DNA from: Actinomycetota bacterium
Lineage (GTDB): Bacteria > Actinomycetota > Actinomycetes > Streptosporangiales > Streptosporangiaceae
Direction of reading: 5' to 3'
Assembly: GCA_027313705.1 (NCBI GenBank)
Contig: DAHVDE010000002.1
Span: forward strand, 1 to 64,000
DNA length: 64,000 bases
Shown one piece after another: positions 1 through 64,000 of this stretch. Numbering within the stretch: position 1 is the first letter of the stretch; every line of letters begins with the position of its first letter. A model generated the notes under the pieces. The model saw nothing but the letters and a program-made list of their open reading frames with translations. It was not told where the DNA came from and did not search any database. A program made the position numbers and the translations under genes.

Positions 1-29
1 TCCGCCGTGATGGCATTAGCCTGGCCCGC

Positions 30-445
30 ATGCTCAGCACGAAACTCGCCCTTTCGCTCGGCGTTGCGGTTGCGCTGGCCGGTGCTATCCCGCTCGCGCA
101 CTTCGATTCCCCGGCTTATGCCCAAAATGGCTGGCAAGTAACTCGGCCCCACGGACGCCCTTCGCCTATGCGACCATCTATACCTTCGATAGCCGGGGTT
201 GTGGATACGGGTTCTCATCGCGCAGCGTTGACGGCATTATCAGCAGGCCATTGAAGTTTACCGTCACTTATACCATGCACCCTGACTGCACCGGAATCCA
301 GACGGTGACCGATAACACCGGAGCGGTGCGGCACTACGATTTTTTCCTCGCGCCTTCCGGCGCGAGGTTCACGTTTCTCCGCTCAGATCCCGGTTACGTA
401 GCGGCGTCGGTCGCCATTTCAGGCACCGGGGATCACATCGGGTAA
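30..445 (+). pseudogene. Frameshifted small secreted protein
   Basis: Two overlapping frames together make one secreted protein. Frame A starts at ATG 30 with a clean signal peptide (MLSTKLALSLGVAVALAGAI, cleavage near AYA-QN) and then degenerates into low-complexity sequence to a stop at 254. Frame B runs to a stop at 445, is open upstream to at least position 113, and carries the mature-domain-like sequence FAYATIYTFDSRGCGYGF and later DNTGAVRHYDFFLAPSG. The natural join is a frameshift between about 120 and 160. It is either a decayed gene or a base error. Frame A is also open to the left edge, so a start outside the window cannot be excluded. The mature part has the look of a small actinobacterial secreted beta-protein, but I do not recognise the family. 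It converges with the flavoprotein gene and overlaps its last codons. Confidence 0.5.
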
Positions 446-1918
446 GCTCCTGGCTCGTGCCGCGTGCCTGCCAGCCCGCCGGCCGAAGAAGGAGCCCTCG
501 CCGAGCTGGGTACCCGAGCAGTAGCCGTTGCCATCCTGCGCGATGTTCGCGGCACATGCCCCGGCCGCGTACAGGCCGGGGATGACCGAGCGGTCCGCCC
601 GCAGTGCCTCACCTTCGACGCTAGTGCGGATGCCGCCGAGAGTGAACCCGGCATAGAGCGCTACCCCGAGCGACAGGTCGAAGACCCCCCAAGGTCCCCT
701 GTCTTGCGGCGCCAGCCAGCTCGGGTGCTTGCGGAACTCAGGATCCTGGCCGGCCGCGGCGTGCTTGCTGTACCTGCCGATCGTCGCGGCCAGGGAGCCT
801 GCTGGCACCCGAAGACCACGTTCCATCTCGCCGATCGTCTCGTAACCGTCCTTGAAGGGCACGAGCCGCATCCGCTGTTCGGCCATGAAGTCGCTGGCGA
901 CGATCAGGTAAGCGGTGGCGTCCGGCTGGCGAAGCACGTGGTACGCGGTGCGTGCGTGATAGCTGTCCTCGGCGACGAAACGCTGCCCGCGCTTGTTGAC
1001 GATGATGCCGTTGACCAGTGAAGACGGCGGATAGAACGGCGCGGTGATGAACGGCTCTTCCATGTTGTCGAGCTGCGCGCCCGCAGACTGGCCAAGGCGG
1101 ATGCCAAGACCGTCGTCGTAGGTCGTGCCGAGCGCGAACAGCCTGGCGCCGAGCGCGGGCGCGTACTTCGCGACCATGTCCTTGTTCATCACGAACCCGC
1201 CCGCCGCGATCACCACGGCGGCGGACCTGATCAGTCCGGTAGCCTGGAACGACCTCCAGGCGAGGCCGGTAACGGCTCCCGTGTCGTCGAGTACCAGGTT
1301 GGTCGCGGCTGTCTCGAACCTGACTTCGGCGCCCGCCTCCTGCACCCGAGCCCGCAGCAGGTCCATCACCAGCCTGGTGCCGCCGGTGTCGCCGGGTACC
1401 GGCACCTTGTGGCCGCGCGGCGCCGGCCGCACCTGGTCACGAAACGGCCAGACCAGTTCGTTACCCGTGTACATCAGGCCCTGCGTACCCGGCTGGATCA
1501 CCGCCTTGCCAGGGAAGTAGGACCGCTCGAACGCGAACCCGAGCGACTCGAGCCAGGTGAAGTGCTCCACCGCGCCGCGGGCGTAGGCGCTGATCTTCTC
1601 CTCGTCAGGATCCTTCGCCGTAGCGGCAAGATAGGCGGCCATGTCCTGCGCAGAGTCCTCGTGCCCTGTTGCTTTCTGCACCTCGGTGCCGCCGCCGAGG
1701 TAGAAGTGGCCGCCAGAGAGCGACGAGGTGCCACCGTGCTCCGCCGCCCGCTCGAGCAGCAGCACCCTGGCACCTGTCCTGGCCGCTTCCAGGGCAGCGC
1801 AGCCGCCAGCGATGCCGAAACCGACGACGATGACGTCGTAGTGCTGCGCTGTCGCTGGCAGCGCGGCCGCTGGCAGGACAGCAGGGACGGCCAGGCCAGG
1901 TGCCAGATCGGCGCGCAT
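419..1918 (-). CDS. FAD-dependent oxidoreductase, 3-ketosteroid dehydrogenase / fumarate-reductase-like flavoprotein
   Basis: A 499-residue flavoprotein of the FAD_binding_2 (KstD / fumarate reductase) family. Residues about 27-50 form the Rossmann dinucleotide motif (DVIVVGFGIAGGCAALEAAR) followed by the acidic residue ending strand 2 (LLLERA). The GGTSSLSGGHFYLGGGTEV segment is the usual FAD-pyrophosphate region, and the C-terminal GLYAAGACAANI...GTQLGEGSFFGRRAG is the second FAD contact. Members use FAD to dehydrogenate or reduce C=C bonds next to a carbonyl, as in steroid ring A. The substrate here is not determined. The first 22 residues are Ala/Pro-rich and may not belong to the fold. 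Its ATG lies 2 bases after the stop of the acyl-CoA carboxylase gene, so the two are probably cotranscribed and translationally coupled, which suggests work on an acyl-CoA or steroid-derived intermediate. Confidence 0.88.
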   Translation of the reverse strand: MRADLAPGLAVPAVLPAAALPATAQHYDVIVVGFGIAGGCAALEAARTGARVLLLERAAEHGGTSSLSGGHFYLGGGTEVQKATGHEDSAQDMAAYLAATAKDPDEEKISAYARGAVEHFTWLESLGFAFERSYFPGKAVIQPGTQGLMYTGNELVWPFRDQVRPAPRGHKVPVPGDTGGTRLVMDLLRARVQEAGAEVRFETAATNLVLDDTGAVTGLAWRSFQATGLIRSAAVVIAAGGFVMNKDMVAKYAPALGARLFALGTTYDDGLGIRLGQSAGAQLDNMEEPFITAPFYPPSSLVNGIIVNKRGQRFVAEDSYHARTAYHVLRQPDATAYLIVASDFMAEQRMRLVPFKDGYETIGEMERGLRVPAGSLAATIGRYSKHAAAGQDPEFRKHPSWLAPQDRGPWGVFDLSLGVALYAGFTLGGIRTSVEGEALRADRSVIPGLYAAGACAANIAQDGNGYCSGTQLGEGSFFGRRAGRHAARARSLPDVIPGA

Positions 1919-1920
1919 GG

Positions 1921-7437
<5,517 letters not shown>

Positions 7438-7880
7438 GAATCGGGCCTCACAAGTCGAATGGCATCAGGGAACGGCACACGCCGCCCCGTCTAGCATCCT
7501 GCTTACCAGCCGGCCAGGTCATCGGCTGCGGCATGACGCGATGGAGCCTGATTATTGTAGGAAACCTCCAAATGCCGAGCCAGGCGCAGGCGATGCGGCG
7601 ATGCCATGTGACCGCCTGGTAACAAGGGTCGGCGTAGCAGGTGTTTCCGCTGTTCAGAGAGCTGACAGCGGCTCTGGTAGGTGGATTGCGCTGGCGCGCC
7701 TGCGACTCAGCCAGAGCGCAGGGCGGACGCAGGCCGCCGGGCGCTTTGCCGGTCCCGGCCGGCGGGATTGTTAGATGGAATGCACTAGGCGCTCAGTTGC
7801 GGGATTGAAGTCGCACGGGTAAGGCCCCTGGCTGGTGCCGCCTGAGCGTGCCTGCCGGCACCAGGGGGAAAGCCGTACTA
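7438..7880. other. Intergenic region between divergent genes
   Basis: About 440 bases separate the carboxylase and transporter starts. I see no convincing open reading frame, tRNA or inverted repeat. It presumably holds the two divergent promoters, but no -10/-35 pair stands out. The only assignable element is the ribosome binding site AGGGGGAA at 7863-7870, for the downstream transporter. Confidence 0.5.
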
Positions 7881-8777
7881 GTGTCCACCGCGATCGCCGT
7901 CGCCGCAGCCCTGTCGGCAGCGTTCTGTTTCGCGCTCGGTTCACTGGTGCAACAGGGTGTCGCCAGGGAATCGGGCGGCGGTATCCTGCGCTTCCGGTTG
8001 CTGTTGTCCCTGATCAGGCAGCCTAGCTGGGTCGCCGGTGTCTTGCTGGCCGCAGGATCGTTCGGTATTCAGGGTCTGGCGCTGGCGTTCGGGTCGCTCA
8101 CGCTGGTCCAGCCGCTGGCGGCTACCGATGTTCTTTTTGCGCTGCCGCTTGTGGCGCGCAGGAACCAGCGCCGGCTGACCGCGCAGGACGTGGCCGGGGC
8201 CGCGCTCGTGACTGCCGGAATCGCCATGTTCCTGATTGTCTCTCCGGCTGCTTTCGGCCGCCGGGTGCCTGGGCTGGCCGCGTGGCTGCCCGCCATCGCC
8301 GTCATCGGCGCCGTCGTTCTCGGCTCGGCGCTGGCCGCCATGCACACGCGCGGTCAGGGCCGGGTGGTGTGGCTGGCGGTCGCGGCCGGATTGCTTTACG
8401 GTCTCCTGGACGCGCTGACCAAGAGCTCGGTGGATCTGCTTGCCACCCGCGGGCTTGACGCGCTGGCAAACTGGGAGCCCTACGCCCTGGCGATCACGGG
8501 GGTAACCGGTCTTCTTTTCGGCCAGAGCGCCTTCGCCGCCGGGGCGCTGTCGCTGAGCTTGCCCGTCATAGACTCGATCGAGCCGGTCACGGCCGTGCTG
8601 CTCGGCGCCGGCGTCTTCGGCGAGCGCCTGGCCTCCTCGCCACCGCTGCTTGCGCTCCAGTTGACCGGAGGGGCGCTCGCGGTTGCCGGAATCGCCGTGC
8701 TGAGCCGGTCCTCAGTAGTAAAGACCGAGACGGTAAGGACGCAATCCAGCAATTATCCTGACCTCCCTAGCTGGTAA
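7881..8777 (+). CDS. DMT-superfamily membrane transporter (EamA/NIPA-like)
   Basis: A 298-residue polytopic membrane protein. From the start it shows repeated hydrophobic segments (AIAVAAALSAAFCFALGSLV, WVAGVLLAAGSFGIQGLALAF, VAGAALVTAGIAMFLIV, and so on, about nine or ten in all), with short polar loops and a basic cytoplasmic turn ARRNQRRLT. The two-fold layout and the ALAFGSLTLVQPL motif match drug/metabolite transporters of the EamA or NIPA type, which export small metabolites or carry Mg2+. I start it at GTG 7881 because AGGGGGAA lies about 10 bases upstream; an in-frame start at 7848 would add 11 hydrophilic residues without a ribosome binding site. It is monocistronic and converges on the next gene with only 17 bases between. 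Substrate unknown. Confidence 0.85.
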   Translation: MSTAIAVAAALSAAFCFALGSLVQQGVARESGGGILRFRLLLSLIRQPSWVAGVLLAAGSFGIQGLALAFGSLTLVQPLAATDVLFALPLVARRNQRRLTAQDVAGAALVTAGIAMFLIVSPAAFGRRVPGLAAWLPAIAVIGAVVLGSALAAMHTRGQGRVVWLAVAAGLLYGLLDALTKSSVDLLATRGLDALANWEPYALAITGVTGLLFGQSAFAAGALSLSLPVIDSIEPVTAVLLGAGVFGERLASSPPLLALQLTGGALAVAGIAVLSRSSVVKTETVRTQSSNYPDLPSW

Positions 8778-8794
8778 TGGCCTTGGACTTGCGG

Positions 8795-9973
8795 CTAGGC
8801 GGGCGGCAGGACCTGCGTGTGCCAGTAGGCGATCTTGCCGTGCACGGTAAGCAGCGCCACGACGTCCAGGTGGCGGGAAGTGGCGCTGGCGTATACCCGC
8901 CAGATGTCCTCCGTGCCCGCTGGCAGGCGCACCCGGCCGGCCTTTCCGAAGGTACGGACGGCGGCGTCGGAGCGGCGGACGTAGAGCGCCGCCTGGCCGT
9001 CGATCGTGCTCGCCCAGGTCACCCAGATGCGCCCGGCAGGATCGGCCGCCAGCATGGACAGGCCGATGTTGTTGAGCGCGGGCAGTTTCTGCACAGTCAC
9101 GGCTGACTTGGCGCCGAGTTGGTACAGGTCTACCGATCGGGCGAAAAAGTTGCGGAAGCTCAGGTACGTGATGTAGACGCCGGGGCGGCCCTTGCCTCGG
9201 CTGACCGCGGTCATCCGCTGAAGCAGGGCTGAGGTGTTCGCGGACCCCGGCGCTCGCGCCGGCGGAGCGCTCGGATGACCCGACTGGCCGAGCTTGCGGT
9301 AGTAAATGCCGGACTTCGGTGATGCGTTCGAGTTCCAGGTCACCCAGGTGGTTCCCGAGCGGCCGTCGGTGCCGATCCCCGTCTCGTAGAAGCAGCAGCC
9401 GGACAAGGGCAGCAAGACCTCAGGGTGGTTATAGTGACGCACCGCGACTCCGCCGCCGGTGACGAACGCCACCCATGGCTGGCCGTCCGCGCCGGCCGCG
9501 GCCGCGATGCCCGAGCCCCAGTTGGTATTGACCGCCGGGCTGGGACCGAGGACATGCCAGTTGCCGCCGCGCAGCGGGCGGGTCGCCTCATAGGTGCCCC
9601 AGGTCGACGAGGAACTGGTCTTCTCGCCGTTCCAGAAGGCGTCGAGTCCGTGCGGGGTCGCCGTCACGTCAGGGAAGCTGACCGTGTAGAAACGCGGAGC
9701 GATCGTCACGGTGCGGCCGACCGTGCCATTGGCCGCGATCGGCGTGTCAAGCACGCTAGTGGACTTCGCCGAGGTCCAGATCACGTGCAGGACGCCATCG
9801 GAGCCTCGGGCCAGCCCGATATCGGCGGTATTGCCGAGTCCGGTAGCCGTCACCCGCTCCCATTGGCCAGGGCGGGGCGCACCCGGGACCGCTGCGCTCC
9901 CTGCGTGCGCCGCGAGTGCGATCGTGAGGAGTGCGCCGCATCCGATCCCAGCCAGTTTACCTGTCAGTTTCAT
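8795..9973 (-). CDS. Secreted beta-propeller-like protein of unknown function
   Basis: A 392-residue exported protein. Residues 1-28 are a Sec signal peptide (KLAGIGCGALLTIALAAHAGSA). The mature part has repeated short motifs ending in aromatic strands, such as GLARGSDGVLHVIWTS, VAAAAGADGQPWVAFVT and LAADPAGRIWVTWAS, spaced roughly 50-60 residues apart. That is the pattern of BNR/exo-sialidase-like propellers, although no clear Asp-box is present. The protein at 31763 has the same architecture and the same GLxRxxDGxLHVxW signature, so the two are probably distant paralogues. It stands alone, converging with the transporter gene. No catalytic residues are evident; binding of a surface ligand is as likely as catalysis. 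The function is unknown. Confidence 0.75.
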   Translation of the reverse strand: MKLTGKLAGIGCGALLTIALAAHAGSAAVPGAPRPGQWERVTATGLGNTADIGLARGSDGVLHVIWTSAKSTSVLDTPIAANGTVGRTVTIAPRFYTVSFPDVTATPHGLDAFWNGEKTSSSSTWGTYEATRPLRGGNWHVLGPSPAVNTNWGSGIAAAAGADGQPWVAFVTGGGVAVRHYNHPEVLLPLSGCCFYETGIGTDGRSGTTWVTWNSNASPKSGIYYRKLGQSGHPSAPPARAPGSANTSALLQRMTAVSRGKGRPGVYITYLSFRNFFARSVDLYQLGAKSAVTVQKLPALNNIGLSMLAADPAGRIWVTWASTIDGQAALYVRRSDAAVRTFGKAGRVRLPAGTEDIWRVYASATSRHLDVVALLTVHGKIAYWHTQVLPPA

Positions 9974-10087
9974 CGGGATTCTCCTGTCAATGACACCCAG
10001 GTGAAATGGTCAAGGCAGGCAAAGGCAGTGTCAAGAGGGACCATCGCGGTTCGGCGCTGAGATTCCCTGGCCGAGGAGGGAAACGCT

Positions 10088-10222
10088 GTGCCTGACCTGA
10101 AAGACGAGTTGCACCGCAAGCTCCAAGCCAGCAGGGCGGCACTGCTGTCCAGACTAGACGGGCTGAGCGAGCACGATCTGCGCGACGGCAAAGGCGGCGC
10201 CGACCGCCCGCTGCCAGGGTAG
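10088..10222 (+). pseudogene. Truncated DinB/maleylpyruvate-isomerase-like gene, N-terminal fragment
   Basis: GTG at 10088 is preceded by an ideal ribosome binding site (GAGGAGGG, 10073-10080) and opens 44 codons: LKDELHRKLQASRAALLSRL, then DGLSEHDLR. This is the first helix of DinB-superfamily thiol-dependent enzymes (mycothiol-dependent hydrolases or isomerases), which usually run to about 160-180 residues. After SEHDLR the similarity to the family stops abruptly and a stop codon follows at 10220. The downstream 100 bases on this strand do not resume the fold in any frame. I therefore call it a 3'-truncated remnant whose translation start is still intact. Confidence 0.6.
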
Positions 10223-10324
10223 CGCCACGGGCCTTGAGCGTCAGGACATGCGCGTGGCGAGAAGCCGCCAGGACAGCCACGTGCCTGCCTTCTTAAGCCT
10301 GAAGTCGGCGGTGAGCGGCGGCGA

Positions 10325-10894
10325 TCAGAACCTGATGCCGTGATCGCGAGCCTGCGCTTCCAGCCGGGCGGCTTCCTGCTCGGTGCCGGCCTGCGGGTTG
10401 ACCCGCAGCTGGAGGCGGAGAGCGACGGCCAGGTCCCGGCCGACGCCGGCCCTGACGATCGGGGGAGCCGCGGCCATCGCCTGATGATTCCATGCCTGCC
10501 GGCATGCGGTGACCAGGTCATCAGGCGGCACGACGCCTGGCTTAGCGGTCGCGAGGTGCAGCATCACGGCGACTACGTCCAACGCAAGCGCGAGTGACAA
10601 GGGCAGCACCCAGTCACCGTCAGGGTTTCCCGACCACCGTTCGGGCGTCATGCTGGCCAGGCCGCCCTTGCCCAGTCTTTCCATCAGCCGCACCCGGTGC
10701 TCGATCGCGGCCGTGACGGTCATCCCGCCGCCCATCGCGCTGCCGAGTTCCCGCAGCGCCTGACTGAGCGGCGTCAGGTCGACCGTGAGTAACGCCGGAT
10801 GGCGCTGTACGATGTTTCGCAACTCGGTGCCAGAGGGCGCCTCGAGTATCTCCATCAGGACCGGGGCGACCTCCTCGTCCTGCGGGCTGGTCAT
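10325..10894 (-). CDS. Unknown protein in CHAT operon (third gene)
   Basis: A 189-residue soluble, mostly helical protein. Its start has the pattern LMEILEAPSGTELRNIVQRH followed by PALLT, a helix pair that recurs at the N-terminus of actinobacterial TPR/CHAT-associated proteins. The segment LSLALALDVVAVMLHLA is hydrophobic but interrupted, so it need not be a membrane helix. The C-terminal half (RDLAVALRLQLRVNPQAGTE) is amphipathic. Its ATG overlaps the stop of the preceding gene (ATGA, 10891-10894), so it is translationally coupled as the last gene of the CHAT operon. I do not recognise a named family. Given its neighbours, a regulatory partner, adaptor or substrate of the CHAT protease is the most economical guess. 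Confidence 0.65.
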   Translation of the reverse strand: MTSPQDEEVAPVLMEILEAPSGTELRNIVQRHPALLTVDLTPLSQALRELGSAMGGGMTVTAAIEHRVRLMERLGKGGLASMTPERWSGNPDGDWVLPLSLALALDVVAVMLHLATAKPGVVPPDDLVTACRQAWNHQAMAAAPPIVRAGVGRDLAVALRLQLRVNPQAGTEQEAARLEAQARDHGIRF

Positions 10895-11604
10895 GGCAAT
10901 CTCCGCCGCTCGCCGAGGCCGAGCGGCAGGTCGGACCTGAAGGGGAACAGGCCGAGCCTGCGCGCACGCGCGCTTCCCGTTATGGCGAGCCTCAGGTTCG
11001 CCTGCGCCGTGCGCTCGGCGCGCGCCACAAGCGCGAACCTGAATGATCCCTCGAGCGGAAGCTGGTCATTCTCCTGCATCGCCCAGAACGGCTGCGAACC
11101 GAGCAGGTTGTAGGCGACGACGGCGCTGGCGCCTTTCTCCCTTTCTGTCACATGGTCATAGCCCACCTCCGGGGTCAGGAGTTTCAAGCCGGCCCCGAGC
11201 TTCACCGACCATTCGTTCTTCAGCGACCTGACGTCCATGACCCGTTCCGGTGTCATCGACATGGCGATCGGCGGCTGGCCAGGCGAGCCTTTTTCAAGAC
11301 CCAGGTAGCAGGTGAGGCTGATGCGCTCGATCCGGCAGTCTGGAGCGGGCACCAAGGTGCAGGCAAGGTGCACCAGCCAGTACCTATGAGTCGCCGCCTC
11401 GGCTGCGATGAAGCCGGCCAGGTCCGCGCTCGACGCCGCCCACTCCGGGGACAGCGCGATAGCCACCGGTTCGCCGACCGACAGTTGCGCGCCTGGAGTC
11501 CAGCCGCGGGTGACTGCCGGTGCCGCCGCGTCCATGACTGTTTCTTCCGCCGCGGGTAGCATGATCGCCGGCGCGAAATTGATCTCTGGAAACGCGACAT
11601 CCAT
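10891..11604 (-). CDS. Unknown protein in CHAT operon (second gene)
   Basis: A 237-residue protein without signal peptide or membrane segment. The first 40 residues are Ala/Pro-rich and probably flexible. The core (WLVHLACTLVPAPDCRIERI, then SLTCYLGLEKG, SLKNEWSVKLGAGLKLLTPE and FRFALVARAERTAQANLRLA) alternates hydrophobic and polar residues as in a beta-sandwich. It sits 13 bases after the CHAT gene and overlaps the next gene by 4 bases. No family was recognised. Because bacterial CHAT and caspase-like proteases often sit next to the protein they cleave, this gene and its neighbour are candidate substrates or effectors; that is inference from position only. It does not resemble the bacterial gasdermin N-terminus as I remember it. 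Confidence 0.65.
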   Translation of the reverse strand: MDVAFPEINFAPAIMLPAAEETVMDAAAPAVTRGWTPGAQLSVGEPVAIALSPEWAASSADLAGFIAAEAATHRYWLVHLACTLVPAPDCRIERISLTCYLGLEKGSPGQPPIAMSMTPERVMDVRSLKNEWSVKLGAGLKLLTPEVGYDHVTEREKGASAVVAYNLLGSQPFWAMQENDQLPLEGSFRFALVARAERTAQANLRLAITGSARARRLGLFPFRSDLPLGLGERRRLP

Positions 11605-11617
11605 GTGCGCGACCTTT

Positions 11618-14600
11618 CTAGGTCCAAGAACCCGACAAGGTAAAGCCCGCCCACCACCGGTACTCCGGCGAGCGTGACCTAGTCTCCCGCTGGGCCGCCG
11701 CGAACGAGTCGATGCGGCTCTCGCCCGCCCGCAGGCGGGAGTAGAACGTCGTGAAGAACATCCGTGACGAGTCCACCCCTACTGGCCACAACGTCGTCGC
11801 GATGGACTGAGCTCCGGCGAGGTACAGCGACGCGGGCAGGCCTCGAAGGTTGTCAAGCACGTCGAACCGCCCGAGGCCAGTCTCGCAGGCAGCGGTGGTC
11901 ACGATCTCCAGCCCGCGCAGATCGAGTTCACCGATCTCCCAGGCCGCGATCTCGCCCTCGCTGCCGTCGGTGCCTGGCGTGACATATACCGACTGGAAGG
12001 CGGGAGCAGTCACGTTGTTCCTGCCGTGCGTGGCCAGGTGGACCCGGCGCGACGTGCGAAGCGCGGAAAGCACGCGGCCTTTGGTGGCAGCTGACTCCGC
12101 CAGCGGCTCGCAACCGAATACCGCCGCGATCTCCCTAGCCTGGAGGCTGGCGCCGGGAAGCTTGGCGGCTATCTCAGGCCGGTCGGCGAACCCGAGGCCG
12201 ATCGCGGTCATCGGAGTGCGGCCAGCATCGAAGATGCTCGGCGCCCGGCGCGGCCCGAGGGCGGCGAGAGTGGGCAGGTAGCTGATCTTCCACGAATCGC
12301 AGAGCGGCGCGGATACCGGTCCGAGCAGGTGCAGCGGGTAGTAGTGCAACGGCCCGTGCGGGACGATCAGCAGGTGGTCCTGCCCGTCATTTCTCGCCTG
12401 GGCGAGCGCCCGCAGGCACCCCTGCGGCAGCAGCCTGGTGAGGTCGTCGGCCAAGATGGCGGCTGCCTCGACCGGAACCGGCAGCGGTCCGTCCGCAGGC
12501 AGCCTGACCAGCCTGCGCAGCTCCCTGACGTGCGCGCCGAGCGGTGACATCGCCTGCGGTCCGTCCGCCGCGCCAGGAAAGGAGGTTTCGTGGCCGTCAA
12601 TGGTGATGCCCGCGCTGGTGATGCAGGTGCCGATGATGATCGTGCTGCCATCAGACTTGGGCAGCGTGAGCAGGTGCAGCACGGCGGTCCTGGTGCCGAC
12701 GGTCGAACCGACCTCATCTAGGTACAGTCGGTCGAGCGCCTGGCTCGCGGCCCGTTCGCCCAGGTCCTGATTGACCAGCCAGTCGAACCTGTGCCGCAGG
12801 TTCGCCAGCAACTGGGCGGCGTCGCCGCCTGGCAGCTCAGCCTCGTCAGATACGTAGGCGGTGAGCAGTTCTGAATCGCTGGCGGAATCGCTGGCGGAAT
12901 CACCGGCCGCCTGCGCGAGCTGCCTGAGCCGGACAAGCAACGGCTCGCCGCCTGGCGGCAGCCGATAGCCGATGCCTGCCGCCAGCGCCGTGCTGAACCT
13001 GGCACCTGCCACCTGCTGCAGCAGGTGCAGCCAGACCTCGGCCGGCTTGGCCTGGTCGTTGTACAAGGCGGCCAGGGCGCGGTTGTTGATGTTGATCAGC
13101 TGCTGCGCACCCCGGTCACCGAGAAACGACACGGCGCGGAGACCGCCGGTGCGCAGGCCTTCGAGCAGCACCGGCACGGCGGCAGGCACGGACGCGAGCA
13201 GGCTCATCTGGTGCATGACGTTCGCCGTACGGTCGGCAAGCCGGTGGCTGGTGCAGAAGTCAAGCATGGCGACGAGGCGGGTCGCGGCCTCGGCGGGACT
13301 CCGCTGCCACTCGGCAAGGAAAAGCAGTTCCGCGATCACGATCCGCAGGTAGCCGATCGCGTCGTCATGCAGGCAGGCGAGCACCGGTGCGACCCGCTCG
13401 AAGCGCTCGACCATCTGGAGTGCTTCCCTTGGCCGGTCAAGCGCGGTGAGGGCGAAGGCCGCCCCGATCATCCGGGCGCCCCGCAGGCGGGCGTCGGCAT
13501 CGGCGTCGACGGCCGGGATCAGGTCTTCCGCGAACGGATAGCGCGCTCCCGCCAGGGCGGCGATCATCAGCAGCTCTTTCATCCAGCAGCTAAGCCGCAC
13601 CGACTCTGGCCCGGCAGCGAGGATCGATTTCGCCTCGTGCAGCAGCGCGAGCCCGCGCGCTGGGCCGGCTTCGAGCAGGAGGTTGGCGAGCTGCTGTATC
13701 AGGCTGATCAGTTCGTCGCGGGCGAGGCGATTGCTCCGTTCGTCAAGCGACGGGCGAAGCAGGCTCTCCAGGGCACTGGCGTCAGGGTCGGCGCCGCAGG
13801 CGGCCAGCGTGTTGAGCAGCAGGGCGGCACCGGCCGGATCTTCGGCGATGTCGGTAGCGGCGAGTGCCGCGCGGGCGTGCCGTGCGCAGCGCGTGCGCAG
13901 CTCGGGCTGGCCGGCCTGATCAGTCAGCCTGAACCGCCAGAGCAGCACCTCGGCAAGGCGAGACTCGATCGCGGCGGCGAGGCCGGGATGCCCGGTGCGG
14001 CGGGCGGCGAGCAGGTCACCTTCCGCCTCCCGCAGCGCCGTGTCAAGATCGGGAAGGTCGCCGTACCTGGCCCGCAGCGCCTCGGCTTGCCGGGCGCCGA
14101 GCTGCTGGGCCAGCGATTCCCGCCAGATGCGCTGCCTGATGCCGATGTCGTCGAGCGACTGGAGCGAGATGTAGACGCCGGTGCGGAGGTTCGCACGGGC
14201 ATACCGCGCCTCCGCGCCGCGTACGTCGTCGGAATTGGCGTCCGCCAGCTCGATCGCTGCCGCGGCCGCTTCCATCGCGAGGGCGTAGAGCTGCGGATGC
14301 GGCAGGATGCGGAGCGCCAGGATCGCGAAGCTGCCGATCCGCAGGCCGGTCGCGTAACGGCTGGTCCACTCGGTGCCCGGGCGGTCGGCGAGGTTTCTGA
14401 CGAGCCTTGCCACCGCGAAGGCTTCCTGCCACCGGCCGGCGCCGGCAAGACCGGAAGCGAAGGCGATCCAGTGCTGGGCCGCCCGTTCGTCAAGTGCGGC
14501 GCCTGGCGGCAGGTTCCCGGCTAGGTCAAGTGCCCGGTCCGCAGGCATCCCACCCCAGGCGACCGCCGTGAGCAGCGCCTGCGCGTCATCGTGCTGGTCA

Positions 14601-14620
14601 GCCACTTCGCCGCCCGTCAT
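11618..14620 (-). CDS. CHAT-domain protease with N-terminal TPR-like repeats
   Basis: A 1000-residue protein. Residues about 1-640 are helical repeats rich in Ala/Leu with TPR spacing (tags such as ARHARAALAATDIAEDPAGA and ALTALDRPREALQMVERFER). Residues about 700-1000 form a CHAT (caspase HetF associated with TPR) domain: PHGPLHYYPLHLLG, then HLATHGRNN with catalytic His865, and TTAACETGLG with catalytic Cys912, followed by SLYLAGAQSIATTLWPVGVD. Both dyad residues are present, so it should be an active cysteine peptidase. A 12-base tandem repeat (12877-12900) encodes the acidic stretch SASDSASDSE at about residue 575. It heads an operon with two unknown proteins downstream and follows a short membrane-protein fragment by 20 bases. 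A second CHAT protein lies at 39973. CHAT proteins of this build act in bacterial conflict and programmed-death systems. Confidence 0.9.
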   Translation of the reverse strand: MTGGEVADQHDDAQALLTAVAWGGMPADRALDLAGNLPPGAALDERAAQHWIAFASGLAGAGRWQEAFAVARLVRNLADRPGTEWTSRYATGLRIGSFAILALRILPHPQLYALAMEAAAAAIELADANSDDVRGAEARYARANLRTGVYISLQSLDDIGIRQRIWRESLAQQLGARQAEALRARYGDLPDLDTALREAEGDLLAARRTGHPGLAAAIESRLAEVLLWRFRLTDQAGQPELRTRCARHARAALAATDIAEDPAGAALLLNTLAACGADPDASALESLLRPSLDERSNRLARDELISLIQQLANLLLEAGPARGLALLHEAKSILAAGPESVRLSCWMKELLMIAALAGARYPFAEDLIPAVDADADARLRGARMIGAAFALTALDRPREALQMVERFERVAPVLACLHDDAIGYLRIVIAELLFLAEWQRSPAEAATRLVAMLDFCTSHRLADRTANVMHQMSLLASVPAAVPVLLEGLRTGGLRAVSFLGDRGAQQLININNRALAALYNDQAKPAEVWLHLLQQVAGARFSTALAAGIGYRLPPGGEPLLVRLRQLAQAAGDSASDSASDSELLTAYVSDEAELPGGDAAQLLANLRHRFDWLVNQDLGERAASQALDRLYLDEVGSTVGTRTAVLHLLTLPKSDGSTIIIGTCITSAGITIDGHETSFPGAADGPQAMSPLGAHVRELRRLVRLPADGPLPVPVEAAAILADDLTRLLPQGCLRALAQARNDGQDHLLIVPHGPLHYYPLHLLGPVSAPLCDSWKISYLPTLAALGPRRAPSIFDAGRTPMTAIGLGFADRPEIAAKLPGASLQAREIAAVFGCEPLAESAATKGRVLSALRTSRRVHLATHGRNNVTAPAFQSVYVTPGTDGSEGEIAAWEIGELDLRGLEIVTTAACETGLGRFDVLDNLRGLPASLYLAGAQSIATTLWPVGVDSSRMFFTTFYSRLRAGESRIDSFAAAQRETRSRSPEYRWWAGFTLSGSWT

Positions 14621-14640
14621 GACAAAACCCGCCAGCCCGG

Positions 14641-14961
14641 CTAGCGCGCCGCCACCAGCAGGTGGGTACCCGCGGCCGCGGCGACGAGCCTGCTAACAGC
14701 GTAACTGAGGGCAATCGCGGCGCCTGGGCCGATGAGCCAGCCGCGCAGCACGCCGTAAAGCGCGGCGGCGTGCACTGTCCTGCGGCTGCGGGCGGCGGCG
14801 GCACCGGTCATGGCGCCGATGAGTGCCTGGTTCATGGGCACCCGCGCCACGTTGAACAGGCTGGTCAGCCCGAACGCCACCCCGATGACGATAACCAGTC
14901 CAGCCACCGAGAGCCCAGCAGCGCGGTCACCAGGCAGCCCTTTTCCTGTTATTTCCAGCAT
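14641..14961 (-). CDS. Small membrane protein, possible PiT-type phosphate permease fragment
   Basis: A 106-residue reading starting at ATG 14961 (MLEITGKGLPGDRAAG) with three hydrophobic segments: GLVIVIGVAFGLTSLF, AALYGVLRGWLIGPGAAIAL and SRLVAAAAGTHLLVAA. The middle part, VARVPMNQALIGAMTGAAAA, resembles the VPxSxxQAxxGAxxG signature at the C-terminal half of inorganic phosphate (PiT) permeases, followed by the GWLxGP turn. Full PiT proteins have over 330 residues, so this would be the last third only. The frame stays open upstream of 14961 as far as 15552, but that extension is hydrophilic, repetitive and antisense to the MFS gene, so I exclude it. It is either a truncated remnant or a small independent protein. 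Confidence 0.4.
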   Translation of the reverse strand: MLEITGKGLPGDRAAGLSVAGLVIVIGVAFGLTSLFNVARVPMNQALIGAMTGAAAARSRRTVHAAALYGVLRGWLIGPGAAIALSYAVSRLVAAAAGTHLLVAAR

Positions 14962-15021
14962 GGACCAGGTTTGATGGATCCAAGCGCGATAATTGCTTGC
15001 GCTAACTAAGATTAGCTGCCG

Positions 15022-16290
15022 ATGAGTCCGCGTATCCGCAGTGCGCTGCTGCCCGCCTGGGTCGACCGCACCATGGGGATCGTGTTCGCGGCCCGGCTCT
15101 GCATGAGCGCGGCCAGGACCATCGCCAGTGTCGTGACCGCCCTCTACCTTGTCGCGGCGGGGTTTTCCGCCGTCGAGATCGGCCTGCTCTTCTTGTGCGT
15201 CAGCCTGGCGACTGCCGGGATGTCCGCGTGCGTGGGCATGGCATCGGACAGGATCGGCCGCAAGCCCTTCATGGTCGTGGTGCCGCTGCTTGCCGCCGGC
15301 GCGGCGGCCGTGTACGCGATCACCCCGAGCCACGCGCCGTTGTTCATCGCGGCCGCCATCGGCAGTTTCGGTCGCGGCGCAGGCGCTGGCGGCGGCAATG
15401 CAGGGCCATATCAGCCGGCGGAGTCCGCGCTTGTCGCCGAGGCCGTGCCTGTCGCCGCGCGAGCCAGCGCCTTTTCCCTGCTGACGTTTTTCTCGCTCCT
15501 CGGCGCTCTGGCCGGTGGCTTGCTCGCGGCGCTGGCGGGCGACTCGCGTCACCTCGGTGCCGCGGCGGCGGCCGGCGCCTACCGGCCGGCGTTCGTCTCG
15601 GCGAGCGTGCTCTCCGCGATCGCCGGCCTGCTCGCGCTCTTGCTGCGCGAACCGCGGTCGCCAAGACCCGAGGGGGCGCCAGGCAGGCGGATCAGGTTTC
15701 CGCGCCGGTCCTGGCCCGCGCTCTGGCGGCTGTCGGTCACCAACGCCGTCAATGGCGTCGCGATGGGAGTCATCGGCCCGTTCATGAGCTACTGGCTCTA
15801 CCGCCGCTACGGTGCCAGCGCCGCGGCGATCGGCGTGCTTTTCGCCCTCGTGAACCTTGGTTCGCTGGTCTCCACCATGACCGCGGCTCCGCTCGCCAGG
15901 CGGCTTGGCACGGTGCGCGCCATCGTGGCGGTGCGCGCGCTCGCCGCCGTCTTGCTCGTGCCCATGGCACTGGCCCCGGCGTTCTGGATGGCAGGAGCGG
16001 TCTACTTCGTGCGCATGGTGGCGCAGCGAGTCGCGCTACCGCTACGCCAGTCATTCGTCCAGGACATCGCCGACCCGTCCGAACGGGCCGGTGTCGCCGG
16101 CCTCTCGGTGATTCCAGCGCAGGCGACCATGGCCGGGAGCCAGGTGCTTGCCGGCTATCTGTTCCAGGAAGTGGCACTGGCCGCGCCGTTCATGGTGGCC
16201 GCGGTCGCACAGTGCGTCACCGCTGTCATGTACGAGTGGTTCTTCGGAAGCCGCGCCCGCGTTGCCACGGCGAAGATAAAGGCGAAATAG
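15022..16290 (+). CDS. MFS transporter
   Basis: A 422-residue polytopic membrane protein with about 12 hydrophobic segments. The loop between segments 2 and 3 carries the MFS signature GMASDRIGRKPFMVVV (motif A, GxxxDRxGRK). A Gly-rich loop, RGAGAGGGNAGPYQPAESAL, follows segment 4. The C-terminal half repeats the pattern with PLARRLGTVRAI. A facilitator-type exporter or sugar/drug transporter is likely; nothing identifies the substrate. ATG 15022 has no strong ribosome binding site (TAGCTGCCG precedes it). It is divergent from the CHAT operon, with only about 60 bases between it and the membrane fragment at 14961, so the two promoters must overlap if that fragment is expressed. Confidence 0.9.
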   Translation: MSPRIRSALLPAWVDRTMGIVFAARLCMSAARTIASVVTALYLVAAGFSAVEIGLLFLCVSLATAGMSACVGMASDRIGRKPFMVVVPLLAAGAAAVYAITPSHAPLFIAAAIGSFGRGAGAGGGNAGPYQPAESALVAEAVPVAARASAFSLLTFFSLLGALAGGLLAALAGDSRHLGAAAAAGAYRPAFVSASVLSAIAGLLALLLREPRSPRPEGAPGRRIRFPRRSWPALWRLSVTNAVNGVAMGVIGPFMSYWLYRRYGASAAAIGVLFALVNLGSLVSTMTAAPLARRLGTVRAIVAVRALAAVLLVPMALAPAFWMAGAVYFVRMVAQRVALPLRQSFVQDIADPSERAGVAGLSVIPAQATMAGSQVLAGYLFQEVALAAPFMVAAVAQCVTAVMYEWFFGSRARVATAKIKAK

Positions 16291-16395
16291 AACAGAATTC
16301 CTTCCATTCCAGCCGGCGATGTTATAGACCTTTGATGGGAAATGCGAGCTGCCGGCACTCCGGCCGGGCTCAAGGTGCAAGTCAGAGGGGAGACC

Positions 16396-18366
16396 ATGGT
16401 CAGAACACGATCCGCCAGTGCCATGATCGGCGTGTCCGCGGTGGTAGCCATGACGCTGGCCGGCGCGAACGGCGTTGCCAGCGCCGCGCCTGGCAACGCG
16501 GATACGCAGCTTCCTGGCAGTGCTGTCTCGTTCACCAGCCATGTCAAGATCGTCGGCAGCGTGTCGGCATCGAAGCGGCTGTCCATTCAAGTCTGGCTGC
16601 GTCCGAGGACGGCGGCGGCTGAACGTTACGCCACGGCGGTGAGCACGCCTGGCAGCGCTGTGTTCCACCATTACCTCACCCCTGCGAGTTACACCGCTCG
16701 CTTCTCCGCGAGCAGGAGCGAGGTGCGCCGGGTCGACTCCTGGCTGCGCGGGCAAGGCTTCACTGACGTGCACGCCGACGCGGGTCGCTCCTACGTCAGG
16801 GGCACGGCTCCCGCGTCGGCGATCAACCGCGCCTTCGGTATCCAGCTGCGGCTGTACCGGTCGTCGGCAGCGGTCAACGCGGGCCCGTACGCCCTGCGTG
16901 CCTACGGCGGTTCCGTTTCCGTCCCCCGATCGCTGGCAGGCAGCGTGATCGGAGTAACCGGCCTGGACAACGCGGCGCCGAGGCTGCCGCTTGACCGGCC
17001 GGCCAACGTGCCGGCCGGCCGGCGGCCAGCGGCCGGTGCCAAGGTACCGGCCATTCCCTGCTCGCACTATTACGGGCAGCACACCGTCACCGGGCTGCCC
17101 AGCCAGTTCGGCACCACCTCGTTCCCCACCGTGAACTGCGGGTACAGCGGCACGCAGATCAGGTCGGCTTACGGCGCCAACCTGGTCAATACCGGAAAGG
17201 GCCAGACCATTGCCCTGGTCGAGCTTGGCCTGACCCAGGACATGTTCCTCACCCTGGCCGACTATGCGGCGGCTAACCACCTGCCCGCACCGTCAAGCGA
17301 GCGGTACGCCGAGCTGTCACTCGGTGAAGGCACGCAGTGCGGCGACTTCTTCGACATCGAAGAGCAACTCGATGTGGAATCCTCCTATGCGGTGGCGCCA
17401 GGTGCCAATCAGCTTGTGATCGGCGGTGACAGCTGCAACTCGGGCGACTTCGGATTGCAGGGCCTGTTCGACGCCGACATCGCCGTGCTCGGCGGCGATG
17501 GCTCGCATCCGATCGCGACCATCGCGTCGAACTCCTGGGAGGGCGCGGATGAGTCACAGCCCGCTTTCCTCACCAACATCGAGCACGCCTACCTGGTGCG
17601 AGCGGCCGCCGAGGGTGTCGGGATGTACTTCTCGGCCGGCGACGGCTCTGGCGTGGAAACCCCGTCGAGCGACCCGTTCGCTATCGCCGTCGGCGGCACC
17701 ACGCTTGGCATCGGCCAGACGGGCAACCGCCTGTTCGAGACCGGCTGGTCAACCGCCCTGTCTCAGCTGGCGAGCAACTCGTGGCAACTGCTGGGTGAGC
17801 AAGGTGCCAGCGGCGGCGGTCCGAGCCTGCTGTGGAAGCAGCCTGCCTACCAGAAGGGCGTCGTACCCGCGGCGCTCGCCAGGGCGGCGGGTAACAGGGG
17901 CGGCCTTGTTCGTTCCGTCCCTGACATCAGCGCCGACGCCGATCCGTTCACCGGGTTCGACCTCGGCGTGCTGAGCTTCCCGAAGAATAAGCCGCCGAAG
18001 TACAGCGAGTCCGACATCGGCGGTACCAGCCTGGCCTCGCCGCTCGTGGCCGGAATGGTAGCCGCCGCTCAGCAAGGGCAGAAGAGCTCGTTCGGGTTCT
18101 TGAACCCGGCGTTCTACAAGCTGGCCGGCACCAGCGCGGTGAACGACACACAGCCGATCACCGGTGCAAGCCCCGCGCAATACCACGGCATCGCGTGCGG
18201 CGCTAACCTGTGCGGCCTCACCGTGCTGACCACGTTCGATGACCAGAGCTATAACATGCTCGGCTATACCGGGCAAGTCACGCTCAAGGGTTACGACAAC
18301 ATGACCGGTGTCGGCACGCCTAACGGGCAGGCCTTCATCACGGCCCTGCGCACGATAGTGAAGTAA
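16396..18366 (+). CDS. Secreted sedolisin-family (S53) serine-carboxyl protease with pro-domain
   Basis: A 656-residue preproprotease. Residues 1-35 are a Sec signal (SAMIGVSAVVAMTLAGANGV, cleavage after ASA). The pro-kumamolisin-activation domain follows to about residue 215 (VWLRPRTAAAERYATAVSTP and FHHYLTPASYTARFS). The peptidase has the sedolisin triad: Glu322 and Asp326 in IEEQLDVESS, and Ser545 in GGTSLASPLVAG, with the oxyanion Asp in PDISADADPFTG. Sedolisins are active at low pH after self-cleavage of the pro-domain and are secreted. I place the start at ATG 16396 (GAGGGGAGA just upstream) rather than at an in-frame ATG 16342, since only the former begins with a proper signal peptide. 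It is monocistronic and ends in the hairpin at 18370. Confidence 0.93.
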   Translation: MVRTRSASAMIGVSAVVAMTLAGANGVASAAPGNADTQLPGSAVSFTSHVKIVGSVSASKRLSIQVWLRPRTAAAERYATAVSTPGSAVFHHYLTPASYTARFSASRSEVRRVDSWLRGQGFTDVHADAGRSYVRGTAPASAINRAFGIQLRLYRSSAAVNAGPYALRAYGGSVSVPRSLAGSVIGVTGLDNAAPRLPLDRPANVPAGRRPAAGAKVPAIPCSHYYGQHTVTGLPSQFGTTSFPTVNCGYSGTQIRSAYGANLVNTGKGQTIALVELGLTQDMFLTLADYAAANHLPAPSSERYAELSLGEGTQCGDFFDIEEQLDVESSYAVAPGANQLVIGGDSCNSGDFGLQGLFDADIAVLGGDGSHPIATIASNSWEGADESQPAFLTNIEHAYLVRAAAEGVGMYFSAGDGSGVETPSSDPFAIAVGGTTLGIGQTGNRLFETGWSTALSQLASNSWQLLGEQGASGGGPSLLWKQPAYQKGVVPAALARAAGNRGGLVRSVPDISADADPFTGFDLGVLSFPKNKPPKYSESDIGGTSLASPLVAGMVAAAQQGQKSSFGFLNPAFYKLAGTSAVNDTQPITGASPAQYHGIACGANLCGLTVLTTFDDQSYNMLGYTGQVTLKGYDNMTGVGTPNGQAFITALRTIVK

Positions 18367-18369
18367 CCG

Positions 18370-18412
18370 TCTGGTGGGGCTCCGCGCCTGCCAGGCGCGG
18401 AGCCCCACCAGA
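18370..18412. terminator. Perfect bidirectional hairpin terminator
   Basis: Left arm 18370-18389 and right arm 18393-18412 are perfect 20-base inverted repeats around a three-base loop (GCC), with a GC-rich core (GGGGCTCCGCGCC). It sits 4 bases after the sedolisin stop and 33 bases from the stop of the convergent propeller gene, so it can terminate both. There is no T-tract, as is usual in actinobacteria. Confidence 0.85.
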
Positions 18413-18444
18413 TGCTGAACCGGCCGCAAGCGGACTCCGGCCGG

Positions 18445-20103
18445 CTAGGGCACCTGGTCGGGGAGCTTGCCCTTGGCGCCGAGCCGGTAGGCGATGATCA
18501 GGGCCCGCTCGCCACTTGACGGCGGCACGGCCGCTCCGGCGATGACGTAGCTACCGTCGACGGTGACCGGCGCGTTGGACCCGGCCGACAGTGGTGTCCG
18601 CAGCAAGATAGCGCCCGTGGCCGCGTCGAAGGCGTAAAGGTACCCGCTATAGGTCGTGGTGAAGACGACATTGTTCGTGACGGTGGCGGCACCGTAGGGC
18701 GACGACGGCAGGTGGTCGTCCCATACGATCTTTCCCGTGTCCTGGTTGACCGCGATCATCTCGCCGGTGGCCCCGGCGACGGCGGCCGCGAACTCCTTGG
18801 ACGTCTGCGCCACGCCATGGGCGGTGAGCGGAACCGGGAGGTCGTTCACCGCCGCGAAGACTGTCGTCCCGTTGCTCGCGAGCTGAGACTCTACCCCGCC
18901 GAAAACGCCTGGCTCGAGCGTGAACTTCGCTGGCAGCGGTATGTGCGAGGTCGGCGTGTCGCGTTCAGTAAGCAGGCCGTCGTTCTCATGGCCCGCGTGC
19001 ACTCCGACCGGGAGCTTCCAGAGCAGCTTGCCTGTCCGTGCCGATAGCTCGATCATGATGCCGGCCTTGCCCGCGTCGATGACTACCGGCCGGCCGTTGG
19101 CGGTGGTGAGGACGGGCGAGTTCTGCAGGTCCCAGTCATAGAGGTCGTGCGGCGTGAGCTGGTAGTACCAAAGCAGCTTGCCCTGCGGACTCAGCTTGAC
19201 GATCGAGTCGGTGTAAAGGTCAGGACCTGGCCTGCTCGTGCCCCACGGATAGCCCTTGGGCCAGCCGTCCTGCGCGATTGGCCCGGGGTTCGCGATGCCC
19301 AGGTAGAGATTGCCCTGACGGTCGAAGGACGGCGGGTCCCACAGGCCGCCGCCCGAGTTGACCTTCGGATTGCCCCAGAGGTTCTGCACCTCATCCCAGG
19401 ACCACTCGGGAGCGCCCGTTGCGGCGTTCAGCGCCCACAGGGCTGACCTGGCCCCGCCCAGGTAGGTGCCTACTGTCGGATTGACAGGAACGGTCGAGAC
19501 ATACACGGTACCGTCGCGGTATCCGGGTGCCATGTCGATGCCCTCGTGATCGTTGCCGATCAGGGTGCGGCTCCAGATCTGCCTGCCAGTCGCCGCGCTG
19601 AGGGCAACAGCCGCGTGGTTCGTCGCCGCATACACCACGCCGCCGGTCACGTTCACGCCATCTGGTCCGCCGTTCTGCGAGCTGTAGTTATGGGTCCAGA
19701 GCACCTTCCCGGTGGCCAGCCTGATCGCCATCACGTTCGATTCGAGATCCTGCAGATAGACCACGCCGTTGACGACGACCGGCGTAGTCGCATAGCCATC
19801 GGGAAGGCCGGCCGCGGCCGCGGCACCGGTCGATTCGACCGGTACGCACCAGGCGACGCCAAGCGTCGTCACGTTCGAGCTGGTAATCGGGCTCGCGATC
19901 TGCCTGGTGTTTGCCAGGTTGGCGCCGGGCAGAGTCCAGCCAGGCGCGGTGCCCGCGCCGGTCGCGCCGACGTCAGGCGCCTGACGGCTTTCGCAGGCCG
20001 CCGTGGCCGCCGAACCGCCGCCAGGCGAGCATCCGGTGACTAGCCCGGCTCCGAGCAGCAGTGCCACTCCGCCGACTGCGGTCCGCCTGGCCAAGCCCGT
20101 CAT
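18445..20103 (-). CDS. PQQ-type beta-propeller lipoprotein (quinoprotein-like)
   Basis: A 552-residue exported protein. The N-terminus (TGLARRTAVGGVALLLGAGL, then VTGCSPGG) is a lipoprotein signal with the modified residue Cys25, so it is anchored to the outer face of the membrane. The rest is an eight-bladed PQQ_2-type propeller: repeated blades such as VYLQDLESNVMAIRLATGKV, YAATNHAAVALSAATGRQIW, SARTGKLLWKLPVG and IAVNQDTGKIVW, each ending in the A-x-x-G-x-x-x-W tryptophan-docking motif. It resembles quinoprotein alcohol dehydrogenases, but I could not find the Cys-Cys disulfide or Ca-binding residues, so catalysis is not assured. The start is ATG 20103 with GGGAGGTGAG directly upstream; the longer frame from 20148 would overlap the recombinase remnant. 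Confidence 0.85.
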   Translation of the reverse strand: MTGLARRTAVGGVALLLGAGLVTGCSPGGGSAATAACESRQAPDVGATGAGTAPGWTLPGANLANTRQIASPITSSNVTTLGVAWCVPVESTGAAAAAGLPDGYATTPVVVNGVVYLQDLESNVMAIRLATGKVLWTHNYSSQNGGPDGVNVTGGVVYAATNHAAVALSAATGRQIWSRTLIGNDHEGIDMAPGYRDGTVYVSTVPVNPTVGTYLGGARSALWALNAATGAPEWSWDEVQNLWGNPKVNSGGGLWDPPSFDRQGNLYLGIANPGPIAQDGWPKGYPWGTSRPGPDLYTDSIVKLSPQGKLLWYYQLTPHDLYDWDLQNSPVLTTANGRPVVIDAGKAGIMIELSARTGKLLWKLPVGVHAGHENDGLLTERDTPTSHIPLPAKFTLEPGVFGGVESQLASNGTTVFAAVNDLPVPLTAHGVAQTSKEFAAAVAGATGEMIAVNQDTGKIVWDDHLPSSPYGAATVTNNVVFTTTYSGYLYAFDAATGAILLRTPLSAGSNAPVTVDGSYVIAGAAVPPSSGERALIIAYRLGAKGKLPDQVP

Positions 20104-20108
20104 CCGGC

Positions 20109-20462
20109 TCACCTCCCGCCTCGGGGCCTGGTGCGCCCCTCCTGACAATTGGACCGCAGGCGATCGCGAAACTCATCGGGTTCGCTGGCACGGGGATGCC
20201 GCCCTCGGCAGCCGTTCCCCTGCGCGCGGTCTGGTCCGAGTACGTGGTGGCGGAGGAACTGGCGGACGATGCCGGTCATGCGGCGCCCGCATGCGGTGCA
20301 CTTGATCTTGCCCCTGAGGTGGTAGGTGCGCTTGGCGGCTGGGTGGTTGATGAGTCCGTGTCCGTCGCGGCTGGTGGCGTGGCGGCGGCCTTCGGCTTGG
20401 GCGGCGTCCCAGGTGGCGCGGGTGATGATCGGGGGGTGGACGGTTTCGGGTGTCCACTGCCA
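20109..20462 (-). pseudogene. Large serine recombinase remnant (end of recombinase domain and zinc ribbon)
   Basis: In one minus-strand frame, opening after an in-frame stop at 20463-20465, reads WTPETVHPPIITRATWDAAQ, then EGRRHATSRDG, NHPAAKRTYHLRGKIKC and TACGRRMTGIVRQFL. This is the join between the Recombinase domain (HPxIIxRxxWDAAQ) and the zinc-ribbon (YxLRGxIxCxxCGRRMxG) of large serine integrases. The catalytic N-terminal domain and the second CxxC of the ribbon are missing, so the product cannot be functional. It marks a lost integrase. It ends at the ribosome binding site of the propeller lipoprotein, so that gene now lies directly against recombinase debris. Confidence 0.7.
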
Positions 20463-20546
20463 CTAGTCGGCGGGAACTGGCTTGTAACGCCAGTCAGCAC
20501 GCCGCCGACCTCATCGCAGCGGACACGATGCGGGCGCGGCGGAAGC

Positions 20547-20750
20547 TCAGTCCTCCAGTCGTGTGAGTGCGGACGAACGTTGCCCATTGCTGGTGCTGAT
20601 CTGAGCCGAGCAATGACTCTGGGACGCACCAGCTAGCCAGGCTAGGTAGTCGGGGTCACGCGGGGTGTAAGTATCACGCATTTCCAGGTGGATTGCTGAG
20701 GTCGTCGCCTTGGCGATCAGTTCGGTGAACGGGAGCGTTCTCTCCGCCAT
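20547..20750 (-). pseudogene. Truncated DUF6879-like gene, N-terminal fragment
   Basis: ATG at 20750 follows a strong ribosome binding site (GGAGG, 20757-20761). The first 41 residues (RTLPFTELIAKATTSAIHLE, then MRDTYTPRDPDYLAWLAG) match the start of the actinobacterial DUF6879 family as I know it (F..L....SAxHLExRDxYxxxDPxFxxWxAG), whose members run to about 170-200 residues and usually follow an XRE-type regulator. After LAG the reading continues as unrelated sequence to a stop at 20547. This is a 3'-truncated remnant next to the recombinase remnant, and both were probably hit by the same deletion. Confidence 0.6.
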
Positions 20751-21034
20751 GGACCGCCTCCAAGATCGTTTGTTTCATCCGTGCTGGGAGTCGCACTACT
20801 GACTCGCCGTACGGGATCGACCCCGCTACCAACGGGCTCGATCGAGGAGGGTGAGCAGTCTGGGCGCGGATTTGCGTGAGTACGCCAGCCACTGGCGGCG
20901 TGGGCGGGCTGCCGTCGCCGGGTGGCGGATGTTCCTCCCGCGCGGGTGACCTGCCGGGTTGGCCCGGTGGCGAGTAGTCTCCGACTAGTGCTCCTCGCGA
21001 GCGGAGTCGGCGCCAGGCCGGTCACCTCGCGGAA
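20751..21034. other. Non-coding debris between remnant and esterase gene
   Basis: Apart from the ribosome binding site of the truncated gene, I find no complete gene. A short plus-strand frame (20848-20950, SLGADLREYASHWRRGRAAV, then AGWRMFLPRG) has a charged helix-like composition and may be another gene remnant. It is too short to name. Confidence 0.35.
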
Positions 21035-21745
21035 TCAAGGCGCTCCCTGGACTGACGGCGCTCCGCCTGCCGCGGCCTTGACCAGCAGGTCGGCCAGGTC
21101 AGCCGGCCGAGTGAACATTGGCCAGTGACCTGAGTCGATGTCGAGGCAATCGACCTGCGTGGCCTTGGCGAGTTCTGGTAGCTCGCCGCCTTCGATCCAT
21201 TCCCTTGCCTGCTCAGGGGAGAACTCGGGGCAGATCAGCGTGACCGGCACGCCGAACCGCCGTTCGTCATGCAAGCGCACGACGCCCTTGGTCACCGCCT
21301 CAGGCACCGGGATCGCCGCGTCGGCGATCCAGCGGCGCTGCTCTTCGTCCAGGTCGGCAGAGTCCGGACCCTCGAATGGCCCCCAGCCGGGGAACGGCAT
21401 TACGCCGTCGGCCGGCTCGAAGAAGTCGGCGTACGCATCACCGTCGCCCGAGGGAAACCCGCCGATCATGACGACTCTCGCCACCTTCTCTGGCCGGGCA
21501 TCGGCGGCCATCCAGGCGAGGGTGCATGCTGCCGAATGACCGACCACTACCACCTCGCCGGCGGCGGCATCGACAGCGGCAAGCACTGCGGCATGCTGGT
21601 CGGCCAGGGTCGCGGCGCGCGGCGCCGCTCCCTGACCAGGCAGCCAGACTGGCACGGGCCGATGACCATGCGCGTGCAGATGCGGGACAACCGCGTCCCA
21701 GGCGGATCCGTCGAGCCAGAGGCCCGCGACGAGAATAAAATCCAT
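21035..21745 (-). CDS. Alpha/beta-hydrolase (esterase-like)
   Basis: A 236-residue single-domain alpha/beta-hydrolase without signal peptide. The fold starts at once with VAGLWLDGSAWDAVVPHL (oxyanion HG region replaced by GLW). The nucleophile elbow VVVGHSAACTL carries Ser71. The C-terminal DSGHWPMF carries the catalytic His, and an acid is expected in the VTLICPEFS segment. The size and the ADARPEKVARVVMIGGFPSG segment fit small cytoplasmic carboxylesterases of the EstC or RsbQ type. ATG 21745 has GGAGAT about 10 bases upstream. It is the only intact gene between two stretches of remnants and shows no operon partner, so its substrate cannot be guessed. Confidence 0.85.
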   Translation of the reverse strand: MDFILVAGLWLDGSAWDAVVPHLHAHGHRPVPVWLPGQGAAPRAATLADQHAAVLAAVDAAAGEVVVVGHSAACTLAWMAADARPEKVARVVMIGGFPSGDGDAYADFFEPADGVMPFPGWGPFEGPDSADLDEEQRRWIADAAIPVPEAVTKGVVRLHDERRFGVPVTLICPEFSPEQAREWIEGGELPELAKATQVDCLDIDSGHWPMFTRPADLADLLVKAAAGGAPSVQGAP

Positions 21746-21857
21746 GTCGGCAGCATCTCCTTCGGTGACCGTAGCGGTGCCAGGATCGACCGTAGCGGCA
21801 TATCCGGACAGTCGGCATCCGGATCTGCCGCGCCTGCCGATGCGCTCGGCCGAACTG

Positions 21858-24317
21858 TCACGGCGATATGAGCCGGATCCGGCTGTCGTCGGCGACGAGG
21901 ATCGCCCCTGACCGCAGGACGGCGACCGCGTCGGGCAAGATTATTTCCGCGTCGAGCGCGGGTCCGCCGTCGCCGAGACCTGTGGTGCCCCCTCCGGCGA
22001 TGGCGTAGATATCGCCTGAGGTCATGTGCTGGCCGTAGAAGGTAGCGGTCCTTTCCGCTACGACCAGGACCTGACCGCCAGCGCGAATACCCCAGTCGGT
22101 GATGATCACATTGCCTGCGGCATCCAGGGCCAGGCCGGCAGGGGAGACGCTGGCCTTGGTGGCCGGGCCGCCGTAGCCTGAGGCACCAGGGTAACCGGTG
22201 CCCGCGATGGTATACAGGTGGCCAGCTTTCATCCGCCGGCCGTAGAACGTGCCGGAGACGGCCGCGACCACGTCGACCTCATAGCCATTGCAGAACAGGA
22301 TGTTTCCCGTGCGATCCGCGTGCACGCAGTAGGGAGCTAGCTGATATGAGGTCGCGAGGCCGCCGCCGACCCCGTTGGAGAGGCCGCCGCCCGCGATCGT
22401 GTAGATGTCGCGTGCTTTCATCCAGCGGCCGTAGTACCGGCCGGATGCTTCGGCCACCACCCGGATCGTGCTTCGGTTGTCAGCGAAGACGATGTTCCCG
22501 TGTGGTGCGGACGTGATCGCGTAAGGCATGATGGCGGCCCTGGTAGCGGGCCCGCCGTCGCCCCGGCGGCCGATCTTGCCGGTACCCGCGACCGCGTAGA
22601 CGTGCCCGGTCTTCATCGGCTGGCCGTAGAACCACCCGGTTCGCTCGGCGACCACGCTGATGCGGCCGTTCGCGCATCCGCAGGTGGGAATATGGGCGGT
22701 CAGCAGATTCCCGTACCTGTCGACCGCGACCAGGGAGGCGAGGAGCCTGACCTTGGCCGCCTGCCTGCCGTCGGCTGGTGCCTGGGTGCCGCCTCCGGCC
22801 ACGGAGTACACGCGCCCGGCCTTCATCGCCAGGCCGTAGAACCGGCCGGAGACCAGCGCAGCGGCCAGTATCCGGTTTCCATCCGCGATGATCGCGTTGC
22901 CGTGGCTGTCGCTCGCCATGTCAGCCGGCGTGAACTGCGCGCGGGCTGACAGCACGCCCCTGGCCGGCCACCTTGGCCCGTAACCTGCGATGGCGTAGAT
23001 GTCGCCAGCCTTCATCGCCCGTCCGTAGTAATGCCCGGACCTGACCGGCACGACCTCGGCGCCGCCGTTGGCGATGACGACATTGCCGGCGCTGTCGACC
23101 GTCACCGCGACCGGGTTATCAAGGCGGGCACTCTTAGCCGGCCCGCCATAGCCGCCCTTGCCGCCGCCCGCGATGGTGTAGGTGTGACCTGCGGTCATCG
23201 GCTGGCCGTAGAACCGTCCCGACCTGGCAGCGATGACCTTGACCTTGTAATGGCCGGTGTCGGCGACCACGATGTTGCCCGCGCTGTCGACGGCGACATC
23301 TGACGGGCTGCTGAACTGGCCGCTAGACGAGCCGCCGACCTGATAGATATACCCGGCCCGCATCTGCTGTCCGTAGAACTCGCCGGTGCTGGCCGCGACC
23401 ACCCGGACCTCGCCGAAATACGGGTCAGCCAGCACGATGTTCCCGTGGCGGTCGGTCGTGAGCACCGCCTGCGGCTCAGTGCCGGTGTACTCACCGGCCG
23501 GCTGGGGCTCGATTCCTAGCTGGGCGCTTGTCGCCGGGCCGCCGTTGCCGACGGGATTATCGCCTGGGCCGGTGCCGGCGATCGTGTAGATGTCGCCGGC
23601 GGTCATGGCCTGGCCGTAGAAGGTTCCTGTGGTGCCGGCGATGACCCGGATCCGGTCGTTGCCGGTATCGGCCACGAGCACGCTGGCTGCGGCGCCGACG
23701 GCCAGGCCGGCCGGGCCGTCGAGTTCTGCGCTTGTCGCCTGGCCGCCGTCACCTGAGAACCCGTTGGTTCCGTTGCCCGCGATCGTGTAGATGGCCCCGG
23801 CCTTCATGGCCTGGCCATAGTAGGTTCCCGTCCTGGCCGCCACCACCCTGACCATGTTGTTCCCGTAGCCAGGAGATCCATCGCCGAAGGTCTCCCCGTC
23901 TGAGACCAGCACGTTCCCCCGCCGGTCCACGGCAACCCCGCAGTCGTACCCGAGGCTAGCCTGTGTCGCAGGCGTGCCGGCCGGGGTCGGCGGCACTATC
24001 CCTGAGGCAGGCGAGACCAGTCCCGTAGTGCCTGCCACGGTGGTGAGCCAGCCGGTGCGCAGGCTGATCGCGCGCACCAAGCCGCCGCCATCGGCCAGGA
24101 ACAGGTGTCCGCTCGCGAACGTCAGGGCGCACGCGCCGATGCGCAAGGTCGCGGCCGGACCGGGACCGCCAGGCCCGCCGGCCACCGTCTGGATCTTCCA
24201 TCCAGGCACCGGGGTGGCCAACGCCGCGCCTGAAGCCACCGTGCCTGCGCACAGGGCCAGGCCAGTCGCGCCAGCCGCCAGCGCGGCCAGCCGCCGGGAC
24301 GCCAGTCTGCATGCCAT
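21858..24317 (-). CDS. Secreted NHL-repeat propeller protein with ten YG-M-AG-Y repeats
   Basis: An 819-residue exported protein. I start it at ATG 24317 (ACRLASRRLAALAAGATGLA; TGAGGA 7 bases upstream) because this exposes a signal peptide; an upstream in-frame start at 24401 adds 28 residues that do not fit one. The mature protein is built of NHL-type repeats, most containing GNxxxAD or GDGGxATxAxL and ending in the phrase [FY]YGxxMxxGxxYxxAG. I count ten copies of that phrase, spaced 50-75 residues (for example GTFYGQAMTAGDIYTIAG and SGRFYGQPMTAGHTYTIAG). That implies two stacked propellers or one long one. Such proteins usually bind ligands at the cell surface. There is no catalytic signature and no operon partner. 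Confidence 0.82.
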   Translation of the reverse strand: MACRLASRRLAALAAGATGLALCAGTVASGAALATPVPGWKIQTVAGGPGGPGPAATLRIGACALTFASGHLFLADGGGLVRAISLRTGWLTTVAGTTGLVSPASGIVPPTPAGTPATQASLGYDCGVAVDRRGNVLVSDGETFGDGSPGYGNNMVRVVAARTGTYYGQAMKAGAIYTIAGNGTNGFSGDGGQATSAELDGPAGLAVGAAASVLVADTGNDRIRVIAGTTGTFYGQAMTAGDIYTIAGTGPGDNPVGNGGPATSAQLGIEPQPAGEYTGTEPQAVLTTDRHGNIVLADPYFGEVRVVAASTGEFYGQQMRAGYIYQVGGSSSGQFSSPSDVAVDSAGNIVVADTGHYKVKVIAARSGRFYGQPMTAGHTYTIAGGGKGGYGGPAKSARLDNPVAVTVDSAGNVVIANGGAEVVPVRSGHYYGRAMKAGDIYAIAGYGPRWPARGVLSARAQFTPADMASDSHGNAIIADGNRILAAALVSGRFYGLAMKAGRVYSVAGGGTQAPADGRQAAKVRLLASLVAVDRYGNLLTAHIPTCGCANGRISVVAERTGWFYGQPMKTGHVYAVAGTGKIGRRGDGGPATRAAIMPYAITSAPHGNIVFADNRSTIRVVAEASGRYYGRWMKARDIYTIAGGGLSNGVGGGLATSYQLAPYCVHADRTGNILFCNGYEVDVVAAVSGTFYGRRMKAGHLYTIAGTGYPGASGYGGPATKASVSPAGLALDAAGNVIITDWGIRAGGQVLVVAERTATFYGQHMTSGDIYAIAGGGTTGLGDGGPALDAEIILPDAVAVLRSGAILVADDSRIRLISP

Positions 24318-24455
24318 TAGCTCGTCCTCACATACTCGGCAGAAGCTGAAGCCTTCCTGAGCCAGACGCGCGAGTGCGTTACCTGGTTGACCGCCGCGCA
24401 CGATCGGACCCGTTGACCCGCTGGCAAATGCTTACCATCCGGTTATTGTGGGCTG

Positions 24456-27400
24456 ATGGGTGAATTTCTGGACCAACTGTCGTGGCGTCTGGTCGGGCCG
24501 CACCGCGGCGGACGGGTTGTAGCAGTCGCGGGTCATCCCCTGGACCGCTCCACCTTCTACTTCGGCTCAGTTGGTGGCGGCATCTGGCGCACCACTGACG
24601 CCGGCCTCACCTGGCGAAATCTCTCCGACGGGTTCTTCCGCCGGCCGGCGGTCGGCGCGATCGCGCTGGCGCCCTCCGAGCCGAGCGTGATCTACGCGGG
24701 CATGGGAGAGAGCACGATCCGCAACAACGCGTCCTTCGGCGACGGCGTCTACCGCTCGGTGAACGGCGGGCTCACCTGGAGCCATCTCGGCCTTGCGGCG
24801 ACTCGCCATATCGCCAGCGTGCGGGTCGATCCGACCGACTCAGATACCGCCTACGTGGCCGCACTCGGCCACGCGCACGGCCCCAACCCGGAGCGAGGCG
24901 TCTACCGCACCCGTGACGGCGGTGCGAGCTGGGATCTGGTCCTGCATCGCGGCGAAGACGCGGGCGCGGCCGACCTGTGCCTTGACCCGCGCAACCCGAG
25001 GATCATCTACGCGACCATGTGGCAGGGGCGCAGGCTGCCCTGGCGCCTGGACAGCGGCGGGCCTGGCAGCGGCCTGTGGCGGTCCGTCGACGGCGGCGAT
25101 ACCTGGGAGGACCTCAGCGCGCGGCCCGGCATGCCCAAAGGGGTCATGGGCCGGGCCGGAGTGGCCGCCTGCGCCGCCCAGCCTGGCCGGGTCTGGTGCG
25201 TCATCGAAGCAGAGGACGGCGCGGTGTTCCGCTCCGATGACTACGGCGATCACTGGGAACGCCTTTCCGGGCAGGAGGACCTGCGCCGGCGTGCCTGGTA
25301 CTACAGTCGCGTCATCGCCGATCCGCTCGACGCGGAGACGGTGTGGGCGCTCAACGTCGACTGCTGGCGCTCCTCGGACGGCGGCAAGGTATTTTCCGTC
25401 TTCCCCGTTCAGCACGGTGACTGCCATGACCTGTGGATCGATCCTGCCGACCCCAAGCGCATGATCCTGGGGGACGACGGCGGCGCGAGCGTGACGCTGG
25501 ACGGCGGTGAAAGCTGGTCCTCGCTCTACAACCAGCCGACCGCCGAGCTTTACCACGTCACGACTGACACCCGCGAGCCTTACCGCATTTATGCCGCCCA
25601 GCAGGACAACACCACGATCGCCCTGCCCAGCCATTCCCGCTGGGGTGCGATCACCGCGCTCGACGCCACCCATGTGGGCGGCGGTGAGAGCGGCTACATC
25701 GCGGTCAGGCCGGATAACCCCGACATCGTGTTCGCAGGCAACTTCAAGGGGCAGATCACCCGCCACGATCAGAGCACAGGGGAGACCCGTCCGGTCCTGG
25801 TGTGGCCGGAGGAAACGGCGACGGCGGGCGAGGGGCGTTACCGGTTCAACTGGACCGCGCCGATCCTGCTTTCGCCGCACGACCCAGACATCCTCTACCA
25901 GGCGGGCAATCGCGTCTTCAAGTCGGCCGACGAGGGCGAGACCTGGGAACCTATCAGCCCAGACCTGACCTATGCCGACGCGGACAAGCTCGGCTCATCT
26001 GGCGGCCTCACTCCGGACAACAGCGGCGCCGAGTACTACTGCACCGTCTTCGCGCTGGCCGAGTCGCCGCTCGCGCCCGGCCAGCTCTGGGCCGGAACAG
26101 ACGACGGCCGGATCCACCTGACTCGCGACGGCGGCCGGTCGTGGACCGAGATCACCCCGGCTGACCTGCCCCGCTGGGCGACGGTGCGGATGATCGACGC
26201 CTCGCCTCACGAGGCGGGCACCGCCTATGTGGCCGCCGAGGCACACAAGCTCGACGACTTCCGCCCGTACCTGTGGCGGACGCGGGACTTCGGCGCGAAC
26301 TGGGAGCGGCTGGACGCCGGCCTGGAACCCGACGAGTACTGCCACGTCCTGCGCGAGGACCAGGCCAGGCGCGGCCTGCTGCTGTGCGGCACCGAGCTTG
26401 GCCTGCTGGTTTCCTTCGATGACGGCGCGAGCTGGCAGCGCTGCCAAGGAGAGCTGCCGCGGGTTCCCGTGCACGACTTCGTCTTCAAGGGCGACGACCT
26501 GGTGGTGGCCACCCACGGACGCTCGATCTGGGTGCTCGAGGACCTGCCCGCTTTGCGCCAGCACCGGCCCGAGCATGACGTGGCGCCGCTGCACCTGTAC
26601 CAGCCGCGCCGGCAGGTCCGCTGGATCACCGACCGGGGGTTCCCGGCGAAAGGCGAGGCCCGCCGTTCTTATTCCCTGCTCGGACCAGTAGTGGTTGCCT
26701 ACGACAAGCGCCAGCTTCCCGGCCGTACCGAGACCGTGAACGTGCCGGTAGGGGCCGGCCACAACCCCGCGGACGGGGTCGCTGTGCTGTACCGGCTCAC
26801 CGATCCTGGTGCCGCCGAGCTGCGGCTCACTTTCCTTGACGCCGCGGGCCGGGAGATCAGGACGCTGACCGCGCGGCCAGATGACGAGGAGCGCAAGCCA
26901 GGCGAGCGTAAGCCCAAGGACCAGGTGCCGCCCAGGCGTGAAGGCCTGAACCGCTTCGTCTGGGATGGCAGGCACGGGCGCGGCACGCAGATCGAGATCG
27001 ATCCGCCGGACGACGAGGACGACGTCGCCAACCTGGGCCCAGCGGTGGCATCTGGCCGGTACACCGTGCGGGTGGAACTTGACGGACAGGCAGCCGAGGC
27101 CCAGTTCGAGATTGCTTCCGATCCGCGCAGCCATCATGCACCCGAGCAGTTCGCCGCACAGTACGAGCTGAGCCTGCGGCTCTGGGGCATGCTGTCCGAG
27201 TTGTACGACGGCGTGAACCGGGCGCGGCGGGCCAGATCCCGGCTGGGAGAAAGCGAGCCTGATCGCCAGCTCAGGCAGGAGCTTGCGGCGCTGGAAGCCG
27301 AGCTGGTCGCGGACGAAGGCGGCAAGCGCTCCATCCACGTCAGGCAGGCGGCCTTGGACACCCGCGTGGTGCGCTTGCGCCAGGTGGTCGCGGCGGCGCC

Positions 27401-27512
27401 GCCGAACGCTGCCGCGACCGAGGTGACCGGTCAGGTTCAGGCCCAGCTCAACCAGGTGCTTGCGCGGCTCGCCGACCTGGTCGAGCGGGCAAACCAGGCT
27501 CGTCCGCAGTAG
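24456..27512 (+). CDS. Large BNR/VPS10-type beta-propeller protein
   Basis: A 1018-residue protein with no signal peptide. Residues about 5-720 form BNR/sortilin-type repeats, each with an Asp-box like S-x-D-x-G-x-x-W: WRTTDAGLTWRNLSDG, YRSVNGGLTWSHLG, YRTRDGGASWDLVL, WRSVDGGDTWEDLS, FRSDDYGDHWERLS, FKSADEGETWEPISPD, LTRDGGRSWTEI and WRTRDFGANWERLD. Residues about 720-900 contain a beta domain with a charged linker, and the last 100 residues are helical (RRARSRLGESEPDRQLRQEL and VRLRQVVAAAPPNAAATEVT). The same layout occurs in the widespread 'WD40/YVTN/BNR-like repeat' proteins, sometimes called glycosyl hydrolases, for which activity is not proven. It is followed after 32 bases by a small membrane protein. 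Confidence 0.85.
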   Translation: MGEFLDQLSWRLVGPHRGGRVVAVAGHPLDRSTFYFGSVGGGIWRTTDAGLTWRNLSDGFFRRPAVGAIALAPSEPSVIYAGMGESTIRNNASFGDGVYRSVNGGLTWSHLGLAATRHIASVRVDPTDSDTAYVAALGHAHGPNPERGVYRTRDGGASWDLVLHRGEDAGAADLCLDPRNPRIIYATMWQGRRLPWRLDSGGPGSGLWRSVDGGDTWEDLSARPGMPKGVMGRAGVAACAAQPGRVWCVIEAEDGAVFRSDDYGDHWERLSGQEDLRRRAWYYSRVIADPLDAETVWALNVDCWRSSDGGKVFSVFPVQHGDCHDLWIDPADPKRMILGDDGGASVTLDGGESWSSLYNQPTAELYHVTTDTREPYRIYAAQQDNTTIALPSHSRWGAITALDATHVGGGESGYIAVRPDNPDIVFAGNFKGQITRHDQSTGETRPVLVWPEETATAGEGRYRFNWTAPILLSPHDPDILYQAGNRVFKSADEGETWEPISPDLTYADADKLGSSGGLTPDNSGAEYYCTVFALAESPLAPGQLWAGTDDGRIHLTRDGGRSWTEITPADLPRWATVRMIDASPHEAGTAYVAAEAHKLDDFRPYLWRTRDFGANWERLDAGLEPDEYCHVLREDQARRGLLLCGTELGLLVSFDDGASWQRCQGELPRVPVHDFVFKGDDLVVATHGRSIWVLEDLPALRQHRPEHDVAPLHLYQPRRQVRWITDRGFPAKGEARRSYSLLGPVVVAYDKRQLPGRTETVNVPVGAGHNPADGVAVLYRLTDPGAAELRLTFLDAAGREIRTLTARPDDEERKPGERKPKDQVPPRREGLNRFVWDGRHGRGTQIEIDPPDDEDDVANLGPAVASGRYTVRVELDGQAAEAQFEIASDPRSHHAPEQFAAQYELSLRLWGMLSELYDGVNRARRARSRLGESEPDRQLRQELAALEAELVADEGGKRSIHVRQAALDTRVVRLRQVVAAAPPNAAATEVTGQVQAQLNQVLARLADLVERANQARPQ

Positions 27513-27544
27513 CGCACCCAGGCAATCAGGAAGAGGTGGCTGTG

Positions 27545-27781
27545 ATGCTCAAGGCACGGATCGAAAGTGTCCTGGCGGTCCTGCTCGGACTGGCCACGAT
27601 CGGGACCGCGCTCTGGCCGAACTGGATCGAGTATTTCCTAGGTTTCGACCCTGACGGCGGCAACGGCACGGTCGAATGGCTCCTGGTGGCCGCCCTGGCC
27701 GGCGCCACCCTCGCGGTAGCCGCGCTAGCCCGCCGCGACCTGCGCCTCGTGCGGCGCGGTACGTTCATCGGCGCGCCCTAG
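27545..27781 (+). CDS. Small two-helix membrane protein
   Basis: A 78-residue protein from ATG 27545 (GAAGAGG about 8 bases upstream; an alternative GTG at 27536 or 27542 adds two or three residues). Two hydrophobic helices, ESVLAVLLGLATIGTALWP and EWLLVAALAGATLAVAALA, flank the loop YFLGFDPDGGNGTVE. The end is basic (RRDLRLVRRGTF). I know the layout from small actinobacterial membrane proteins of unknown function. It is read from the same strand, 32 bases after the BNR protein, and may share its transcript. Function unknown. Confidence 0.6.
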   Translation: MLKARIESVLAVLLGLATIGTALWPNWIEYFLGFDPDGGNGTVEWLLVAALAGATLAVAALARRDLRLVRRGTFIGAP

Positions 27782-27817
27782 CCATGCTGATCGGCCAGAT
27801 GCGGAGTTGGCCGATCA

Positions 27818-27960
27818 GGCGCCCATCGCATGAGTTGCCAGCACTTCCGCGACCAGGGCCTGTTTGTCGGCTCCGGCGCCGTCGAATCGGCCTGCAAGCG
27901 CCAGTGTCATGTGAACGAAGTTTGGTTACCTGGCTTGCAGTGCGGGATAGGTCGTCGGGG
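27818..27960 (+). pseudogene. ISKra4-like transposase remnant
   Basis: A plus-strand frame reads RMSCQHFRDQGLFVGSGAVE, then SACKRQ, which matches the GSGxVEAxCK motif near the C-terminus of ISKra4-family transposases. Downstream of ACK the sequence no longer matches the expected RLKxxGMxW segment and runs to a stop near 28018 with altered phase. No terminal inverted repeats were seen. It is the last trace of an insertion sequence. Confidence 0.5.
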
Positions 27961-27999
27961 GATTCACTGTTCAGACTTGGCGTGCCATCGCGTTGACTG

Positions 28000-28443
28000 T
28001 CCTATGGCAGGATCGTAACTGCTGGCCACGAGCACCATCAAGCTGTCAGGAAGGCCGTCGGCGTTCGCAGTTGCGGGCTGAGTGGTCATGCGGCCTTCGA
28101 GACCTTTTCGGTGCTGACCAGGTTGCCGCCGCCCGACCGGCGTACCCCCAAGGCCGTGATGCAGTTGTTCGCCGGCAATTTCCCCGGTTCGCGGTTCTTG
28201 TCCGCTCAGGGTGCGCAGCGACTCCATGCCAGGCTGGCGGAACTCGGGATCGCGGGAGGCGCCGTCTATGAGGCGCTTGCCGCCGCCTGGGGGACTACCA
28301 GCGCCAACGGCATGGTCACGTTCATCGTCAAGAAGGGCACGCACGCGGTAACGGCGAAGAAGGCCAGATGCGCCCCGGCGCGTGGCCGGGGAGCTGGCGG
28401 CGTGCGCCGCAGGTCAGACCACTTTTCCGTGCCAGCGGCCTGA
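28000..28443 (+). pseudogene. VapC-like PIN-domain toxin remnant
   Basis: The plus-strand frame open from after a stop near 27996 to 28443 contains a recognisable PIN-domain middle and end: EHHQAVRKAVGVRSCGLSGH, AAFETFSVLTRLPPPDRRTP and GIAGGAVYEALAAA. This is the pattern of actinobacterial VapC toxins (HAxxETxSVLTRLPxP, AGGxVYDxLVAA). The N-terminal LDSSALVA acid motif is missing, and after EALAAA the expected TRD segment is replaced by sequence unrelated to VapC, overlapping the next gene antisense. No VapB is visible beside it. It is dead or at most a fragment. Confidence 0.6.
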
Positions 28444-28845
28444 GTAGTAGCTGATCGTCCAGGAGCGGGAAAAACCGTGCGGCTTGCGGTGCGGGAAGCG
28501 GTAGCTCAGCCGGGCGTAGTGGCCAGCGCGTACCCGCCAGGCGGAAAGGTCGACGTCGTAGAGCCTGACCTTGCCGTGCTGGCAGTCGGGCACGCAGGTG
28601 TTGGTGTAGAACTTGCCCGAGCCCCGCGCCGACGCCGACCAGCGCGACCAGTGCAGCTTGGTGACCGTCCAGGCACCGTCGTTGCAGATCGGGTTGTAAT
28701 AACCGGGCTTGACCGGCCCGGACTCGTTGCAGCCGATCAGGTGCGCGGCATGGCGCGTCGGCGCGGCACTGGCTGGCTGCATGCTTGCCGTCATGGTCAG
28801 CGCAATCATGCCGGCCGCCAAGATCACTTGCCTTATCACGGGCAC
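28414..28845 (-). CDS. Small secreted Cys-containing protein
   Basis: A 143-residue exported protein with signal peptide MPVIRQVILAAGMIALTMTA (cleavage after ASA, near residue 27). The mature part is basic and aromatic and has four cysteines: IGCNESGPVKPGYYNPICND, then TNTCVPDCQHGKVRLYDVDL. The spacing allows two disulfides. The motif SARGSGKFYTNTCVPDCQHG is familiar from conserved secreted actinobacterial proteins of unknown function. Its start overlaps the end of the LAL regulator gene by 10 bases on the same strand, so it may be the regulator's downstream partner or target. No catalytic motif. Confidence 0.75.
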   Translation of the reverse strand: MPVIRQVILAAGMIALTMTASMQPASAAPTRHAAHLIGCNESGPVKPGYYNPICNDGAWTVTKLHWSRWSASARGSGKFYTNTCVPDCQHGKVRLYDVDLSAWRVRAGHYARLSYRFPHRKPHGFSRSWTISYYSGRWHGKVV

Positions 28846-31613
28846 CCGCCCTTTCTGTCGTTGCTGAGCTGCTCACGTGCTGCCATGGCATTGACAAGCT
28901 GGGTACGGGAACGGACGCCCAGCTTGACGTAGGCACGGCTCAGATTAGCCTCCACCGTTTTCAGGCTGATGAACGCCTGGCTGGCGATCTCGCGGTTGGT
29001 GAGCCCGGCCGCGGCTAGCCGCGCGACCTGTTCCTGGGTACTGGTCAGGTCCGCTGGCTCGCGCCTGACAGGGATCCGTTTCAGCTCGCTGCGGGTGATG
29101 CCGGCCCACGCGGGCGCCCCCAGGTCATCGAACAGCGTCAGCGCCTCCTCCAGCACGATGCGGCCGCGCCTGCGCTCGTTGGCCCGGCGGAGCACCTGGC
29201 CGTAGACGAGCAGCGTCCTGGCACGCTCGAACGGCATTTCCAGGTCCTCGTGGTGCTTGAGCGCCTCCCGAAGCGCGGACTCTGCGCCGCGGAAATCTCC
29301 AGCGGCGGCAAGCAGCAGACCGCGGCATCTGGCGCCAGTCGCCAGGGTCCATGGCCTTCTCAATACGCGGGCACGCTCGGCCAGGCGGCCGGCCTGTGCT
29401 TGCGCCGCGCTGAGGTCGCCGAGCCCGGCAAGTGCCTCGACGAGATCGGGGTGAAACCGGTAGCTGGCAGGCTCGCGCTGGCCAAGCTGGTCGATCAGGC
29501 GGTCGGCGGCGGTCAGTTCGGTTGCCGCCGCGCCGAAGTCCCGCCTGGACAAAGCCACGAACCCGAGCAACTGCCTGGCTTCCGCCTCCCTGGCCGCATC
29601 ACCGGTAGCGACCGCGATGGCGACGGCCTCTACCGCTGCTGCCCGTGCCGCGTCGAGCCGGCCGGAATGGGCGTCGACCTGGCCGCGGGCGAGCAGGGCG
29701 CAGAACAAGTAATAGTTGTCACCGGTCTGCTCGACCATCTCGGCCAGGGCCGCGGCCCAATGGCTTGCCTGCCGCCAGTTGCCGCGCCACAGCTCAAGCA
29801 AGGCAAGGAAATAGGTCAGTGACTGTTCCAGTGCCTGCTGGCCGACCTGCCGCGACCATTCCAGGTGGTCAAGATGTACGGTCACGGCCTCGCTGAGCCG
29901 ATCATTCAGCAGTGGCCAGATGACAGGAACCGGGCTGCGGTCCGTCAGGCCAGCCTCGACGGCGCGGCGCTCGATCGCCTTTCCCCGCTCGATCGCGTCG
30001 TCGTCGGCGCCTGCGCCGCCGATCAGCGCAAGATAGGCGCGGTGCATCACCAGGCTTGAGTAAAGGCCAGGTTCTGTTGCCTCCTCCAGCAGCCGCAGCG
30101 CGGCGTCGCAGTGCCCTTGGCCGTGTGCCGGGTCTGCTTGCGCCATCCAGATGGCGGCGTAATGCAGGCGCGCCGCGAGTACCCGGTTCTTTGTCTCGCT
30201 CAGGGCAATCAGCAGCATCGGGTAGAACTCAGCCGCGCGCCCTTCCTCACGGCCGCAGCTAGCGATGTGCAACCGCAGTTCGGCGCGCAGCTCCGGATCT
30301 TGGCACTTGAGCAGAGCCGTTTCCAGCCGCTGCCTGGCTTCCGCCGGGTCACCGCCGCCGTGCACGCAGCATTCGTCGAACCGGATCGCGCGCCGCACCG
30401 CGCGGGCGCTCGAGCTGTCCTGCGACAGTTCGAGCGCCTGCCTGAACAGCTCGGAGGCGGTGCTCAGTGCGCCACGGCTTGCCGCGTGCTCGGCGGCGGC
30501 TTCGAGCATCGCGGCGACGCTCTCGTCTGGACCGGTGGCCGCGGCGGCCAGGTGCCTGGCGCGTTCCTGCGGGTCAGTGACCAGCGTGGCCAGCCTGCGG
30601 TGCACCGCCTGCTTGCGGGCGGTGGACGCGGAGTCTCGCACCGCCGAGGCGAGCAGCGGGTGAGTGAAGCGCAGCCGCCCGCCGTGCTCGGCTCGCACGA
30701 TCCCGGCCTCTTCCGCTGGGCCGATCGCTTCGGCGCCGACGAGATCGAGCGTTGGCTGCCAAAGGCACGCCGCGGTGAGCAGCGCGTCGCGCGTGCGCTC
30801 CGTCAGCCGTCCCATCCGGGATCTGACCAGTGACTGCAATTCTGCGGGCACCGGCAGCGGCTCACCCGGCGGTGGCACCCCTACCCGTTCCAGCTCCCTG
30901 GCGACCTCAAGCGCGTAGAACGGGTTTCCCGCGCATGACCTCGCTATCCGAACCAGCGTCGGCCGGGGGAGTGAGTGCTTGAGCTGCCGTTTCAAGACGC
31001 CGTGCAGCGCGGCGGCGCTGAGCGGCCCGATAGCCAGCTCGCGGCGCCGCTCGGCAGGGATGCAGGTGTCGAACGTCGGCGGGCGGTCACCGTCGGTCCG
31101 CACCGACACCAGGACTCCCGCGGCGAGACGCTCGGCGCGGCGCAGCGCGTAGGGCAGGCATCCTGCGGTCGCGTCGTCCAGCCACTGGGCGTCGTCGACG
31201 GCGACCAGCAGCGGGCGATTCTCGGCAAGCCGCGAAAGCAGCGAGAGCAACGCCGCGGGAACCGCCCGGCCGGGCGGCGGCCGCGAACCAGCCTGAGCCC
31301 GCAGCAGTGCCACGTCTACCGCCCGGCGCTGCACGGGCACCAGCGCATCGAATGCGTCCTGGCCGACCGGGCCGAGCAAGTCCGCCAGGCCAGAGAACGA
31401 CATGGACCGTTCCGACTGCGCCGGGCGAGCGCTCAGCACCAGATAGCCGCGAGCTGCAGCACGGTCAACCCCCGCGCGCCAGAGCGTCGTCTTGCCGATG
31501 CCCGCCTGGCCGGTCAGCGCGAGCACGGCGAGGCCGGCTGGCACCGCGTCGAGGAAACCATCCACCTCGGCAAGTTCCCGGTCGCGGCCGACCGGCTGAT
31601 CCGCGGACTGCAC
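28836..31613 (-). CDS. LuxR-family ATP-dependent transcriptional regulator (LAL type)
   Basis: A 925-residue regulator of the large ATP-binding LuxR (LAL, MalT-like) class. An AAA ATPase fills about residues 8-290: Walker A LTGQAGIGKTTLW with Lys41, and Walker B RPLLVAVDDAQWLD. A long helical TPR-like region follows (about 330-840). The C-terminal 60 residues are a LuxR helix-turn-helix: VARLAAAGLTNREIASQAFI, then SLKTVEANLSRAY and VKLGVRSRTQL. The start is GTG 31613. Such proteins bind an inducer in the repeat domain, hydrolyse ATP and activate neighbouring promoters. The intergenic space to the divergent secreted-protein gene (31614-31762) is the likeliest target, and the overlapping small secreted gene the likeliest cotranscript. 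Confidence 0.92.
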   Translation of the reverse strand: MQSADQPVGRDRELAEVDGFLDAVPAGLAVLALTGQAGIGKTTLWRAGVDRAAARGYLVLSARPAQSERSMSFSGLADLLGPVGQDAFDALVPVQRRAVDVALLRAQAGSRPPPGRAVPAALLSLLSRLAENRPLLVAVDDAQWLDDATAGCLPYALRRAERLAAGVLVSVRTDGDRPPTFDTCIPAERRRELAIGPLSAAALHGVLKRQLKHSLPRPTLVRIARSCAGNPFYALEVARELERVGVPPPGEPLPVPAELQSLVRSRMGRLTERTRDALLTAACLWQPTLDLVGAEAIGPAEEAGIVRAEHGGRLRFTHPLLASAVRDSASTARKQAVHRRLATLVTDPQERARHLAAAATGPDESVAAMLEAAAEHAASRGALSTASELFRQALELSQDSSSARAVRRAIRFDECCVHGGGDPAEARQRLETALLKCQDPELRAELRLHIASCGREEGRAAEFYPMLLIALSETKNRVLAARLHYAAIWMAQADPAHGQGHCDAALRLLEEATEPGLYSSLVMHRAYLALIGGAGADDDAIERGKAIERRAVEAGLTDRSPVPVIWPLLNDRLSEAVTVHLDHLEWSRQVGQQALEQSLTYFLALLELWRGNWRQASHWAAALAEMVEQTGDNYYLFCALLARGQVDAHSGRLDAARAAAVEAVAIAVATGDAAREAEARQLLGFVALSRRDFGAAATELTAADRLIDQLGQREPASYRFHPDLVEALAGLGDLSAAQAQAGRLAERARVLRRPWTLATGARCRGLLLAAAGDFRGAESALREALKHHEDLEMPFERARTLLVYGQVLRRANERRRGRIVLEEALTLFDDLGAPAWAGITRSELKRIPVRREPADLTSTQEQVARLAAAGLTNREIASQAFISLKTVEANLSRAYVKLGVRSRTQLVNAMAAREQLSNDRKGGCP

Positions 31614-31762
31614 CCGCCCATCGTGACACCGGCGGCCCCGCGTTTCCTAGAGCGCGGCGTGCCGAACGACCGCATTACCGAGGGTTTTCCCTGACGCGGC
31701 GGCCGGCCTGGCTGCCTAGCATTCGGAACGCAGAAGGCTACAGGTCAGGACAGAGGTATCCA

Positions 31763-32983
31763 ATGCGCGTGTCCATTCGCCTTGCGGCAGCAGCCGCCAC
31801 GGCCGTCATCTTCACCGCTTCGTGCCCTGCGGCCGCGTCAGGGCTCAGCCAGCAGGCACCAGGCCGGGTCATGTCGCCGCACTGGATCAAGATTTCCTCC
31901 GACGCGGGCTTCGGCGGCGCGTCCGCAGGACTGCTGCGCACCAAGGACGGGCGGCTGCACGTGGTCTGGCCAGCCGACGACAACGGCGACCATTCGCTGC
32001 ATTACTCCACGATCAGCGCGCACGGCAAGCTGCTGGCGTCCGGCGTCATCCTCACCCACTGGACCGGCATCGACCAGTACCCCTCGCTGGTGCATGACGG
32101 CAGCGGGATGCGGGCGATCTTCGACGGCGCGAACGGCAAGTCGGGCAGCCCGTACAACATCGGCAGTTTCTATTCCGCCACTGCCGGCCCGAGCGGCGTA
32201 ACCTGGAAGCTAGCGCCAGGCTCGCTGGCGCACGACAACCCGCCGCTCCTGGATAATACGGCGACCACCACGCCGGGCGGGACGCCGGTCACCGCCTGGT
32301 CAGAGGTGAGTTCCCTCGCCTACCACGTGGGTATCGATCCGCACGTTCCCGCGATGGCGCCTGACGTCAAGATTCACGCCGGTGCTGCCGCAGGCCTGCA
32401 GAACCCGACGCTGGTGTCCGCGCAGGGCAGCGTGTGGGGTGCCTGGTTCAACTCCTCGGGCACCTCGACCATGGGTTACTGGGCGGACAAGATCTTCACC
32501 GGCGCCAAGGGCATGCTCAAGGCACCAGACTCGGGCGGCCGCGGGCTGAACAACAATCAGCCGCTCCAGCCGGTCGCGCTCGCCGCCAGGACGAAGGGTG
32601 GCATGTACCTGGCGTACTGCGTGCCGACGAAGGCCCTCACCTGCGGTCATGTTGACCTGTGGCGAGTCGGGGCCGCCAGGGCGATGCGGGTTCCTGGATC
32701 AAGCGGCATCCAGCAGAGCAAGGTAGCGCTGGCGGCCGAGCCCGGCGGGCACCTGTGGGTGCTCTGGTTCGACTATGACTCGCACCTCATCCACGCGGTG
32801 CGCACGAACGCTGCCGCGACGGGTTTCGACAAGGCACTGACCATCAGGCCGCCGTCGCGGCTGTACTCTTTCGACGGCCTGCAGGCCGATGCGAGCCTTG
32901 GCCAGCTGAGCATCGTGGCCCTGGTCATGCAATCAGGTGCTGGCTCGACGCCCGCTTACTTCTTCACGCAGCTCGCCGGCTAA
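31763..32983 (+). CDS. Secreted beta-propeller-like protein of unknown function
   Basis: A 406-residue exported protein. ATG 31763 opens a signal peptide (VSIRLAAAAATAVIFTASCP, cleavage near AAA-SG); a longer in-frame reading from 31307 lies antisense to the regulator and is rejected. The mature part has repeats such as GLLRTKDGRLHVVWPADDNG, SLVHDGSGMRAIFDGANGKS and ALAAEPGGHLWVLWFDYDSH, each a small sheet with a W or F at its end. It shares the GLxRxxDGxLHVxW signature and general layout with the secreted protein at 8795, so they are probably paralogues. Two cysteines occur in YCVPTKALTCGH. It is divergent from the LAL regulator, which may control it. Confidence 0.75.
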   Translation: MRVSIRLAAAAATAVIFTASCPAAASGLSQQAPGRVMSPHWIKISSDAGFGGASAGLLRTKDGRLHVVWPADDNGDHSLHYSTISAHGKLLASGVILTHWTGIDQYPSLVHDGSGMRAIFDGANGKSGSPYNIGSFYSATAGPSGVTWKLAPGSLAHDNPPLLDNTATTTPGGTPVTAWSEVSSLAYHVGIDPHVPAMAPDVKIHAGAAAGLQNPTLVSAQGSVWGAWFNSSGTSTMGYWADKIFTGAKGMLKAPDSGGRGLNNNQPLQPVALAARTKGGMYLAYCVPTKALTCGHVDLWRVGAARAMRVPGSSGIQQSKVALAAEPGGHLWVLWFDYDSHLIHAVRTNAAATGFDKALTIRPPSRLYSFDGLQADASLGQLSIVALVMQSGAGSTPAYFFTQLAG

Positions 32984-33265
32984 CTCGTTCGCACCTGCCA
33001 GTAACCGCCGGCCCAGCCATCCCGCGCTGACTCCGGCTCAGAGTTAGGGCGCGTGATCACAAGACAGCCTGGCGCCGGATTCGCCAGACGCCCGTGACGG
33101 CTGCGGGCACCGCGATGCCCGCGAGCAGCCGAGGTGCGGTGCTTGCGACCGGCCACCACCTGCGCTGCCTTGGTCATCGGTCTGCCTCGGCCCGCAGGGC
33201 CCATGCCGCCGAGCCGGCCCTGTCCCTGCCTGGAAGGTCCGCACCGGCCCGGCGGCCAGGATTTG

Positions 33266-33922
33266 CTACTTCGGCTGGGGAACGATTCGCATGTACGGCT
33301 TGGGCTCCCGCCAGCTGCCGTAGATCTTCTTGGCTTCCTCGTTCGACACCGAGCCGGAGATGATCACGTCCTCGCCCTGCTTCCAGTTGACCGGGGTCGC
33401 CACCCGGTGAGCGGCGGTGAGCTGCAGCGAGTCGATCACCCTGATCACCTCGTTGAAGTCACGGCCGGTGGTCATCGGGTAGATCAGGATGAGCTTGATC
33501 TTCTTGTCAGGTCCGATGACGAACACATTCCTGACGGTCTGGTTGTCGGCAGGTGTCCGGACAGCAGGATCACCAGAGGTGCTGGCCGGAAGCATCCCGT
33601 AGAGCTTGGACACCGCGAAGTCGGTGTCGCTGATCATGGGGAAGTTGGGCCTGGCGCCCTGGGTTTCCTCGATGTCGTCCGCCCACTGCTCGTGGTTCTC
33701 CGTCGAGTCAACCGAGAGGCCGATGACCTTGACGCCACGGCGGTCGAACTCATCCTTGATGCTGGCCACGTAGCCGAGCTCGGTCGTGCAGATCGGCGTG
33801 AAGTCCTTCGGGTGCGAGAACAGCACCGCCCACGAGTCCCCGATCCAGTCGTGGAAGCTGATCTCGCCTTCGGTGGTCTCAGCGTTGAAATCTGGTGCGA
33901 TATCTCCAAGTCGCAGACCCAC
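33266..33922 (-). CDS. 1-Cys peroxiredoxin (Prx6-like, AhpC/TSA family)
   Basis: A 218-residue cytoplasmic peroxiredoxin. The start is GTG 33922 (AAGGAGAAGG upstream). The fold begins GLRLGDIAPDFNAETTEGEI. The peroxidatic Cys45 is in SHPKDFTPICTTELG, with the conserved Pro and Thr of PxxxTxxC. The C-terminal extension (TPADNQTVRNVFVIGPDKKI, then LIYPMTTGRDFNEVIRVIDS and REPKPYMRIVPQP) is that of the Prx6/1-Cys group, not of AhpC. It has no second Cys in the resolving position, so an external thiol, in actinobacteria perhaps mycothiol or thioredoxin, must recycle it. It reduces hydrogen peroxide or organic hydroperoxides. No regulator adjoins it. Confidence 0.93.
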   Translation of the reverse strand: MGLRLGDIAPDFNAETTEGEISFHDWIGDSWAVLFSHPKDFTPICTTELGYVASIKDEFDRRGVKVIGLSVDSTENHEQWADDIEETQGARPNFPMISDTDFAVSKLYGMLPASTSGDPAVRTPADNQTVRNVFVIGPDKKIKLILIYPMTTGRDFNEVIRVIDSLQLTAAHRVATPVNWKQGEDVIISGSVSNEEAKKIYGSWREPKPYMRIVPQPK

Positions 33923-34060
33923 AGCGCTTGCCCTTCTCCTTCGAGAAACTCTGTCCGTTGCTGACGTCCAACCTTACTCTTGAGCAGGTCGTCACTAGCG
34001 GGACTGGCGTTAGCCCGGCCCAGGGAGACGGGCGTCCGCGCAGGCGGGCAGACTTGCCTG

Positions 34061-35146
34061 GTGAAGTTCCCTAGGGTCAAGGTGCCTGGCGGCACCGCCG
34101 CTGCCGGGACCGGCGAGGACAGCGCGAAGGCAGGACTCGCTGGCGCGGATGCGCCGTCGCGGGCCTCGCGGTCGCGGATTCCAGGGTGGAAGCGGCTGCC
34201 GCGCTGGATCAGGCGGGTGCTCGCCGTCCTGGCCGCGCTCCTCCTGGCGGTGACGATCGCCAGTTTTTCCTACAATCTCGCCACTGACGGGCCGCCGCCG
34301 CGACCGGCGGCACTGCGATTCGTCCGCGCGGGCGGCTTCGATACCAGGTACCTGTCGTGGGGGACGACGGGAACGCCGGTGGTCCTCATCCCCGGCGCGT
34401 TCGAGACCGCCGATACGTTCGACCTGCTCGGGCCGGCTCTTGCCGCGAAGCACTTCCGGGTCTACGCCATCGACCTGACCGGTACCGGGTACAGCGCGCC
34501 GAGCCCGCCTTTCAGCCCCTGGCACCTAGCTGGCCAGGTGGTCGCGTTCCTGCGGGCGGAGCACCTCACCGGCCCTGAGGCCGCGATTCTCGTCGGGCAC
34601 TCCGCAGGGGCGGCGGACGCGGGCATCGCCGCCTTGCGCGCGCCTGACGCGGTGCGCGGCGTGGTCTTCCTCGACGGGGACGCCACGCCGCTCGGCGCGC
34701 CTTCGTTCCTGCGGTCATTGCTGATCAACCCGTTCCGTACGACGCTACTGCGGCTCGCACTCAGTTCCAGTTCCCTGATCCGGGCGATCTATGACGCGCA
34801 GTGCGGGCCGTCTTGCCCCCGGCTCACCGACCGCGGCGTCAACGCCTGGCGGTGGCCGCTTGAACAGCCGGGTTTCAGTGCTGACATCGCCTACACGATG
34901 AGCCACGGGATCACGAGCATGACCACCGCCCAGTTCCGCGCCCTGCGGGCAGCCAGGGTGCCGAAGCTGGTCATCGTCGGCTCGAACGATCCCGTCATGT
35001 CCAGGTCGGATGCGACCGCGACCGCGAGGCGGATCGGTGCGCCTGGCCCTGTCTTCGTGCCGGGCAGGCACCTCACGATGATCTCCTCGCCGCAGCGCGT
35101 CGCCGCCGTCATCGCAGCCTTCCGGTCCGCGGATCGCGCTGCGTGA
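34061..35146 (+). CDS. Membrane-anchored alpha/beta-hydrolase
   Basis: An alpha/beta-hydrolase of about 361 residues. A basic N-terminal region (RSRIPGWKRLPRWIRR) precedes one membrane helix, VLAVLAALLLAVTIASFSYN, so the catalytic domain sits outside, tethered. The domain begins FVRAGGFDTRYLSWGTTGTP and VVLIPGAFETADTFD; the nucleophile elbow is ILVGHSAGAADAG; the acid is expected in VIVGSNDPV and the His in VPGRHLTMIS. The start is uncertain: GTG 34061 is chosen for coding pattern, TTG 33980 is possible, and neither has a strong ribosome binding site. The stop at 35146 overlaps the FtsX remnant. Function is likely a lipase or esterase; the substrate is not known. Confidence 0.8.
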   Translation: MKFPRVKVPGGTAAAGTGEDSAKAGLAGADAPSRASRSRIPGWKRLPRWIRRVLAVLAALLLAVTIASFSYNLATDGPPPRPAALRFVRAGGFDTRYLSWGTTGTPVVLIPGAFETADTFDLLGPALAAKHFRVYAIDLTGTGYSAPSPPFSPWHLAGQVVAFLRAEHLTGPEAAILVGHSAGAADAGIAALRAPDAVRGVVFLDGDATPLGAPSFLRSLLINPFRTTLLRLALSSSSLIRAIYDAQCGPSCPRLTDRGVNAWRWPLEQPGFSADIAYTMSHGITSMTTAQFRALRAARVPKLVIVGSNDPVMSRSDATATARRIGAPGPVFVPGRHLTMISSPQRVAAVIAAFRSADRAA

Positions 35147-35646
35147 CCTGATTCGCTACCGTGCCAGGTCAGGCGCGGCACTGGCGGCGATCACATTCGC
35201 CGTGTTCCTACGGAGGCGAGTCGGATAACGGCATCGCGCCCGGCGAAAGCGGGGGCCCGGCCTGCACGCTGAGCAACGGCGGCCTGGCCAGCCCCGCCAT
35301 CCACGTCATGACCGCCTTGCCGGCCGGCACCTCAGCGCCGGACACCCTGATCACCGAGTATGCCGTGCGCAGGTACCACATGAAGCTCCGGCTATCCGGG
35401 TGGCTGATCCAGGCACCGGCCCCGCTCACCGCCGCGCAAATCCGTGCCGCCAGGCGAGTGACACTGGCCTACCAGGCACCGCTAGAGATCGCCGCTGGCG
35501 GGACGGATATCGGCGAGATCACCGGCACGGGCACCGCGCTCGGCATCGCGGTCGCGTTCGGCGTGCTCGCCGCCTCGGTCGGCCTGATCCGCAGCGAGAC
35601 CGCCGGACGCCAGCCGTCCGCAGTAGCCATGCGGCCCATGAATTAA
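35145..35646 (+). pseudogene. FtsX-type ABC permease remnant, frameshifted and truncated
   Basis: Two frames contain internal parts of an FtsX-family permease. Frame one (35145-35220) reads DLIRYRARSGAALAAITFAV FL, the start of the extracellular-domain-flanking helix. A shift near 35213 leads to the second frame, YGGESDNGIAPGESGGPACT, running to TGTGTALGIAVAFGVLAASV and GLIRSETAG, then a short unrelated tail to 35646. Real FtsX proteins of this kind exceed 700 residues and continue into a third and fourth helix, absent here. It is therefore a decayed internal fragment. Its last part is antisense to the extended C-terminus of the oxidoreductase on the other strand. Confidence 0.65.
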
Positions 35647-37134
35647 GCGGTCGTGACCGCTCCGGGCAGGCTGGCCTGGCAGGCGCTCAGGGCCGATCCC
35701 TGGTGGCTCGCGGATGCCGAATACGTCGCGGAGTGCGGTCAGTGCGGCGAGTTCGCCGCACCGGCCGTGCACGCCAGGACCCGGCGGGGTGGCCGCCGAG
35801 CACAGGTAGATGCCGGGCAGCGGGGTGCGGTAGGGGTTGCGCCGTGCGGCCGGGCGCGCTACCACCTGGCGCAGCGTCTGCGCCCCTGTGCCGATGTCGC
35901 CGCCTACGTAGTTCGGGTTGTGTTCCTGCTCCTGCGCGGCGGTCCTGGTGGCGCGGGCCAGCACCAGGTCGGCGAAGCCGGGCGCGAACCGCTCGATCTG
36001 CGCCTGTATCTGGTCGGCCACGTCGACGGGTGACCCGGCAGGCACGTGCGTGTACGCCCACAGCGGATGCGCCCAGGCAGAAGCCCGGCCGGGGTCAGCC
36101 ACCGCAGGCTGGACGACGAGCACGTACGGTGACTGCGGGTGCTGTCCCGCCGCGACCTGCGCCTCGGCGGCGGCGATCTCCTCGAACCCGCCGCCGAGGT
36201 GCAGGGTGCCTGCCCGCCGCGCGTCCGGGTTCGACCACGGCACAGGCCCGGACAAGGCGAAGTCCACCTTGCACGCCCCGGCGCCGTACCTGAACCGGCG
36301 CAACGCCGCCGCGTACCCGGCAGGCAGCCGGTCACCGGCTATCTCCAGGAACGCCCGCGGCGCGACATCGAGCAATACGATCCTGGCTGGCGGGAGCTCG
36401 GCCAATGACCTGACCCAATGACCGGTTTCGACTGATCCGCCGCTGCCGCGCACCGCCTGAGCCATCGCGTGCGTGATCCCGGCACTGCCACCCGCCACGA
36501 CCGGCCAGCCAGCCGAGTGCCCGAGCGCCAGCAGCAGCAGGCCGACGCCTCCGGTCGGCGGCACCGACAACGGCAGCATCGCGTGTGCCGCCGCCCCGGC
36601 AAACAGCGCGCGCCCCTCATCAGTGCGCAAAGACCTCGCGGCAGCAGTGGCTGGCAGCAGCCCGCGCGCGGTGAACGCGGCCAGCGGCCACGACAGGCGC
36701 GGCGGCCGCCGGAACGACGACAAGACCGCATCCGGCACCGCGTCCCCGGACGCCACCTGGCCGAGCAGCCGGCGATACGCGGCACCATCACGGCCAAGGC
36801 CCGCCGCGGTCTGGCGCACCGACCTGGTCAGCACGGCCGCCCGGCCGCCATCAAGCGGATGCGCGGCGACGACTGCGGGGTGGGCGAACCGGACACCGCG
36901 CGCGGCCAGGTCGAACCGCCGGAAGAAAGGCGACGCGACGGCCAGCGGATGGGCCGCGGCGCAGACGTCATGCCACAGGCCAGGCATCGTCAGTTGCTCC
37001 GTGCGGCAGCCACCGCCGATCGTCTCGCTGCCCTCAACCACCAGCACCGCCAGCCCCGCGGCCGCGAGCGTGACGGCGGCGGCCAGGCCGTTCGGGCCGC
37101 TCCCGACCACGATCGCGTCGGCATCACCGGGCAC
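35482..37134 (-). CDS. NAD(P)/FAD-dependent oxidoreductase, phytoene-desaturase (CrtI)-like, with run-on C-terminus
   Basis: A 550-residue protein of the CrtI/CRTISO amine-oxidase-like fold. Residues about 6-45 hold the dinucleotide motif DAIVVGSGPNGLAAAVTLAA and the VVEGSETIGGGCRTEQ arm. The C-terminal FAD contact LPGIYLCSAATPPGPGVHGR and CGELAALTALRDVFG (about 445-475) is where this family normally ends. The last 75 residues (from about 476) are Gly/Arg-rich, have no counterpart in the family and are read antisense to the FtsX remnant (35482-35646 and beyond). I infer the natural stop was lost when that remnant landed downstream. CrtI-like enzymes desaturate or isomerise polyenes; no carotenoid gene adjoins it. 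Confidence 0.85.
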   Translation of the reverse strand: MPGDADAIVVGSGPNGLAAAVTLAAAGLAVLVVEGSETIGGGCRTEQLTMPGLWHDVCAAAHPLAVASPFFRRFDLAARGVRFAHPAVVAAHPLDGGRAAVLTRSVRQTAAGLGRDGAAYRRLLGQVASGDAVPDAVLSSFRRPPRLSWPLAAFTARGLLPATAAARSLRTDEGRALFAGAAAHAMLPLSVPPTGGVGLLLLALGHSAGWPVVAGGSAGITHAMAQAVRGSGGSVETGHWVRSLAELPPARIVLLDVAPRAFLEIAGDRLPAGYAAALRRFRYGAGACKVDFALSGPVPWSNPDARRAGTLHLGGGFEEIAAAEAQVAAGQHPQSPYVLVVQPAVADPGRASAWAHPLWAYTHVPAGSPVDVADQIQAQIERFAPGFADLVLARATRTAAQEQEHNPNYVGGDIGTGAQTLRQVVARPAARRNPYRTPLPGIYLCSAATPPGPGVHGRCGELAALTALRDVFGIREPPGIGPERLPGQPARSGHDRLIHGPHGYCGRLASGGLAADQADRGGEHAERDRDAERGARAGDLADIRPASGDL

Positions 37135-37265
37135 TATGCTCGCCAGGTTCGGTCACGCCCGCTGCCATGCCTGCGCCCAGAGCACGTCCTCCCTCCCGAG
37201 CTACGGGAAACAGCCTGTCCGCAGAGTTGATCGTGACTGTGGATCGTACCCAAGGAAGCAGCGGG

Positions 37266-37310
37266 CAATCCGTACCAGGTCACGCTTCGTCGATGACCTG
37301 GTACGGATTG
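37266..37310. terminator. Perfect 17-bp stem-loop, probable terminator
   Basis: Left arm 37266-37282 (CAATCCGTACCAGGTCA) and right arm 37294-37310 are exact inverted repeats around an 11-base loop. The element lies about 65 bases beyond the stop of the secreted repeat protein (minus strand) and 130 bases upstream of the oxidoreductase start. Intrinsic termination of the former is the simplest reading. No T-tract follows, and its lower GC than the surroundings also leaves a regulator-binding site possible. Confidence 0.55.
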
Positions 37311-37375
37311 GCATCAAGGCGCATCTAAAGTCCGCCAGAGAGCGCACCGGATCGGCCGCGCCGTAATCGAACGGA

Positions 37376-38497
37376 TCATGGCTCCACAGCGGCGTGGCGA
37401 TCAGCGCTGGTTGCAATGCAGTTCTGGGTGCAGACCGGCAGGACGACGTTGGCTCCAGGGGTCGTGGAGCCTGCAGTGACCTTTACGCCCTTGAGCGTGC
37501 CAGGGGAGTATCCGTCGCCGCCGCCGCAGAGCGGGTCGAAGCTGAGCGTGTACGTCCCGGTAGCCAGGCTGGCCACCGAGTAGCTGCCGTCAGACCCGCT
37601 CGCGCCCACCGAGTTGTTGCCCTTCGGCTTGGTGCTGGCGGCATACACGCACACGTAGGAAAGCGGAGTCGGTGCACCTGACGGGTTCGCGCCGTACACC
37701 GTGCCGGTTATCACACCGCCAGGCCCGAGCTTGGCGTCTATGTTGCGCACGTTCCGCGGACCTGCGATGCGGATGAGCGTGGCCTGCGCGGCTGTCGGTG
37801 AGTCTCGCCACCATTGCGGCGCGTAGTTGCCGTCACCGCAGCTGAACTCTACCTGGTAGGCGCCGGGGAAAAGCGCGCCGATGGTGTAACGGCCGCTCTT
37901 GGGCAAGTGGGCTACGATATCGTACAGCAGCAGGTGGTCCGCGCTGACTTCCACGCAGGCGTCCGCGACGCCCTTGCCCGTGCTGGCGTCGGTGACGGTA
38001 CCTGAAATCGACGCGCCGAGCTTCAGTCGGCCGTCGATGCCGGTCAGCGTCGTGCCGGGCCGGATGCGCAGAAGTACCGCATGGGACGGCGGATCGGTCG
38101 GGGGAGTGAGCGCCGAAGTGACGCCTTTGTACCACTGCTGCAGCCAGTTGCCTTCGTCCAAGCAGCCGCCGAAGGTCACGTAGTAGCGTCCGGGCTGAAG
38201 TTGGCTGAGCGAGTACCGGCCGTTCTTCGACGTCAGAGTGGAATAGTCCTGATAGGTGTATTTATCTGTCGCGTAGACGCATATGCGCCTGATCGGATGC
38301 CCAGAGCCGGTGACCAGGCCGAAGATTCGCCCGGTGGATGGTCGGCTGGCAGGGGTGCCCGGTACGGCCAGGGCCGGGGCGGCCAGGAGGCCAATGGCGC
38401 CTATCGCCGTCGCCGTGATCGCCACTCGCGCTGCCAGCGCCGGCCAGAGGTGGTGCCTGTGACGCAGAGAACCATTCATCATGATATTAAGACGCAT
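37376..38497 (-). CDS. Secreted protein with three carboxypeptidase-regulatory-like repeats
   Basis: A 373-residue exported protein. The signal peptide follows a basic start (LRHRHHLWPALAARVAITAT, cleavage near ALA-VP, about residue 45). Three beta-sandwich repeats follow (about 55-150, 150-255, 255-355), each opening GxIFGLVTGSG, GASISGTVTDASTG or GGVITGTVYGANPSG and containing NGRYSLSQLQPGRYYVTFG-type strands. The pattern is CarboxypepD_reg-like or SpaA-like, as in surface adhesins and prealbumin-like domains. Cysteines recur in each repeat (CVYATD, CLDEG, CVEVSA, FSCGDG, CVYAAS, DPLCGG), so disulfides are likely. The C-terminus (CTQNCIATSADRHAAVEP) lacks a sortase motif. There is a start choice between ATG 38497 and two ATGs 15-18 bases inside. 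Confidence 0.75.
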   Translation of the reverse strand: MRLNIMMNGSLRHRHHLWPALAARVAITATAIGAIGLLAAPALAVPGTPASRPSTGRIFGLVTGSGHPIRRICVYATDKYTYQDYSTLTSKNGRYSLSQLQPGRYYVTFGGCLDEGNWLQQWYKGVTSALTPPTDPPSHAVLLRIRPGTTLTGIDGRLKLGASISGTVTDASTGKGVADACVEVSADHLLLYDIVAHLPKSGRYTIGALFPGAYQVEFSCGDGNYAPQWWRDSPTAAQATLIRIAGPRNVRNIDAKLGPGGVITGTVYGANPSGAPTPLSYVCVYAASTKPKGNNSVGASGSDGSYSVASLATGTYTLSFDPLCGGGDGYSPGTLKGVKVTAGSTTPGANVVLPVCTQNCIATSADRHAAVEP

Positions 38498-38591
38498 GCG
38501 CCTGCTGGCTGGATTACAGCCGTGCCTCAGCGGATCAGGACGCCGCGATTCGTACCCGCGCAGTCGCAGGTCCGCAGCACCTCCGGCTGAG

Positions 38592-39257
38592 TCAGGATGT
38601 GCTGGGTGGCATGATCCTGATGCGGTAGGGCTTCATGCGCTGGTTCAGCCAGTCGGCACCTGCCCTGCTGGCCAGGTTGATGGCCGGCTCGGTTCCTGGC
38701 GCCAGTACTCTGCGGCACCGGTCGCCGAACAGAACCATGGACCGATTGCCGAGGTCACGGCGCGACATCCAGACGATGCCCTGGGCGGTCGGCACCTGCA
38801 TGCGCAGCCATTTCGCCCAGCGCCTGGTCTGCGAGTAGTCGCGAGACTCGCACTGGATGAGCCACTCGTCCTGAAGCGCCGACGCCAGGTCGATCGTGCT
38901 TATCAGTGAGATAAGCGTGAGCGGCTCGGTGATCAGCACTGGCGACAATGTCAGGTTCTTGACATTCGCTCTCCTGATGGTGCGGAAGTGCGTGGTGCGA
39001 AACGGGAGATCACGGGTGATAGTCTCAAGGATCGCGGTTTCCGGCATCGGGGCGGCATAGAGGAACGAATATGGGTCGGCCGGCGTGGCATCGAACCGCC
39101 CGCCGCCGAATACCTCGTCGGTCGGCTCGTCCTTGAAGCTGGTGGCGAGCCTGTGGATTGAGTGCACCCGCCAGAGCAGTGTGTCCGCGCCGATCTTGAC
39201 CAGGCAGGGCGAGATCTTGGGCTCGGCTGATGCCGGCGGCTGACCGGCGGGAGGCAA
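38592..39257 (-). CDS. RES-domain toxin (putative NAD-degrading)
   Basis: A 221-residue RES-domain protein. The family signature residues are visible: LLWRVHSIH with the conserved Arg, GGGRFDATPADPYSFLYAA, then AILETI with the conserved Glu, and VWMSRRDLGNRSMVLFGDR with the conserved Ser. RES toxins break down NAD+ and stop growth until neutralised by the partner. The gene starts one base after the antitoxin stop (39259) and is read on the same strand, the usual antitoxin-first order. The size matches the family. I am confident of the domain, less so of the biochemical activity in this organism. Confidence 0.85.
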   Translation of the reverse strand: MPPAGQPPASAEPKISPCLVKIGADTLLWRVHSIHRLATSFKDEPTDEVFGGGRFDATPADPYSFLYAAPMPETAILETITRDLPFRTTHFRTIRRANVKNLTLSPVLITEPLTLISLISTIDLASALQDEWLIQCESRDYSQTRRWAKWLRMQVPTAQGIVWMSRRDLGNRSMVLFGDRCRRVLAPGTEPAINLASRAGADWLNQRMKPYRIRIMPPSTS

Positions 39258-39258
39258 G

Positions 39259-39900
39259 CTATTCCTCCCACAACACGGCTTGGGCGGCCTGCAGCAGGAC
39301 GGTATCGGCGACGTGGCCGATCAGATCGGCGGGGACGGCGTCCAGCCAGGCGTTCTCGCCAAGCCACCAGTCGGCCGCACCCCACGGATCCGCGCCGGCC
39401 CCGAGCAACTGGTTGATCGCAAGCACAACCGGCACGGGCTGTCCGTCTGGACCGAACTGGAAGGCGGGCAGCCTCGGCTGAGGGTCGTTGCCCTCGGCAG
39501 GCAGCCTGATCAGGTCGGTTCGCTCCGGTGCGATGCCACGGTCCCGGACTTCCTGCTCAGATAGCGACGCGGCGGCCAGCAGCCAGGCATCGGGGTCATC
39601 GTCCGCCTCGGGCAGCAGATCGAGGCCGGCGAGGATGGCGGCGACATCAGCCAGGTCGATGACAGGCGCGCCGGCCGCGTAGCGGGTCGAGGACGCCGCG
39701 ATCCGCACCTCGTGGCCACGCGGCAGTTTCCTGGCGAGCATGCGAAGTTCCCAGCTCACGTCTGCGGCTTCATCGCTGGTCCGCGCTGACCTGACCTGGC
39801 TGACCAGTTCAGCAAACCGGCGCGCATACTCCGCAGGCAGTTCATCAAGAACGGCCGGCCAGTTCCTGGCAACCGAGGCCAGGAAATCATGGTCGGTCAC
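39259..39900 (-). CDS. Xre/MbcA/ParS-like antitoxin partner of RES toxin
   Basis: A 213-residue protein. Start GTG 39900 with GGGAGAG just upstream. The C-terminal half has the antitoxin toxin-binding pattern: RLPAFQFGPDGQPVPVVLAI followed by NQLLGAGADPWGAADWWLGE and DAVPADLIG, equivalent to the PxFQFDxxGxPxPxV...DPWxxAxWL of MbcA/ParS/Xre C-terminal domains. The N-terminal half (RTSDEAADVSWELRMLARKL) is helical; a clear HTH is not evident. It lies immediately before the RES gene and is divergent from the CHAT-TPR gene, the intergenic distance being 72 bases. It presumably binds the toxin and its own promoter. Confidence 0.78.
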   Translation of the reverse strand: MTDHDFLASVARNWPAVLDELPAEYARRFAELVSQVRSARTSDEAADVSWELRMLARKLPRGHEVRIAASSTRYAAGAPVIDLADVAAILAGLDLLPEADDDPDAWLLAAASLSEQEVRDRGIAPERTDLIRLPAEGNDPQPRLPAFQFGPDGQPVPVVLAINQLLGAGADPWGAADWWLGENAWLDAVPADLIGHVADTVLLQAAQAVLWEE

Positions 39901-39972
39901 AGGTCTCTCCCATGGATTTGCGGCCGGGCGTGGCCCACGTACTATGAAACACCCGGCGAATGGTTAAGTTCA

Positions 39973-42900
39973 ATGGCCAATGATGAAGCACCTCCCCGCG
40001 ATTTGCGGCTGATCTGCGAGCTAGCTGGCGAGCTTGCCGACCGCTATGAATACCTGCTCGGCGCGGGCGATGCCAAAGCCGGCAGTGCTTCTGAGGTACT
40101 CGACGAAATAGTGCGGCTACTTGACGATGCGCTCGCTCAGGCAAACACTGCCCACCCGGCCTGGCCGATGTCGATGTCGATGGCGATCCAGGCTCACGGC
40201 GTGCGTTTGGAAGTGACCGGCGAGCCTGCCGACAGGGACGCTGCGATCGGGTTGCTCGGCTCCTACCTGGACAGCCCGGCGCCTGACATGATGCTGACGT
40301 CTGACGTGATGATGACGTCTGACGTGATGCCAGTCGCGGAAGCGCACCGTCGGCTGTCGGTGCTGCTCTGCGCTAGGTATCAGGAACAACCCGATCGCGC
40401 CGATCTCGACCTGGCGATCGTCCACGCCCGGCGGGCGCTGCTGCCCGACCTCGGCACGGACGCCCTGGCCGGCAATGTGCCAGGCAGTGAGGAGGCCGGG
40501 CAGCGCGCCATGCTCGGCTTGCTGCTCGCCGAGCGATACGGGGCCAGCCTTGACGATCCGGCCGAATCGACGCGGACGGACGACGGCCAGGAAGCCATTT
40601 TTCAGCTCAGGCTGGCAAGGAGCGGCCTGGCTGAACCGGACGATCTTGAGATCTGCTCGGTCCTCGGCTTCCTGGTCGCTGACCGGTTCTTCGACCAGTG
40701 GCCTGGAGAGGCAAGCGGCCCCGCGGACTGCGAGGAAGCGCTCAGCATCCTGACGGTCGCCGCCGAAGCCAGCGAACCCGACATGGACTTCCTCGTTTTC
40801 CTGGTACGGCTCGCCAGCGCCAGGCTGGAAGAGACTTCGGGCAACGCCGACCGCGAGACCGTCATCAAGTGGGGCGAGGCGCTGTTGCGGCACGGCCAGG
40901 AACTCGACCAGGATCTGGCCGCGTTCACTCACAGCACTGTCGGCCTGGCGCTGATAGACCGGGCGGAATACGCGGCCGACCGCAAGGCCGATCTCGGGGC
41001 CGCGATCGCGCACCTGGAAGCGAACCTTGAGCTCGCACCTCCCGATGACCCTGAGCGGTGGTGCGAGATGGCACTGCTGGTCACGGCGTACTGGGACTAT
41101 ATCAACGGAGACGAGAGCGAGCACGCGGCCATGGACCGGATGACCGACCTTGCCATCAAGGCATGGCCGCTGGTGCCGCTCGCGGACGAGGACCGAGCGG
41201 AACTAGGATTCTACCTGGTCACTGGCCTGTACGAGTACTTCCGCCGGCCTGGAAGCGGAATCGATCCTGGCCGGCTTGGCCTGGGCATCGCCGTGGCGAC
41301 CGAGATAGAGCCCGAGCTTGCCGATCCTGACATAGCTCGCGTGCTCGTGCTGATCATGGCGACATTCCAGATGGCTAAGGCGCAGCTCGCCGGCTCGGCT
41401 GAGGCGATGCTGCAGGCCAAGCCGTGGATCCTGCGAGCGATTGAAGAGGTGCCTGCGGATGATCCGCGGTGGGCCTTCGCCGCTCCCTGCATAAGCACGG
41501 GAATGCTGCTGCTCGCGACGTCCGGCTTGTCTGCCGAGCAGACGGAGAAGGCCATTGACGTCTTGTCGTCGGTTCTGCGGTGGCCGGGAATCGACCCGGT
41601 CACCGCCGCGCGGATCGAGGGCTCGCTCGGCGTGATCCTCGTACAGGGGTCTGACCTGCGAACCGGAGCAGATAATCTTGACCAGGGCATCGCGCACTTG
41701 CGCGCGTCCTGGGAAGGAAGGCACGGAAGAAACTCCGACCGCGCCGAGATAGCACTGAACCTGGCCTCTGCCCTGCAGGCGCGCTTCAGCCGTCGGGGTG
41801 ACCGGGCCGATCTGGACGCGTGCCTGTGGTACGTGTCGGCGGTCAGGAATCTCGTCCGGGAAGATCCCTCCGCCGGGGATGGAACCGCGGACTTCGATGT
41901 CGGCCTGGCGGCCATCGCGGGAATCGCTCAGGTTCTTGCCGGTCATGCCGATCGCGACCTCGCCGCCGTCGATGAGGGCATAGCCAATTTGCGGCACGCG
42001 ATCGCGGCTTCACTTCCTGACAGCCTTCTGGAGGCAAGGACGCGCAGCGACCTGGGGCTCGCCCTGCTGATAAAAGCCGATCTCGATGGGGCCGTTGATC
42101 TTGACGCGATACTCGCCCTCATGCAGACAGGGAGCACACCGCCCAAGGGAAGCTTGCTGCGGCCGGTGGCTGCTCTCAGGATGGCCGGAGTTCTGGGGGC
42201 TAAGGCACGCAGAACATCGGACCCGGCCCTTATCGGGATCGCGATCAGGCTCCTGGCCGAGGCGCTCGATGAGATCGGCCATGAGTACCGTGAACGCGCC
42301 AGGATTACCTCGACGCTTGGCTTTATGTACCAGTTTAGGTATGAGCTGAACGGTGACCAGGCCGATATCGAGGCGGCCGTCCGCTGGTTTGAGCAAACTC
42401 GGGATGACCTGGCGGGAGTGCCAGGTCATCCCGTGCGCGGGCCAGGCTTGATCGCGCTTGCCCGGTGCTACCGGAAGGCCGGTGACCTGGCCAGGGCTCG
42501 CGAGGCGGGCCTCGCCGCCCTGCGCGAGCGCGGACAGTGCGTGCTCCTGCAGACCGGGACCGCGCGGGGGCTCCGCTATGCGGGCCTCGCGGCCAGCGAA
42601 TCGGCGCAGGTCGCGGCCTGGTGCCTGGCTGACGGGGACGTGCGCGCTGCCGTAGCCGCGCTCGAACTTGGCCGCAGCCAGGTGCTCTACGCAGCCACGG
42701 TGGCTACTGGTGTACCTGAGATGCTCGACGAAATAGGCCAGGCCGAGTTGGCGCGCCGATGGCGGATATCGGTGACGGCCAGCCAGCTTGACCAGGCGGC
42801 GGAACCGTGGGATGTAACGAACGAGGACTCCGACGGCACTCCGGCCGGCTTGGATGATGCCAGTCCGCGGGTACCAGATGACCTGAGGGCGCGGGTGCTC

Positions 42901-44154
42901 GGCGTCCTCGCTAGCGGCGGTCGGCTGGCCGCCCCGCCGACGTGCGAGGACCTGTCCGCCGCCGTGGCGAAGACCGGGGCCGATGCGCTGGTATACCTAC
43001 TCGAACCAGCCGGCGACGGTCCTGGTTACGCGATCATCCTGCTCGCCGAAGGCGAGCGGCAGGGGGCGGCGGAAGTGCTTGAACTGCCGCTGCTTGCCCG
43101 CAGCATGTCCGGCAGCCTCGAAGGCTATCTCGCCGCCTACGCGAACTGGGTGAATCGGGCCGGGGAGGAGCCAGCCGAGGCGAAGCGGCAGGCCAGACAC
43201 TGGCAGCATGCGCTCGAGCAGTTGTGCGGCTGGGCGTGGCTGACCACGATGGGGCCGCTGCTCGACCGTATCGGCCGGCCAGACCTCATCCGTCCGCCGA
43301 GCCTGGTACTTGTGCCTGTCGGCCGGCTCAGCGTGGTGCCCTGGCAAGCGGCGCGATCGGCCACAGGGCCGGACCCGGCACCGTTCGCGTGCTCGGAGGC
43401 CGTGATCTCGTACGCGGCCTCCGGTCGGCTGCTGATCGAGGTGAGCCGCCGGCCTGCCCTTGACCTCCAGGCCGCGCCGGTGATCGTCGGCGACCCAGCC
43501 CGCCGGCTCCCTTTCGCTGCCGCAGAGGCGGAAGCCATCGCCTCAGGCTGCTATCCGGCCGCGCGGTACCTTGGTCAGGTCGAGTCCGGCGGTGACCGGT
43601 GCGCCGACGGGCGGGGCACGGCCGCCGAGTTGCTCGCCGAACTGCCGGCGGCAGCGCGTCCTGGAGCGTCGGTGCTGCATCTGGGGTGCCATGTCACGCT
43701 GGTCAAGGCGAGCCCGCCGGCGTCATACCTTCAGCTCGCCGGGGGAGAGCGGCTGACGATTGAGACCATTCTCCGGCAGGCTGCGGGCCGTCCCGCGCAG
43801 GCAGCGGGCGGGCTGGTAAGCCTCGCCGCCTGCGTGAGCGACTACGGCGTCGCCACCTATGACGAGGCGCTGTCGCTGGCCACGGCATTCCTGGCCGGCG
43901 GCGCCGTGACTGTGTCGAGCGCGCGGTGGTTCATTGACGACGACGTGACCGGACTGCTGATGTTCATGTTCCACTACTTCATGACGGCGCGAGGTCAGTC
44001 GCCGAGGGACGCGCTGCGGCTCGCGCAGCTCTGGATGCTCGATCCGGCTCGCACCGCGCCGCCAGAAATGCCGGAGGACCTGGCCAGGGACGTGCCTTGC
44101 CTGGGCAACGTCGGGATCGCCGAGTGGGCCGCCTTTACGCATCAGGGACTTTAA
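39973..44154 (+). CDS. CHAT-domain protease with long N-terminal TPR array
   Basis: A 1393-residue protein; start taken as ATG 39973 (an in-frame start at 39889 overlaps the divergent antitoxin). Residues about 1-920 are helical repeats of TPR kind (AHRRLSVLLCARYQEQPDRA, RKADLGAAIAHLEANLELAP, GVILVQGSDLRTGADNLDQG). A charged linker follows. The CHAT domain lies about 1000-1390, with PPSLVLVPVGRLSVVPWQAA, then VLHLGCHVTL holding His1240, and GGLVSLAACVSD holding Cys1287, and LATAFLAGGAVTVSSARWFI. The dyad is intact. The flanking residues differ from the first CHAT protein (HLGCHV versus HLATHG), so the two belong to different subgroups. It begins the plus-strand set with the AAA+, radical SAM, FHA and kinase genes. 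A 127-base gap separates it from the next gene. Confidence 0.9.
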   Translation: MANDEAPPRDLRLICELAGELADRYEYLLGAGDAKAGSASEVLDEIVRLLDDALAQANTAHPAWPMSMSMAIQAHGVRLEVTGEPADRDAAIGLLGSYLDSPAPDMMLTSDVMMTSDVMPVAEAHRRLSVLLCARYQEQPDRADLDLAIVHARRALLPDLGTDALAGNVPGSEEAGQRAMLGLLLAERYGASLDDPAESTRTDDGQEAIFQLRLARSGLAEPDDLEICSVLGFLVADRFFDQWPGEASGPADCEEALSILTVAAEASEPDMDFLVFLVRLASARLEETSGNADRETVIKWGEALLRHGQELDQDLAAFTHSTVGLALIDRAEYAADRKADLGAAIAHLEANLELAPPDDPERWCEMALLVTAYWDYINGDESEHAAMDRMTDLAIKAWPLVPLADEDRAELGFYLVTGLYEYFRRPGSGIDPGRLGLGIAVATEIEPELADPDIARVLVLIMATFQMAKAQLAGSAEAMLQAKPWILRAIEEVPADDPRWAFAAPCISTGMLLLATSGLSAEQTEKAIDVLSSVLRWPGIDPVTAARIEGSLGVILVQGSDLRTGADNLDQGIAHLRASWEGRHGRNSDRAEIALNLASALQARFSRRGDRADLDACLWYVSAVRNLVREDPSAGDGTADFDVGLAAIAGIAQVLAGHADRDLAAVDEGIANLRHAIAASLPDSLLEARTRSDLGLALLIKADLDGAVDLDAILALMQTGSTPPKGSLLRPVAALRMAGVLGAKARRTSDPALIGIAIRLLAEALDEIGHEYRERARITSTLGFMYQFRYELNGDQADIEAAVRWFEQTRDDLAGVPGHPVRGPGLIALARCYRKAGDLARAREAGLAALRERGQCVLLQTGTARGLRYAGLAASESAQVAAWCLADGDVRAAVAALELGRSQVLYAATVATGVPEMLDEIGQAELARRWRISVTASQLDQAAEPWDVTNEDSDGTPAGLDDASPRVPDDLRARVLGVLASGGRLAAPPTCEDLSAAVAKTGADALVYLLEPAGDGPGYAIILLAEGERQGAAEVLELPLLARSMSGSLEGYLAAYANWVNRAGEEPAEAKRQARHWQHALEQLCGWAWLTTMGPLLDRIGRPDLIRPPSLVLVPVGRLSVVPWQAARSATGPDPAPFACSEAVISYAASGRLLIEVSRRPALDLQAAPVIVGDPARRLPFAAAEAEAIASGCYPAARYLGQVESGGDRCADGRGTAAELLAELPAAARPGASVLHLGCHVTLVKASPPASYLQLAGGERLTIETILRQAAGRPAQAAGGLVSLAACVSDYGVATYDEALSLATAFLAGGAVTVSSARWFIDDDVTGLLMFMFHYFMTARGQSPRDALRLAQLWMLDPARTAPPEMPEDLARDVPCLGNVGIAEWAAFTHQGL
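40295..40329 (+). repeat. Two-copy 18-base tandem repeat in the CHAT-TPR gene
   Basis: The unit TGACGTCTGACGTGATG plus one variable base is repeated directly at 40295 and 40313. It keeps the frame and gives the peptide LTSDVMMTSDVM within the TPR region. It looks like a recent in-frame duplication, since the two copies are identical at 17 of 18 positions. Confidence 0.85.
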
Positions 44155-44281
44155 CCATTTTCCGGATTATAAGGTCATGCTCTGGAACGGACGCCGATGC
44201 CGGTTGGCTGTAGATTAAAGCCGTTACCATAGGTAACCTTAGTGGTGATTACCCTCAAAGGATTCTCTGGGGCGGGCGCAG

Positions 44282-45514
44282 ATGAGTTCCTCTGTCGGTT
44301 ACAGCTATTCCTACGTCGATGTCGAGGCTATGGCGTGCCGTAGCCTCAGGATCGAGATCGCGGGGCACGCCGCACGGACGCGAGTGCTGCGGGCACAGGC
44401 GCGGCGCCTGCGGGGCGCGGGGCGCGATGCCGCCGCCGGCCGGCTTGCCAGGCCGGCAGCGGGCGCAGGCAGCACCGAACTTTCCGCACTCGCTGCCAGC
44501 TACCGCATGCAGGTCGAGAGCGCCGAGCGAGAGCTAGCCGGGCTCCAGGCCGCGAAATGGGCGAGCCTGCTGGCCGCCCCTGCCGGGCCCGCCTGGCCGG
44601 CCGTTGAACTCAGCGCCACCGGGGAACTCGCCCGCTCCCGCGTGGCCGGGACGCGAGATCAAGGTTCCGCGCCTCGGGGCTCAGCGACAGCTGGCGGTGA
44701 GCCGGCCGCTGCTCAGGTCGTGGCGGCCGACCGGCTGATCGCTTCGGAACTAGGCCGCTGCGACGCGGCCGACCTTGAGTCACTGCAGCGCCTGCGCGCC
44801 GAGATTTCTTCAGCCAGCACAACGCGACGGGCCAGGCTGGCGTTCGCGGAACTCGAAGTCGCCGTCGCGGACTCGATCCGCCGCCGGCGGAGTGCCGAGG
44901 AGGTCGAGCAAGTGCGGGCGAGCCTGCTCGAGCTCGTCGAGTACGCGCTGCCCGAGGAAAGGCCGCTGCTCAGGCCGATGATCGAGGAAGCCGTCGATCC
45001 TGGCGAGCTGAGTGCGGTCGTCGGGCAGGCCGCGGCCAGGGCCGACCTGATCCTGGCGCGGGACGCGGTGGCCGAAGCCGCGGCGGACGCGCTGCGAGAG
45101 ATCGGCTGCGATGTCGGTGACGACTTCGCCGCGCTGCTGACCGGGCAGAGCGAGACCGTCGTGTCCTTCGGTGACGGCTGGGCCGCTGGCTACGGGCTGC
45201 TGGTCAAGCTCCCGGCCGACTCGGGGCGCATGATGGCCGCAGTGGTCAAACGCGAGGGAACCGCGGCCAGCGTTTCCGCCGACGAGGCGGTGCAGCGGCA
45301 GTTCTGTGACCGGGGCCTGCAGCGGTGGACCGGTAGCCTGCACGGCCGTGGCGTCGTTCTCGCTGACGAGCAGCGGATGGAGCCCGGTCGCCTTCCCGTC
45401 GCCGCGATCCCTGCCAAGCGCTGGCCGGCCGGGCCGACGACCGCCAGGCGGACGACGACGACCAGCAAGTCGCGCGAGAGCACCCGCCCGGCGGCGATGG
45501 AACGGCCGCTATGA
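44282..45514 (+). CDS. Unknown coiled-coil protein, partner of AAA+ ATPase
   Basis: A 410-residue protein. Residues about 20-115 and 150-225 are long Ala/Arg/Glu helices with coiled-coil character (AARTRVLRAQARRLRGAGRD, RRARLAFAELEVAVADSIRR), separated by a Gly/Ser/Pro linker. Residues about 250-370 look globular (DALREIGCDVGDDFAALLTG, then GYGLLVKLPADSGRMMAAVV). The C-terminal 50 residues are low in complexity and basic (KRWPAGPTTARRTTTTSKSR). It has no membrane helix. Its stop overlaps the ATPase start by 4 bases, so the two are translationally coupled. I do not recognise a family. A role as adaptor or scaffold for the ATPase is inference. Confidence 0.65.
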   Translation: MSSSVGYSYSYVDVEAMACRSLRIEIAGHAARTRVLRAQARRLRGAGRDAAAGRLARPAAGAGSTELSALAASYRMQVESAERELAGLQAAKWASLLAAPAGPAWPAVELSATGELARSRVAGTRDQGSAPRGSATAGGEPAAAQVVAADRLIASELGRCDAADLESLQRLRAEISSASTTRRARLAFAELEVAVADSIRRRRSAEEVEQVRASLLELVEYALPEERPLLRPMIEEAVDPGELSAVVGQAAARADLILARDAVAEAAADALREIGCDVGDDFAALLTGQSETVVSFGDGWAAGYGLLVKLPADSGRMMAAVVKREGTAASVSADEAVQRQFCDRGLQRWTGSLHGRGVVLADEQRMEPGRLPVAAIPAKRWPAGPTTARRTTTTSKSRESTRPAAMERPL

Positions 45515-46743
45515 CCGCTGAGCTGCCGGCCTGGGTACGTGAGCTGGTCATCTCGCTGCCGATCTACCCGCAGATCATCCTGACCGGCAATGTCAGGGAC
45601 ATCTATATGCTGCCTGGCGCGGGCAATCAGCAGGAACTCGCACCGCACTCCATCACGGACGTGCTCGAGAGCGTGTGCCGTGACCGAGGCTACGGCGGGA
45701 TCGTGGTTCACGATCCGATCGCCAACGGGCTCATCACCTGGCTGCTCCGCGACGACACCGCTGGCTTCCCTGCCGGGCTGGTCGACATGCTTGAGCAGGA
45801 CCAGCAGGCGCAGCGCGGCGAGGAGTCGCCGGCCATGGAGGACCGCCTGCAGCGCGTCCTGATTGACGTGGTGACGCACCGGGGTGCCCCGGTCGCGCTG
45901 ATCATGCCCTACGCCGCCACAATCGGGCCGGACAGCAACGACGAGGCGGGTGCCCGCAGGTGGTTGTTCCGGGTGGTAGAGGCGCTCGCTGATACCGCGC
46001 AGCCAGTGCCAGGCCGGGATCCGGTCATGCCCTACAACACGGTCTTCTGGGTGACCGAGCGGCAGGACCTGCTGCCGCCGCTCTTTCCTGTCGCCAACAA
46101 GAGGATCCACATCATCACCATCCCTTCGCCGCCGCTTGAGCAGCGTCTCGCGGCGGCGCGGGTCGCCGTGCATGACCTCGAGGGCGCTATCGGCACAGAG
46201 GCCGAGGAGACCGCGGCGAGCCTGCTTGCGCAGGAGACGCACGGCATGCGGAACACCGAACTGCTCGCGATCGGCCGGATGGCGGTCGATCAGGCTATTC
46301 CCGCCGACCGGCTCAAGGAGGCAGCCAGGCTCTACCGGATCGGCGTGACCGACAACCCGTGGGCGGCTTCCGCGCTGCGACGCAGCATCGCCGACGGCGA
46401 AAGTTACCTGAACTCACGGGTAATAGGGCAGCAGCAGGCGGTGCGGAAGACCATGGAGATCTTCCGCCGCTCGGCGGCTGGCCTGACCGGCGCCCAGTCG
46501 GCGAGTTCGCCCCACCGCCCGCGCGGCGTACTGTTCCTGGCGGGCCCGACCGGGGTCGGGAAGACCGAGCTGGCCAAGGGCATCGCGACGATGATCTTCG
46601 GCAGTGACTCCCGCCCGGTCAGGTTCGACATGAGCGAATTCAGCGGTGACCATTCCAGCTACCGCCTGATCGGCGCTCGCCAGGCTACGTCGGCCACGAC
46701 GCTGGCGGCGAGCTCACCAACGCCGTCCGTGCCAGCCCTATGA
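45511..46743 (+). CDS. Clp-type AAA+ ATPase, N-terminal part (frameshifted)
   Basis: The first 389 residues (about) of a ClpB-like AAA+ ATPase; the real coding frame changes at about 46678. Residues 1-290 are a family-specific N-terminal region (IYPQIILTGNVRDIYMLPGA, then GRDPVMPYNTVFWVTERQDL). The AAA module begins near residue 310 (GQQQAVRKTMEIFRRSAAGL). Walker A LAGPTGVGKTELAKGIATMI has Lys351, followed by RFDMSEFSGDHSSYRLIGA. The next bases should give PPGYVG but read R-Q-A because one base is missing (GGCGCTCGCCAGGC in place of GGCGCTCCGCCAGGC), and the frame ends at 46743. The other half continues below. Either a genuine mutation that would kill the ATPase or an error in the sequence. 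It overlaps the coiled-coil gene (ATGA). Confidence 0.8.
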   Translation: MTAELPAWVRELVISLPIYPQIILTGNVRDIYMLPGAGNQQELAPHSITDVLESVCRDRGYGGIVVHDPIANGLITWLLRDDTAGFPAGLVDMLEQDQQAQRGEESPAMEDRLQRVLIDVVTHRGAPVALIMPYAATIGPDSNDEAGARRWLFRVVEALADTAQPVPGRDPVMPYNTVFWVTERQDLLPPLFPVANKRIHIITIPSPPLEQRLAAARVAVHDLEGAIGTEAEETAASLLAQETHGMRNTELLAIGRMAVDQAIPADRLKEAARLYRIGVTDNPWAASALRRSIADGESYLNSRVIGQQQAVRKTMEIFRRSAAGLTGAQSASSPHRPRGVLFLAGPTGVGKTELAKGIATMIFGSDSRPVRFDMSEFSGDHSSYRLIGARQATSATTLAASSPTPSVPAL

Positions 46744-47369
46744 GCGTGCTCCTGTTCGACGAGATCGACAAGGCCCATCCGAGCCTGTTCGACTTGTTCC
46801 TCCAGATTCTTGAGGACGGCAGGCTCAGTGACGGCCGGGGCGCGACGGTCTACTTCACCGAATGCATCCTGATCTTCACCTCTAACCTGGGGATAATGAC
46901 CGTCGGGTCGGACGGCAATCCCAGGCAGCTCAAGTGGACCGATCCTCCCGAGGAAGTCAGGGACTCGCTGCGGAAGTCTTTCAACCTGTTCTTCGATGCC
47001 AGGATCAGCCGGCCCGAGCTGAGGAACCGGTTCGGTGACAGTTTCATCGCGATGGACTTCATCCAGCCTGCCTCGGTGCCTGCGATCCTGGGCAAGGCGC
47101 TGGCGTCGGTGTGCGGACGGGTCGCTGAGGTTCATGGCGCCTCGCTGGTGATCGGTGACGAAGCCAGGGCGGTGCTCAGCGAGGCGTCAGTCACTAAGCT
47201 CGAGCACGGCGGGCGCGGCGTCAACAATGTCGTCGAGGCGGCGCTCGTCAACCCGCTGTCGGGGGAGATTTTCGCGCACGGCGCCGCCAAGGGCGAGACA
47301 ATCACCGTCGAGTCGATCGCGCCTGACGGCGACTTCTGGGAAGTCAAGGTGAGCCGGTGCTCAGGGTAA
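46740..47369 (+). CDS. Clp-type AAA+ ATPase, C-terminal part (frameshifted)
   Basis: Continuation of the previous gene. Read in this frame from 46680, the sequence gives PGYVGHDAGGELTNAVRASP, then MSVLLFDEIDKAHPSLFDLF (Walker B, FDEIDKAHP), LQILEDGRLSDGRGATVYF and IFTSNLGI (sensor 1), and LRNRFGDSFIAMDFIQP (sensor 2 / arginine-finger region). These are the ClpB/ClpA second-AAA motifs in correct order, so the coding strength is clear on both sides of the shift. If the shift is real, translation could restart at ATG 46740, giving a 209-residue fragment without Walker A. As an intact protein it would be about 619 residues. Its stop overlaps the radical SAM gene by 13 bases. Confidence 0.8.
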   Translation: MSVLLFDEIDKAHPSLFDLFLQILEDGRLSDGRGATVYFTECILIFTSNLGIMTVGSDGNPRQLKWTDPPEEVRDSLRKSFNLFFDARISRPELRNRFGDSFIAMDFIQPASVPAILGKALASVCGRVAEVHGASLVIGDEARAVLSEASVTKLEHGGRGVNNVVEAALVNPLSGEIFAHGAAKGETITVESIAPDGDFWEVKVSRCSG

Positions 47370-48004
47370 GCCGGATCCATTTCCCTGTCACCGCGCTCGG
47401 CCCCGGCAGGCGGCTCGGAGTGTGGGTCCAGGGCTGCCCGCTCGGCTGCGCCGGCTGTATCGCCCGCGACACCTGGGACGCCGAAGGCGGCCGCGAGGTG
47501 AGCTTGAGCGAGCTGGCCGGGCTCTGGCGTGAGGCCCTGGCTGCGGGCGCAGAAGGGCTGACGGTCAGTGGCGGCGAGCCGCTCGCGCAGCCGGCCGCGC
47601 TCGGCGAGTTCCTCTTGGCCGCCGCCCGTATCAGGGCGGAGCTTGCCAGCAATGCTGACCTGCTCGTCTACACCGGATACGAGCCCGGCGAGATCACCGG
47701 CCCGGCCGCGGGCGCCCTTGACCGCGCCGACGCGGTGATCACCGGCCGGTACGACGTGACCAGGCCGACCAGGCTGATCTGGCGCGGCTCGGCCAATCAG
47801 GTCCTCACGACAAGGACACCGCTTGGCACGCTCAGGTACGGCCCCTACCTGGACTACGCGCCGGACCTGGTGCCCTTCCAGGTCGCCGCAAGCGGCGGGT
47901 ACCTCTGGTTCGTCGGCGTGCCCAGGCAAGGCGACCTGCCTAAGCTGGAACGCGCGCTCCGGCAGCGCGGAGTCACCTTCGAGGCGGTGTCATGGCGGCC
48001 ATGA
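47357..48004 (+). CDS. Small radical-SAM / 4Fe-4S single-cluster protein
   Basis: A 215-residue protein of the NrdG/PflA-like radical SAM group. The N-terminus gives HFPVTALGPGRRLGVWVQGC, then CPLGCAGC, holding the CX3CX2C cluster Cys27, Cys31 and Cys34. The SAM-binding GG-E motif LTVSGGEPLAQ follows near residue 73. The protein has a short barrel with no SPASM or second cluster. Start GTG 47357 lies inside the ATPase gene (13-base overlap). In glycyl-radical systems such activases install a radical on a partner, but no glycyl-radical enzyme is present here, so its substrate would be new; the AAA+, FHA or kinase neighbours are the obvious candidates. Confidence 0.85.
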   Translation: MLRVSRIHFPVTALGPGRRLGVWVQGCPLGCAGCIARDTWDAEGGREVSLSELAGLWREALAAGAEGLTVSGGEPLAQPAALGEFLLAAARIRAELASNADLLVYTGYEPGEITGPAAGALDRADAVITGRYDVTRPTRLIWRGSANQVLTTRTPLGTLRYGPYLDYAPDLVPFQVAASGGYLWFVGVPRQGDLPKLERALRQRGVTFEAVSWRP

Positions 48005-48507
48005 CATACCGATGCCCGGTCGATCCCGAGGCCTGCGGTGAATCGTCACAACCCGGTTTCTGCCCGACGCATCGCGGGATCCGGCTAGAACGAGTCAGGG
48101 CGCCATTCGCCGGCCAGGCTCAGGCCCAGGTTCCCGCTCCTTCCCCTGATGCTCCTGCTGCCCCGGCTTCCGGTCAGCCCCGGCTGCTCGCCGTCCGGGT
48201 ACTCGGCAGCCTCATGCCCGTGCCGCCGGAAGGGCTGCTGCTCGGGCGCGAGGCGCCAGACACGCGGTACCTGCCCGGCTTCGCCGACCTTCGGCACGTG
48301 GGCAGGCAGCACGCCCGCCTGTACTGGAACCTGGATGCCTTGTACCTGATCGACCTCGGGTCGCAGAACAAGACGTTCGTGAACGGACGCGCCATTTCCG
48401 TGCCAGTGGCACTGCAGCCAGGGCAGGTGTTCAACCTCGCAGGCGATGCCGACATCACCGTGATCGAACTGGACGAAAACGGGTTCGAGGTGAGCGATCA
48501 TGGCTGA
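47992..48507 (+). CDS. Zinc-ribbon and FHA-domain protein
   Basis: A 171-residue protein. Residues about 5-30 have the ribbon-like Cys pattern RCPVDPEACGESSQPGFCPTH, which may bind Zn. A Pro/Ala linker follows. The FHA fold lies at about 65-165: GLLLGREAPDTR (Gly-Arg), VGRQHARLYWN (conserved Ser replaced by Gln-His), IDLGSQNKTFVNGRAI (the N-x-T phosphopeptide-binding loop). FHA domains bind phosphothreonine. I pick ATG 47992 (GAGG 7 bases upstream) over ATG 48001. It overlaps the radical SAM gene upstream and the kinase gene downstream (8 bases), so it is translationally coupled. A reader of the neighbouring kinase's output is the likely role. Confidence 0.85.
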   Translation: MAAMTYRCPVDPEACGESSQPGFCPTHRGIRLERVRAPFAGQAQAQVPAPSPDAPAAPASGQPRLLAVRVLGSLMPVPPEGLLLGREAPDTRYLPGFADLRHVGRQHARLYWNLDALYLIDLGSQNKTFVNGRAISVPVALQPGQVFNLAGDADITVIELDENGFEVSDHG

Positions 48508-51190
48508 CCCGCGCGATCCCGTACCGCCGACCGTGGTGCGGTCAGTCGCCGGCGCGGTGCCGCCGACTGTGGTGCGCGGCATCGATGAGGCGACGGCCGA
48601 TGTCGCCCGCGGGTATTTTCCTGACGAACTGCTCGCCAGCTATGAGGTCGTCGCCATCGCCGGATCGGGTACCGAGGCGGATGTCTGGCACGCCCGCGGT
48701 CGCGGCGACGGCAAGGACGTCGCGGTCAAGGTACACCGCCCTGGTGCCCCGCTCGACGACGCGCTGCTCGGTCACCTGGCCAACCCGCGATTCCGTCGGC
48801 ATGTGCCTGAGCTGCACGGGTTCGGCTACGCGCCGACGCCACACGGACGAGTGGGATGGGTCGCGATGGAATACCTGCCCGCCACGCTGGACGTGCTGAT
48901 GACGGATGAACGGTCCGCGGACAGCACGCTTCCCGCCGCCCGCGCCCGGGAGATCCTGGCCGAACTGGCCGCGACAATCAGGTTCTGGCAGGATCCCGAC
49001 GAGCTTGACCGGACGCCGATCGACGTCAAGCCGGACAACTTCGGCGTCCGCCGGACAATGCCACTTGAACTCGTGGTGATCGACTTCGGCGGAGTCGTCA
49101 GGCAGACGACTACTCAGCACTACGGCGACGTTGCCGCGGCCAGTGCCTACATGTCTCCCGAGGGCGTCATCGGCATGCGCCTGCTGGCGTCACCGTGGTG
49201 GTCGCTCGGAGTCATCGCCTACGAGCTGGCGACGGGTACCACCAGGTTCCGCGCCCCAGACGGCCGGCTCCGCGATGACCGGGTACTGCGCAGGGAGACT
49301 GCTCTTGGCGAGGTCGACCTGTCCGACGCGCCAGACGAGCGGTGGCGCTTGCTGCTGGCTGGCCTGCTGACCAGGAATCCCGATGAACGCTGGGGCTGGG
49401 ACCAGGTCAGCTCCTGGCTGGCGGGCGGCAGTCCGCCCGTGGCGCAGCCGGAAATCGCGGGCAAGCGCGAGGGAAAAGCCAGGGCGCCGATCACGTTCCG
49501 CGCCAGGAATTACTGGACACCCGAGGATTTGGCCGCCGCGCTCTTTGACTCGCCAGACATCGCCGCGAGCTGGCTGCAGACAGATGCCGACCAGCTCGCT
49601 CAGTGGGTGCGCGAGGACGTGGCCGACAACCTGTTCGACACCAGGAAGTACCTGACCGGGATCGCTGCCCGGCCGAACCGGGCACCGCTGGCGATCCTGG
49701 CATTCGGCGCCGCTTATGCCCCCGCGCTCACTCCGCGCTACCGCGGCACGCGAGTCGACGCGGCGGGGATCGACGCGCTGTGCCGTGCCGGGCCGAACAG
49801 CCACGACCTCCTTCGGGAACTCTTCGAGCAGGAGGTGCTGCCGGTAGCGGCGCGGTACCGATGCGCGCACCCCCGGTGCCAGTCCGGCCAGTGCTGCCTG
49901 GTACTCGACGGGCTGGCCGACGAGGTACCGCTGATCACCGGGCAGGTCGCGCAGGCGGCGACCGATCTCACGGGTACGGCCGCCACCGTCGCAGAACGCG
50001 ACCTCGCCCGCGCAACGGCGACGCAGCTCACGCTTGGCCAGGCGGCCGCCGACCCGGTGGCGTACGTCAGCCGCGAACTCGGCCGGGCGCGCACTGATGA
50101 CCCCGCCTGGTGGCCTGACCTCGTGCGGCGGGCCAGGCGGGCTAACCAGAACACGGTCGTCGGCCGGGTCGACCTGGTCACAGCCATCACCCTGGATGGC
50201 CGGGTGCGGGCGGAGCGGACCAGGCTCCAAGTGGCAGCCAGGGGCCGGCGGCGCGCGCAGATCGCCGCGGTCCGGCTAGTTCCGGCGATCGCCCTGTTCG
50301 CCTTCCTGGCGCTAGCCCTGCTGAACTGGTCGTCTTCTGTGATCAGCTTCGCGGTCTCGCTGGGTGCCGGGCACTTGCTTTCGACGGGGCCTGACGCGGC
50401 GTACCTCGATCAGCACGTCGGCCGTCTCGCCGCCTGGCGCGTCTTCGACCTGCTGCCGCTGCTCGTGGCCGCCGCCGTCGTGTCCGCGTTGCCGAGACTG
50501 GGACGCGGGGTGCTGGCAGGAACGGTCACCGGGCTGATCGCGGTCGGCTTCGCGGCCGTGCGCGTGCCCGCCTTTCCTGCCCCGCTCGCGCCCGGGTCCG
50601 TCCGCACCTGGCTGACCTCGCTAGCCGCAGCCTGGCACCAGTTCACCGGCATTGCGGCAGTCGTCATCTGTCCGGTCGCCGCGATTATCTGCCTGGTCAT
50701 CGCAGTCCGGCTGAGCCGCAGGCAGGAGGCCGCGAACCGGGTGCCCTGGCGGCTGCCTCGCCTGCCGGCCGCCGCCAGGCGCCTGCTCGCCGTCGCGATC
50801 ACCTTCGTGGTGCTCGAGTCGGTGCTGTGGGTGCTGGTCGTCGTCAAGGTGACGATCTTCGAACCCGGCCTGCTGCGGTCTGCCGGATCGCAGGCGGCGC
50901 ATTACCAGAGCGGCCTGTTGCTGGCGTGCGCCGTCGTCGCGCTTATCGCGGCCATCCCACGCCATGGCGCCTTCGGACTGCTCGTGACGGGATCAATCGG
51001 CGCGGCGGCGGCGGCGCTGTGGGGCCTTCCTCCCTTCCTGGGCAGGTATCTTTGGCATCCGGTGGCAGGCACGCTGCTCAGCGGACTGGCATCGATCTGG
51101 GGGACCGAGGCATTCTGGTCGGCCGTTGTCTTCGCGGCACCCCTCGCCATCCTCGGGTTTCTCGCCGCTGCCAGATTCCGCACCATGTAG
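48500..51190 (+). CDS. Serine/threonine-kinase-like protein with multi-pass membrane C-terminus
   Basis: An 896-residue protein. The kinase domain lies at about residues 48-310: Gly loop AIAGSGTEADVWHA, VAVKVHRPG with Lys77, PIDVKPDNFGV with the catalytic Asp175 (the HRD His-Arg is missing, leaving a P-I-D-V-K loop), VIDFGG with Asp195, and YMSPEG / WWSLGVIAYELATGTT as the APE-like and F-helix segments. So the chemistry is retained with a variant loop. Residues about 330-590 are an unknown linker domain with a Cys cluster (YRCAHPRCQSGQCCL). The C-terminal third has about eight hydrophobic helices (AVRLVPAIALFAFLALALLN, LLPLLVAAAVVSALPRL, and so on). A membrane-fixed sensor kinase is probable. 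It ends the CHAT-to-kinase gene string. Confidence 0.85.
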   Translation: MADPRDPVPPTVVRSVAGAVPPTVVRGIDEATADVARGYFPDELLASYEVVAIAGSGTEADVWHARGRGDGKDVAVKVHRPGAPLDDALLGHLANPRFRRHVPELHGFGYAPTPHGRVGWVAMEYLPATLDVLMTDERSADSTLPAARAREILAELAATIRFWQDPDELDRTPIDVKPDNFGVRRTMPLELVVIDFGGVVRQTTTQHYGDVAAASAYMSPEGVIGMRLLASPWWSLGVIAYELATGTTRFRAPDGRLRDDRVLRRETALGEVDLSDAPDERWRLLLAGLLTRNPDERWGWDQVSSWLAGGSPPVAQPEIAGKREGKARAPITFRARNYWTPEDLAAALFDSPDIAASWLQTDADQLAQWVREDVADNLFDTRKYLTGIAARPNRAPLAILAFGAAYAPALTPRYRGTRVDAAGIDALCRAGPNSHDLLRELFEQEVLPVAARYRCAHPRCQSGQCCLVLDGLADEVPLITGQVAQAATDLTGTAATVAERDLARATATQLTLGQAAADPVAYVSRELGRARTDDPAWWPDLVRRARRANQNTVVGRVDLVTAITLDGRVRAERTRLQVAARGRRRAQIAAVRLVPAIALFAFLALALLNWSSSVISFAVSLGAGHLLSTGPDAAYLDQHVGRLAAWRVFDLLPLLVAAAVVSALPRLGRGVLAGTVTGLIAVGFAAVRVPAFPAPLAPGSVRTWLTSLAAAWHQFTGIAAVVICPVAAIICLVIAVRLSRRQEAANRVPWRLPRLPAAARRLLAVAITFVVLESVLWVLVVVKVTIFEPGLLRSAGSQAAHYQSGLLLACAVVALIAAIPRHGAFGLLVTGSIGAAAAALWGLPPFLGRYLWHPVAGTLLSGLASIWGTEAFWSAVVFAAPLAILGFLAAARFRTM

Positions 51191-51316
51191 ACGGGCCGAG
51201 CGGGCCGGCCGGCGGTCAGCGTCAGAGAAGCGAAAAATGCCGTCAAATTCTGCCGCTCCTGGTGAGGGAGTCGCTGCTTAGGCTGACGGTGACAAAAGAC
51301 GTTGACGGGGGGAAGC

Positions 51317-52141
51317 GTGCCCTCGCTGATAGATGAACTGACCCGCACCCGGACCGCGCAATGGGCGCGGATCGCGCGATCACAGCGATACTCGGCGGCG
51401 TGGAAGATGCGGGAGCTATGCTTCGCCGCGCTGGTCAGCGCGCTGGAGGAGAAGGGCTGCGGCCGGGCCGAGGTCGCCGCGCCCAGCTTGTCCGCCATCG
51501 CGCGGATGGTTAACGCCGCTCCCGCCACGCTCTATAACTGGTGGGGGATCGACCAGGGTGTTCAGACCGTCGCCCGGTGGGCCGGGCCTGACCCGGCGGT
51601 CAAGCCGAGCCTGGCGTTCCTCGCCGAGGCCAAGGTGGTGTCGTTCTGGCCATACCGGTCGGGCTGCCTGCGCGTAGCCGACGTCTTTGACCTCAGCCTC
51701 ACCGAATTGGCCTGCGCTTACTACCGTACGATTGGTGTTTGGGCCGGTGACTGCGCAGCCCTCGCCCGCTGCCGCCCGGCCGGGCCGCCGAGTTGCGTCG
51801 CCGAGGATCTCCAGGTCATCGCGCGGTTCGCGCCCGGCGACCTGGAGAGCACAAGCGTGCGGCTGAGATCGCTGGCCGACACCGTCGTGGCCAGCATCTT
51901 CGACGACCCGAGCCTGACGCCGGCCATCGCGCTCGACGGAGTGCGCGAGGAGTTGATGCGGCTGCTGGCTCCGCCCGAGGACCGGCTGGCGGCACGGGTG
52001 GAGGTCATACTTGCCGAACTGGCCGACCGGCTCCTGCACGGCGAGCCGGACGACGAACTAATCACCCAGGCCGAGTCCGGGCAGATCAGGCAGGCGATGG
52101 CGCGCCTTGGCCTCCCGGCGCCTGCCGGACGCGGCACATGA
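51317..52141 (+). CDS. HTH-containing protein, possible TetR-like regulator
   Basis: A 274-residue protein. I start it at GTG 51317 (GGGGGGAA upstream; a TTG 15 bases earlier is less likely). The region AAPSLSAIARMVNAAPATLY followed by NWWG at about residues 53-77 is a helix-turn-helix of the TetR sort (LSxIAxxVxxxxATLYNW). The rest is helical, with several Leu/Ala segments such as ACAYYRTIGVWAGDCAALAR and ARVEVILAELADRLL. It leads the operon with a repeat protein (ATGA overlap), the HemN-like radical SAM enzyme and oxygenases, and its 126-base upstream space is the probable operator. No ligand can be suggested. It may regulate the operon. Confidence 0.65.
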   Translation: MPSLIDELTRTRTAQWARIARSQRYSAAWKMRELCFAALVSALEEKGCGRAEVAAPSLSAIARMVNAAPATLYNWWGIDQGVQTVARWAGPDPAVKPSLAFLAEAKVVSFWPYRSGCLRVADVFDLSLTELACAYYRTIGVWAGDCAALARCRPAGPPSCVAEDLQVIARFAPGDLESTSVRLRSLADTVVASIFDDPSLTPAIALDGVREELMRLLAPPEDRLAARVEVILAELADRLLHGEPDDELITQAESGQIRQAMARLGLPAPAGRGT

Positions 52142-53163
52142 CAAGCGAGGCAGCCGGCTGGATGGCCGGAATCGGCGAGGCACTCGGTGTCCTGATGGCT
52201 CGCGGGCCCGGTAGCCGCGAGCGGGCCGCCGGATTCGCGGTGAGCGCTCTGGCCTGGTGGGCCGATCCCGCCGACTGGACGCGGGCGGGGCTGCCAGCCG
52301 CAGGCGCACCAGAGCGCGGTACGGCCCGCTGGGAAATCCCGCTGCCCGTCAGTCACCCCGCCGTGCTGCGGCTCGCGCACGCGGCTATGTCCCTGCGGGT
52401 CAGCGTGCTGGCGACCGGTGCCAGGCCACGGCACTGGGACAGGCTGGCCGCGTTCTTCCGACCGCGGGTGCCGTCAGGTGACCTTGGCCTTCGCCGGATC
52501 GTCGAAAACGGCCTGCTCGCGCGGGTCGCCGCCGGCGAAACGTCAGGCGATGTACTCGACGGCCTGGCCAAGGCGCTGGAGCAGCACCGTGCCGCAGACG
52601 GCGAGGATGGCTACGCCACGGGCGTCGCGAGGATGAACCTGGCGCTCGCCTGGCAGGCCGGTTCTGCCGTGAGTGACCTGGGCAGGGCACTCGCGCTTGT
52701 CGCGGCGGAGACCGCCAGGCGGGCCGTGCGCTACCGTCCTGCGCACCCGGTCACCGTCGAGGCCCGCGGTCACTTGACCGACCTGCTGCTGGCCAGCGCC
52801 GAGGCGGAACCGCAACTGTGCGCTCGCCGCGACCTGGCGGGTCAGGCCCTGGCCGAGGCGAGGCTGAGCAGGATTGCCTGGGACCGGCTGTTTGGCGTGA
52901 CGTCAGCCGGGGCGATCCGCAGTCGCGTGCAGGCCGGTCACGCCCTCCTGCTCCTCGGTGAGCTTGACCAGGCCCGCGTCTGCCTGGAATGCGCTCTCGC
53001 GTTCGACACCAGGAGCAGCGGCACCAGGGACGATCAGACCCTCGGCACGACCTTCTCCCTGCTCGCTCGCACATACGCGGCGTCTGGCGATCGCCAGCAC
53101 GCGCGGAACGCGGAGCGGCGGGCACTTCAGATCAGGTCAGGCAGCACTGGTACTCCCGGATAG
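52138..53163 (+). CDS. Helical (TPR-like) repeat protein of unknown function
   Basis: A 341-residue soluble protein of helical repeats: RIVENGLLARVAAGETSGDV, ALALVAAETARRAVRYRPAH, SRVQAGHALLLLGELDQARV and SLLARTYAASGDRQHARNAE. The last two have TPR-consensus spacing (Leu-x-x-Gly-x-x-x-x-Ala). The first 100 residues are different and may bind a ligand or partner (GIGEALGVLMARGPGSRERA, WADPADWTRAGLPAAG). The ATG overlaps the previous stop (ATGA). It lies between the HTH protein and the radical SAM gene, so a scaffold or substrate-recognition role in that pathway is an inference. No family name is offered. Confidence 0.7.
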   Translation: MTSEAAGWMAGIGEALGVLMARGPGSRERAAGFAVSALAWWADPADWTRAGLPAAGAPERGTARWEIPLPVSHPAVLRLAHAAMSLRVSVLATGARPRHWDRLAAFFRPRVPSGDLGLRRIVENGLLARVAAGETSGDVLDGLAKALEQHRAADGEDGYATGVARMNLALAWQAGSAVSDLGRALALVAAETARRAVRYRPAHPVTVEARGHLTDLLLASAEAEPQLCARRDLAGQALAEARLSRIAWDRLFGVTSAGAIRSRVQAGHALLLLGELDQARVCLECALAFDTRSSGTRDDQTLGTTFSLLARTYAASGDRQHARNAERRALQIRSGSTGTPG

Positions 53164-53174
53164 GCCAGAGGTCA

Positions 53175-54524
53175 ATGACTGCTGTATCTAGCCAGCGTAT
53201 CGCAGAATTGCGCAGCGTCACCGAACGGCTTAATCTGCACGTTCCGCCTTCCTATTTCGTTTCAGCCAGCAGCAGCGAGCCTTATGAGGAGGCTGTCGAC
53301 CCGCTTATGGACCGGCCGGAAGGTGAGCCGCTGAATCTCTATGTCGGCGTCCCGTTGTGCGAGGAACACTGTTCATTCTGCATGTACTTCTACGGGCTGG
53401 CCGACGAGGAAGGCACCAGAGCCGAGGAGTGCCTGCGCGGGCTCGAGGGATTCCTTGAGCGGATCGCTTCACGCGATCAGCGGCACCTGATTTCCGGCAG
53501 CTACATCGGCGGTGGAACGCCGACGGTCATGTCCGCCAGCCAGATCCGCCGCCTGCTCGCGGCGGTGAACCGCGCGTTCGCATTTGAACCGCCCGCCCAG
53601 CGGACATTCGAGATGTCACCTCGATCGGCCACGCCGGAGAAGATCGACGCCATCGTGGCGGGCGGCTGCAACCGGGTCAGCTTCGGCGTCCAGTCATTCG
53701 ACCGGGCAATCGTGGCGCGCGCCGGGCGGACGTGGGCGGATCCGGCTAGCATCCGGGCGCTGATCGGCCGCTGCCGTGCCGCCGGGCTCACGGAGATCAA
53801 CGTCGACCTCATGACCGGGCTCGACGGCGAGGAAGACCGCACGCTCGCGGATGCGGTCGAGGCCATGGTCGGCGAGGCGGACCTCACGATCTCGATATAC
53901 CGGTACCGGCCTGGCCGCAGCGCCGAACTGGCCGCGAGGAACGGGATGAGCGAGTACGTCAGCAGGTGCGCCGAGCGCGTGTCGGCCGCCGCGGGGGTGG
54001 CCGTGCGGCACGGCTGGCGGTCCTCAGGCCGGTTCGACGGTGAGCACGTCAGGTTCATGCCCGCTCGTCCTAACCGCTGGCCGGAGCGGAACCTGTACGA
54101 GACGCGCTACCGGCCCGGCCTGCGTAACTCCCTGATCGGCGTGGGCGTCGCGGCGCGGTCGTTCCTCAGGGACGAGCGGATGGTGCACTGCCAGCACCGC
54201 AACAGCGCAGGCTACGAACTGTGCGGGCGCCTGGTCGAGGTCGAGCGCTGCGATCAGGTCTCTCGCGTGTCCGCTGCCCTGGTCAACGCCTTCTTCCGCG
54301 GCGAGGCGGCCGACGCGGCTCTCATCGAGGCGCAATGCGGGCTGGCCCCTGAGGAGGCGTTCGCTGACGAGCTCGGATACCTCGTCGGGGAGGGCGTGCT
54401 CGGCTGTGCGGGCCGTCGCTACGCGGTCGAACCGTCCTGCCGGGCACGGTGGGCCAGTCTCGACAAGCTGCTTTACCCGCCTGACTGGCTGCGGCAGCGC
54501 AGCGAGGCGGCCAGGTTGCGCTAG
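53175..54524 (+). CDS. HemN/HemW-like radical SAM enzyme
   Basis: A 449-residue radical SAM protein. The cluster motif LCEEHCSFCMYF gives CX3CX2C at Cys62, Cys66 and Cys69. SAM binding follows as SYIGGGTPTVMSASQI, and the beta-5 signature CNRVSFGVQSFD and the INVDLMTGLDGE segment fit the coproporphyrinogen III oxidase-like (HemN/HemW) family. The C-terminal part (AALVNAFFRGEAADAALIEA, then GYLVGEGVLGCAGRRYAVEP) is a HemN_C-like winged domain. ATG 53175 has AGAGG 6 bases before it. In this setting, next to a 2OG oxygenase and a hydroxylase remnant, heme biosynthesis is not indicated; methylation or other peptide/cofactor chemistry is at least as likely. Confidence 0.82.
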   Translation: MTAVSSQRIAELRSVTERLNLHVPPSYFVSASSSEPYEEAVDPLMDRPEGEPLNLYVGVPLCEEHCSFCMYFYGLADEEGTRAEECLRGLEGFLERIASRDQRHLISGSYIGGGTPTVMSASQIRRLLAAVNRAFAFEPPAQRTFEMSPRSATPEKIDAIVAGGCNRVSFGVQSFDRAIVARAGRTWADPASIRALIGRCRAAGLTEINVDLMTGLDGEEDRTLADAVEAMVGEADLTISIYRYRPGRSAELAARNGMSEYVSRCAERVSAAAGVAVRHGWRSSGRFDGEHVRFMPARPNRWPERNLYETRYRPGLRNSLIGVGVAARSFLRDERMVHCQHRNSAGYELCGRLVEVERCDQVSRVSAALVNAFFRGEAADAALIEAQCGLAPEEAFADELGYLVGEGVLGCAGRRYAVEPSCRARWASLDKLLYPPDWLRQRSEAARLR

Positions 54525-54555
54525 TGACCGGTTTAGCTGAAGAAAGGTATCGCCG

Positions 54556-55173
54556 ATGACCGTGACGCGGATTCCGCTGTTCACCGTTCCGATCTGGAAA
54601 GCGGCCGTGGATAAGGAAACCTGGTGGATCGGGGAACTGGCTGGCGACATCACGCTGCTGCTCGGGACGCGTCCGCAGGACGCGAGCAGGTCGTCCGGCC
54701 ATCAGACGCTCGCCGAGCTTCAGGACCTGCCTGGCGAGCACTGGAAAGAGTTCACTGGGTTCGTCGCCTCGGCGTTCGCCGAGATCGCAGCGACCGCACC
54801 GCAGCAGCGGTACGAGCACTTCACGATCAGGTCGTGGGGACTGAGGGTCAATGCCGCGAGCGCGGCCAAGGACCTGGAATGCGGACCTGACCGCTACCTG
54901 GCCAAGCACAATCACACGCCAGCCCTGCTGACCAGCGTCTTCACCTGCCAGCTGCCGGAGCGTCCTGGCCCGTCCAAACTTCCGACGATCTTCCATAACC
55001 CGGCGGTCCACATCAACTGCCCCTGGCAGCAGAGCATCGCACCGGTTGAGCCTGAGGTCGGCACGCTGCTGATTTTTCCAGGCTGGCTCGAGCATTCTGT
55101 GCCGATCATCGCCCCGATCCCCGAAGGCGGGCAGCGGATCACGATCAACTCCGACTATTTTCCGGCCTTTTGA
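54556..55173 (+). CDS. 2-oxoglutarate/Fe(II)-dependent oxygenase-like protein
   Basis: A 205-residue single-domain protein of the 2OG-Fe(II) oxygenase type. The middle gives LAKHNHTPALLTSVFTCQLP (His pair and strand); the end gives EVGTLLIFPGWLEHSVPII, with the distal His of the HxD...H facial triad, and GGQRITINSDYF, where Arg would bind 2-oxoglutarate. The proximal HxD is replaced by HNH or lies in HNPAVHINCP, so I am not certain which ligands bind iron. The family hydroxylates proteins, peptides or small metabolites. ATG 54556 follows GAAAGGTATCGCCG. It is followed at once by the Asp/Asn hydroxylase remnant (13 bases), so both belonged to the same pathway. Confidence 0.75.
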   Translation: MTVTRIPLFTVPIWKAAVDKETWWIGELAGDITLLLGTRPQDASRSSGHQTLAELQDLPGEHWKEFTGFVASAFAEIAATAPQQRYEHFTIRSWGLRVNAASAAKDLECGPDRYLAKHNHTPALLTSVFTCQLPERPGPSKLPTIFHNPAVHINCPWQQSIAPVEPEVGTLLIFPGWLEHSVPIIAPIPEGGQRITINSDYFPAF

Positions 55174-55186
55174 GGTGACGTCAGCC

Positions 55187-55716
55187 GTGGATCCTATCGG
55201 CGTTCTCGTCGAGCAATCGTTGCGCGCGGCCGGCGCCCTGATCCGCCGGTCGGTCCCGTGCGAGCCGAGCCCAGTACTCAACGGCGAGCGGTTTCCCTGG
55301 CTGGGTGAGCTGGCCGCGAACTGGATGGTCATTCGCGATGAGGCTGAACACGCCCGCGAACTGCGGATCGTGCCGCAGGATACGCGGCGGCTCAACCCGC
55401 TCTCCGTGCCGGTGTCCGGTGCCTGGGAACTGCTTCCGCTGCGCACGCACCGGGGCTGGCTCAGGCAGGTCGCCGGTCACTTCCCGGTGACCGTCGGCGT
55501 GCTCAGAGCGATCCCTGAGCTGCGCTGCGCCGACTTCGCCGTCCTCACGGCGGCCTCTTCGATCGCCGCCCACCGAGGTACCGGCCGCTTCCGCAGCCGG
55601 CCAGGCTCGTCAACAAGCTTGTCCTTAGCCTGTACCGGCTGCACCCGGTCGTCCGGGCGACGCATCGCCGGCTGCGCACGGTGTCCTGGGCACCGGTTGA
55701 CTCGGTGTCCGCCTGA
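55187..55716 (+). pseudogene. Aspartyl/asparaginyl beta-hydroxylase, internally deleted
   Basis: The start (GTG 55187, GAGGTG about 9 bases upstream; alternative GTG 55175) opens a typical hydroxylase N-terminal half: ELRIVPQDTRRLNPLSV, WELLPLRTHRGWLRQ, AGHFPVTVGVLRAIPELRCA and FAVLTAASSIAAHRG, the last containing the first iron His. About 90 residues containing the second His and the 2OG-binding Arg are missing. In the neighbouring frame the C-terminal end of the same family appears: YRPLPQPARLVNKLVLSLYR, then LHPVVRATHRRLR to a stop at 55714. The join near 55577 (CGAGGTACCGG) therefore combines an internal deletion and a shift. It cannot be active. It is the last gene of the plus-strand operon and overlaps the converging gene by about 90 bases. 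Confidence 0.72.
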
Positions 55717-56716
55717 AATCCACCGTGCAGGCGATGCGGGGCGCGAACTGGTCGGCAGCCGTGTGCTCGACGTGGACGACGGTTCCGCCCTTGTCAAAGA
55801 TGACCACCATGTCGTCGCGGATCCGCAGGGAGGCGCCGCGGCGCAGGGCCGCGAACAGGTCGAGATCAGGCCGGTTCGATGGCGCGATCGTGACGCCCGA
55901 GTACTCGATCACGCCCGGCGAGACGCTCGCGCCTGAGAAGGCGAACGCCTCCCATTCGTTCAGCACCAGGTAAGGGACTGCGCAAAGCCGGTCGATCCAG
56001 TCTGCGAGTTCCCGGCAGTGCCGCCGCATTTCCGTGCGCACCCGGCCGGCTGCCTCGATGGTCGCCTGGCAGTCGTACCTGCAGGGCAGGTGCGCTGCCC
56101 AGGTGAGCCCGCTGAATCTCATCAGCGAGTTGCACAGGTACGACGCCTCGCCGCGAACCGACCGGTAAGCCTGGTACGGCATGTTGTTGAGGGTCCAGTT
56201 GTTGTTGCGCGCGAACGCGTCCAGGCAGCAGCGCGGGTAGCCGAGCCCGTCGCCGAACCAGAGGTGATCGATCCAGGGCTTGTTCATCGCCCGGCCGCCG
56301 ATGATCAGCGGATACCAGCCGGCTGCCCTGGTTCTCTCGACGATGCGGCGATCCGCGCCGATGAAGACGTGCACGGAAGCGCCGGCGACGCGGTCGGCGA
56401 GCGCGTGGCCGACGGCGCGGGTCGTCGTCAGCGTCTCCCTGCCGACGACGCCGTCCAGCCTGCCCTGATCGCTGAGCGCCTCGAACTGCACTTCGGCGGC
56501 CACGGCGAGGCCGCGCTGCCGGCAGACCTCGACCAGTTCATCCAGGCGATCCTGGCTGACCCAGTCATCCATCACGGGCTTTAGTCCGGCGAGCAGCGCG
56601 GCGAAGCAGACAGGCTGGCCGTGCTCGGGCCGGATGTTCACGTATCCGCGCAGTGCGTCACTCATCTCCAGGGTGAGCAGCGACGGCGGCTTCAGGTCAC
56701 CGATGATCGGGATCAA
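55625..56716 (-). CDS. Unknown Cys-motif protein (GYPRCC, HLPCRYDC), DUF483-like
   Basis: A 363-residue protein at the downstream end of the minus-strand operon. It has a conserved-looking Cys pattern: FGDGLGYPRCCLDAFARNNN, then SYLCNSLMRF and AAHLPCRYDCQATIEA, in total five cysteines suited to metal or cluster binding. GYPxCC recalls proteins annotated DUF483, but I give that at low certainty. The N-terminal half (PVMDDWVSQDRLDELVEVCR, GASVHVFIGADRRIVERTRA) is alpha/beta. The last 34 residues (FRRTPSQPVPRTPCAAGDAS) are Pro/Gly-rich and read antisense to the hydroxylase remnant, so the natural end is probably near residue 330. It overlaps the preceding gene by 20 bases. I would test it as a tailoring enzyme. 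Confidence 0.65.
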   Translation of the reverse strand: MIPIIGDLKPPSLLTLEMSDALRGYVNIRPEHGQPVCFAALLAGLKPVMDDWVSQDRLDELVEVCRQRGLAVAAEVQFEALSDQGRLDGVVGRETLTTTRAVGHALADRVAGASVHVFIGADRRIVERTRAAGWYPLIIGGRAMNKPWIDHLWFGDGLGYPRCCLDAFARNNNWTLNNMPYQAYRSVRGEASYLCNSLMRFSGLTWAAHLPCRYDCQATIEAAGRVRTEMRRHCRELADWIDRLCAVPYLVLNEWEAFAFSGASVSPGVIEYSGVTIAPSNRPDLDLFAALRRGASLRIRDDMVVIFDKGGTVVHVEHTAADQFAPRIACTVDFRRTPSQPVPRTPCAAGDASPGRPGAAGTG

Positions 56717-58331
56717 GGCGTATCCATTCCAGGAGACCGGCTAGCTGTCGCACGGGTGACGAAGCCGTGCGCCAGCGGCTGGCTTCTGCGTGCATGGCGG
56801 CGAGCGGCCCTGGTTCGAGCTGGCAGGCGCTGGCTCGCTCGACCACGTCGGGCAGCCGGAAGAGAGCAACCTCGCTGAGCTCGACCTCGCCCATATGGCG
56901 CAGCGCGAACGCGAAGTCTCGCCACAGGTCGATGTCATGGGGCAGGTCGGACAGCAGGCTCGCATACACATCGGCAGCCACGCTGAAGTGCTCGCGAATG
57001 TAAGCCACGTGACCGGTCAGCAGGTCCCTGGCCGGCGAAGGCGGCAGCGACCCGAGGCGGCCGGCGGTTGCGGCGAACCGCTCGGGGTCGCGCGCGCTCA
57101 TCAGGCTCAGGTGATCGATCGTCTGATCCGCCCGGCCGCGTTCGTCGGCAAGCGCGTTGACCTCCACGCCGTCAGGTGCCCCCAGTTCGGCGAGCAGGCC
57201 ATCAAGTTCCGCGCCAGCGGCAGGCAGGCGGGTCACCCTGGGCGCCACCTGGCGCCACCGGCCGCCAGCGGACAGCCAGTGGGTCCGCCAGGCCGGTGCC
57301 CGTCGCCGGCCGGTGCCTGACGGCGGTGCGGTGCCCTCGAAGCCGAACGAGGCGAGCCTGTCCCTCGCCAGCTCACCCGGCTCGGTCAGGCGGCCCGCGC
57401 GAGCCAGCCAGTCCGCGATCTCGCCAAGCACGATCGCGACGCCTGCGGCAGGCTCCTTGCAGTCGCCGCCCCGCTCAAACAGTTCAAGCAGGCGCGTGAC
57501 CTGACCGGCATCGGCGACATCGACAAGGCCGGGTGGCGGCAAGGCAGCGGATTCGGTCAGCAGGGCCATGCCGGAGGCTGACGAGCGAAGATGAGCGGCG
57601 GCCGCGGCGACCTTCGCCGCCCGCCACCGGGCGCTGGCCGTTGCCGGCGCCACCGCGATCCCCGGCCTGGCCGCTGAGCGTGGTCGGTCAGGTCCTCGCT
57701 CAACCGCCACCACGGGAGAGCGCGCGTGCAGGATCGGGTCGGCACCGCACTGGCCTGCGTCCACCGCATCGCCATGCGAAGCGACTACGCCGGGCAGCGG
57801 CGCGCGCTCGGTGATCAGCCGGGAGTGCGGAACGCCTGGCAGCACCACGCTTCCCGCGAGAACTTCGATGGTCACGTCACAGCCAGCGAACTCGGCGCCG
57901 CAGTCCGCTGCCAGCCACGTGCCAGGCAGCCTGATCTGACCAGTCCGGTCGGCTCTGACCTGGCAGGGCGGTACATCAGAACCCGGGTAAGCCCGCGCGC
58001 GGAGCAGGCGGGCTGACAGCGTCAGCGTCTCTGCCCGGCGGCAGGCGGCGCGGAAGTGACCGTCGGGCAGGAGCGTCCCTGCGCCGCGGTCAAGCAGGTT
58101 GCCGAGTTCCGCGCACCAGGCGCCGACGCGCGGGTCGGTCAGAATCGGGTCGGCGGCTTCCCCGGCCTGCTTGAGCGCATTGGAAAGCTCATGCATTGCC
58201 TGAGCTGGCGATCCGTTCTCGTCAAGCGCGCCCAGACGTCGGCGGAGCCACTCGATCCGCAGCAGTGTCAGGCCGCGGACGGTGGCCAGCACCTCGTCGA
58301 CGCCGGTATTTGTGCCGGTGCCTGCGCTCAT
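56697..58331 (-). CDS. Unknown large protein, possible relative of the HExxH modification proteins
   Basis: A 544-residue protein with no membrane segment. The N-terminal 130 residues (LRIEWLRRRLGALDENGSPA, ILTDPRVGAWCAELGNLLDR) resemble, in my recollection, the start of proteins of the HExxH peptide-modification class, but no HExxH motif is present in this one. The middle is low in complexity (PPSGTGRRRAPAW). The last 170 residues (LTGHVAYIREHFSVAADVYA, LWRDFAFALRHMGE) are helical repeats. Its start overlaps the LLM gene stop (ATGA) and its end overlaps the next gene, so it is firmly an operon member. A substrate-recognition protein is one possibility. This assignment is low confidence. Confidence 0.6.
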   Translation of the reverse strand: MSAGTGTNTGVDEVLATVRGLTLLRIEWLRRRLGALDENGSPAQAMHELSNALKQAGEAADPILTDPRVGAWCAELGNLLDRGAGTLLPDGHFRAACRRAETLTLSARLLRARAYPGSDVPPCQVRADRTGQIRLPGTWLAADCGAEFAGCDVTIEVLAGSVVLPGVPHSRLITERAPLPGVVASHGDAVDAGQCGADPILHARSPVVAVERGPDRPRSAARPGIAVAPATASARWRAAKVAAAAAHLRSSASGMALLTESAALPPPGLVDVADAGQVTRLLELFERGGDCKEPAAGVAIVLGEIADWLARAGRLTEPGELARDRLASFGFEGTAPPSGTGRRRAPAWRTHWLSAGGRWRQVAPRVTRLPAAGAELDGLLAELGAPDGVEVNALADERGRADQTIDHLSLMSARDPERFAATAGRLGSLPPSPARDLLTGHVAYIREHFSVAADVYASLLSDLPHDIDLWRDFAFALRHMGEVELSEVALFRLPDVVERASACQLEPGPLAAMHAEASRWRTASSPVRQLAGLLEWIRLDPDHR

Positions 58332-59266
58332 GGCGTCTGCAAGGTTAGTACTTCGCCAGCGAGTTCGGCCAGCTCGGCGTCCCAGTCCGGCGGATGGTCG
58401 GCGGGAATGAGGATGAACTTCGAGGCGCCTGCCTCGATGTAATCGCTGATCCGCGCTCGCAGGGCGGCACCGCCGACCGGCAGCGCCTCCGCGATGGCCA
58501 GGTCAGGACGGCGCCAGGCCAGGAAGCTGGTCGCCTGCGGGGTCGGCTCGCGCAGGCAGTACAGCATCAGGACGCCGTAATGGTCCTCGTCGATCCGCCT
58601 GCTGTGTTTCCTGGCGGTCGCGTCCACGATCGCGATGCCAGCGCTGACCTCGGCCGGGGTGGCGAAGCTGGCCAGCCAGCCGTCCCCGAGCCGCCCGGCT
58701 CGCCGCAGCTCGGTACGATGTGCGCCGCCCAGCCAGATCGGCAGCGGCCGGCCGGGCCTTGGCCGGACACCGAAGCCGTCGGCGGTAAAGCGCGGCCCGT
58801 GATGGTACACGGCTTCCTCGGTCCAGAACTGGCGGATGAGCGGCACGGCTTCCTCGAACCACGGTCCGCGCTCCGGCCGGCTCACGCCGAAGGCCTGCTG
58901 CTCGGCGGCGTGCACGGTGCCGAGCCCGAGGATCGGAAGAGTTCTCCCGCCGCTGAGCAGGTGCAGCGTGGCAAGCGCCTTGGCGATCAGCGCGGGTGGC
59001 CGGCCGGGTACGACAAGCACGCTGGTGCCGATCTTGATCCGCTCGGTCACGGCCGCCGCGAAGCCGAGCGCGGCGACCGGGTCGAGCGCGTGGCCGGCCG
59101 CCACCTCGGAGAACCACAGGGAGTCGAAGCCGTGCTTCTCGGCCGCCAGGCAGACGGTGAGAAGCTCGGCGCGGTTGCGTACTAGCTCGTGGACACCGAG
59201 CCCGACGCCGATGCGAACCTTCAGCGTCTTCCTCTGTGTCTCCATCAGCGCCTGCTGGCTGGCCAT
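58328..59266 (-). CDS. LLM-class flavin-dependent oxidoreductase
   Basis: A 312-residue TIM-barrel protein of the bacterial luciferase-like (LLM) class, which uses F420 or FMN. The start ATG 59266 has GAGGAGG upstream. Family marks: VRIGVGLGVHELVRNRAELL, then CLAAEKHGFDSLWFSEV, KIGTSVLVVPGRPPALIAKA and GGAHRTELRRAGRLGDGWL, and a C-terminal ADHPPDWDAELAELAGEVLT. LLM enzymes oxidise or reduce small molecules, including amino-acid derived and terpenoid substrates. It is 10 bases after the SPASM protein and overlaps the next gene by 4. In an operon with two radical SAM proteins its reducing or oxidising step would act on the modified product. Confidence 0.88.
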   Translation of the reverse strand: MASQQALMETQRKTLKVRIGVGLGVHELVRNRAELLTVCLAAEKHGFDSLWFSEVAAGHALDPVAALGFAAAVTERIKIGTSVLVVPGRPPALIAKALATLHLLSGGRTLPILGLGTVHAAEQQAFGVSRPERGPWFEEAVPLIRQFWTEEAVYHHGPRFTADGFGVRPRPGRPLPIWLGGAHRTELRRAGRLGDGWLASFATPAEVSAGIAIVDATARKHSRRIDEDHYGVLMLYCLREPTPQATSFLAWRRPDLAIAEALPVGGAALRARISDYIEAGASKFILIPADHPPDWDAELAELAGEVLTLQTP

Positions 59267-59276
59267 GCGATCCTCC

Positions 59277-60761
59277 TCACGCTGCCGCGTGCACGGCTTG
59301 GGTGACAGCGCCGTTGAAGGCGGTGCTCTCGCGGTGCTTGCCGGCGAAGAAAGACGGAATAACGGTGGCGAACAGCTCCTCGTGCATGGCCTGGTAGGCC
59401 ACGCAGTGCGGGTCGGGCATCGGCACGGGCACCGAGCCGTGCTGCCCGATCAGCGTGCAGCCGCCGCCGCAACTGCCGAGCCAGCCGCATCCGGCGCAAG
59501 ACGGGGGAGCGGCCCTCAGGTCCGCTGGCAGCAGGTCGGGCAGCGGCGAAGGCCCGGCCGTTGCGAGGGGCAGCAAGCGGCGTCGCCCTGGCTCAGCCGC
59601 CTGAACGCTTTCCGAGACGAAGCGCGGGCAGGCGTGCACGCCGCCGTCGGCGGCGACAACGTGCAGTGAGCGGCCCGAGCCGCAGTCCCGGCTGGTGCAG
59701 GAATCCCGCCAGCCGGACCTGTCGCCTAGCAGGCGCAGCAGGAACTTGCCCGCCGACTGGTCGAGCTGACTGGCTCCATCGCGGTCGGCAAGGCGTATTG
59801 CTGAGCGCATGAAGCCGGCGAACTCCAGGTTGGTGATGGCGTGCCTGGTCCACGCGGCCCCGGCCTCACCTTCTGGCAGCACCGGTTTCAGCAAGGTGCT
59901 CGCCGGCTCGTGGCCGGCCAGCTCACCGACGGTTTCTCTTGGCTGATGAATATTGTGGCGGTTGATTGTCGCGATGAGGTGGACGGGAAGTTCACGTCGC
60001 CTGCACCGGCCGATTGCCGCAACGGCGCGATCATAAGAGCCGGAGCCGTTCCTGAAAACCCTGGCGGCATCGTGGATAGCGCGGGGACCGTCGAGGCTGA
60101 TCCCGATCGCCACGCCGTGGCGGGCAAGGAAGTCGGCGAGGTCGTCGTCCAGCGCGGTTCCGTTGGTCTGGACCGATGCGCGCAACGTCTTCCCGCGCGC
60201 CGACGCCGCTTCGCGCGCCCAGGGCAGCAGTTCGCGGAACGCCGCGCCGGCGACGGCGATCTCGCCGAAGTCGACAAGGATCGTTTCCCACGGTTGTTCG
60301 AGTGCGCCGAGGATGGCGGAGCGAGCGAGATCCCCGGCCATGGCGCGGTGCGGTGTCGGAGCCGCGTGGCCAAGATAGCAATACGTGCATACCAGGTTGC
60401 ACCCGTGGTTGAGCAGCAATACCAGTGTGTAGTAGTCCCTGGTCGCCGCGACGGCCGCATGGTGCTCGGTGGCGTTGTAGACGCCCTGGCCGCCGATGGT
60501 GATCAGGCCGCGGCGCCAGGCCGCGTCGATCAAGGGGCGCCACTGACCTGAGTCTTCGGCATGGGCGATGCCGGCGAACGGCGTGCGCTCGGCCGGGTCG
60601 AACACGGCCCAGCCGCCAGTCCTGGAGCTGATCGCCAGTGACCCGAAGGGAAGGTCATGCCACCTGAGTTCGTCCGGCCTGACGGCACCTGACGCGGGCA
60701 CGGGGGATGACCACCACCTGCGCCAGGTCGGCAGCGGGTCGGCCGGAGCGATCCAGCGCAT
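59277..60761 (-). CDS. Radical SAM/SPASM peptide-maturase-like protein
   Basis: A 494-residue radical SAM protein. I start it at ATG 60761, 4 bases after the preceding stop; the frame extends upstream to 61001 but that part overlaps the preceding gene. Residues about 1-100 are a leader-binding-like domain (WHDLPFGSLAISSRTGGWAV, then IAHAEDSGQWRPLIDAAWRR). The cluster is HGCNLVCTYCYLGH: Cys121, Cys125, Cys128. The C-terminal SPASM segment is Cys-rich: SCTSRDCGSG, VHACPRF, PPSCAGCGWLGSCGGGCTLI and PHCVAYQ. SPASM proteins bind two extra Fe-S clusters and modify peptides, as in FxsB, AlbA and mycofactocin maturases. No short precursor gene is seen nearby. Confidence 0.86.
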   Translation of the reverse strand: MRWIAPADPLPTWRRWWSSPVPASGAVRPDELRWHDLPFGSLAISSRTGGWAVFDPAERTPFAGIAHAEDSGQWRPLIDAAWRRGLITIGGQGVYNATEHHAAVAATRDYYTLVLLLNHGCNLVCTYCYLGHAAPTPHRAMAGDLARSAILGALEQPWETILVDFGEIAVAGAAFRELLPWAREAASARGKTLRASVQTNGTALDDDLADFLARHGVAIGISLDGPRAIHDAARVFRNGSGSYDRAVAAIGRCRRRELPVHLIATINRHNIHQPRETVGELAGHEPASTLLKPVLPEGEAGAAWTRHAITNLEFAGFMRSAIRLADRDGASQLDQSAGKFLLRLLGDRSGWRDSCTSRDCGSGRSLHVVAADGGVHACPRFVSESVQAAEPGRRRLLPLATAGPSPLPDLLPADLRAAPPSCAGCGWLGSCGGGCTLIGQHGSVPVPMPDPHCVAYQAMHEELFATVIPSFFAGKHRESTAFNGAVTQAVHAAA

Positions 60762-60765
60762 GGCG

Positions 60766-61806
60766 TCAGCCTGCCCCGGCGAGCGGAGGCATGGCACGCG
60801 GACGGTCCTTGGCGCGTGGCTGATAGGGGCGGGTGAGGTCGAGACCCGCGCAGAGCAGGAGGAACTTGCAGGTGCCGCAGCTCGCCAGCAGTTGCTCTCC
60901 GGCACGGTCGGCGAGCCTGGTCCACCCGCCAGGACCGGTGGCTTCTGCGGCCGAGCCGACCGGGTGATCGCGCAGCGGCGGGCAGTTGAAGACCACGCCA
61001 TCGGGTCCGACGCAGGTCTGGAGCGCGTGCTCGGCCCTCGGGCGGGGTACCTCCCCGGCGCTGGCGGGCCACTCGTCGCCGTAGACAGGACCCATCACGC
61101 TCACCGTGAACGGGCGCTCCCGGCTCACCTCGATGATCCGCGCGATGAGGGACCGCCAGGCCGGCTCGTCCAGGCGGCGATCCATGATACCGTGCGCGCG
61201 GCCGAGATCAGCGAGCGGGAAGACGGTCCACACCTCAGCGCCGAGGCGTCCTGCGAGGTCCGCGCAGTCGCTTACCTCGTGGGCGTTGCCCTGGTGCAGG
61301 ACCGTGTGCAGACCGGTGATCCGGCCGCCCGCCGCCTGCAGCCGGTCGATCGCGCGCATGGTCCGGCGGAAGGTTCCCTCGCCGCGCATCCAGTCATGCG
61401 TTCGCGGCGACGCGCCGTCGATGCTGACGTGGACACCGAACGCCGGATGCTGGGCCTGGGCAGAGGCGATCCTGCCGGGGATGTCGCCGCGGAACAGCAA
61501 GCCGTTGGTCACCAGCGTGGTGCGCTCGGCCCCGACTTCGTGCGCATAGGCCGCGAGTTCCACCGCATCGGGGCGCAGGAGCGCTTCACCGCCCGAGAAG
61601 ACCAGGCTGCGCACGCCGCCCTCGACGCACCTCTGCACGAACCGCCGCCAGGCGGGCATGTCGAGTTCGCGGTCCGCGGGCGAGTCTTCCTCTGGCACGG
61701 CGCAGTGCCGGCAGCGCAGGTTGCAGCGCTCGGTGAGAAGGATCTGCACCTGCCGGGGCCGGAACGCGCTCTGGGGCCGGGCCGGGACCGTGGTGAGGAT
61801 GCTCAC
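60766..61806 (-). CDS. Radical SAM protein with C-terminal SPASM/twitch-like cysteines
   Basis: A 346-residue radical SAM protein. ATG 61806 overlaps the amidohydrolase stop (ATGA). The cluster is TERCNLRCRHCAVPEEDS: Cys28, Cys32 and Cys35. SAM binding follows as SLVFSGGEALLRPDAV. The C-terminal part carries a twitch/SPASM Cys set: QTCVGPDGVVFNCPPL, and LLASCGTCKFLLLCAGLD. The whole is close in architecture to PqqE/MftC-type proteins (346 residues against about 380). It stops 4 bases before the next radical SAM gene, so two different radical SAM chemistries are coupled in one operon. Probably the first modification step; inference. Confidence 0.86.
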   Translation of the reverse strand: MSILTTVPARPQSAFRPRQVQILLTERCNLRCRHCAVPEEDSPADRELDMPAWRRFVQRCVEGGVRSLVFSGGEALLRPDAVELAAYAHEVGAERTTLVTNGLLFRGDIPGRIASAQAQHPAFGVHVSIDGASPRTHDWMRGEGTFRRTMRAIDRLQAAGGRITGLHTVLHQGNAHEVSDCADLAGRLGAEVWTVFPLADLGRAHGIMDRRLDEPAWRSLIARIIEVSRERPFTVSVMGPVYGDEWPASAGEVPRPRAEHALQTCVGPDGVVFNCPPLRDHPVGSAAEATGPGGWTRLADRAGEQLLASCGTCKFLLLCAGLDLTRPYQPRAKDRPRAMPPLAGAG

Positions 61807-63086
61807 TGCGGGGACACCGCCTCGTGGCCGAGCGCCGGGTGGTAGCCAGCGGGCAGCATGCCCTCCAGGTCGGCGATCTCGCTGTCGGCCGACCAGGCAG
61901 GGCCCAGGTGGGCCAGCAGTTCCGGCAGGTCGATGCCGTAATACCTGGCCGGCCCTTCGACCAGCATCGCTCGCTTTTGCCGGTCGGTGAGGTCTGGCCG
62001 GTCGCGGAGGACGACAAGCGGGTCAGGCCAGGCACCGTCCATGTGCGGCCAGTCGCTGGCGAACAGTATCCGGTCGGCGCCCACCAGCCCGGCCGCGTGC
62101 GCGAGCCCTAGGTCGGCGGGCTCGCCTGAAATATAAAGCTGGTCGCGGAACTGCCTGATCGGACCGCGCTCGGGCACGCGGGAAAGCAGGGCGAACTTGT
62201 CGTAGGTCTCTTCCAGGCGCCCAAGCCAGTGCGGCAGCCAGCCGACGTCTCCTTCGAACACGCCAAGACGCAGCGCGGGGAACCGGTCGAGCGCGCCTCC
62301 GTCGATCACGTGCATGACCGCTAGCTGCGCCTGGAAGGGCTGGCCCATCTGCCACTGCGTGCGGTTCGCATAGACCCAGCCGACGCCGAGTGCGTTGGAT
62401 GCCGGGTTCACGACATGCACGGTGGCGGGCAGGTCGTGGTCGGTGAGGATCTGGTAGATCGGGTCCATTTCCTGGTGGCCAAGGTTACGGCAAAGGGCGG
62501 CGCGGCCAGGATCTGCGAAGGGCACGGCACCGGGACCGGAGCGGGGAAGCGGTGACAACATGGCGGTCGAGCAGCCGAGGCCGATGCACCTGGTCAGTTC
62601 GGCGACCGCGCGGTCGATATCCGCAAGCGGGATGACGGCACCCCAGCGGAGGCGTTGCGGGTCGGCCTGGCAGAACCGTGCGATCCACGAGTTGTAGGTC
62701 TCCGCATAGGCCCAGCGGAAGTCGATGTCCTCGACGTCGTCCAGGCCGAGAGTGCAGGAAGGGAACAAGACGCTGACGGCGATTCCCTGCTCGTCCATCA
62801 GCCGCAGCCGGGCGTGCGGCTCGTTGACACCGGGGTGCACCTCGGTGTCGAGATCGAGATCGAGCCTGCCCTCCGCGCTGCCTGAGCCCGGTGTGCACAG
62901 CGTGCCGATCGTCCATTCCAGGTCGAGTTCGCGGCCGTGGTGGAACAGCTTTTCCTCACCGACCTCTGTCCTGGTGCGCTGGCGCGCGTACGGACGGAAC
63001 CGCTCGGGCAGTTCCTTCGCCCACAGGTCGAAAGGCTCGACCACATGGCTGTCCGCGTCGATGACCGGCAGCTTCGGCTTACTCAT
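61803..63086 (-). CDS. Amidohydrolase-2 family metal-dependent hydrolase
   Basis: A 427-residue protein of the Amidohydrolase_2 (ACMSD-like) TIM-barrel family. I start it at ATG 63086 (GAGGGGG ribosome binding site at 63094-63100) although the frame is open to 63335. The metal motif IDADSHVVEPFDL is at the N-terminus; TVHVVNPAS holds the next His, and the C-terminal RILFASDWPHMDGA holds the conserved Asp. The middle (AVSVLFPSCTLGLDDVEDID) matches the decarboxylase-type members. Such enzymes decarboxylate or hydrolyse small aromatic or amino-acid-derived acids. Its start overlaps the HExxH gene by 8 bases and its stop overlaps the radical SAM gene. Confidence 0.86.
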   Translation of the reverse strand: MSKPKLPVIDADSHVVEPFDLWAKELPERFRPYARQRTRTEVGEEKLFHHGRELDLEWTIGTLCTPGSGSAEGRLDLDLDTEVHPGVNEPHARLRLMDEQGIAVSVLFPSCTLGLDDVEDIDFRWAYAETYNSWIARFCQADPQRLRWGAVIPLADIDRAVAELTRCIGLGCSTAMLSPLPRSGPGAVPFADPGRAALCRNLGHQEMDPIYQILTDHDLPATVHVVNPASNALGVGWVYANRTQWQMGQPFQAQLAVMHVIDGGALDRFPALRLGVFEGDVGWLPHWLGRLEETYDKFALLSRVPERGPIRQFRDQLYISGEPADLGLAHAAGLVGADRILFASDWPHMDGAWPDPLVVLRDRPDLTDRQKRAMLVEGPARYYGIDLPELLAHLGPAWSADSEIADLEGMLPAGYHPALGHEAVSPQ

Positions 63087-64000
63087 GCGAGATCCCCCTC
63101 CTGCCCGGCCGGTAGGTTCCATCGAGCCAGCGGGCAAGATCCTCAGGATCCGGATCTTCGCCGACGTCGCTGAGCGCGCGGTACAGCGCGAGCAGCACCT
63201 CGGGACGCTCAAGCAGCGCCCGGCCAGTCGCCGGGTCGCCGCCGCGCAACCGGGCCAGGCCAAGGCCCGCCCAGTTGGTGACGCAGTCAGGGGCACTGGC
63301 GATCGCTGCGCGGTAGGACCGGGCGGCCTGGTCATAGTCGCCGTGTAGGTAGGCGACGTCGGCGCCGCTGGCTTCGGCGCAGGCGGCTTCGAACTGGTCC
63401 TGGTCGGTCAGGCGCAGGTGCCGCAAACGGAATCGGGCGGTCTCCGTCGCGGCCGGCGCCGGGCCGCTGACCACGTCCGTGCGGACCGGCTCCGCCGAGG
63501 CCGGCTCTGCCCGCTGCCACTGACTGGTCAGGATGCTGATCGCGTCGGCGGCCGGGTTCAGGTTGCGCACCCGCCACCGGCCGCGATGGTCGGCGGCCGA
63601 GTCACTGGCTTGGGCGGCGAGGCCCGGCGGCACTGCCTCGCTGACCCAGCTGCGGATCGTGCTCCTGATTCCCTCGACGAAACGCCGGCCGGCGTCGGTC
63701 AGCTCCGGCGAGCCAGCCAGTTCGTCGGCCGCCAGCGCGGTCTGCTCGCGCCAGCGAGCGAATTTGAAGCTGGCCAGCCCGGCGCTCGCGGCGCTGGCGA
63801 CCGTCCTGCGGACTCGCCAGAAGTCGGTCTCCCCGAGGAAGGCGTACGTGCCTTGCAGCAGCCCGCCGAGCGGGCGGGGGTCATCGCGCCATGGCGCGTA
63901 GTAGCGGGTACCGGTTCGCGCCTCGTACAGCGGCATCAGGTCGATCAGCGCACCGAGCTTGGCGTGCTGGAACTCGTGGATCAGCGTGACGGCGAACGTC
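63079..64000 (-). CDS. HExxH peptide-modification protein, partial (runs off the window)
   Basis: The C-terminal 306 residues of a protein whose start lies beyond position 64000. The first visible residues read TFAVTLIHEFQHAKLGALID, a zinc-metalloprotease-type HExxH (HEFQH, 63964-63978), then YYAPWRDDPRPLGGLLQGTY and ASAGLASFKFARWREQTALA. The order HExxH, YAPWRDDPRPLGGLLQG is that of the 'HEXXH motif domain' proteins found with FxsB-type radical SAM maturases. The C-terminus has TPR-like helices (DYDQAARSYRAAIASAPDCV, ALYRALSDVGEDPDPEDLAR). It is the first visible gene of the minus-strand operon; the true first gene or a precursor could lie further upstream, outside the window. Confidence 0.78.
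   Translation of the reverse strand, partial: TFAVTLIHEFQHAKLGALIDLMPLYEARTGTRYYAPWRDDPRPLGGLLQGTYAFLGETDFWRVRRTVASAASAGLASFKFARWREQTALAADELAGSPELTDAGRRFVEGIRSTIRSWVSEAVPPGLAAQASDSAADHRGRWRVRNLNPAADAISILTSQWQRAEPASAEPVRTDVVSGPAPAATETARFRLRHLRLTDQDQFEAACAEASGADVAYLHGDYDQAARSYRAAIASAPDCVTNWAGLGLARLRGGDPATGRALLERPEVLLALYRALSDVGEDPDPEDLARWLDGTYRPGRRGISHE

Follow-up and report, generated by a model that had tools for sequence, protein, structure and literature searches.

The closest described counterparts of the locus analyzed here are the FxsA/FxsB triceptides, recognized by the family models TIGR04268 (precursor) and TIGR04269 (maturase), and the ChlA/ChlB/ChlH system, in which a radical SAM enzyme and an aKG-HExxH enzyme are fused (PDB entries 9gm3 and 8s5f). 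According to excerpts of PMC11002830, MscB joins the C4 of Phe to the C-beta of Ser and HaaB joins the C2 of His to the C-beta of Ala, the joined residues standing at positions i and i+2, and excerpts of PMC12636437 name the ringed peptide as the substrate hydroxylated by aKG-HExxH proteins. A link between DUF483 and radical SAM proteins is known for Thermus phages, prophages and some cyanobacteria, as stated in excerpts of PMC11437467; in our literature search, DUF483 was not found mentioned together with RiPP, triceptide, His-Xaa-Ser or FxSxx. The present locus reaches the end of a 64,000-nucleotide stretch of actinobacterial DNA (the window), where the initial annotation had placed an eight-gene operon for a possible new peptide-modification pathway.

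Based on the present data, the operon consists of ten genes on the minus strand between positions 55625 and 66953, passing the window edge by 3 kb on the same contig (Table 1). This 3-kb part holds the rest of the HExxH gene, which straddles the edge, and the genes for FxsB, an FxsA-like precursor and a GNAT protein. The tight packing that had been annotated from 55625 to the window edge was borne out, neighbors overlapping by 4 to 20 bases or standing 4 or 10 bases apart, but seven rather than eight genes reach into the window. Over all ten genes the single exception to overlap or a spacing of at most 10 bases is a gap of 79 bases after the precursor gene. All ten reading frames are open, with a third-position GC content of 0.78-0.87. 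Most likely, the amidohydrolase starts at 63086 and not at 63335, and the SPASM protein (rSAM3) at 60761 and not at 61001. Family searches confirmed the annotated pair of radical SAM proteins, the amidohydrolase, the LLM oxidoreductase and the protein with the HEFQH motif. The genome is an assembly of 118 contigs with an estimated contamination of 4.28%. The window also encodes a TPR-CHAT protein on the plus strand, a ClpB-like ATPase and a kinase.

Table 1. Genes of the operon in order of transcription, with the family or comparison that identifies each product.
Product	Position	Strand	Family or comparison	Remark
GNAT protein	66378-66953	minus	Acetyltransf_3, 60.4 bits (cut-off 25.4)	outside window
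FxsA-like precursor, 63 aa	66187-66378	minus	TIGR04268	outside window
FxsB	64872-66107	minus	TIGR04269	outside window
aKG-HExxH-type peptide beta-hydroxylase with C-terminal TPR, 598 aa	63079-64875	minus	TIGR04267	63079-64000 in window
Amidohydro_2 family metal-dependent hydrolase	61803-63086	minus	PF04909, 92.4 bits (cut-off 26.4)	
Radical SAM protein 2 (rSAM2)	60766-61806	minus	PF04055, 93.2 bits	CNLRCRHC; C-terminal CxxCx5C
Radical SAM/SPASM protein 3 (rSAM3)	59277-60761	minus	PF04055, 47.8 bits	CNLVCTYC; SPASM-like cysteines 360-453
LLM-class (F420/FMN) oxidoreductase	58328-59266	minus	PF00296, 161.2 bits (cut-off 27.9)	
Degenerate HExxH paralogue	56697-58331	minus	hhalign	N-terminal domain and TPR, without HExxH motif
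DUF483-like protein	55625-56716	minus	likeness to C-terminal domain of HExxH-TPR fusion	GYPRCC and PCxxxC motifs

The precursor, FxsB and the HExxH protein are encoded side by side and each exceeds its curated NCBIfam cut-off, with 34.0 bits against 28 for the precursor (residues 13-52 covered), 506.2 against 370 for FxsB and 180.9 against 40 for the HExxH protein. The operon core is thus of the known FxsA/FxsB/HExxH kind, and these scores uphold the annotated likeness of the HExxH protein to those beside FxsB-type maturases, FxsB being encoded next door, as well as the reading of the set as peptide-modifying. As in relatives for which a precursor was found, the precursor gene adjoins the FxsB/HExxH pair. 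The window precursor (AFGAFNQHSSSPW) contains [F/H]-x-x triplets and, near the end, HxS followed by Trp. The guess that a precursor would lie upstream of 64000 was thus correct, but the core ends in HSSSPW rather than FxSxx; a literal F-x-S-x-x was not found at the C terminus of the window precursor, and the system is therefore a variant, not a plain member, of the FxsA/FxsB triceptides. Among solved structures, FxsB is nearest to ChlB (9gm3, 292.9 bits), and the HExxH protein matches 22nu best (210.6 bits, with HEFQH aligned), followed among HExxH proteins by ChlH (8s5f, 32.7 bits). Unlike in the Chl system, FxsB and the HExxH protein are separate gene products here, the latter carries TPR, and the operon encodes another HExxH-like protein that is inactive. 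Residues H300, E301 and H304 of the HExxH protein are invariant in 8 aligned sequences. The model NF040587, for FxsBH with an inactivated hydroxylase extension, remained below its cut-off with the active protein (123.7 against 225) and returned no row for the degenerate paralogue.

The last two genes of the operon encode this paralogue and the DUF483-like protein. The relation of the paralogue to the HExxH family was detected with hhalign (probability 96, E 4.4e-9), the first 380 residues scoring 45.0 (probability 71.6), whereas 100 shuffles did not exceed 17.7; plain blastp against the window HExxH protein gave a weak match (27.3 bits, E 0.001). Both sequence and alignment show that it lacks the HExxH motif and the PWRDDPRP block. 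At E<=1e-6 it was found in one of 200 genomes, its own. The DUF483-like protein shares 33% identity (tblastn E 6e-44) with the C-terminal domain of a HExxH-TPR fusion beside FxsB in locus L076, and such fusions also occur beside FxsB in Sphaerisporangium rufum (L080) and Nocardia bovistercoris (L081). These three actinobacterial loci share with the window the FxsB neighbor, TPR, the DUF483-like domain, [F/H]xS-like triplets and a Trp near the precursor C terminus, but unite HExxH, TPR and DUF483 in one protein, whereas the window has an active HExxH-TPR protein, a separate inactive one and a separate DUF483-like protein. Given these fusions in three actinobacteria, the paralogue and the DUF483-like protein are predicted to belong with the Fxs core. 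The cysteines of the GYPxCC and PCxxxC motifs are conserved without exception in five aligned relatives. With Pfam DUF483 (PF04467, cut-off 25) the window protein scored 13.7, below the cut-off, and its relatives 25.8 (L079, a stand-alone DUF483 and TPR pair), 25.9 (L087) and 16.2 (L081), with no row for L076, L080 and L078. At E<=1e-5 a profile of the protein matched only its own genome among 396 of the phylum; a scan of viral contigs with the alignment gave no result, and plasmid searches with this protein and the paralogue gave no match at E<=0.01. The AlphaFold model, for which 4 sequences were used, was of low confidence (mean pLDDT 59.8) and its best Foldseek match had an E of 0.13; therefore, no fold is claimed.

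Six genes follow the HExxH gene, and four of them encode enzymes not found beside FxsB in the other loci examined. The amidohydrolase has PtmU3 (6omp) and DitZ (8uyr) as its nearest solved structures, and the LLM protein scored 248 with TIGR03854 (cut-off 295.6). No NCBIfam cut-off was passed among the best 25 of 65 matches of rSAM2 (best TIGR04545, 109.8 against 500) or the best 25 of 63 matches of rSAM3 (best TIGR03942, 108.3 against 349). With MftC of mycofactocin (cut-off 265) rSAM2 scored 74.4 and rSAM3 60.7 bits; with PqqE (cut-off 381.35) rSAM2 scored 73.0 bits, and rSAM3 had no PqqE match among its best 25 of 63. At E<=1e-20, rSAM2 has relatives in 7 other genomes among 200, with at most 38% identity over the core. 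In the order, none of the other 344 genomes contained a match to rSAM3 at E<=1e-30, and at E<=1e-24 relatives of rSAM3 were found in its own genome and in 2 of 396 genomes of the phylum (31-32% identity). Plasmid searches with either protein yielded only relatives below 60% identity, and a scan of genome contigs with rSAM3 patterns, which were poorly chosen conserved stretches, gave no result. The amidohydrolase, rSAM2, LLM protein and rSAM3 as such were absent beside FxsB/HExxH in all 20 family loci fetched; in L076, L080 and L081 the first three had no match, and rSAM3 matched only at the FxsB gene. What connects these four enzymes with the peptide is their close packing in the operon, as seen in a single genome. 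Amidohydrolases and luciferase-like enzymes can occur in RiPP pathways, as excerpts on bottromycin (PurAH; PMC10885120) and on some daptide clusters (PMC10036551) indicate, but the families named there (YcaO, oxidative decarboxylase, aminotransferase) have no member encoded by the ten genes, these two systems being compared by family description only.

We consider it probable that the ten genes form an operon for a RiPP of the triceptide kind (FxsA/FxsB/aKG-HExxH), with a tail peculiar to it whose products act on the same peptide. Rather than a new pathway, the set is better described as a new variant within the FxsB/HExxH kind: only its core corresponds to a known FxsB-type set, no PQQ- or mycofactocin-like set was recognized, and the genes of the operon middle were not found beside FxsB in the other loci examined. 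What is new is this tail set beside a known core, together with an undescribed accessory, the DUF483-like protein. Our observations cover the genes present and their families, their packing in the operon, the fusion partners and the pattern of the precursor; the chemistry, the sequence in which the steps occur and the action of all enzymes on a single peptide are inferred. The 63-aa precursor would carry an FxsA-type leader. FxsB would act on the core triplets FGA, FNQ and HSS, most likely on FNQ and HSS, by linking a ring carbon of the Phe or His with the beta-carbon of the residue two positions further along, and the HExxH enzyme would use iron and alpha-ketoglutarate to hydroxylate a beta-carbon of the ringed peptide. 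The inactive paralogue and the DUF483-like protein may represent a split form of the HExxH-TPR-DUF483 chain found elsewhere and would most likely keep the HxS...W tail in place for another reaction. The radical SAM proteins rSAM2 and rSAM3, the LLM flavoprotein and the amidohydrolase would carry out later steps on this peptide, candidates being another cross-link or an oxidation, a redox step involving flavin and hydrolysis of tail or leader. If this is right, the operon represents a multi-step extension of cyclophane peptides.

Alternatively, a plain FxsA/FxsB/HExxH core may lie by chance beside a second, separate pathway for a small molecule or a redox cofactor (amidohydrolase, LLM protein and both extra radical SAM proteins) that does not act on the peptide. 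The lack of counterparts of the middle genes in the 20 fetched loci, the lack of rSAM3 matches in the order and the many solved enzymes of small-molecule metabolism matched by the LLM and Amidohydro_2 proteins are consistent with this. However, the middle genes are flanked by the HExxH gene and by two genes akin to the HExxH-TPR-DUF483 fusion, with overlaps of 8 and 4 bases, and an insertion would have had to fall inside the Fxs operon and preserve translational coupling, which makes chance an unlikely explanation. We regard it as quite improbable that the tail is decaying, with the paralogue and the split DUF483 gene as remnants of a broken fusion and only FxsA/FxsB/HExxH at work: the missing motif and block of the paralogue and the single fused chains of the three relatives would fit such decay, but the ten open frames with their third-position GC, the invariant cysteines and the stand-alone pair in L079 speak against it. 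The least probable explanation takes the HExxH protein for a peptidase and the whole set for a cassette that processes peptides in a conflict system, a role suggested for FxSxx precursors beside VMAP/vWA systems, with the extra enzymes modifying a cell protein or effector. Excerpts of a study in eLife 2020 (PMC7159879) read FxSxx precursors beside zincin-like proteins in this way, and the TPR-CHAT protein, ClpB-like ATPase and kinase of the window would suit it. Against this, the family is now named aKG-HExxH beta-hydroxylase and has ChlH among its solved relatives; later work describes oxygenase chemistry, yet excerpts of PMC12636437 also report proteolytic cleavage by PflC without the leader.

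HxS followed by Trp at the end occurs in the precursors of all four distinct FxsB loci with DUF483 (window, L076, L080, L081) and in none of the 16 recovered from FxsB loci without it, two of which (L015, L049) have HxS in the last 20 residues without a terminal Trp. The hypergeometric value of 2e-4 is not a clean probability, since the pattern had first been spotted in the very loci on which it was then counted, and these come from related species. Scanning 55 loci with a precursor model whose seeds were drawn from these same loci gave 20 rows, including 3 repeats, and hence 17 distinct precursors with that of the window, loci without a match not being counted. The precursors of L076, L080 and L081, which share the [F/H]-x-x triplets of the window precursor, were found by pattern and by eye rather than by this model; with TIGR04268 (cut-off 28) that of L080 scored 19.7 and the other two had no match.

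It is possible, if rather doubtful, that radical SAM peptide pathways employ DUF483-like GYPxCC proteins as an undescribed accessory component, which in FxsB and His-Xaa-Ser settings serves [F/H]-x-S triplet precursors ending in Trp, and that the window operon encodes a long assembly line on which one core of ~13 residues is reworked by three radical SAM enzymes together with an iron oxygenase, a flavoenzyme and a hydrolase. The DUF483-like family would then be a helper common to several radical SAM peptide systems across phyla. An HxS-repeat ORF, sought as three tandem triplets in ORFs below 170 aa, was absent from the fetched DUF483 spans of all four further Omnitrophota-group genomes, one span being a 5.5 kb contig only, and DUF483 is therefore not tied to such peptides everywhere. 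Around the second DUF483 gene of the Omnitrophota genome UBA9636, no ORF with a radical SAM motif was found in an 11.3 kb stretch. The His-Xaa-Ser system (HxsA-D) of UBA9636 resembles the window in its triplet-repeat precursor ending in Trp and its radical SAM, DUF483-like and TPR genes, but the window scores for HxsB (cut-off 370; FxsB 46.8, rSAM3 87.3) and HxsC (cut-off 267.9; rSAM2 52.7) are far too low for membership. In Omnitrophota, DUF483-like genes sit among radical SAM genes, once together with the His-Xaa-Ser system, and rSAM2 has weak matches (E 1e-5 to 2e-11) to several of the radical SAM ORFs in the Omnitrophota array.

Ten minus-strand genes lie in a row on the contig, which comprises 67,310 bases and could be read for 3.3 kb past the end of the window; the host genome spans 5.3 Mb in 118 contigs and has a contamination estimate of 4.28%. 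The initial annotation had counted eight genes, which was not borne out: seven of the ten operon genes reach into the window. Each of the ten frames is closed by one stop, and neighbouring genes overlap by 1-20 bases or are separated by gaps of 4 or 10 bases, the sole exception being the 79 bases between the precursor gene and that of the cyclophane maturase FxsB. Judged by homology, the operon core is of the known FxsB/HExxH kind. Scores lie above the family cut-offs for the precursor (TIGR04268, 34.0 bits vs a cut-off of 28), for FxsB (TIGR04269, 506.2 vs 370) and for the HExxH protein (TIGR04267, 180.9 vs 40), whose family is now named aKG-HExxH-type peptide beta-hydroxylase. The closest solved structures are the radical SAM domain of ChlB for FxsB (292.9 bits) and 22nu for the HExxH protein (210.6 bits, HEFQH aligned), ChlH being a more distant solved relative of the latter (32.7 bits). 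The FxsB family is, we presume, IPR026335. According to a review, which assigns MscB to IPR026335, this enzyme couples Phe C4 to the C-beta of a Ser two residues on, and HaaB couples His C2 to the C-beta of Ala (PMC11002830); another paper describes the HExxH class as alpha-ketoglutarate-dependent non-heme iron oxygenases with ringed peptides as substrates (PMC12636437). The operon has the enzyme features of this kind, but not a literal FxSxx ending.

Features of the operon, its neighbours and two further loci (window numbering unless a locus is named)
Position	Strand	Feature
66953-55625	-	Operon, in order: GNAT, 63-aa precursor, FxsB, HExxH, amidohydrolase, rSAM2, rSAM3 (SPASM), LLM-class oxidoreductase, degenerate HExxH paralogue, DUF483-like protein
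56697-58331	-	Degenerate HExxH paralogue
55625-56716	-	DUF483-like protein
55175-55936	+	ORF, 3' end overlapping the DUF483-like gene on the opposite strand
53178-55173	+	HutW/HemW-like radical SAM protein, then 2OG-Fe(II) oxygenase (PF13759); oriented convergently to the operon
39889-51190	+	One row: TPR-CHAT protein, ClpB-like ATPase ORF, small Fer4_12/radical SAM activase-like protein, protein kinase
45511-46743	+	ClpB-like ATPase ORF (partial match)
46740-47369		ORF overlapping the ClpB-like ATPase ORF
L078:3989-7484		Putative triplet-repeat ORF overlapping a radical SAM gene, then a weakly DUF483-like/methyltransferase fusion (host's family)
L097:13470 to L079:11379		His-Xaa-Ser system, then about 22 CxxxCxxC radical SAM ORFs in about 32 kb (Omnitrophota UBA9636, DMEU01000006.1)

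HExxH relatives are common in the host's family, Streptosporangiaceae, 119 of 200 genomes having a match at E<=1e-10 (the window's own included). Twenty FxsB/HExxH loci were fetched (5.1 to 19.5 kb, some shortened by contig ends, such as L062 at 5.1 kb) and searched with tblastn at E<=1e-3. FxsB and HExxH matches were present in all 20, rSAM3 matches were confined to the FxsB genes, and the amidohydrolase, rSAM2, LLM protein, HExxH paralogue and DUF483-like protein had matches in 0/20; the operon tail is new relative to the loci examined. In both additional radical SAM proteins the CxxxCxxC motif is intact, as are cluster cysteines near the C terminus, and none of the best 25 of 65 NCBIfam rows for rSAM2, or of the best 25 of 63 for rSAM3, reaches its cut-off. 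Relatives of rSAM2 at E<=1e-20 occur in 7 other genomes among 200 of the family (<=38% identity over the core). For rSAM3 no match at E<=1e-30 turned up in 344 further genomes from the order, and relatives at E<=1e-24 were found in 2 others of 396 phylum genomes (31-32% identity). PtmU3 and DitZ are nearest to the amidohydrolase in the PDB, and F420-dependent enzymes to the LLM protein. These four enzymes are candidate members of the pathway by virtue of operon packing in one genome.

The last two operon genes are assigned, from sequence comparisons, to the Fxs world. The penultimate one is a predicted inactive HExxH paralogue: its product has only weak Pfam matches (TPR the best), has neither an HExxH motif nor a PWRDDPRP block, and aligns weakly with the window's HExxH protein in plain blastp (27.3 bits, E 0.001). 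Against a profile of eight HExxH-TPR proteins it reaches a probability of 96 (E 4.4e-9). Taken separately, the N-terminal 380 residues reach 45.0 (probability 71.6; the highest of 100 shuffles is 17.7) and the TPR end reaches 51.1; four other operon proteins score <=18.0. Relatives of the last protein were found in three other genomes among 200. In two of these, G156 (L076) and Sphaerisporangium rufum (L077, the same record as L080), and likewise in Nocardia bovistercoris (L081), the relative forms the C-terminal domain of the HExxH-TPR protein adjoining FxsB. In the third genome, G218 (locus L078), the relative is a weak one (37.7 bits against the profile; 200 shuffles gave a single reported score, 1.6). 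It is fused to a methyltransferase-like domain and has a radical SAM protein as its neighbour. A pattern scan with the first alignment, covering a collection of one genome per species (84,980 species), returned three loci: UBA9636 (L079), S. rufum and N. bovistercoris. In L079 the protein clears the cut-off of Pfam DUF483 (25.8 vs 25); since the window protein (13.7) and its relatives in L076, L078, L080 and L081 miss this cut-off, we call them DUF483-like.

A radical SAM motif ORF lies nearby in 10 of the 11 DUF483-like loci examined (window, L076, L078, L079, L080, L081, G746, G747, G748 and G762; not L087). Of 48 further genomes akin to UBA9636, 4 encode a DUF483-like protein at full length, in every case with radical SAM motif ORFs in the vicinity. 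A link between DUF483 and radical SAM proteins was noted earlier in Thermus phages and prophages, in a paper that also cites from InterPro DUF483 proteins fused with a methyltransferase or a radical SAM domain (PMC11437467); in the literature searched, DUF483 was not found connected with FxsB/HExxH or with triplet precursors. The window precursor has the core A-FGA-FNQ-HSS-SPW, with Phe, Phe and His spaced three residues. Precursors of the fused loci consist of FSS/HSS-like triplets and have the endings HSSTSWAT (L080), HSSWSR (L081) and HSSWSGRG (L076), and do not pass TIGR04268, which the window precursor does. FxsB loci that lack a DUF483-like gene yielded 16 distinct precursors, and in none of these does HxS followed by Trp stand at the end. 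Against a general rule speak the four UBA9636-related genomes, in whose fetched spans no HxS-repeat ORF was found, and the second DUF483 of UBA9636, with no radical SAM motif ORF within its 11.3 kb stretch.

From the gene content, homology, packing and precursor pattern observed, we infer as most likely a mechanism in which FxsB would ring the FNQ and HSS triplets, perhaps FGA too, and the HExxH protein would hydroxylate one ringed residue. The inactive HExxH-TPR paralogue and the DUF483-like protein would present the HSSSPW tail, rSAM3, rSAM2 and the LLM protein might carry out later redox changes, and the amidohydrolase might remove or open part of the peptide. The case for these roles is strongest for FxsB and HExxH and weak for the four middle enzymes.

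The UBA9636 His-Xaa-Ser system includes HxsD (67.2 vs a cut-off of 50), HxsB (493.6 vs 370) and an 84-aa HxsA-like peptide with the C-terminal end HASHPSHTSHGSHGQW, which stays below the cut-offs of HxsA3 (35.8 of 65) and HxsA4 (36.7 of 55). The radical SAM ORF run comes after this peptide and is closed by DUF483-like and TPR genes; it includes B12-type ORFs and one MiaB-like ORF, and HMM comparison covered 14 distinct ORFs. In the UBA9636 relatives G746, G747, G748 and G762 (L104-L110), DUF483-like genes lie near radical SAM motif ORFs with no visible repeat precursor. Within the first 190 residues of the L078 ORF there are 31 [HYFW]-x-[DS] triplets, against a mean of 11.4 and a maximum of 20 in 1000 shuffles; the ORF may mark an undescribed triplet-repeat peptide locus.

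In the window itself, the HutW/HemW-like radical SAM protein scores 115.2 of 400 bits to HutW, and the plus-strand row that begins with the TPR-CHAT protein resembles, by eye, conflict-type cassettes.
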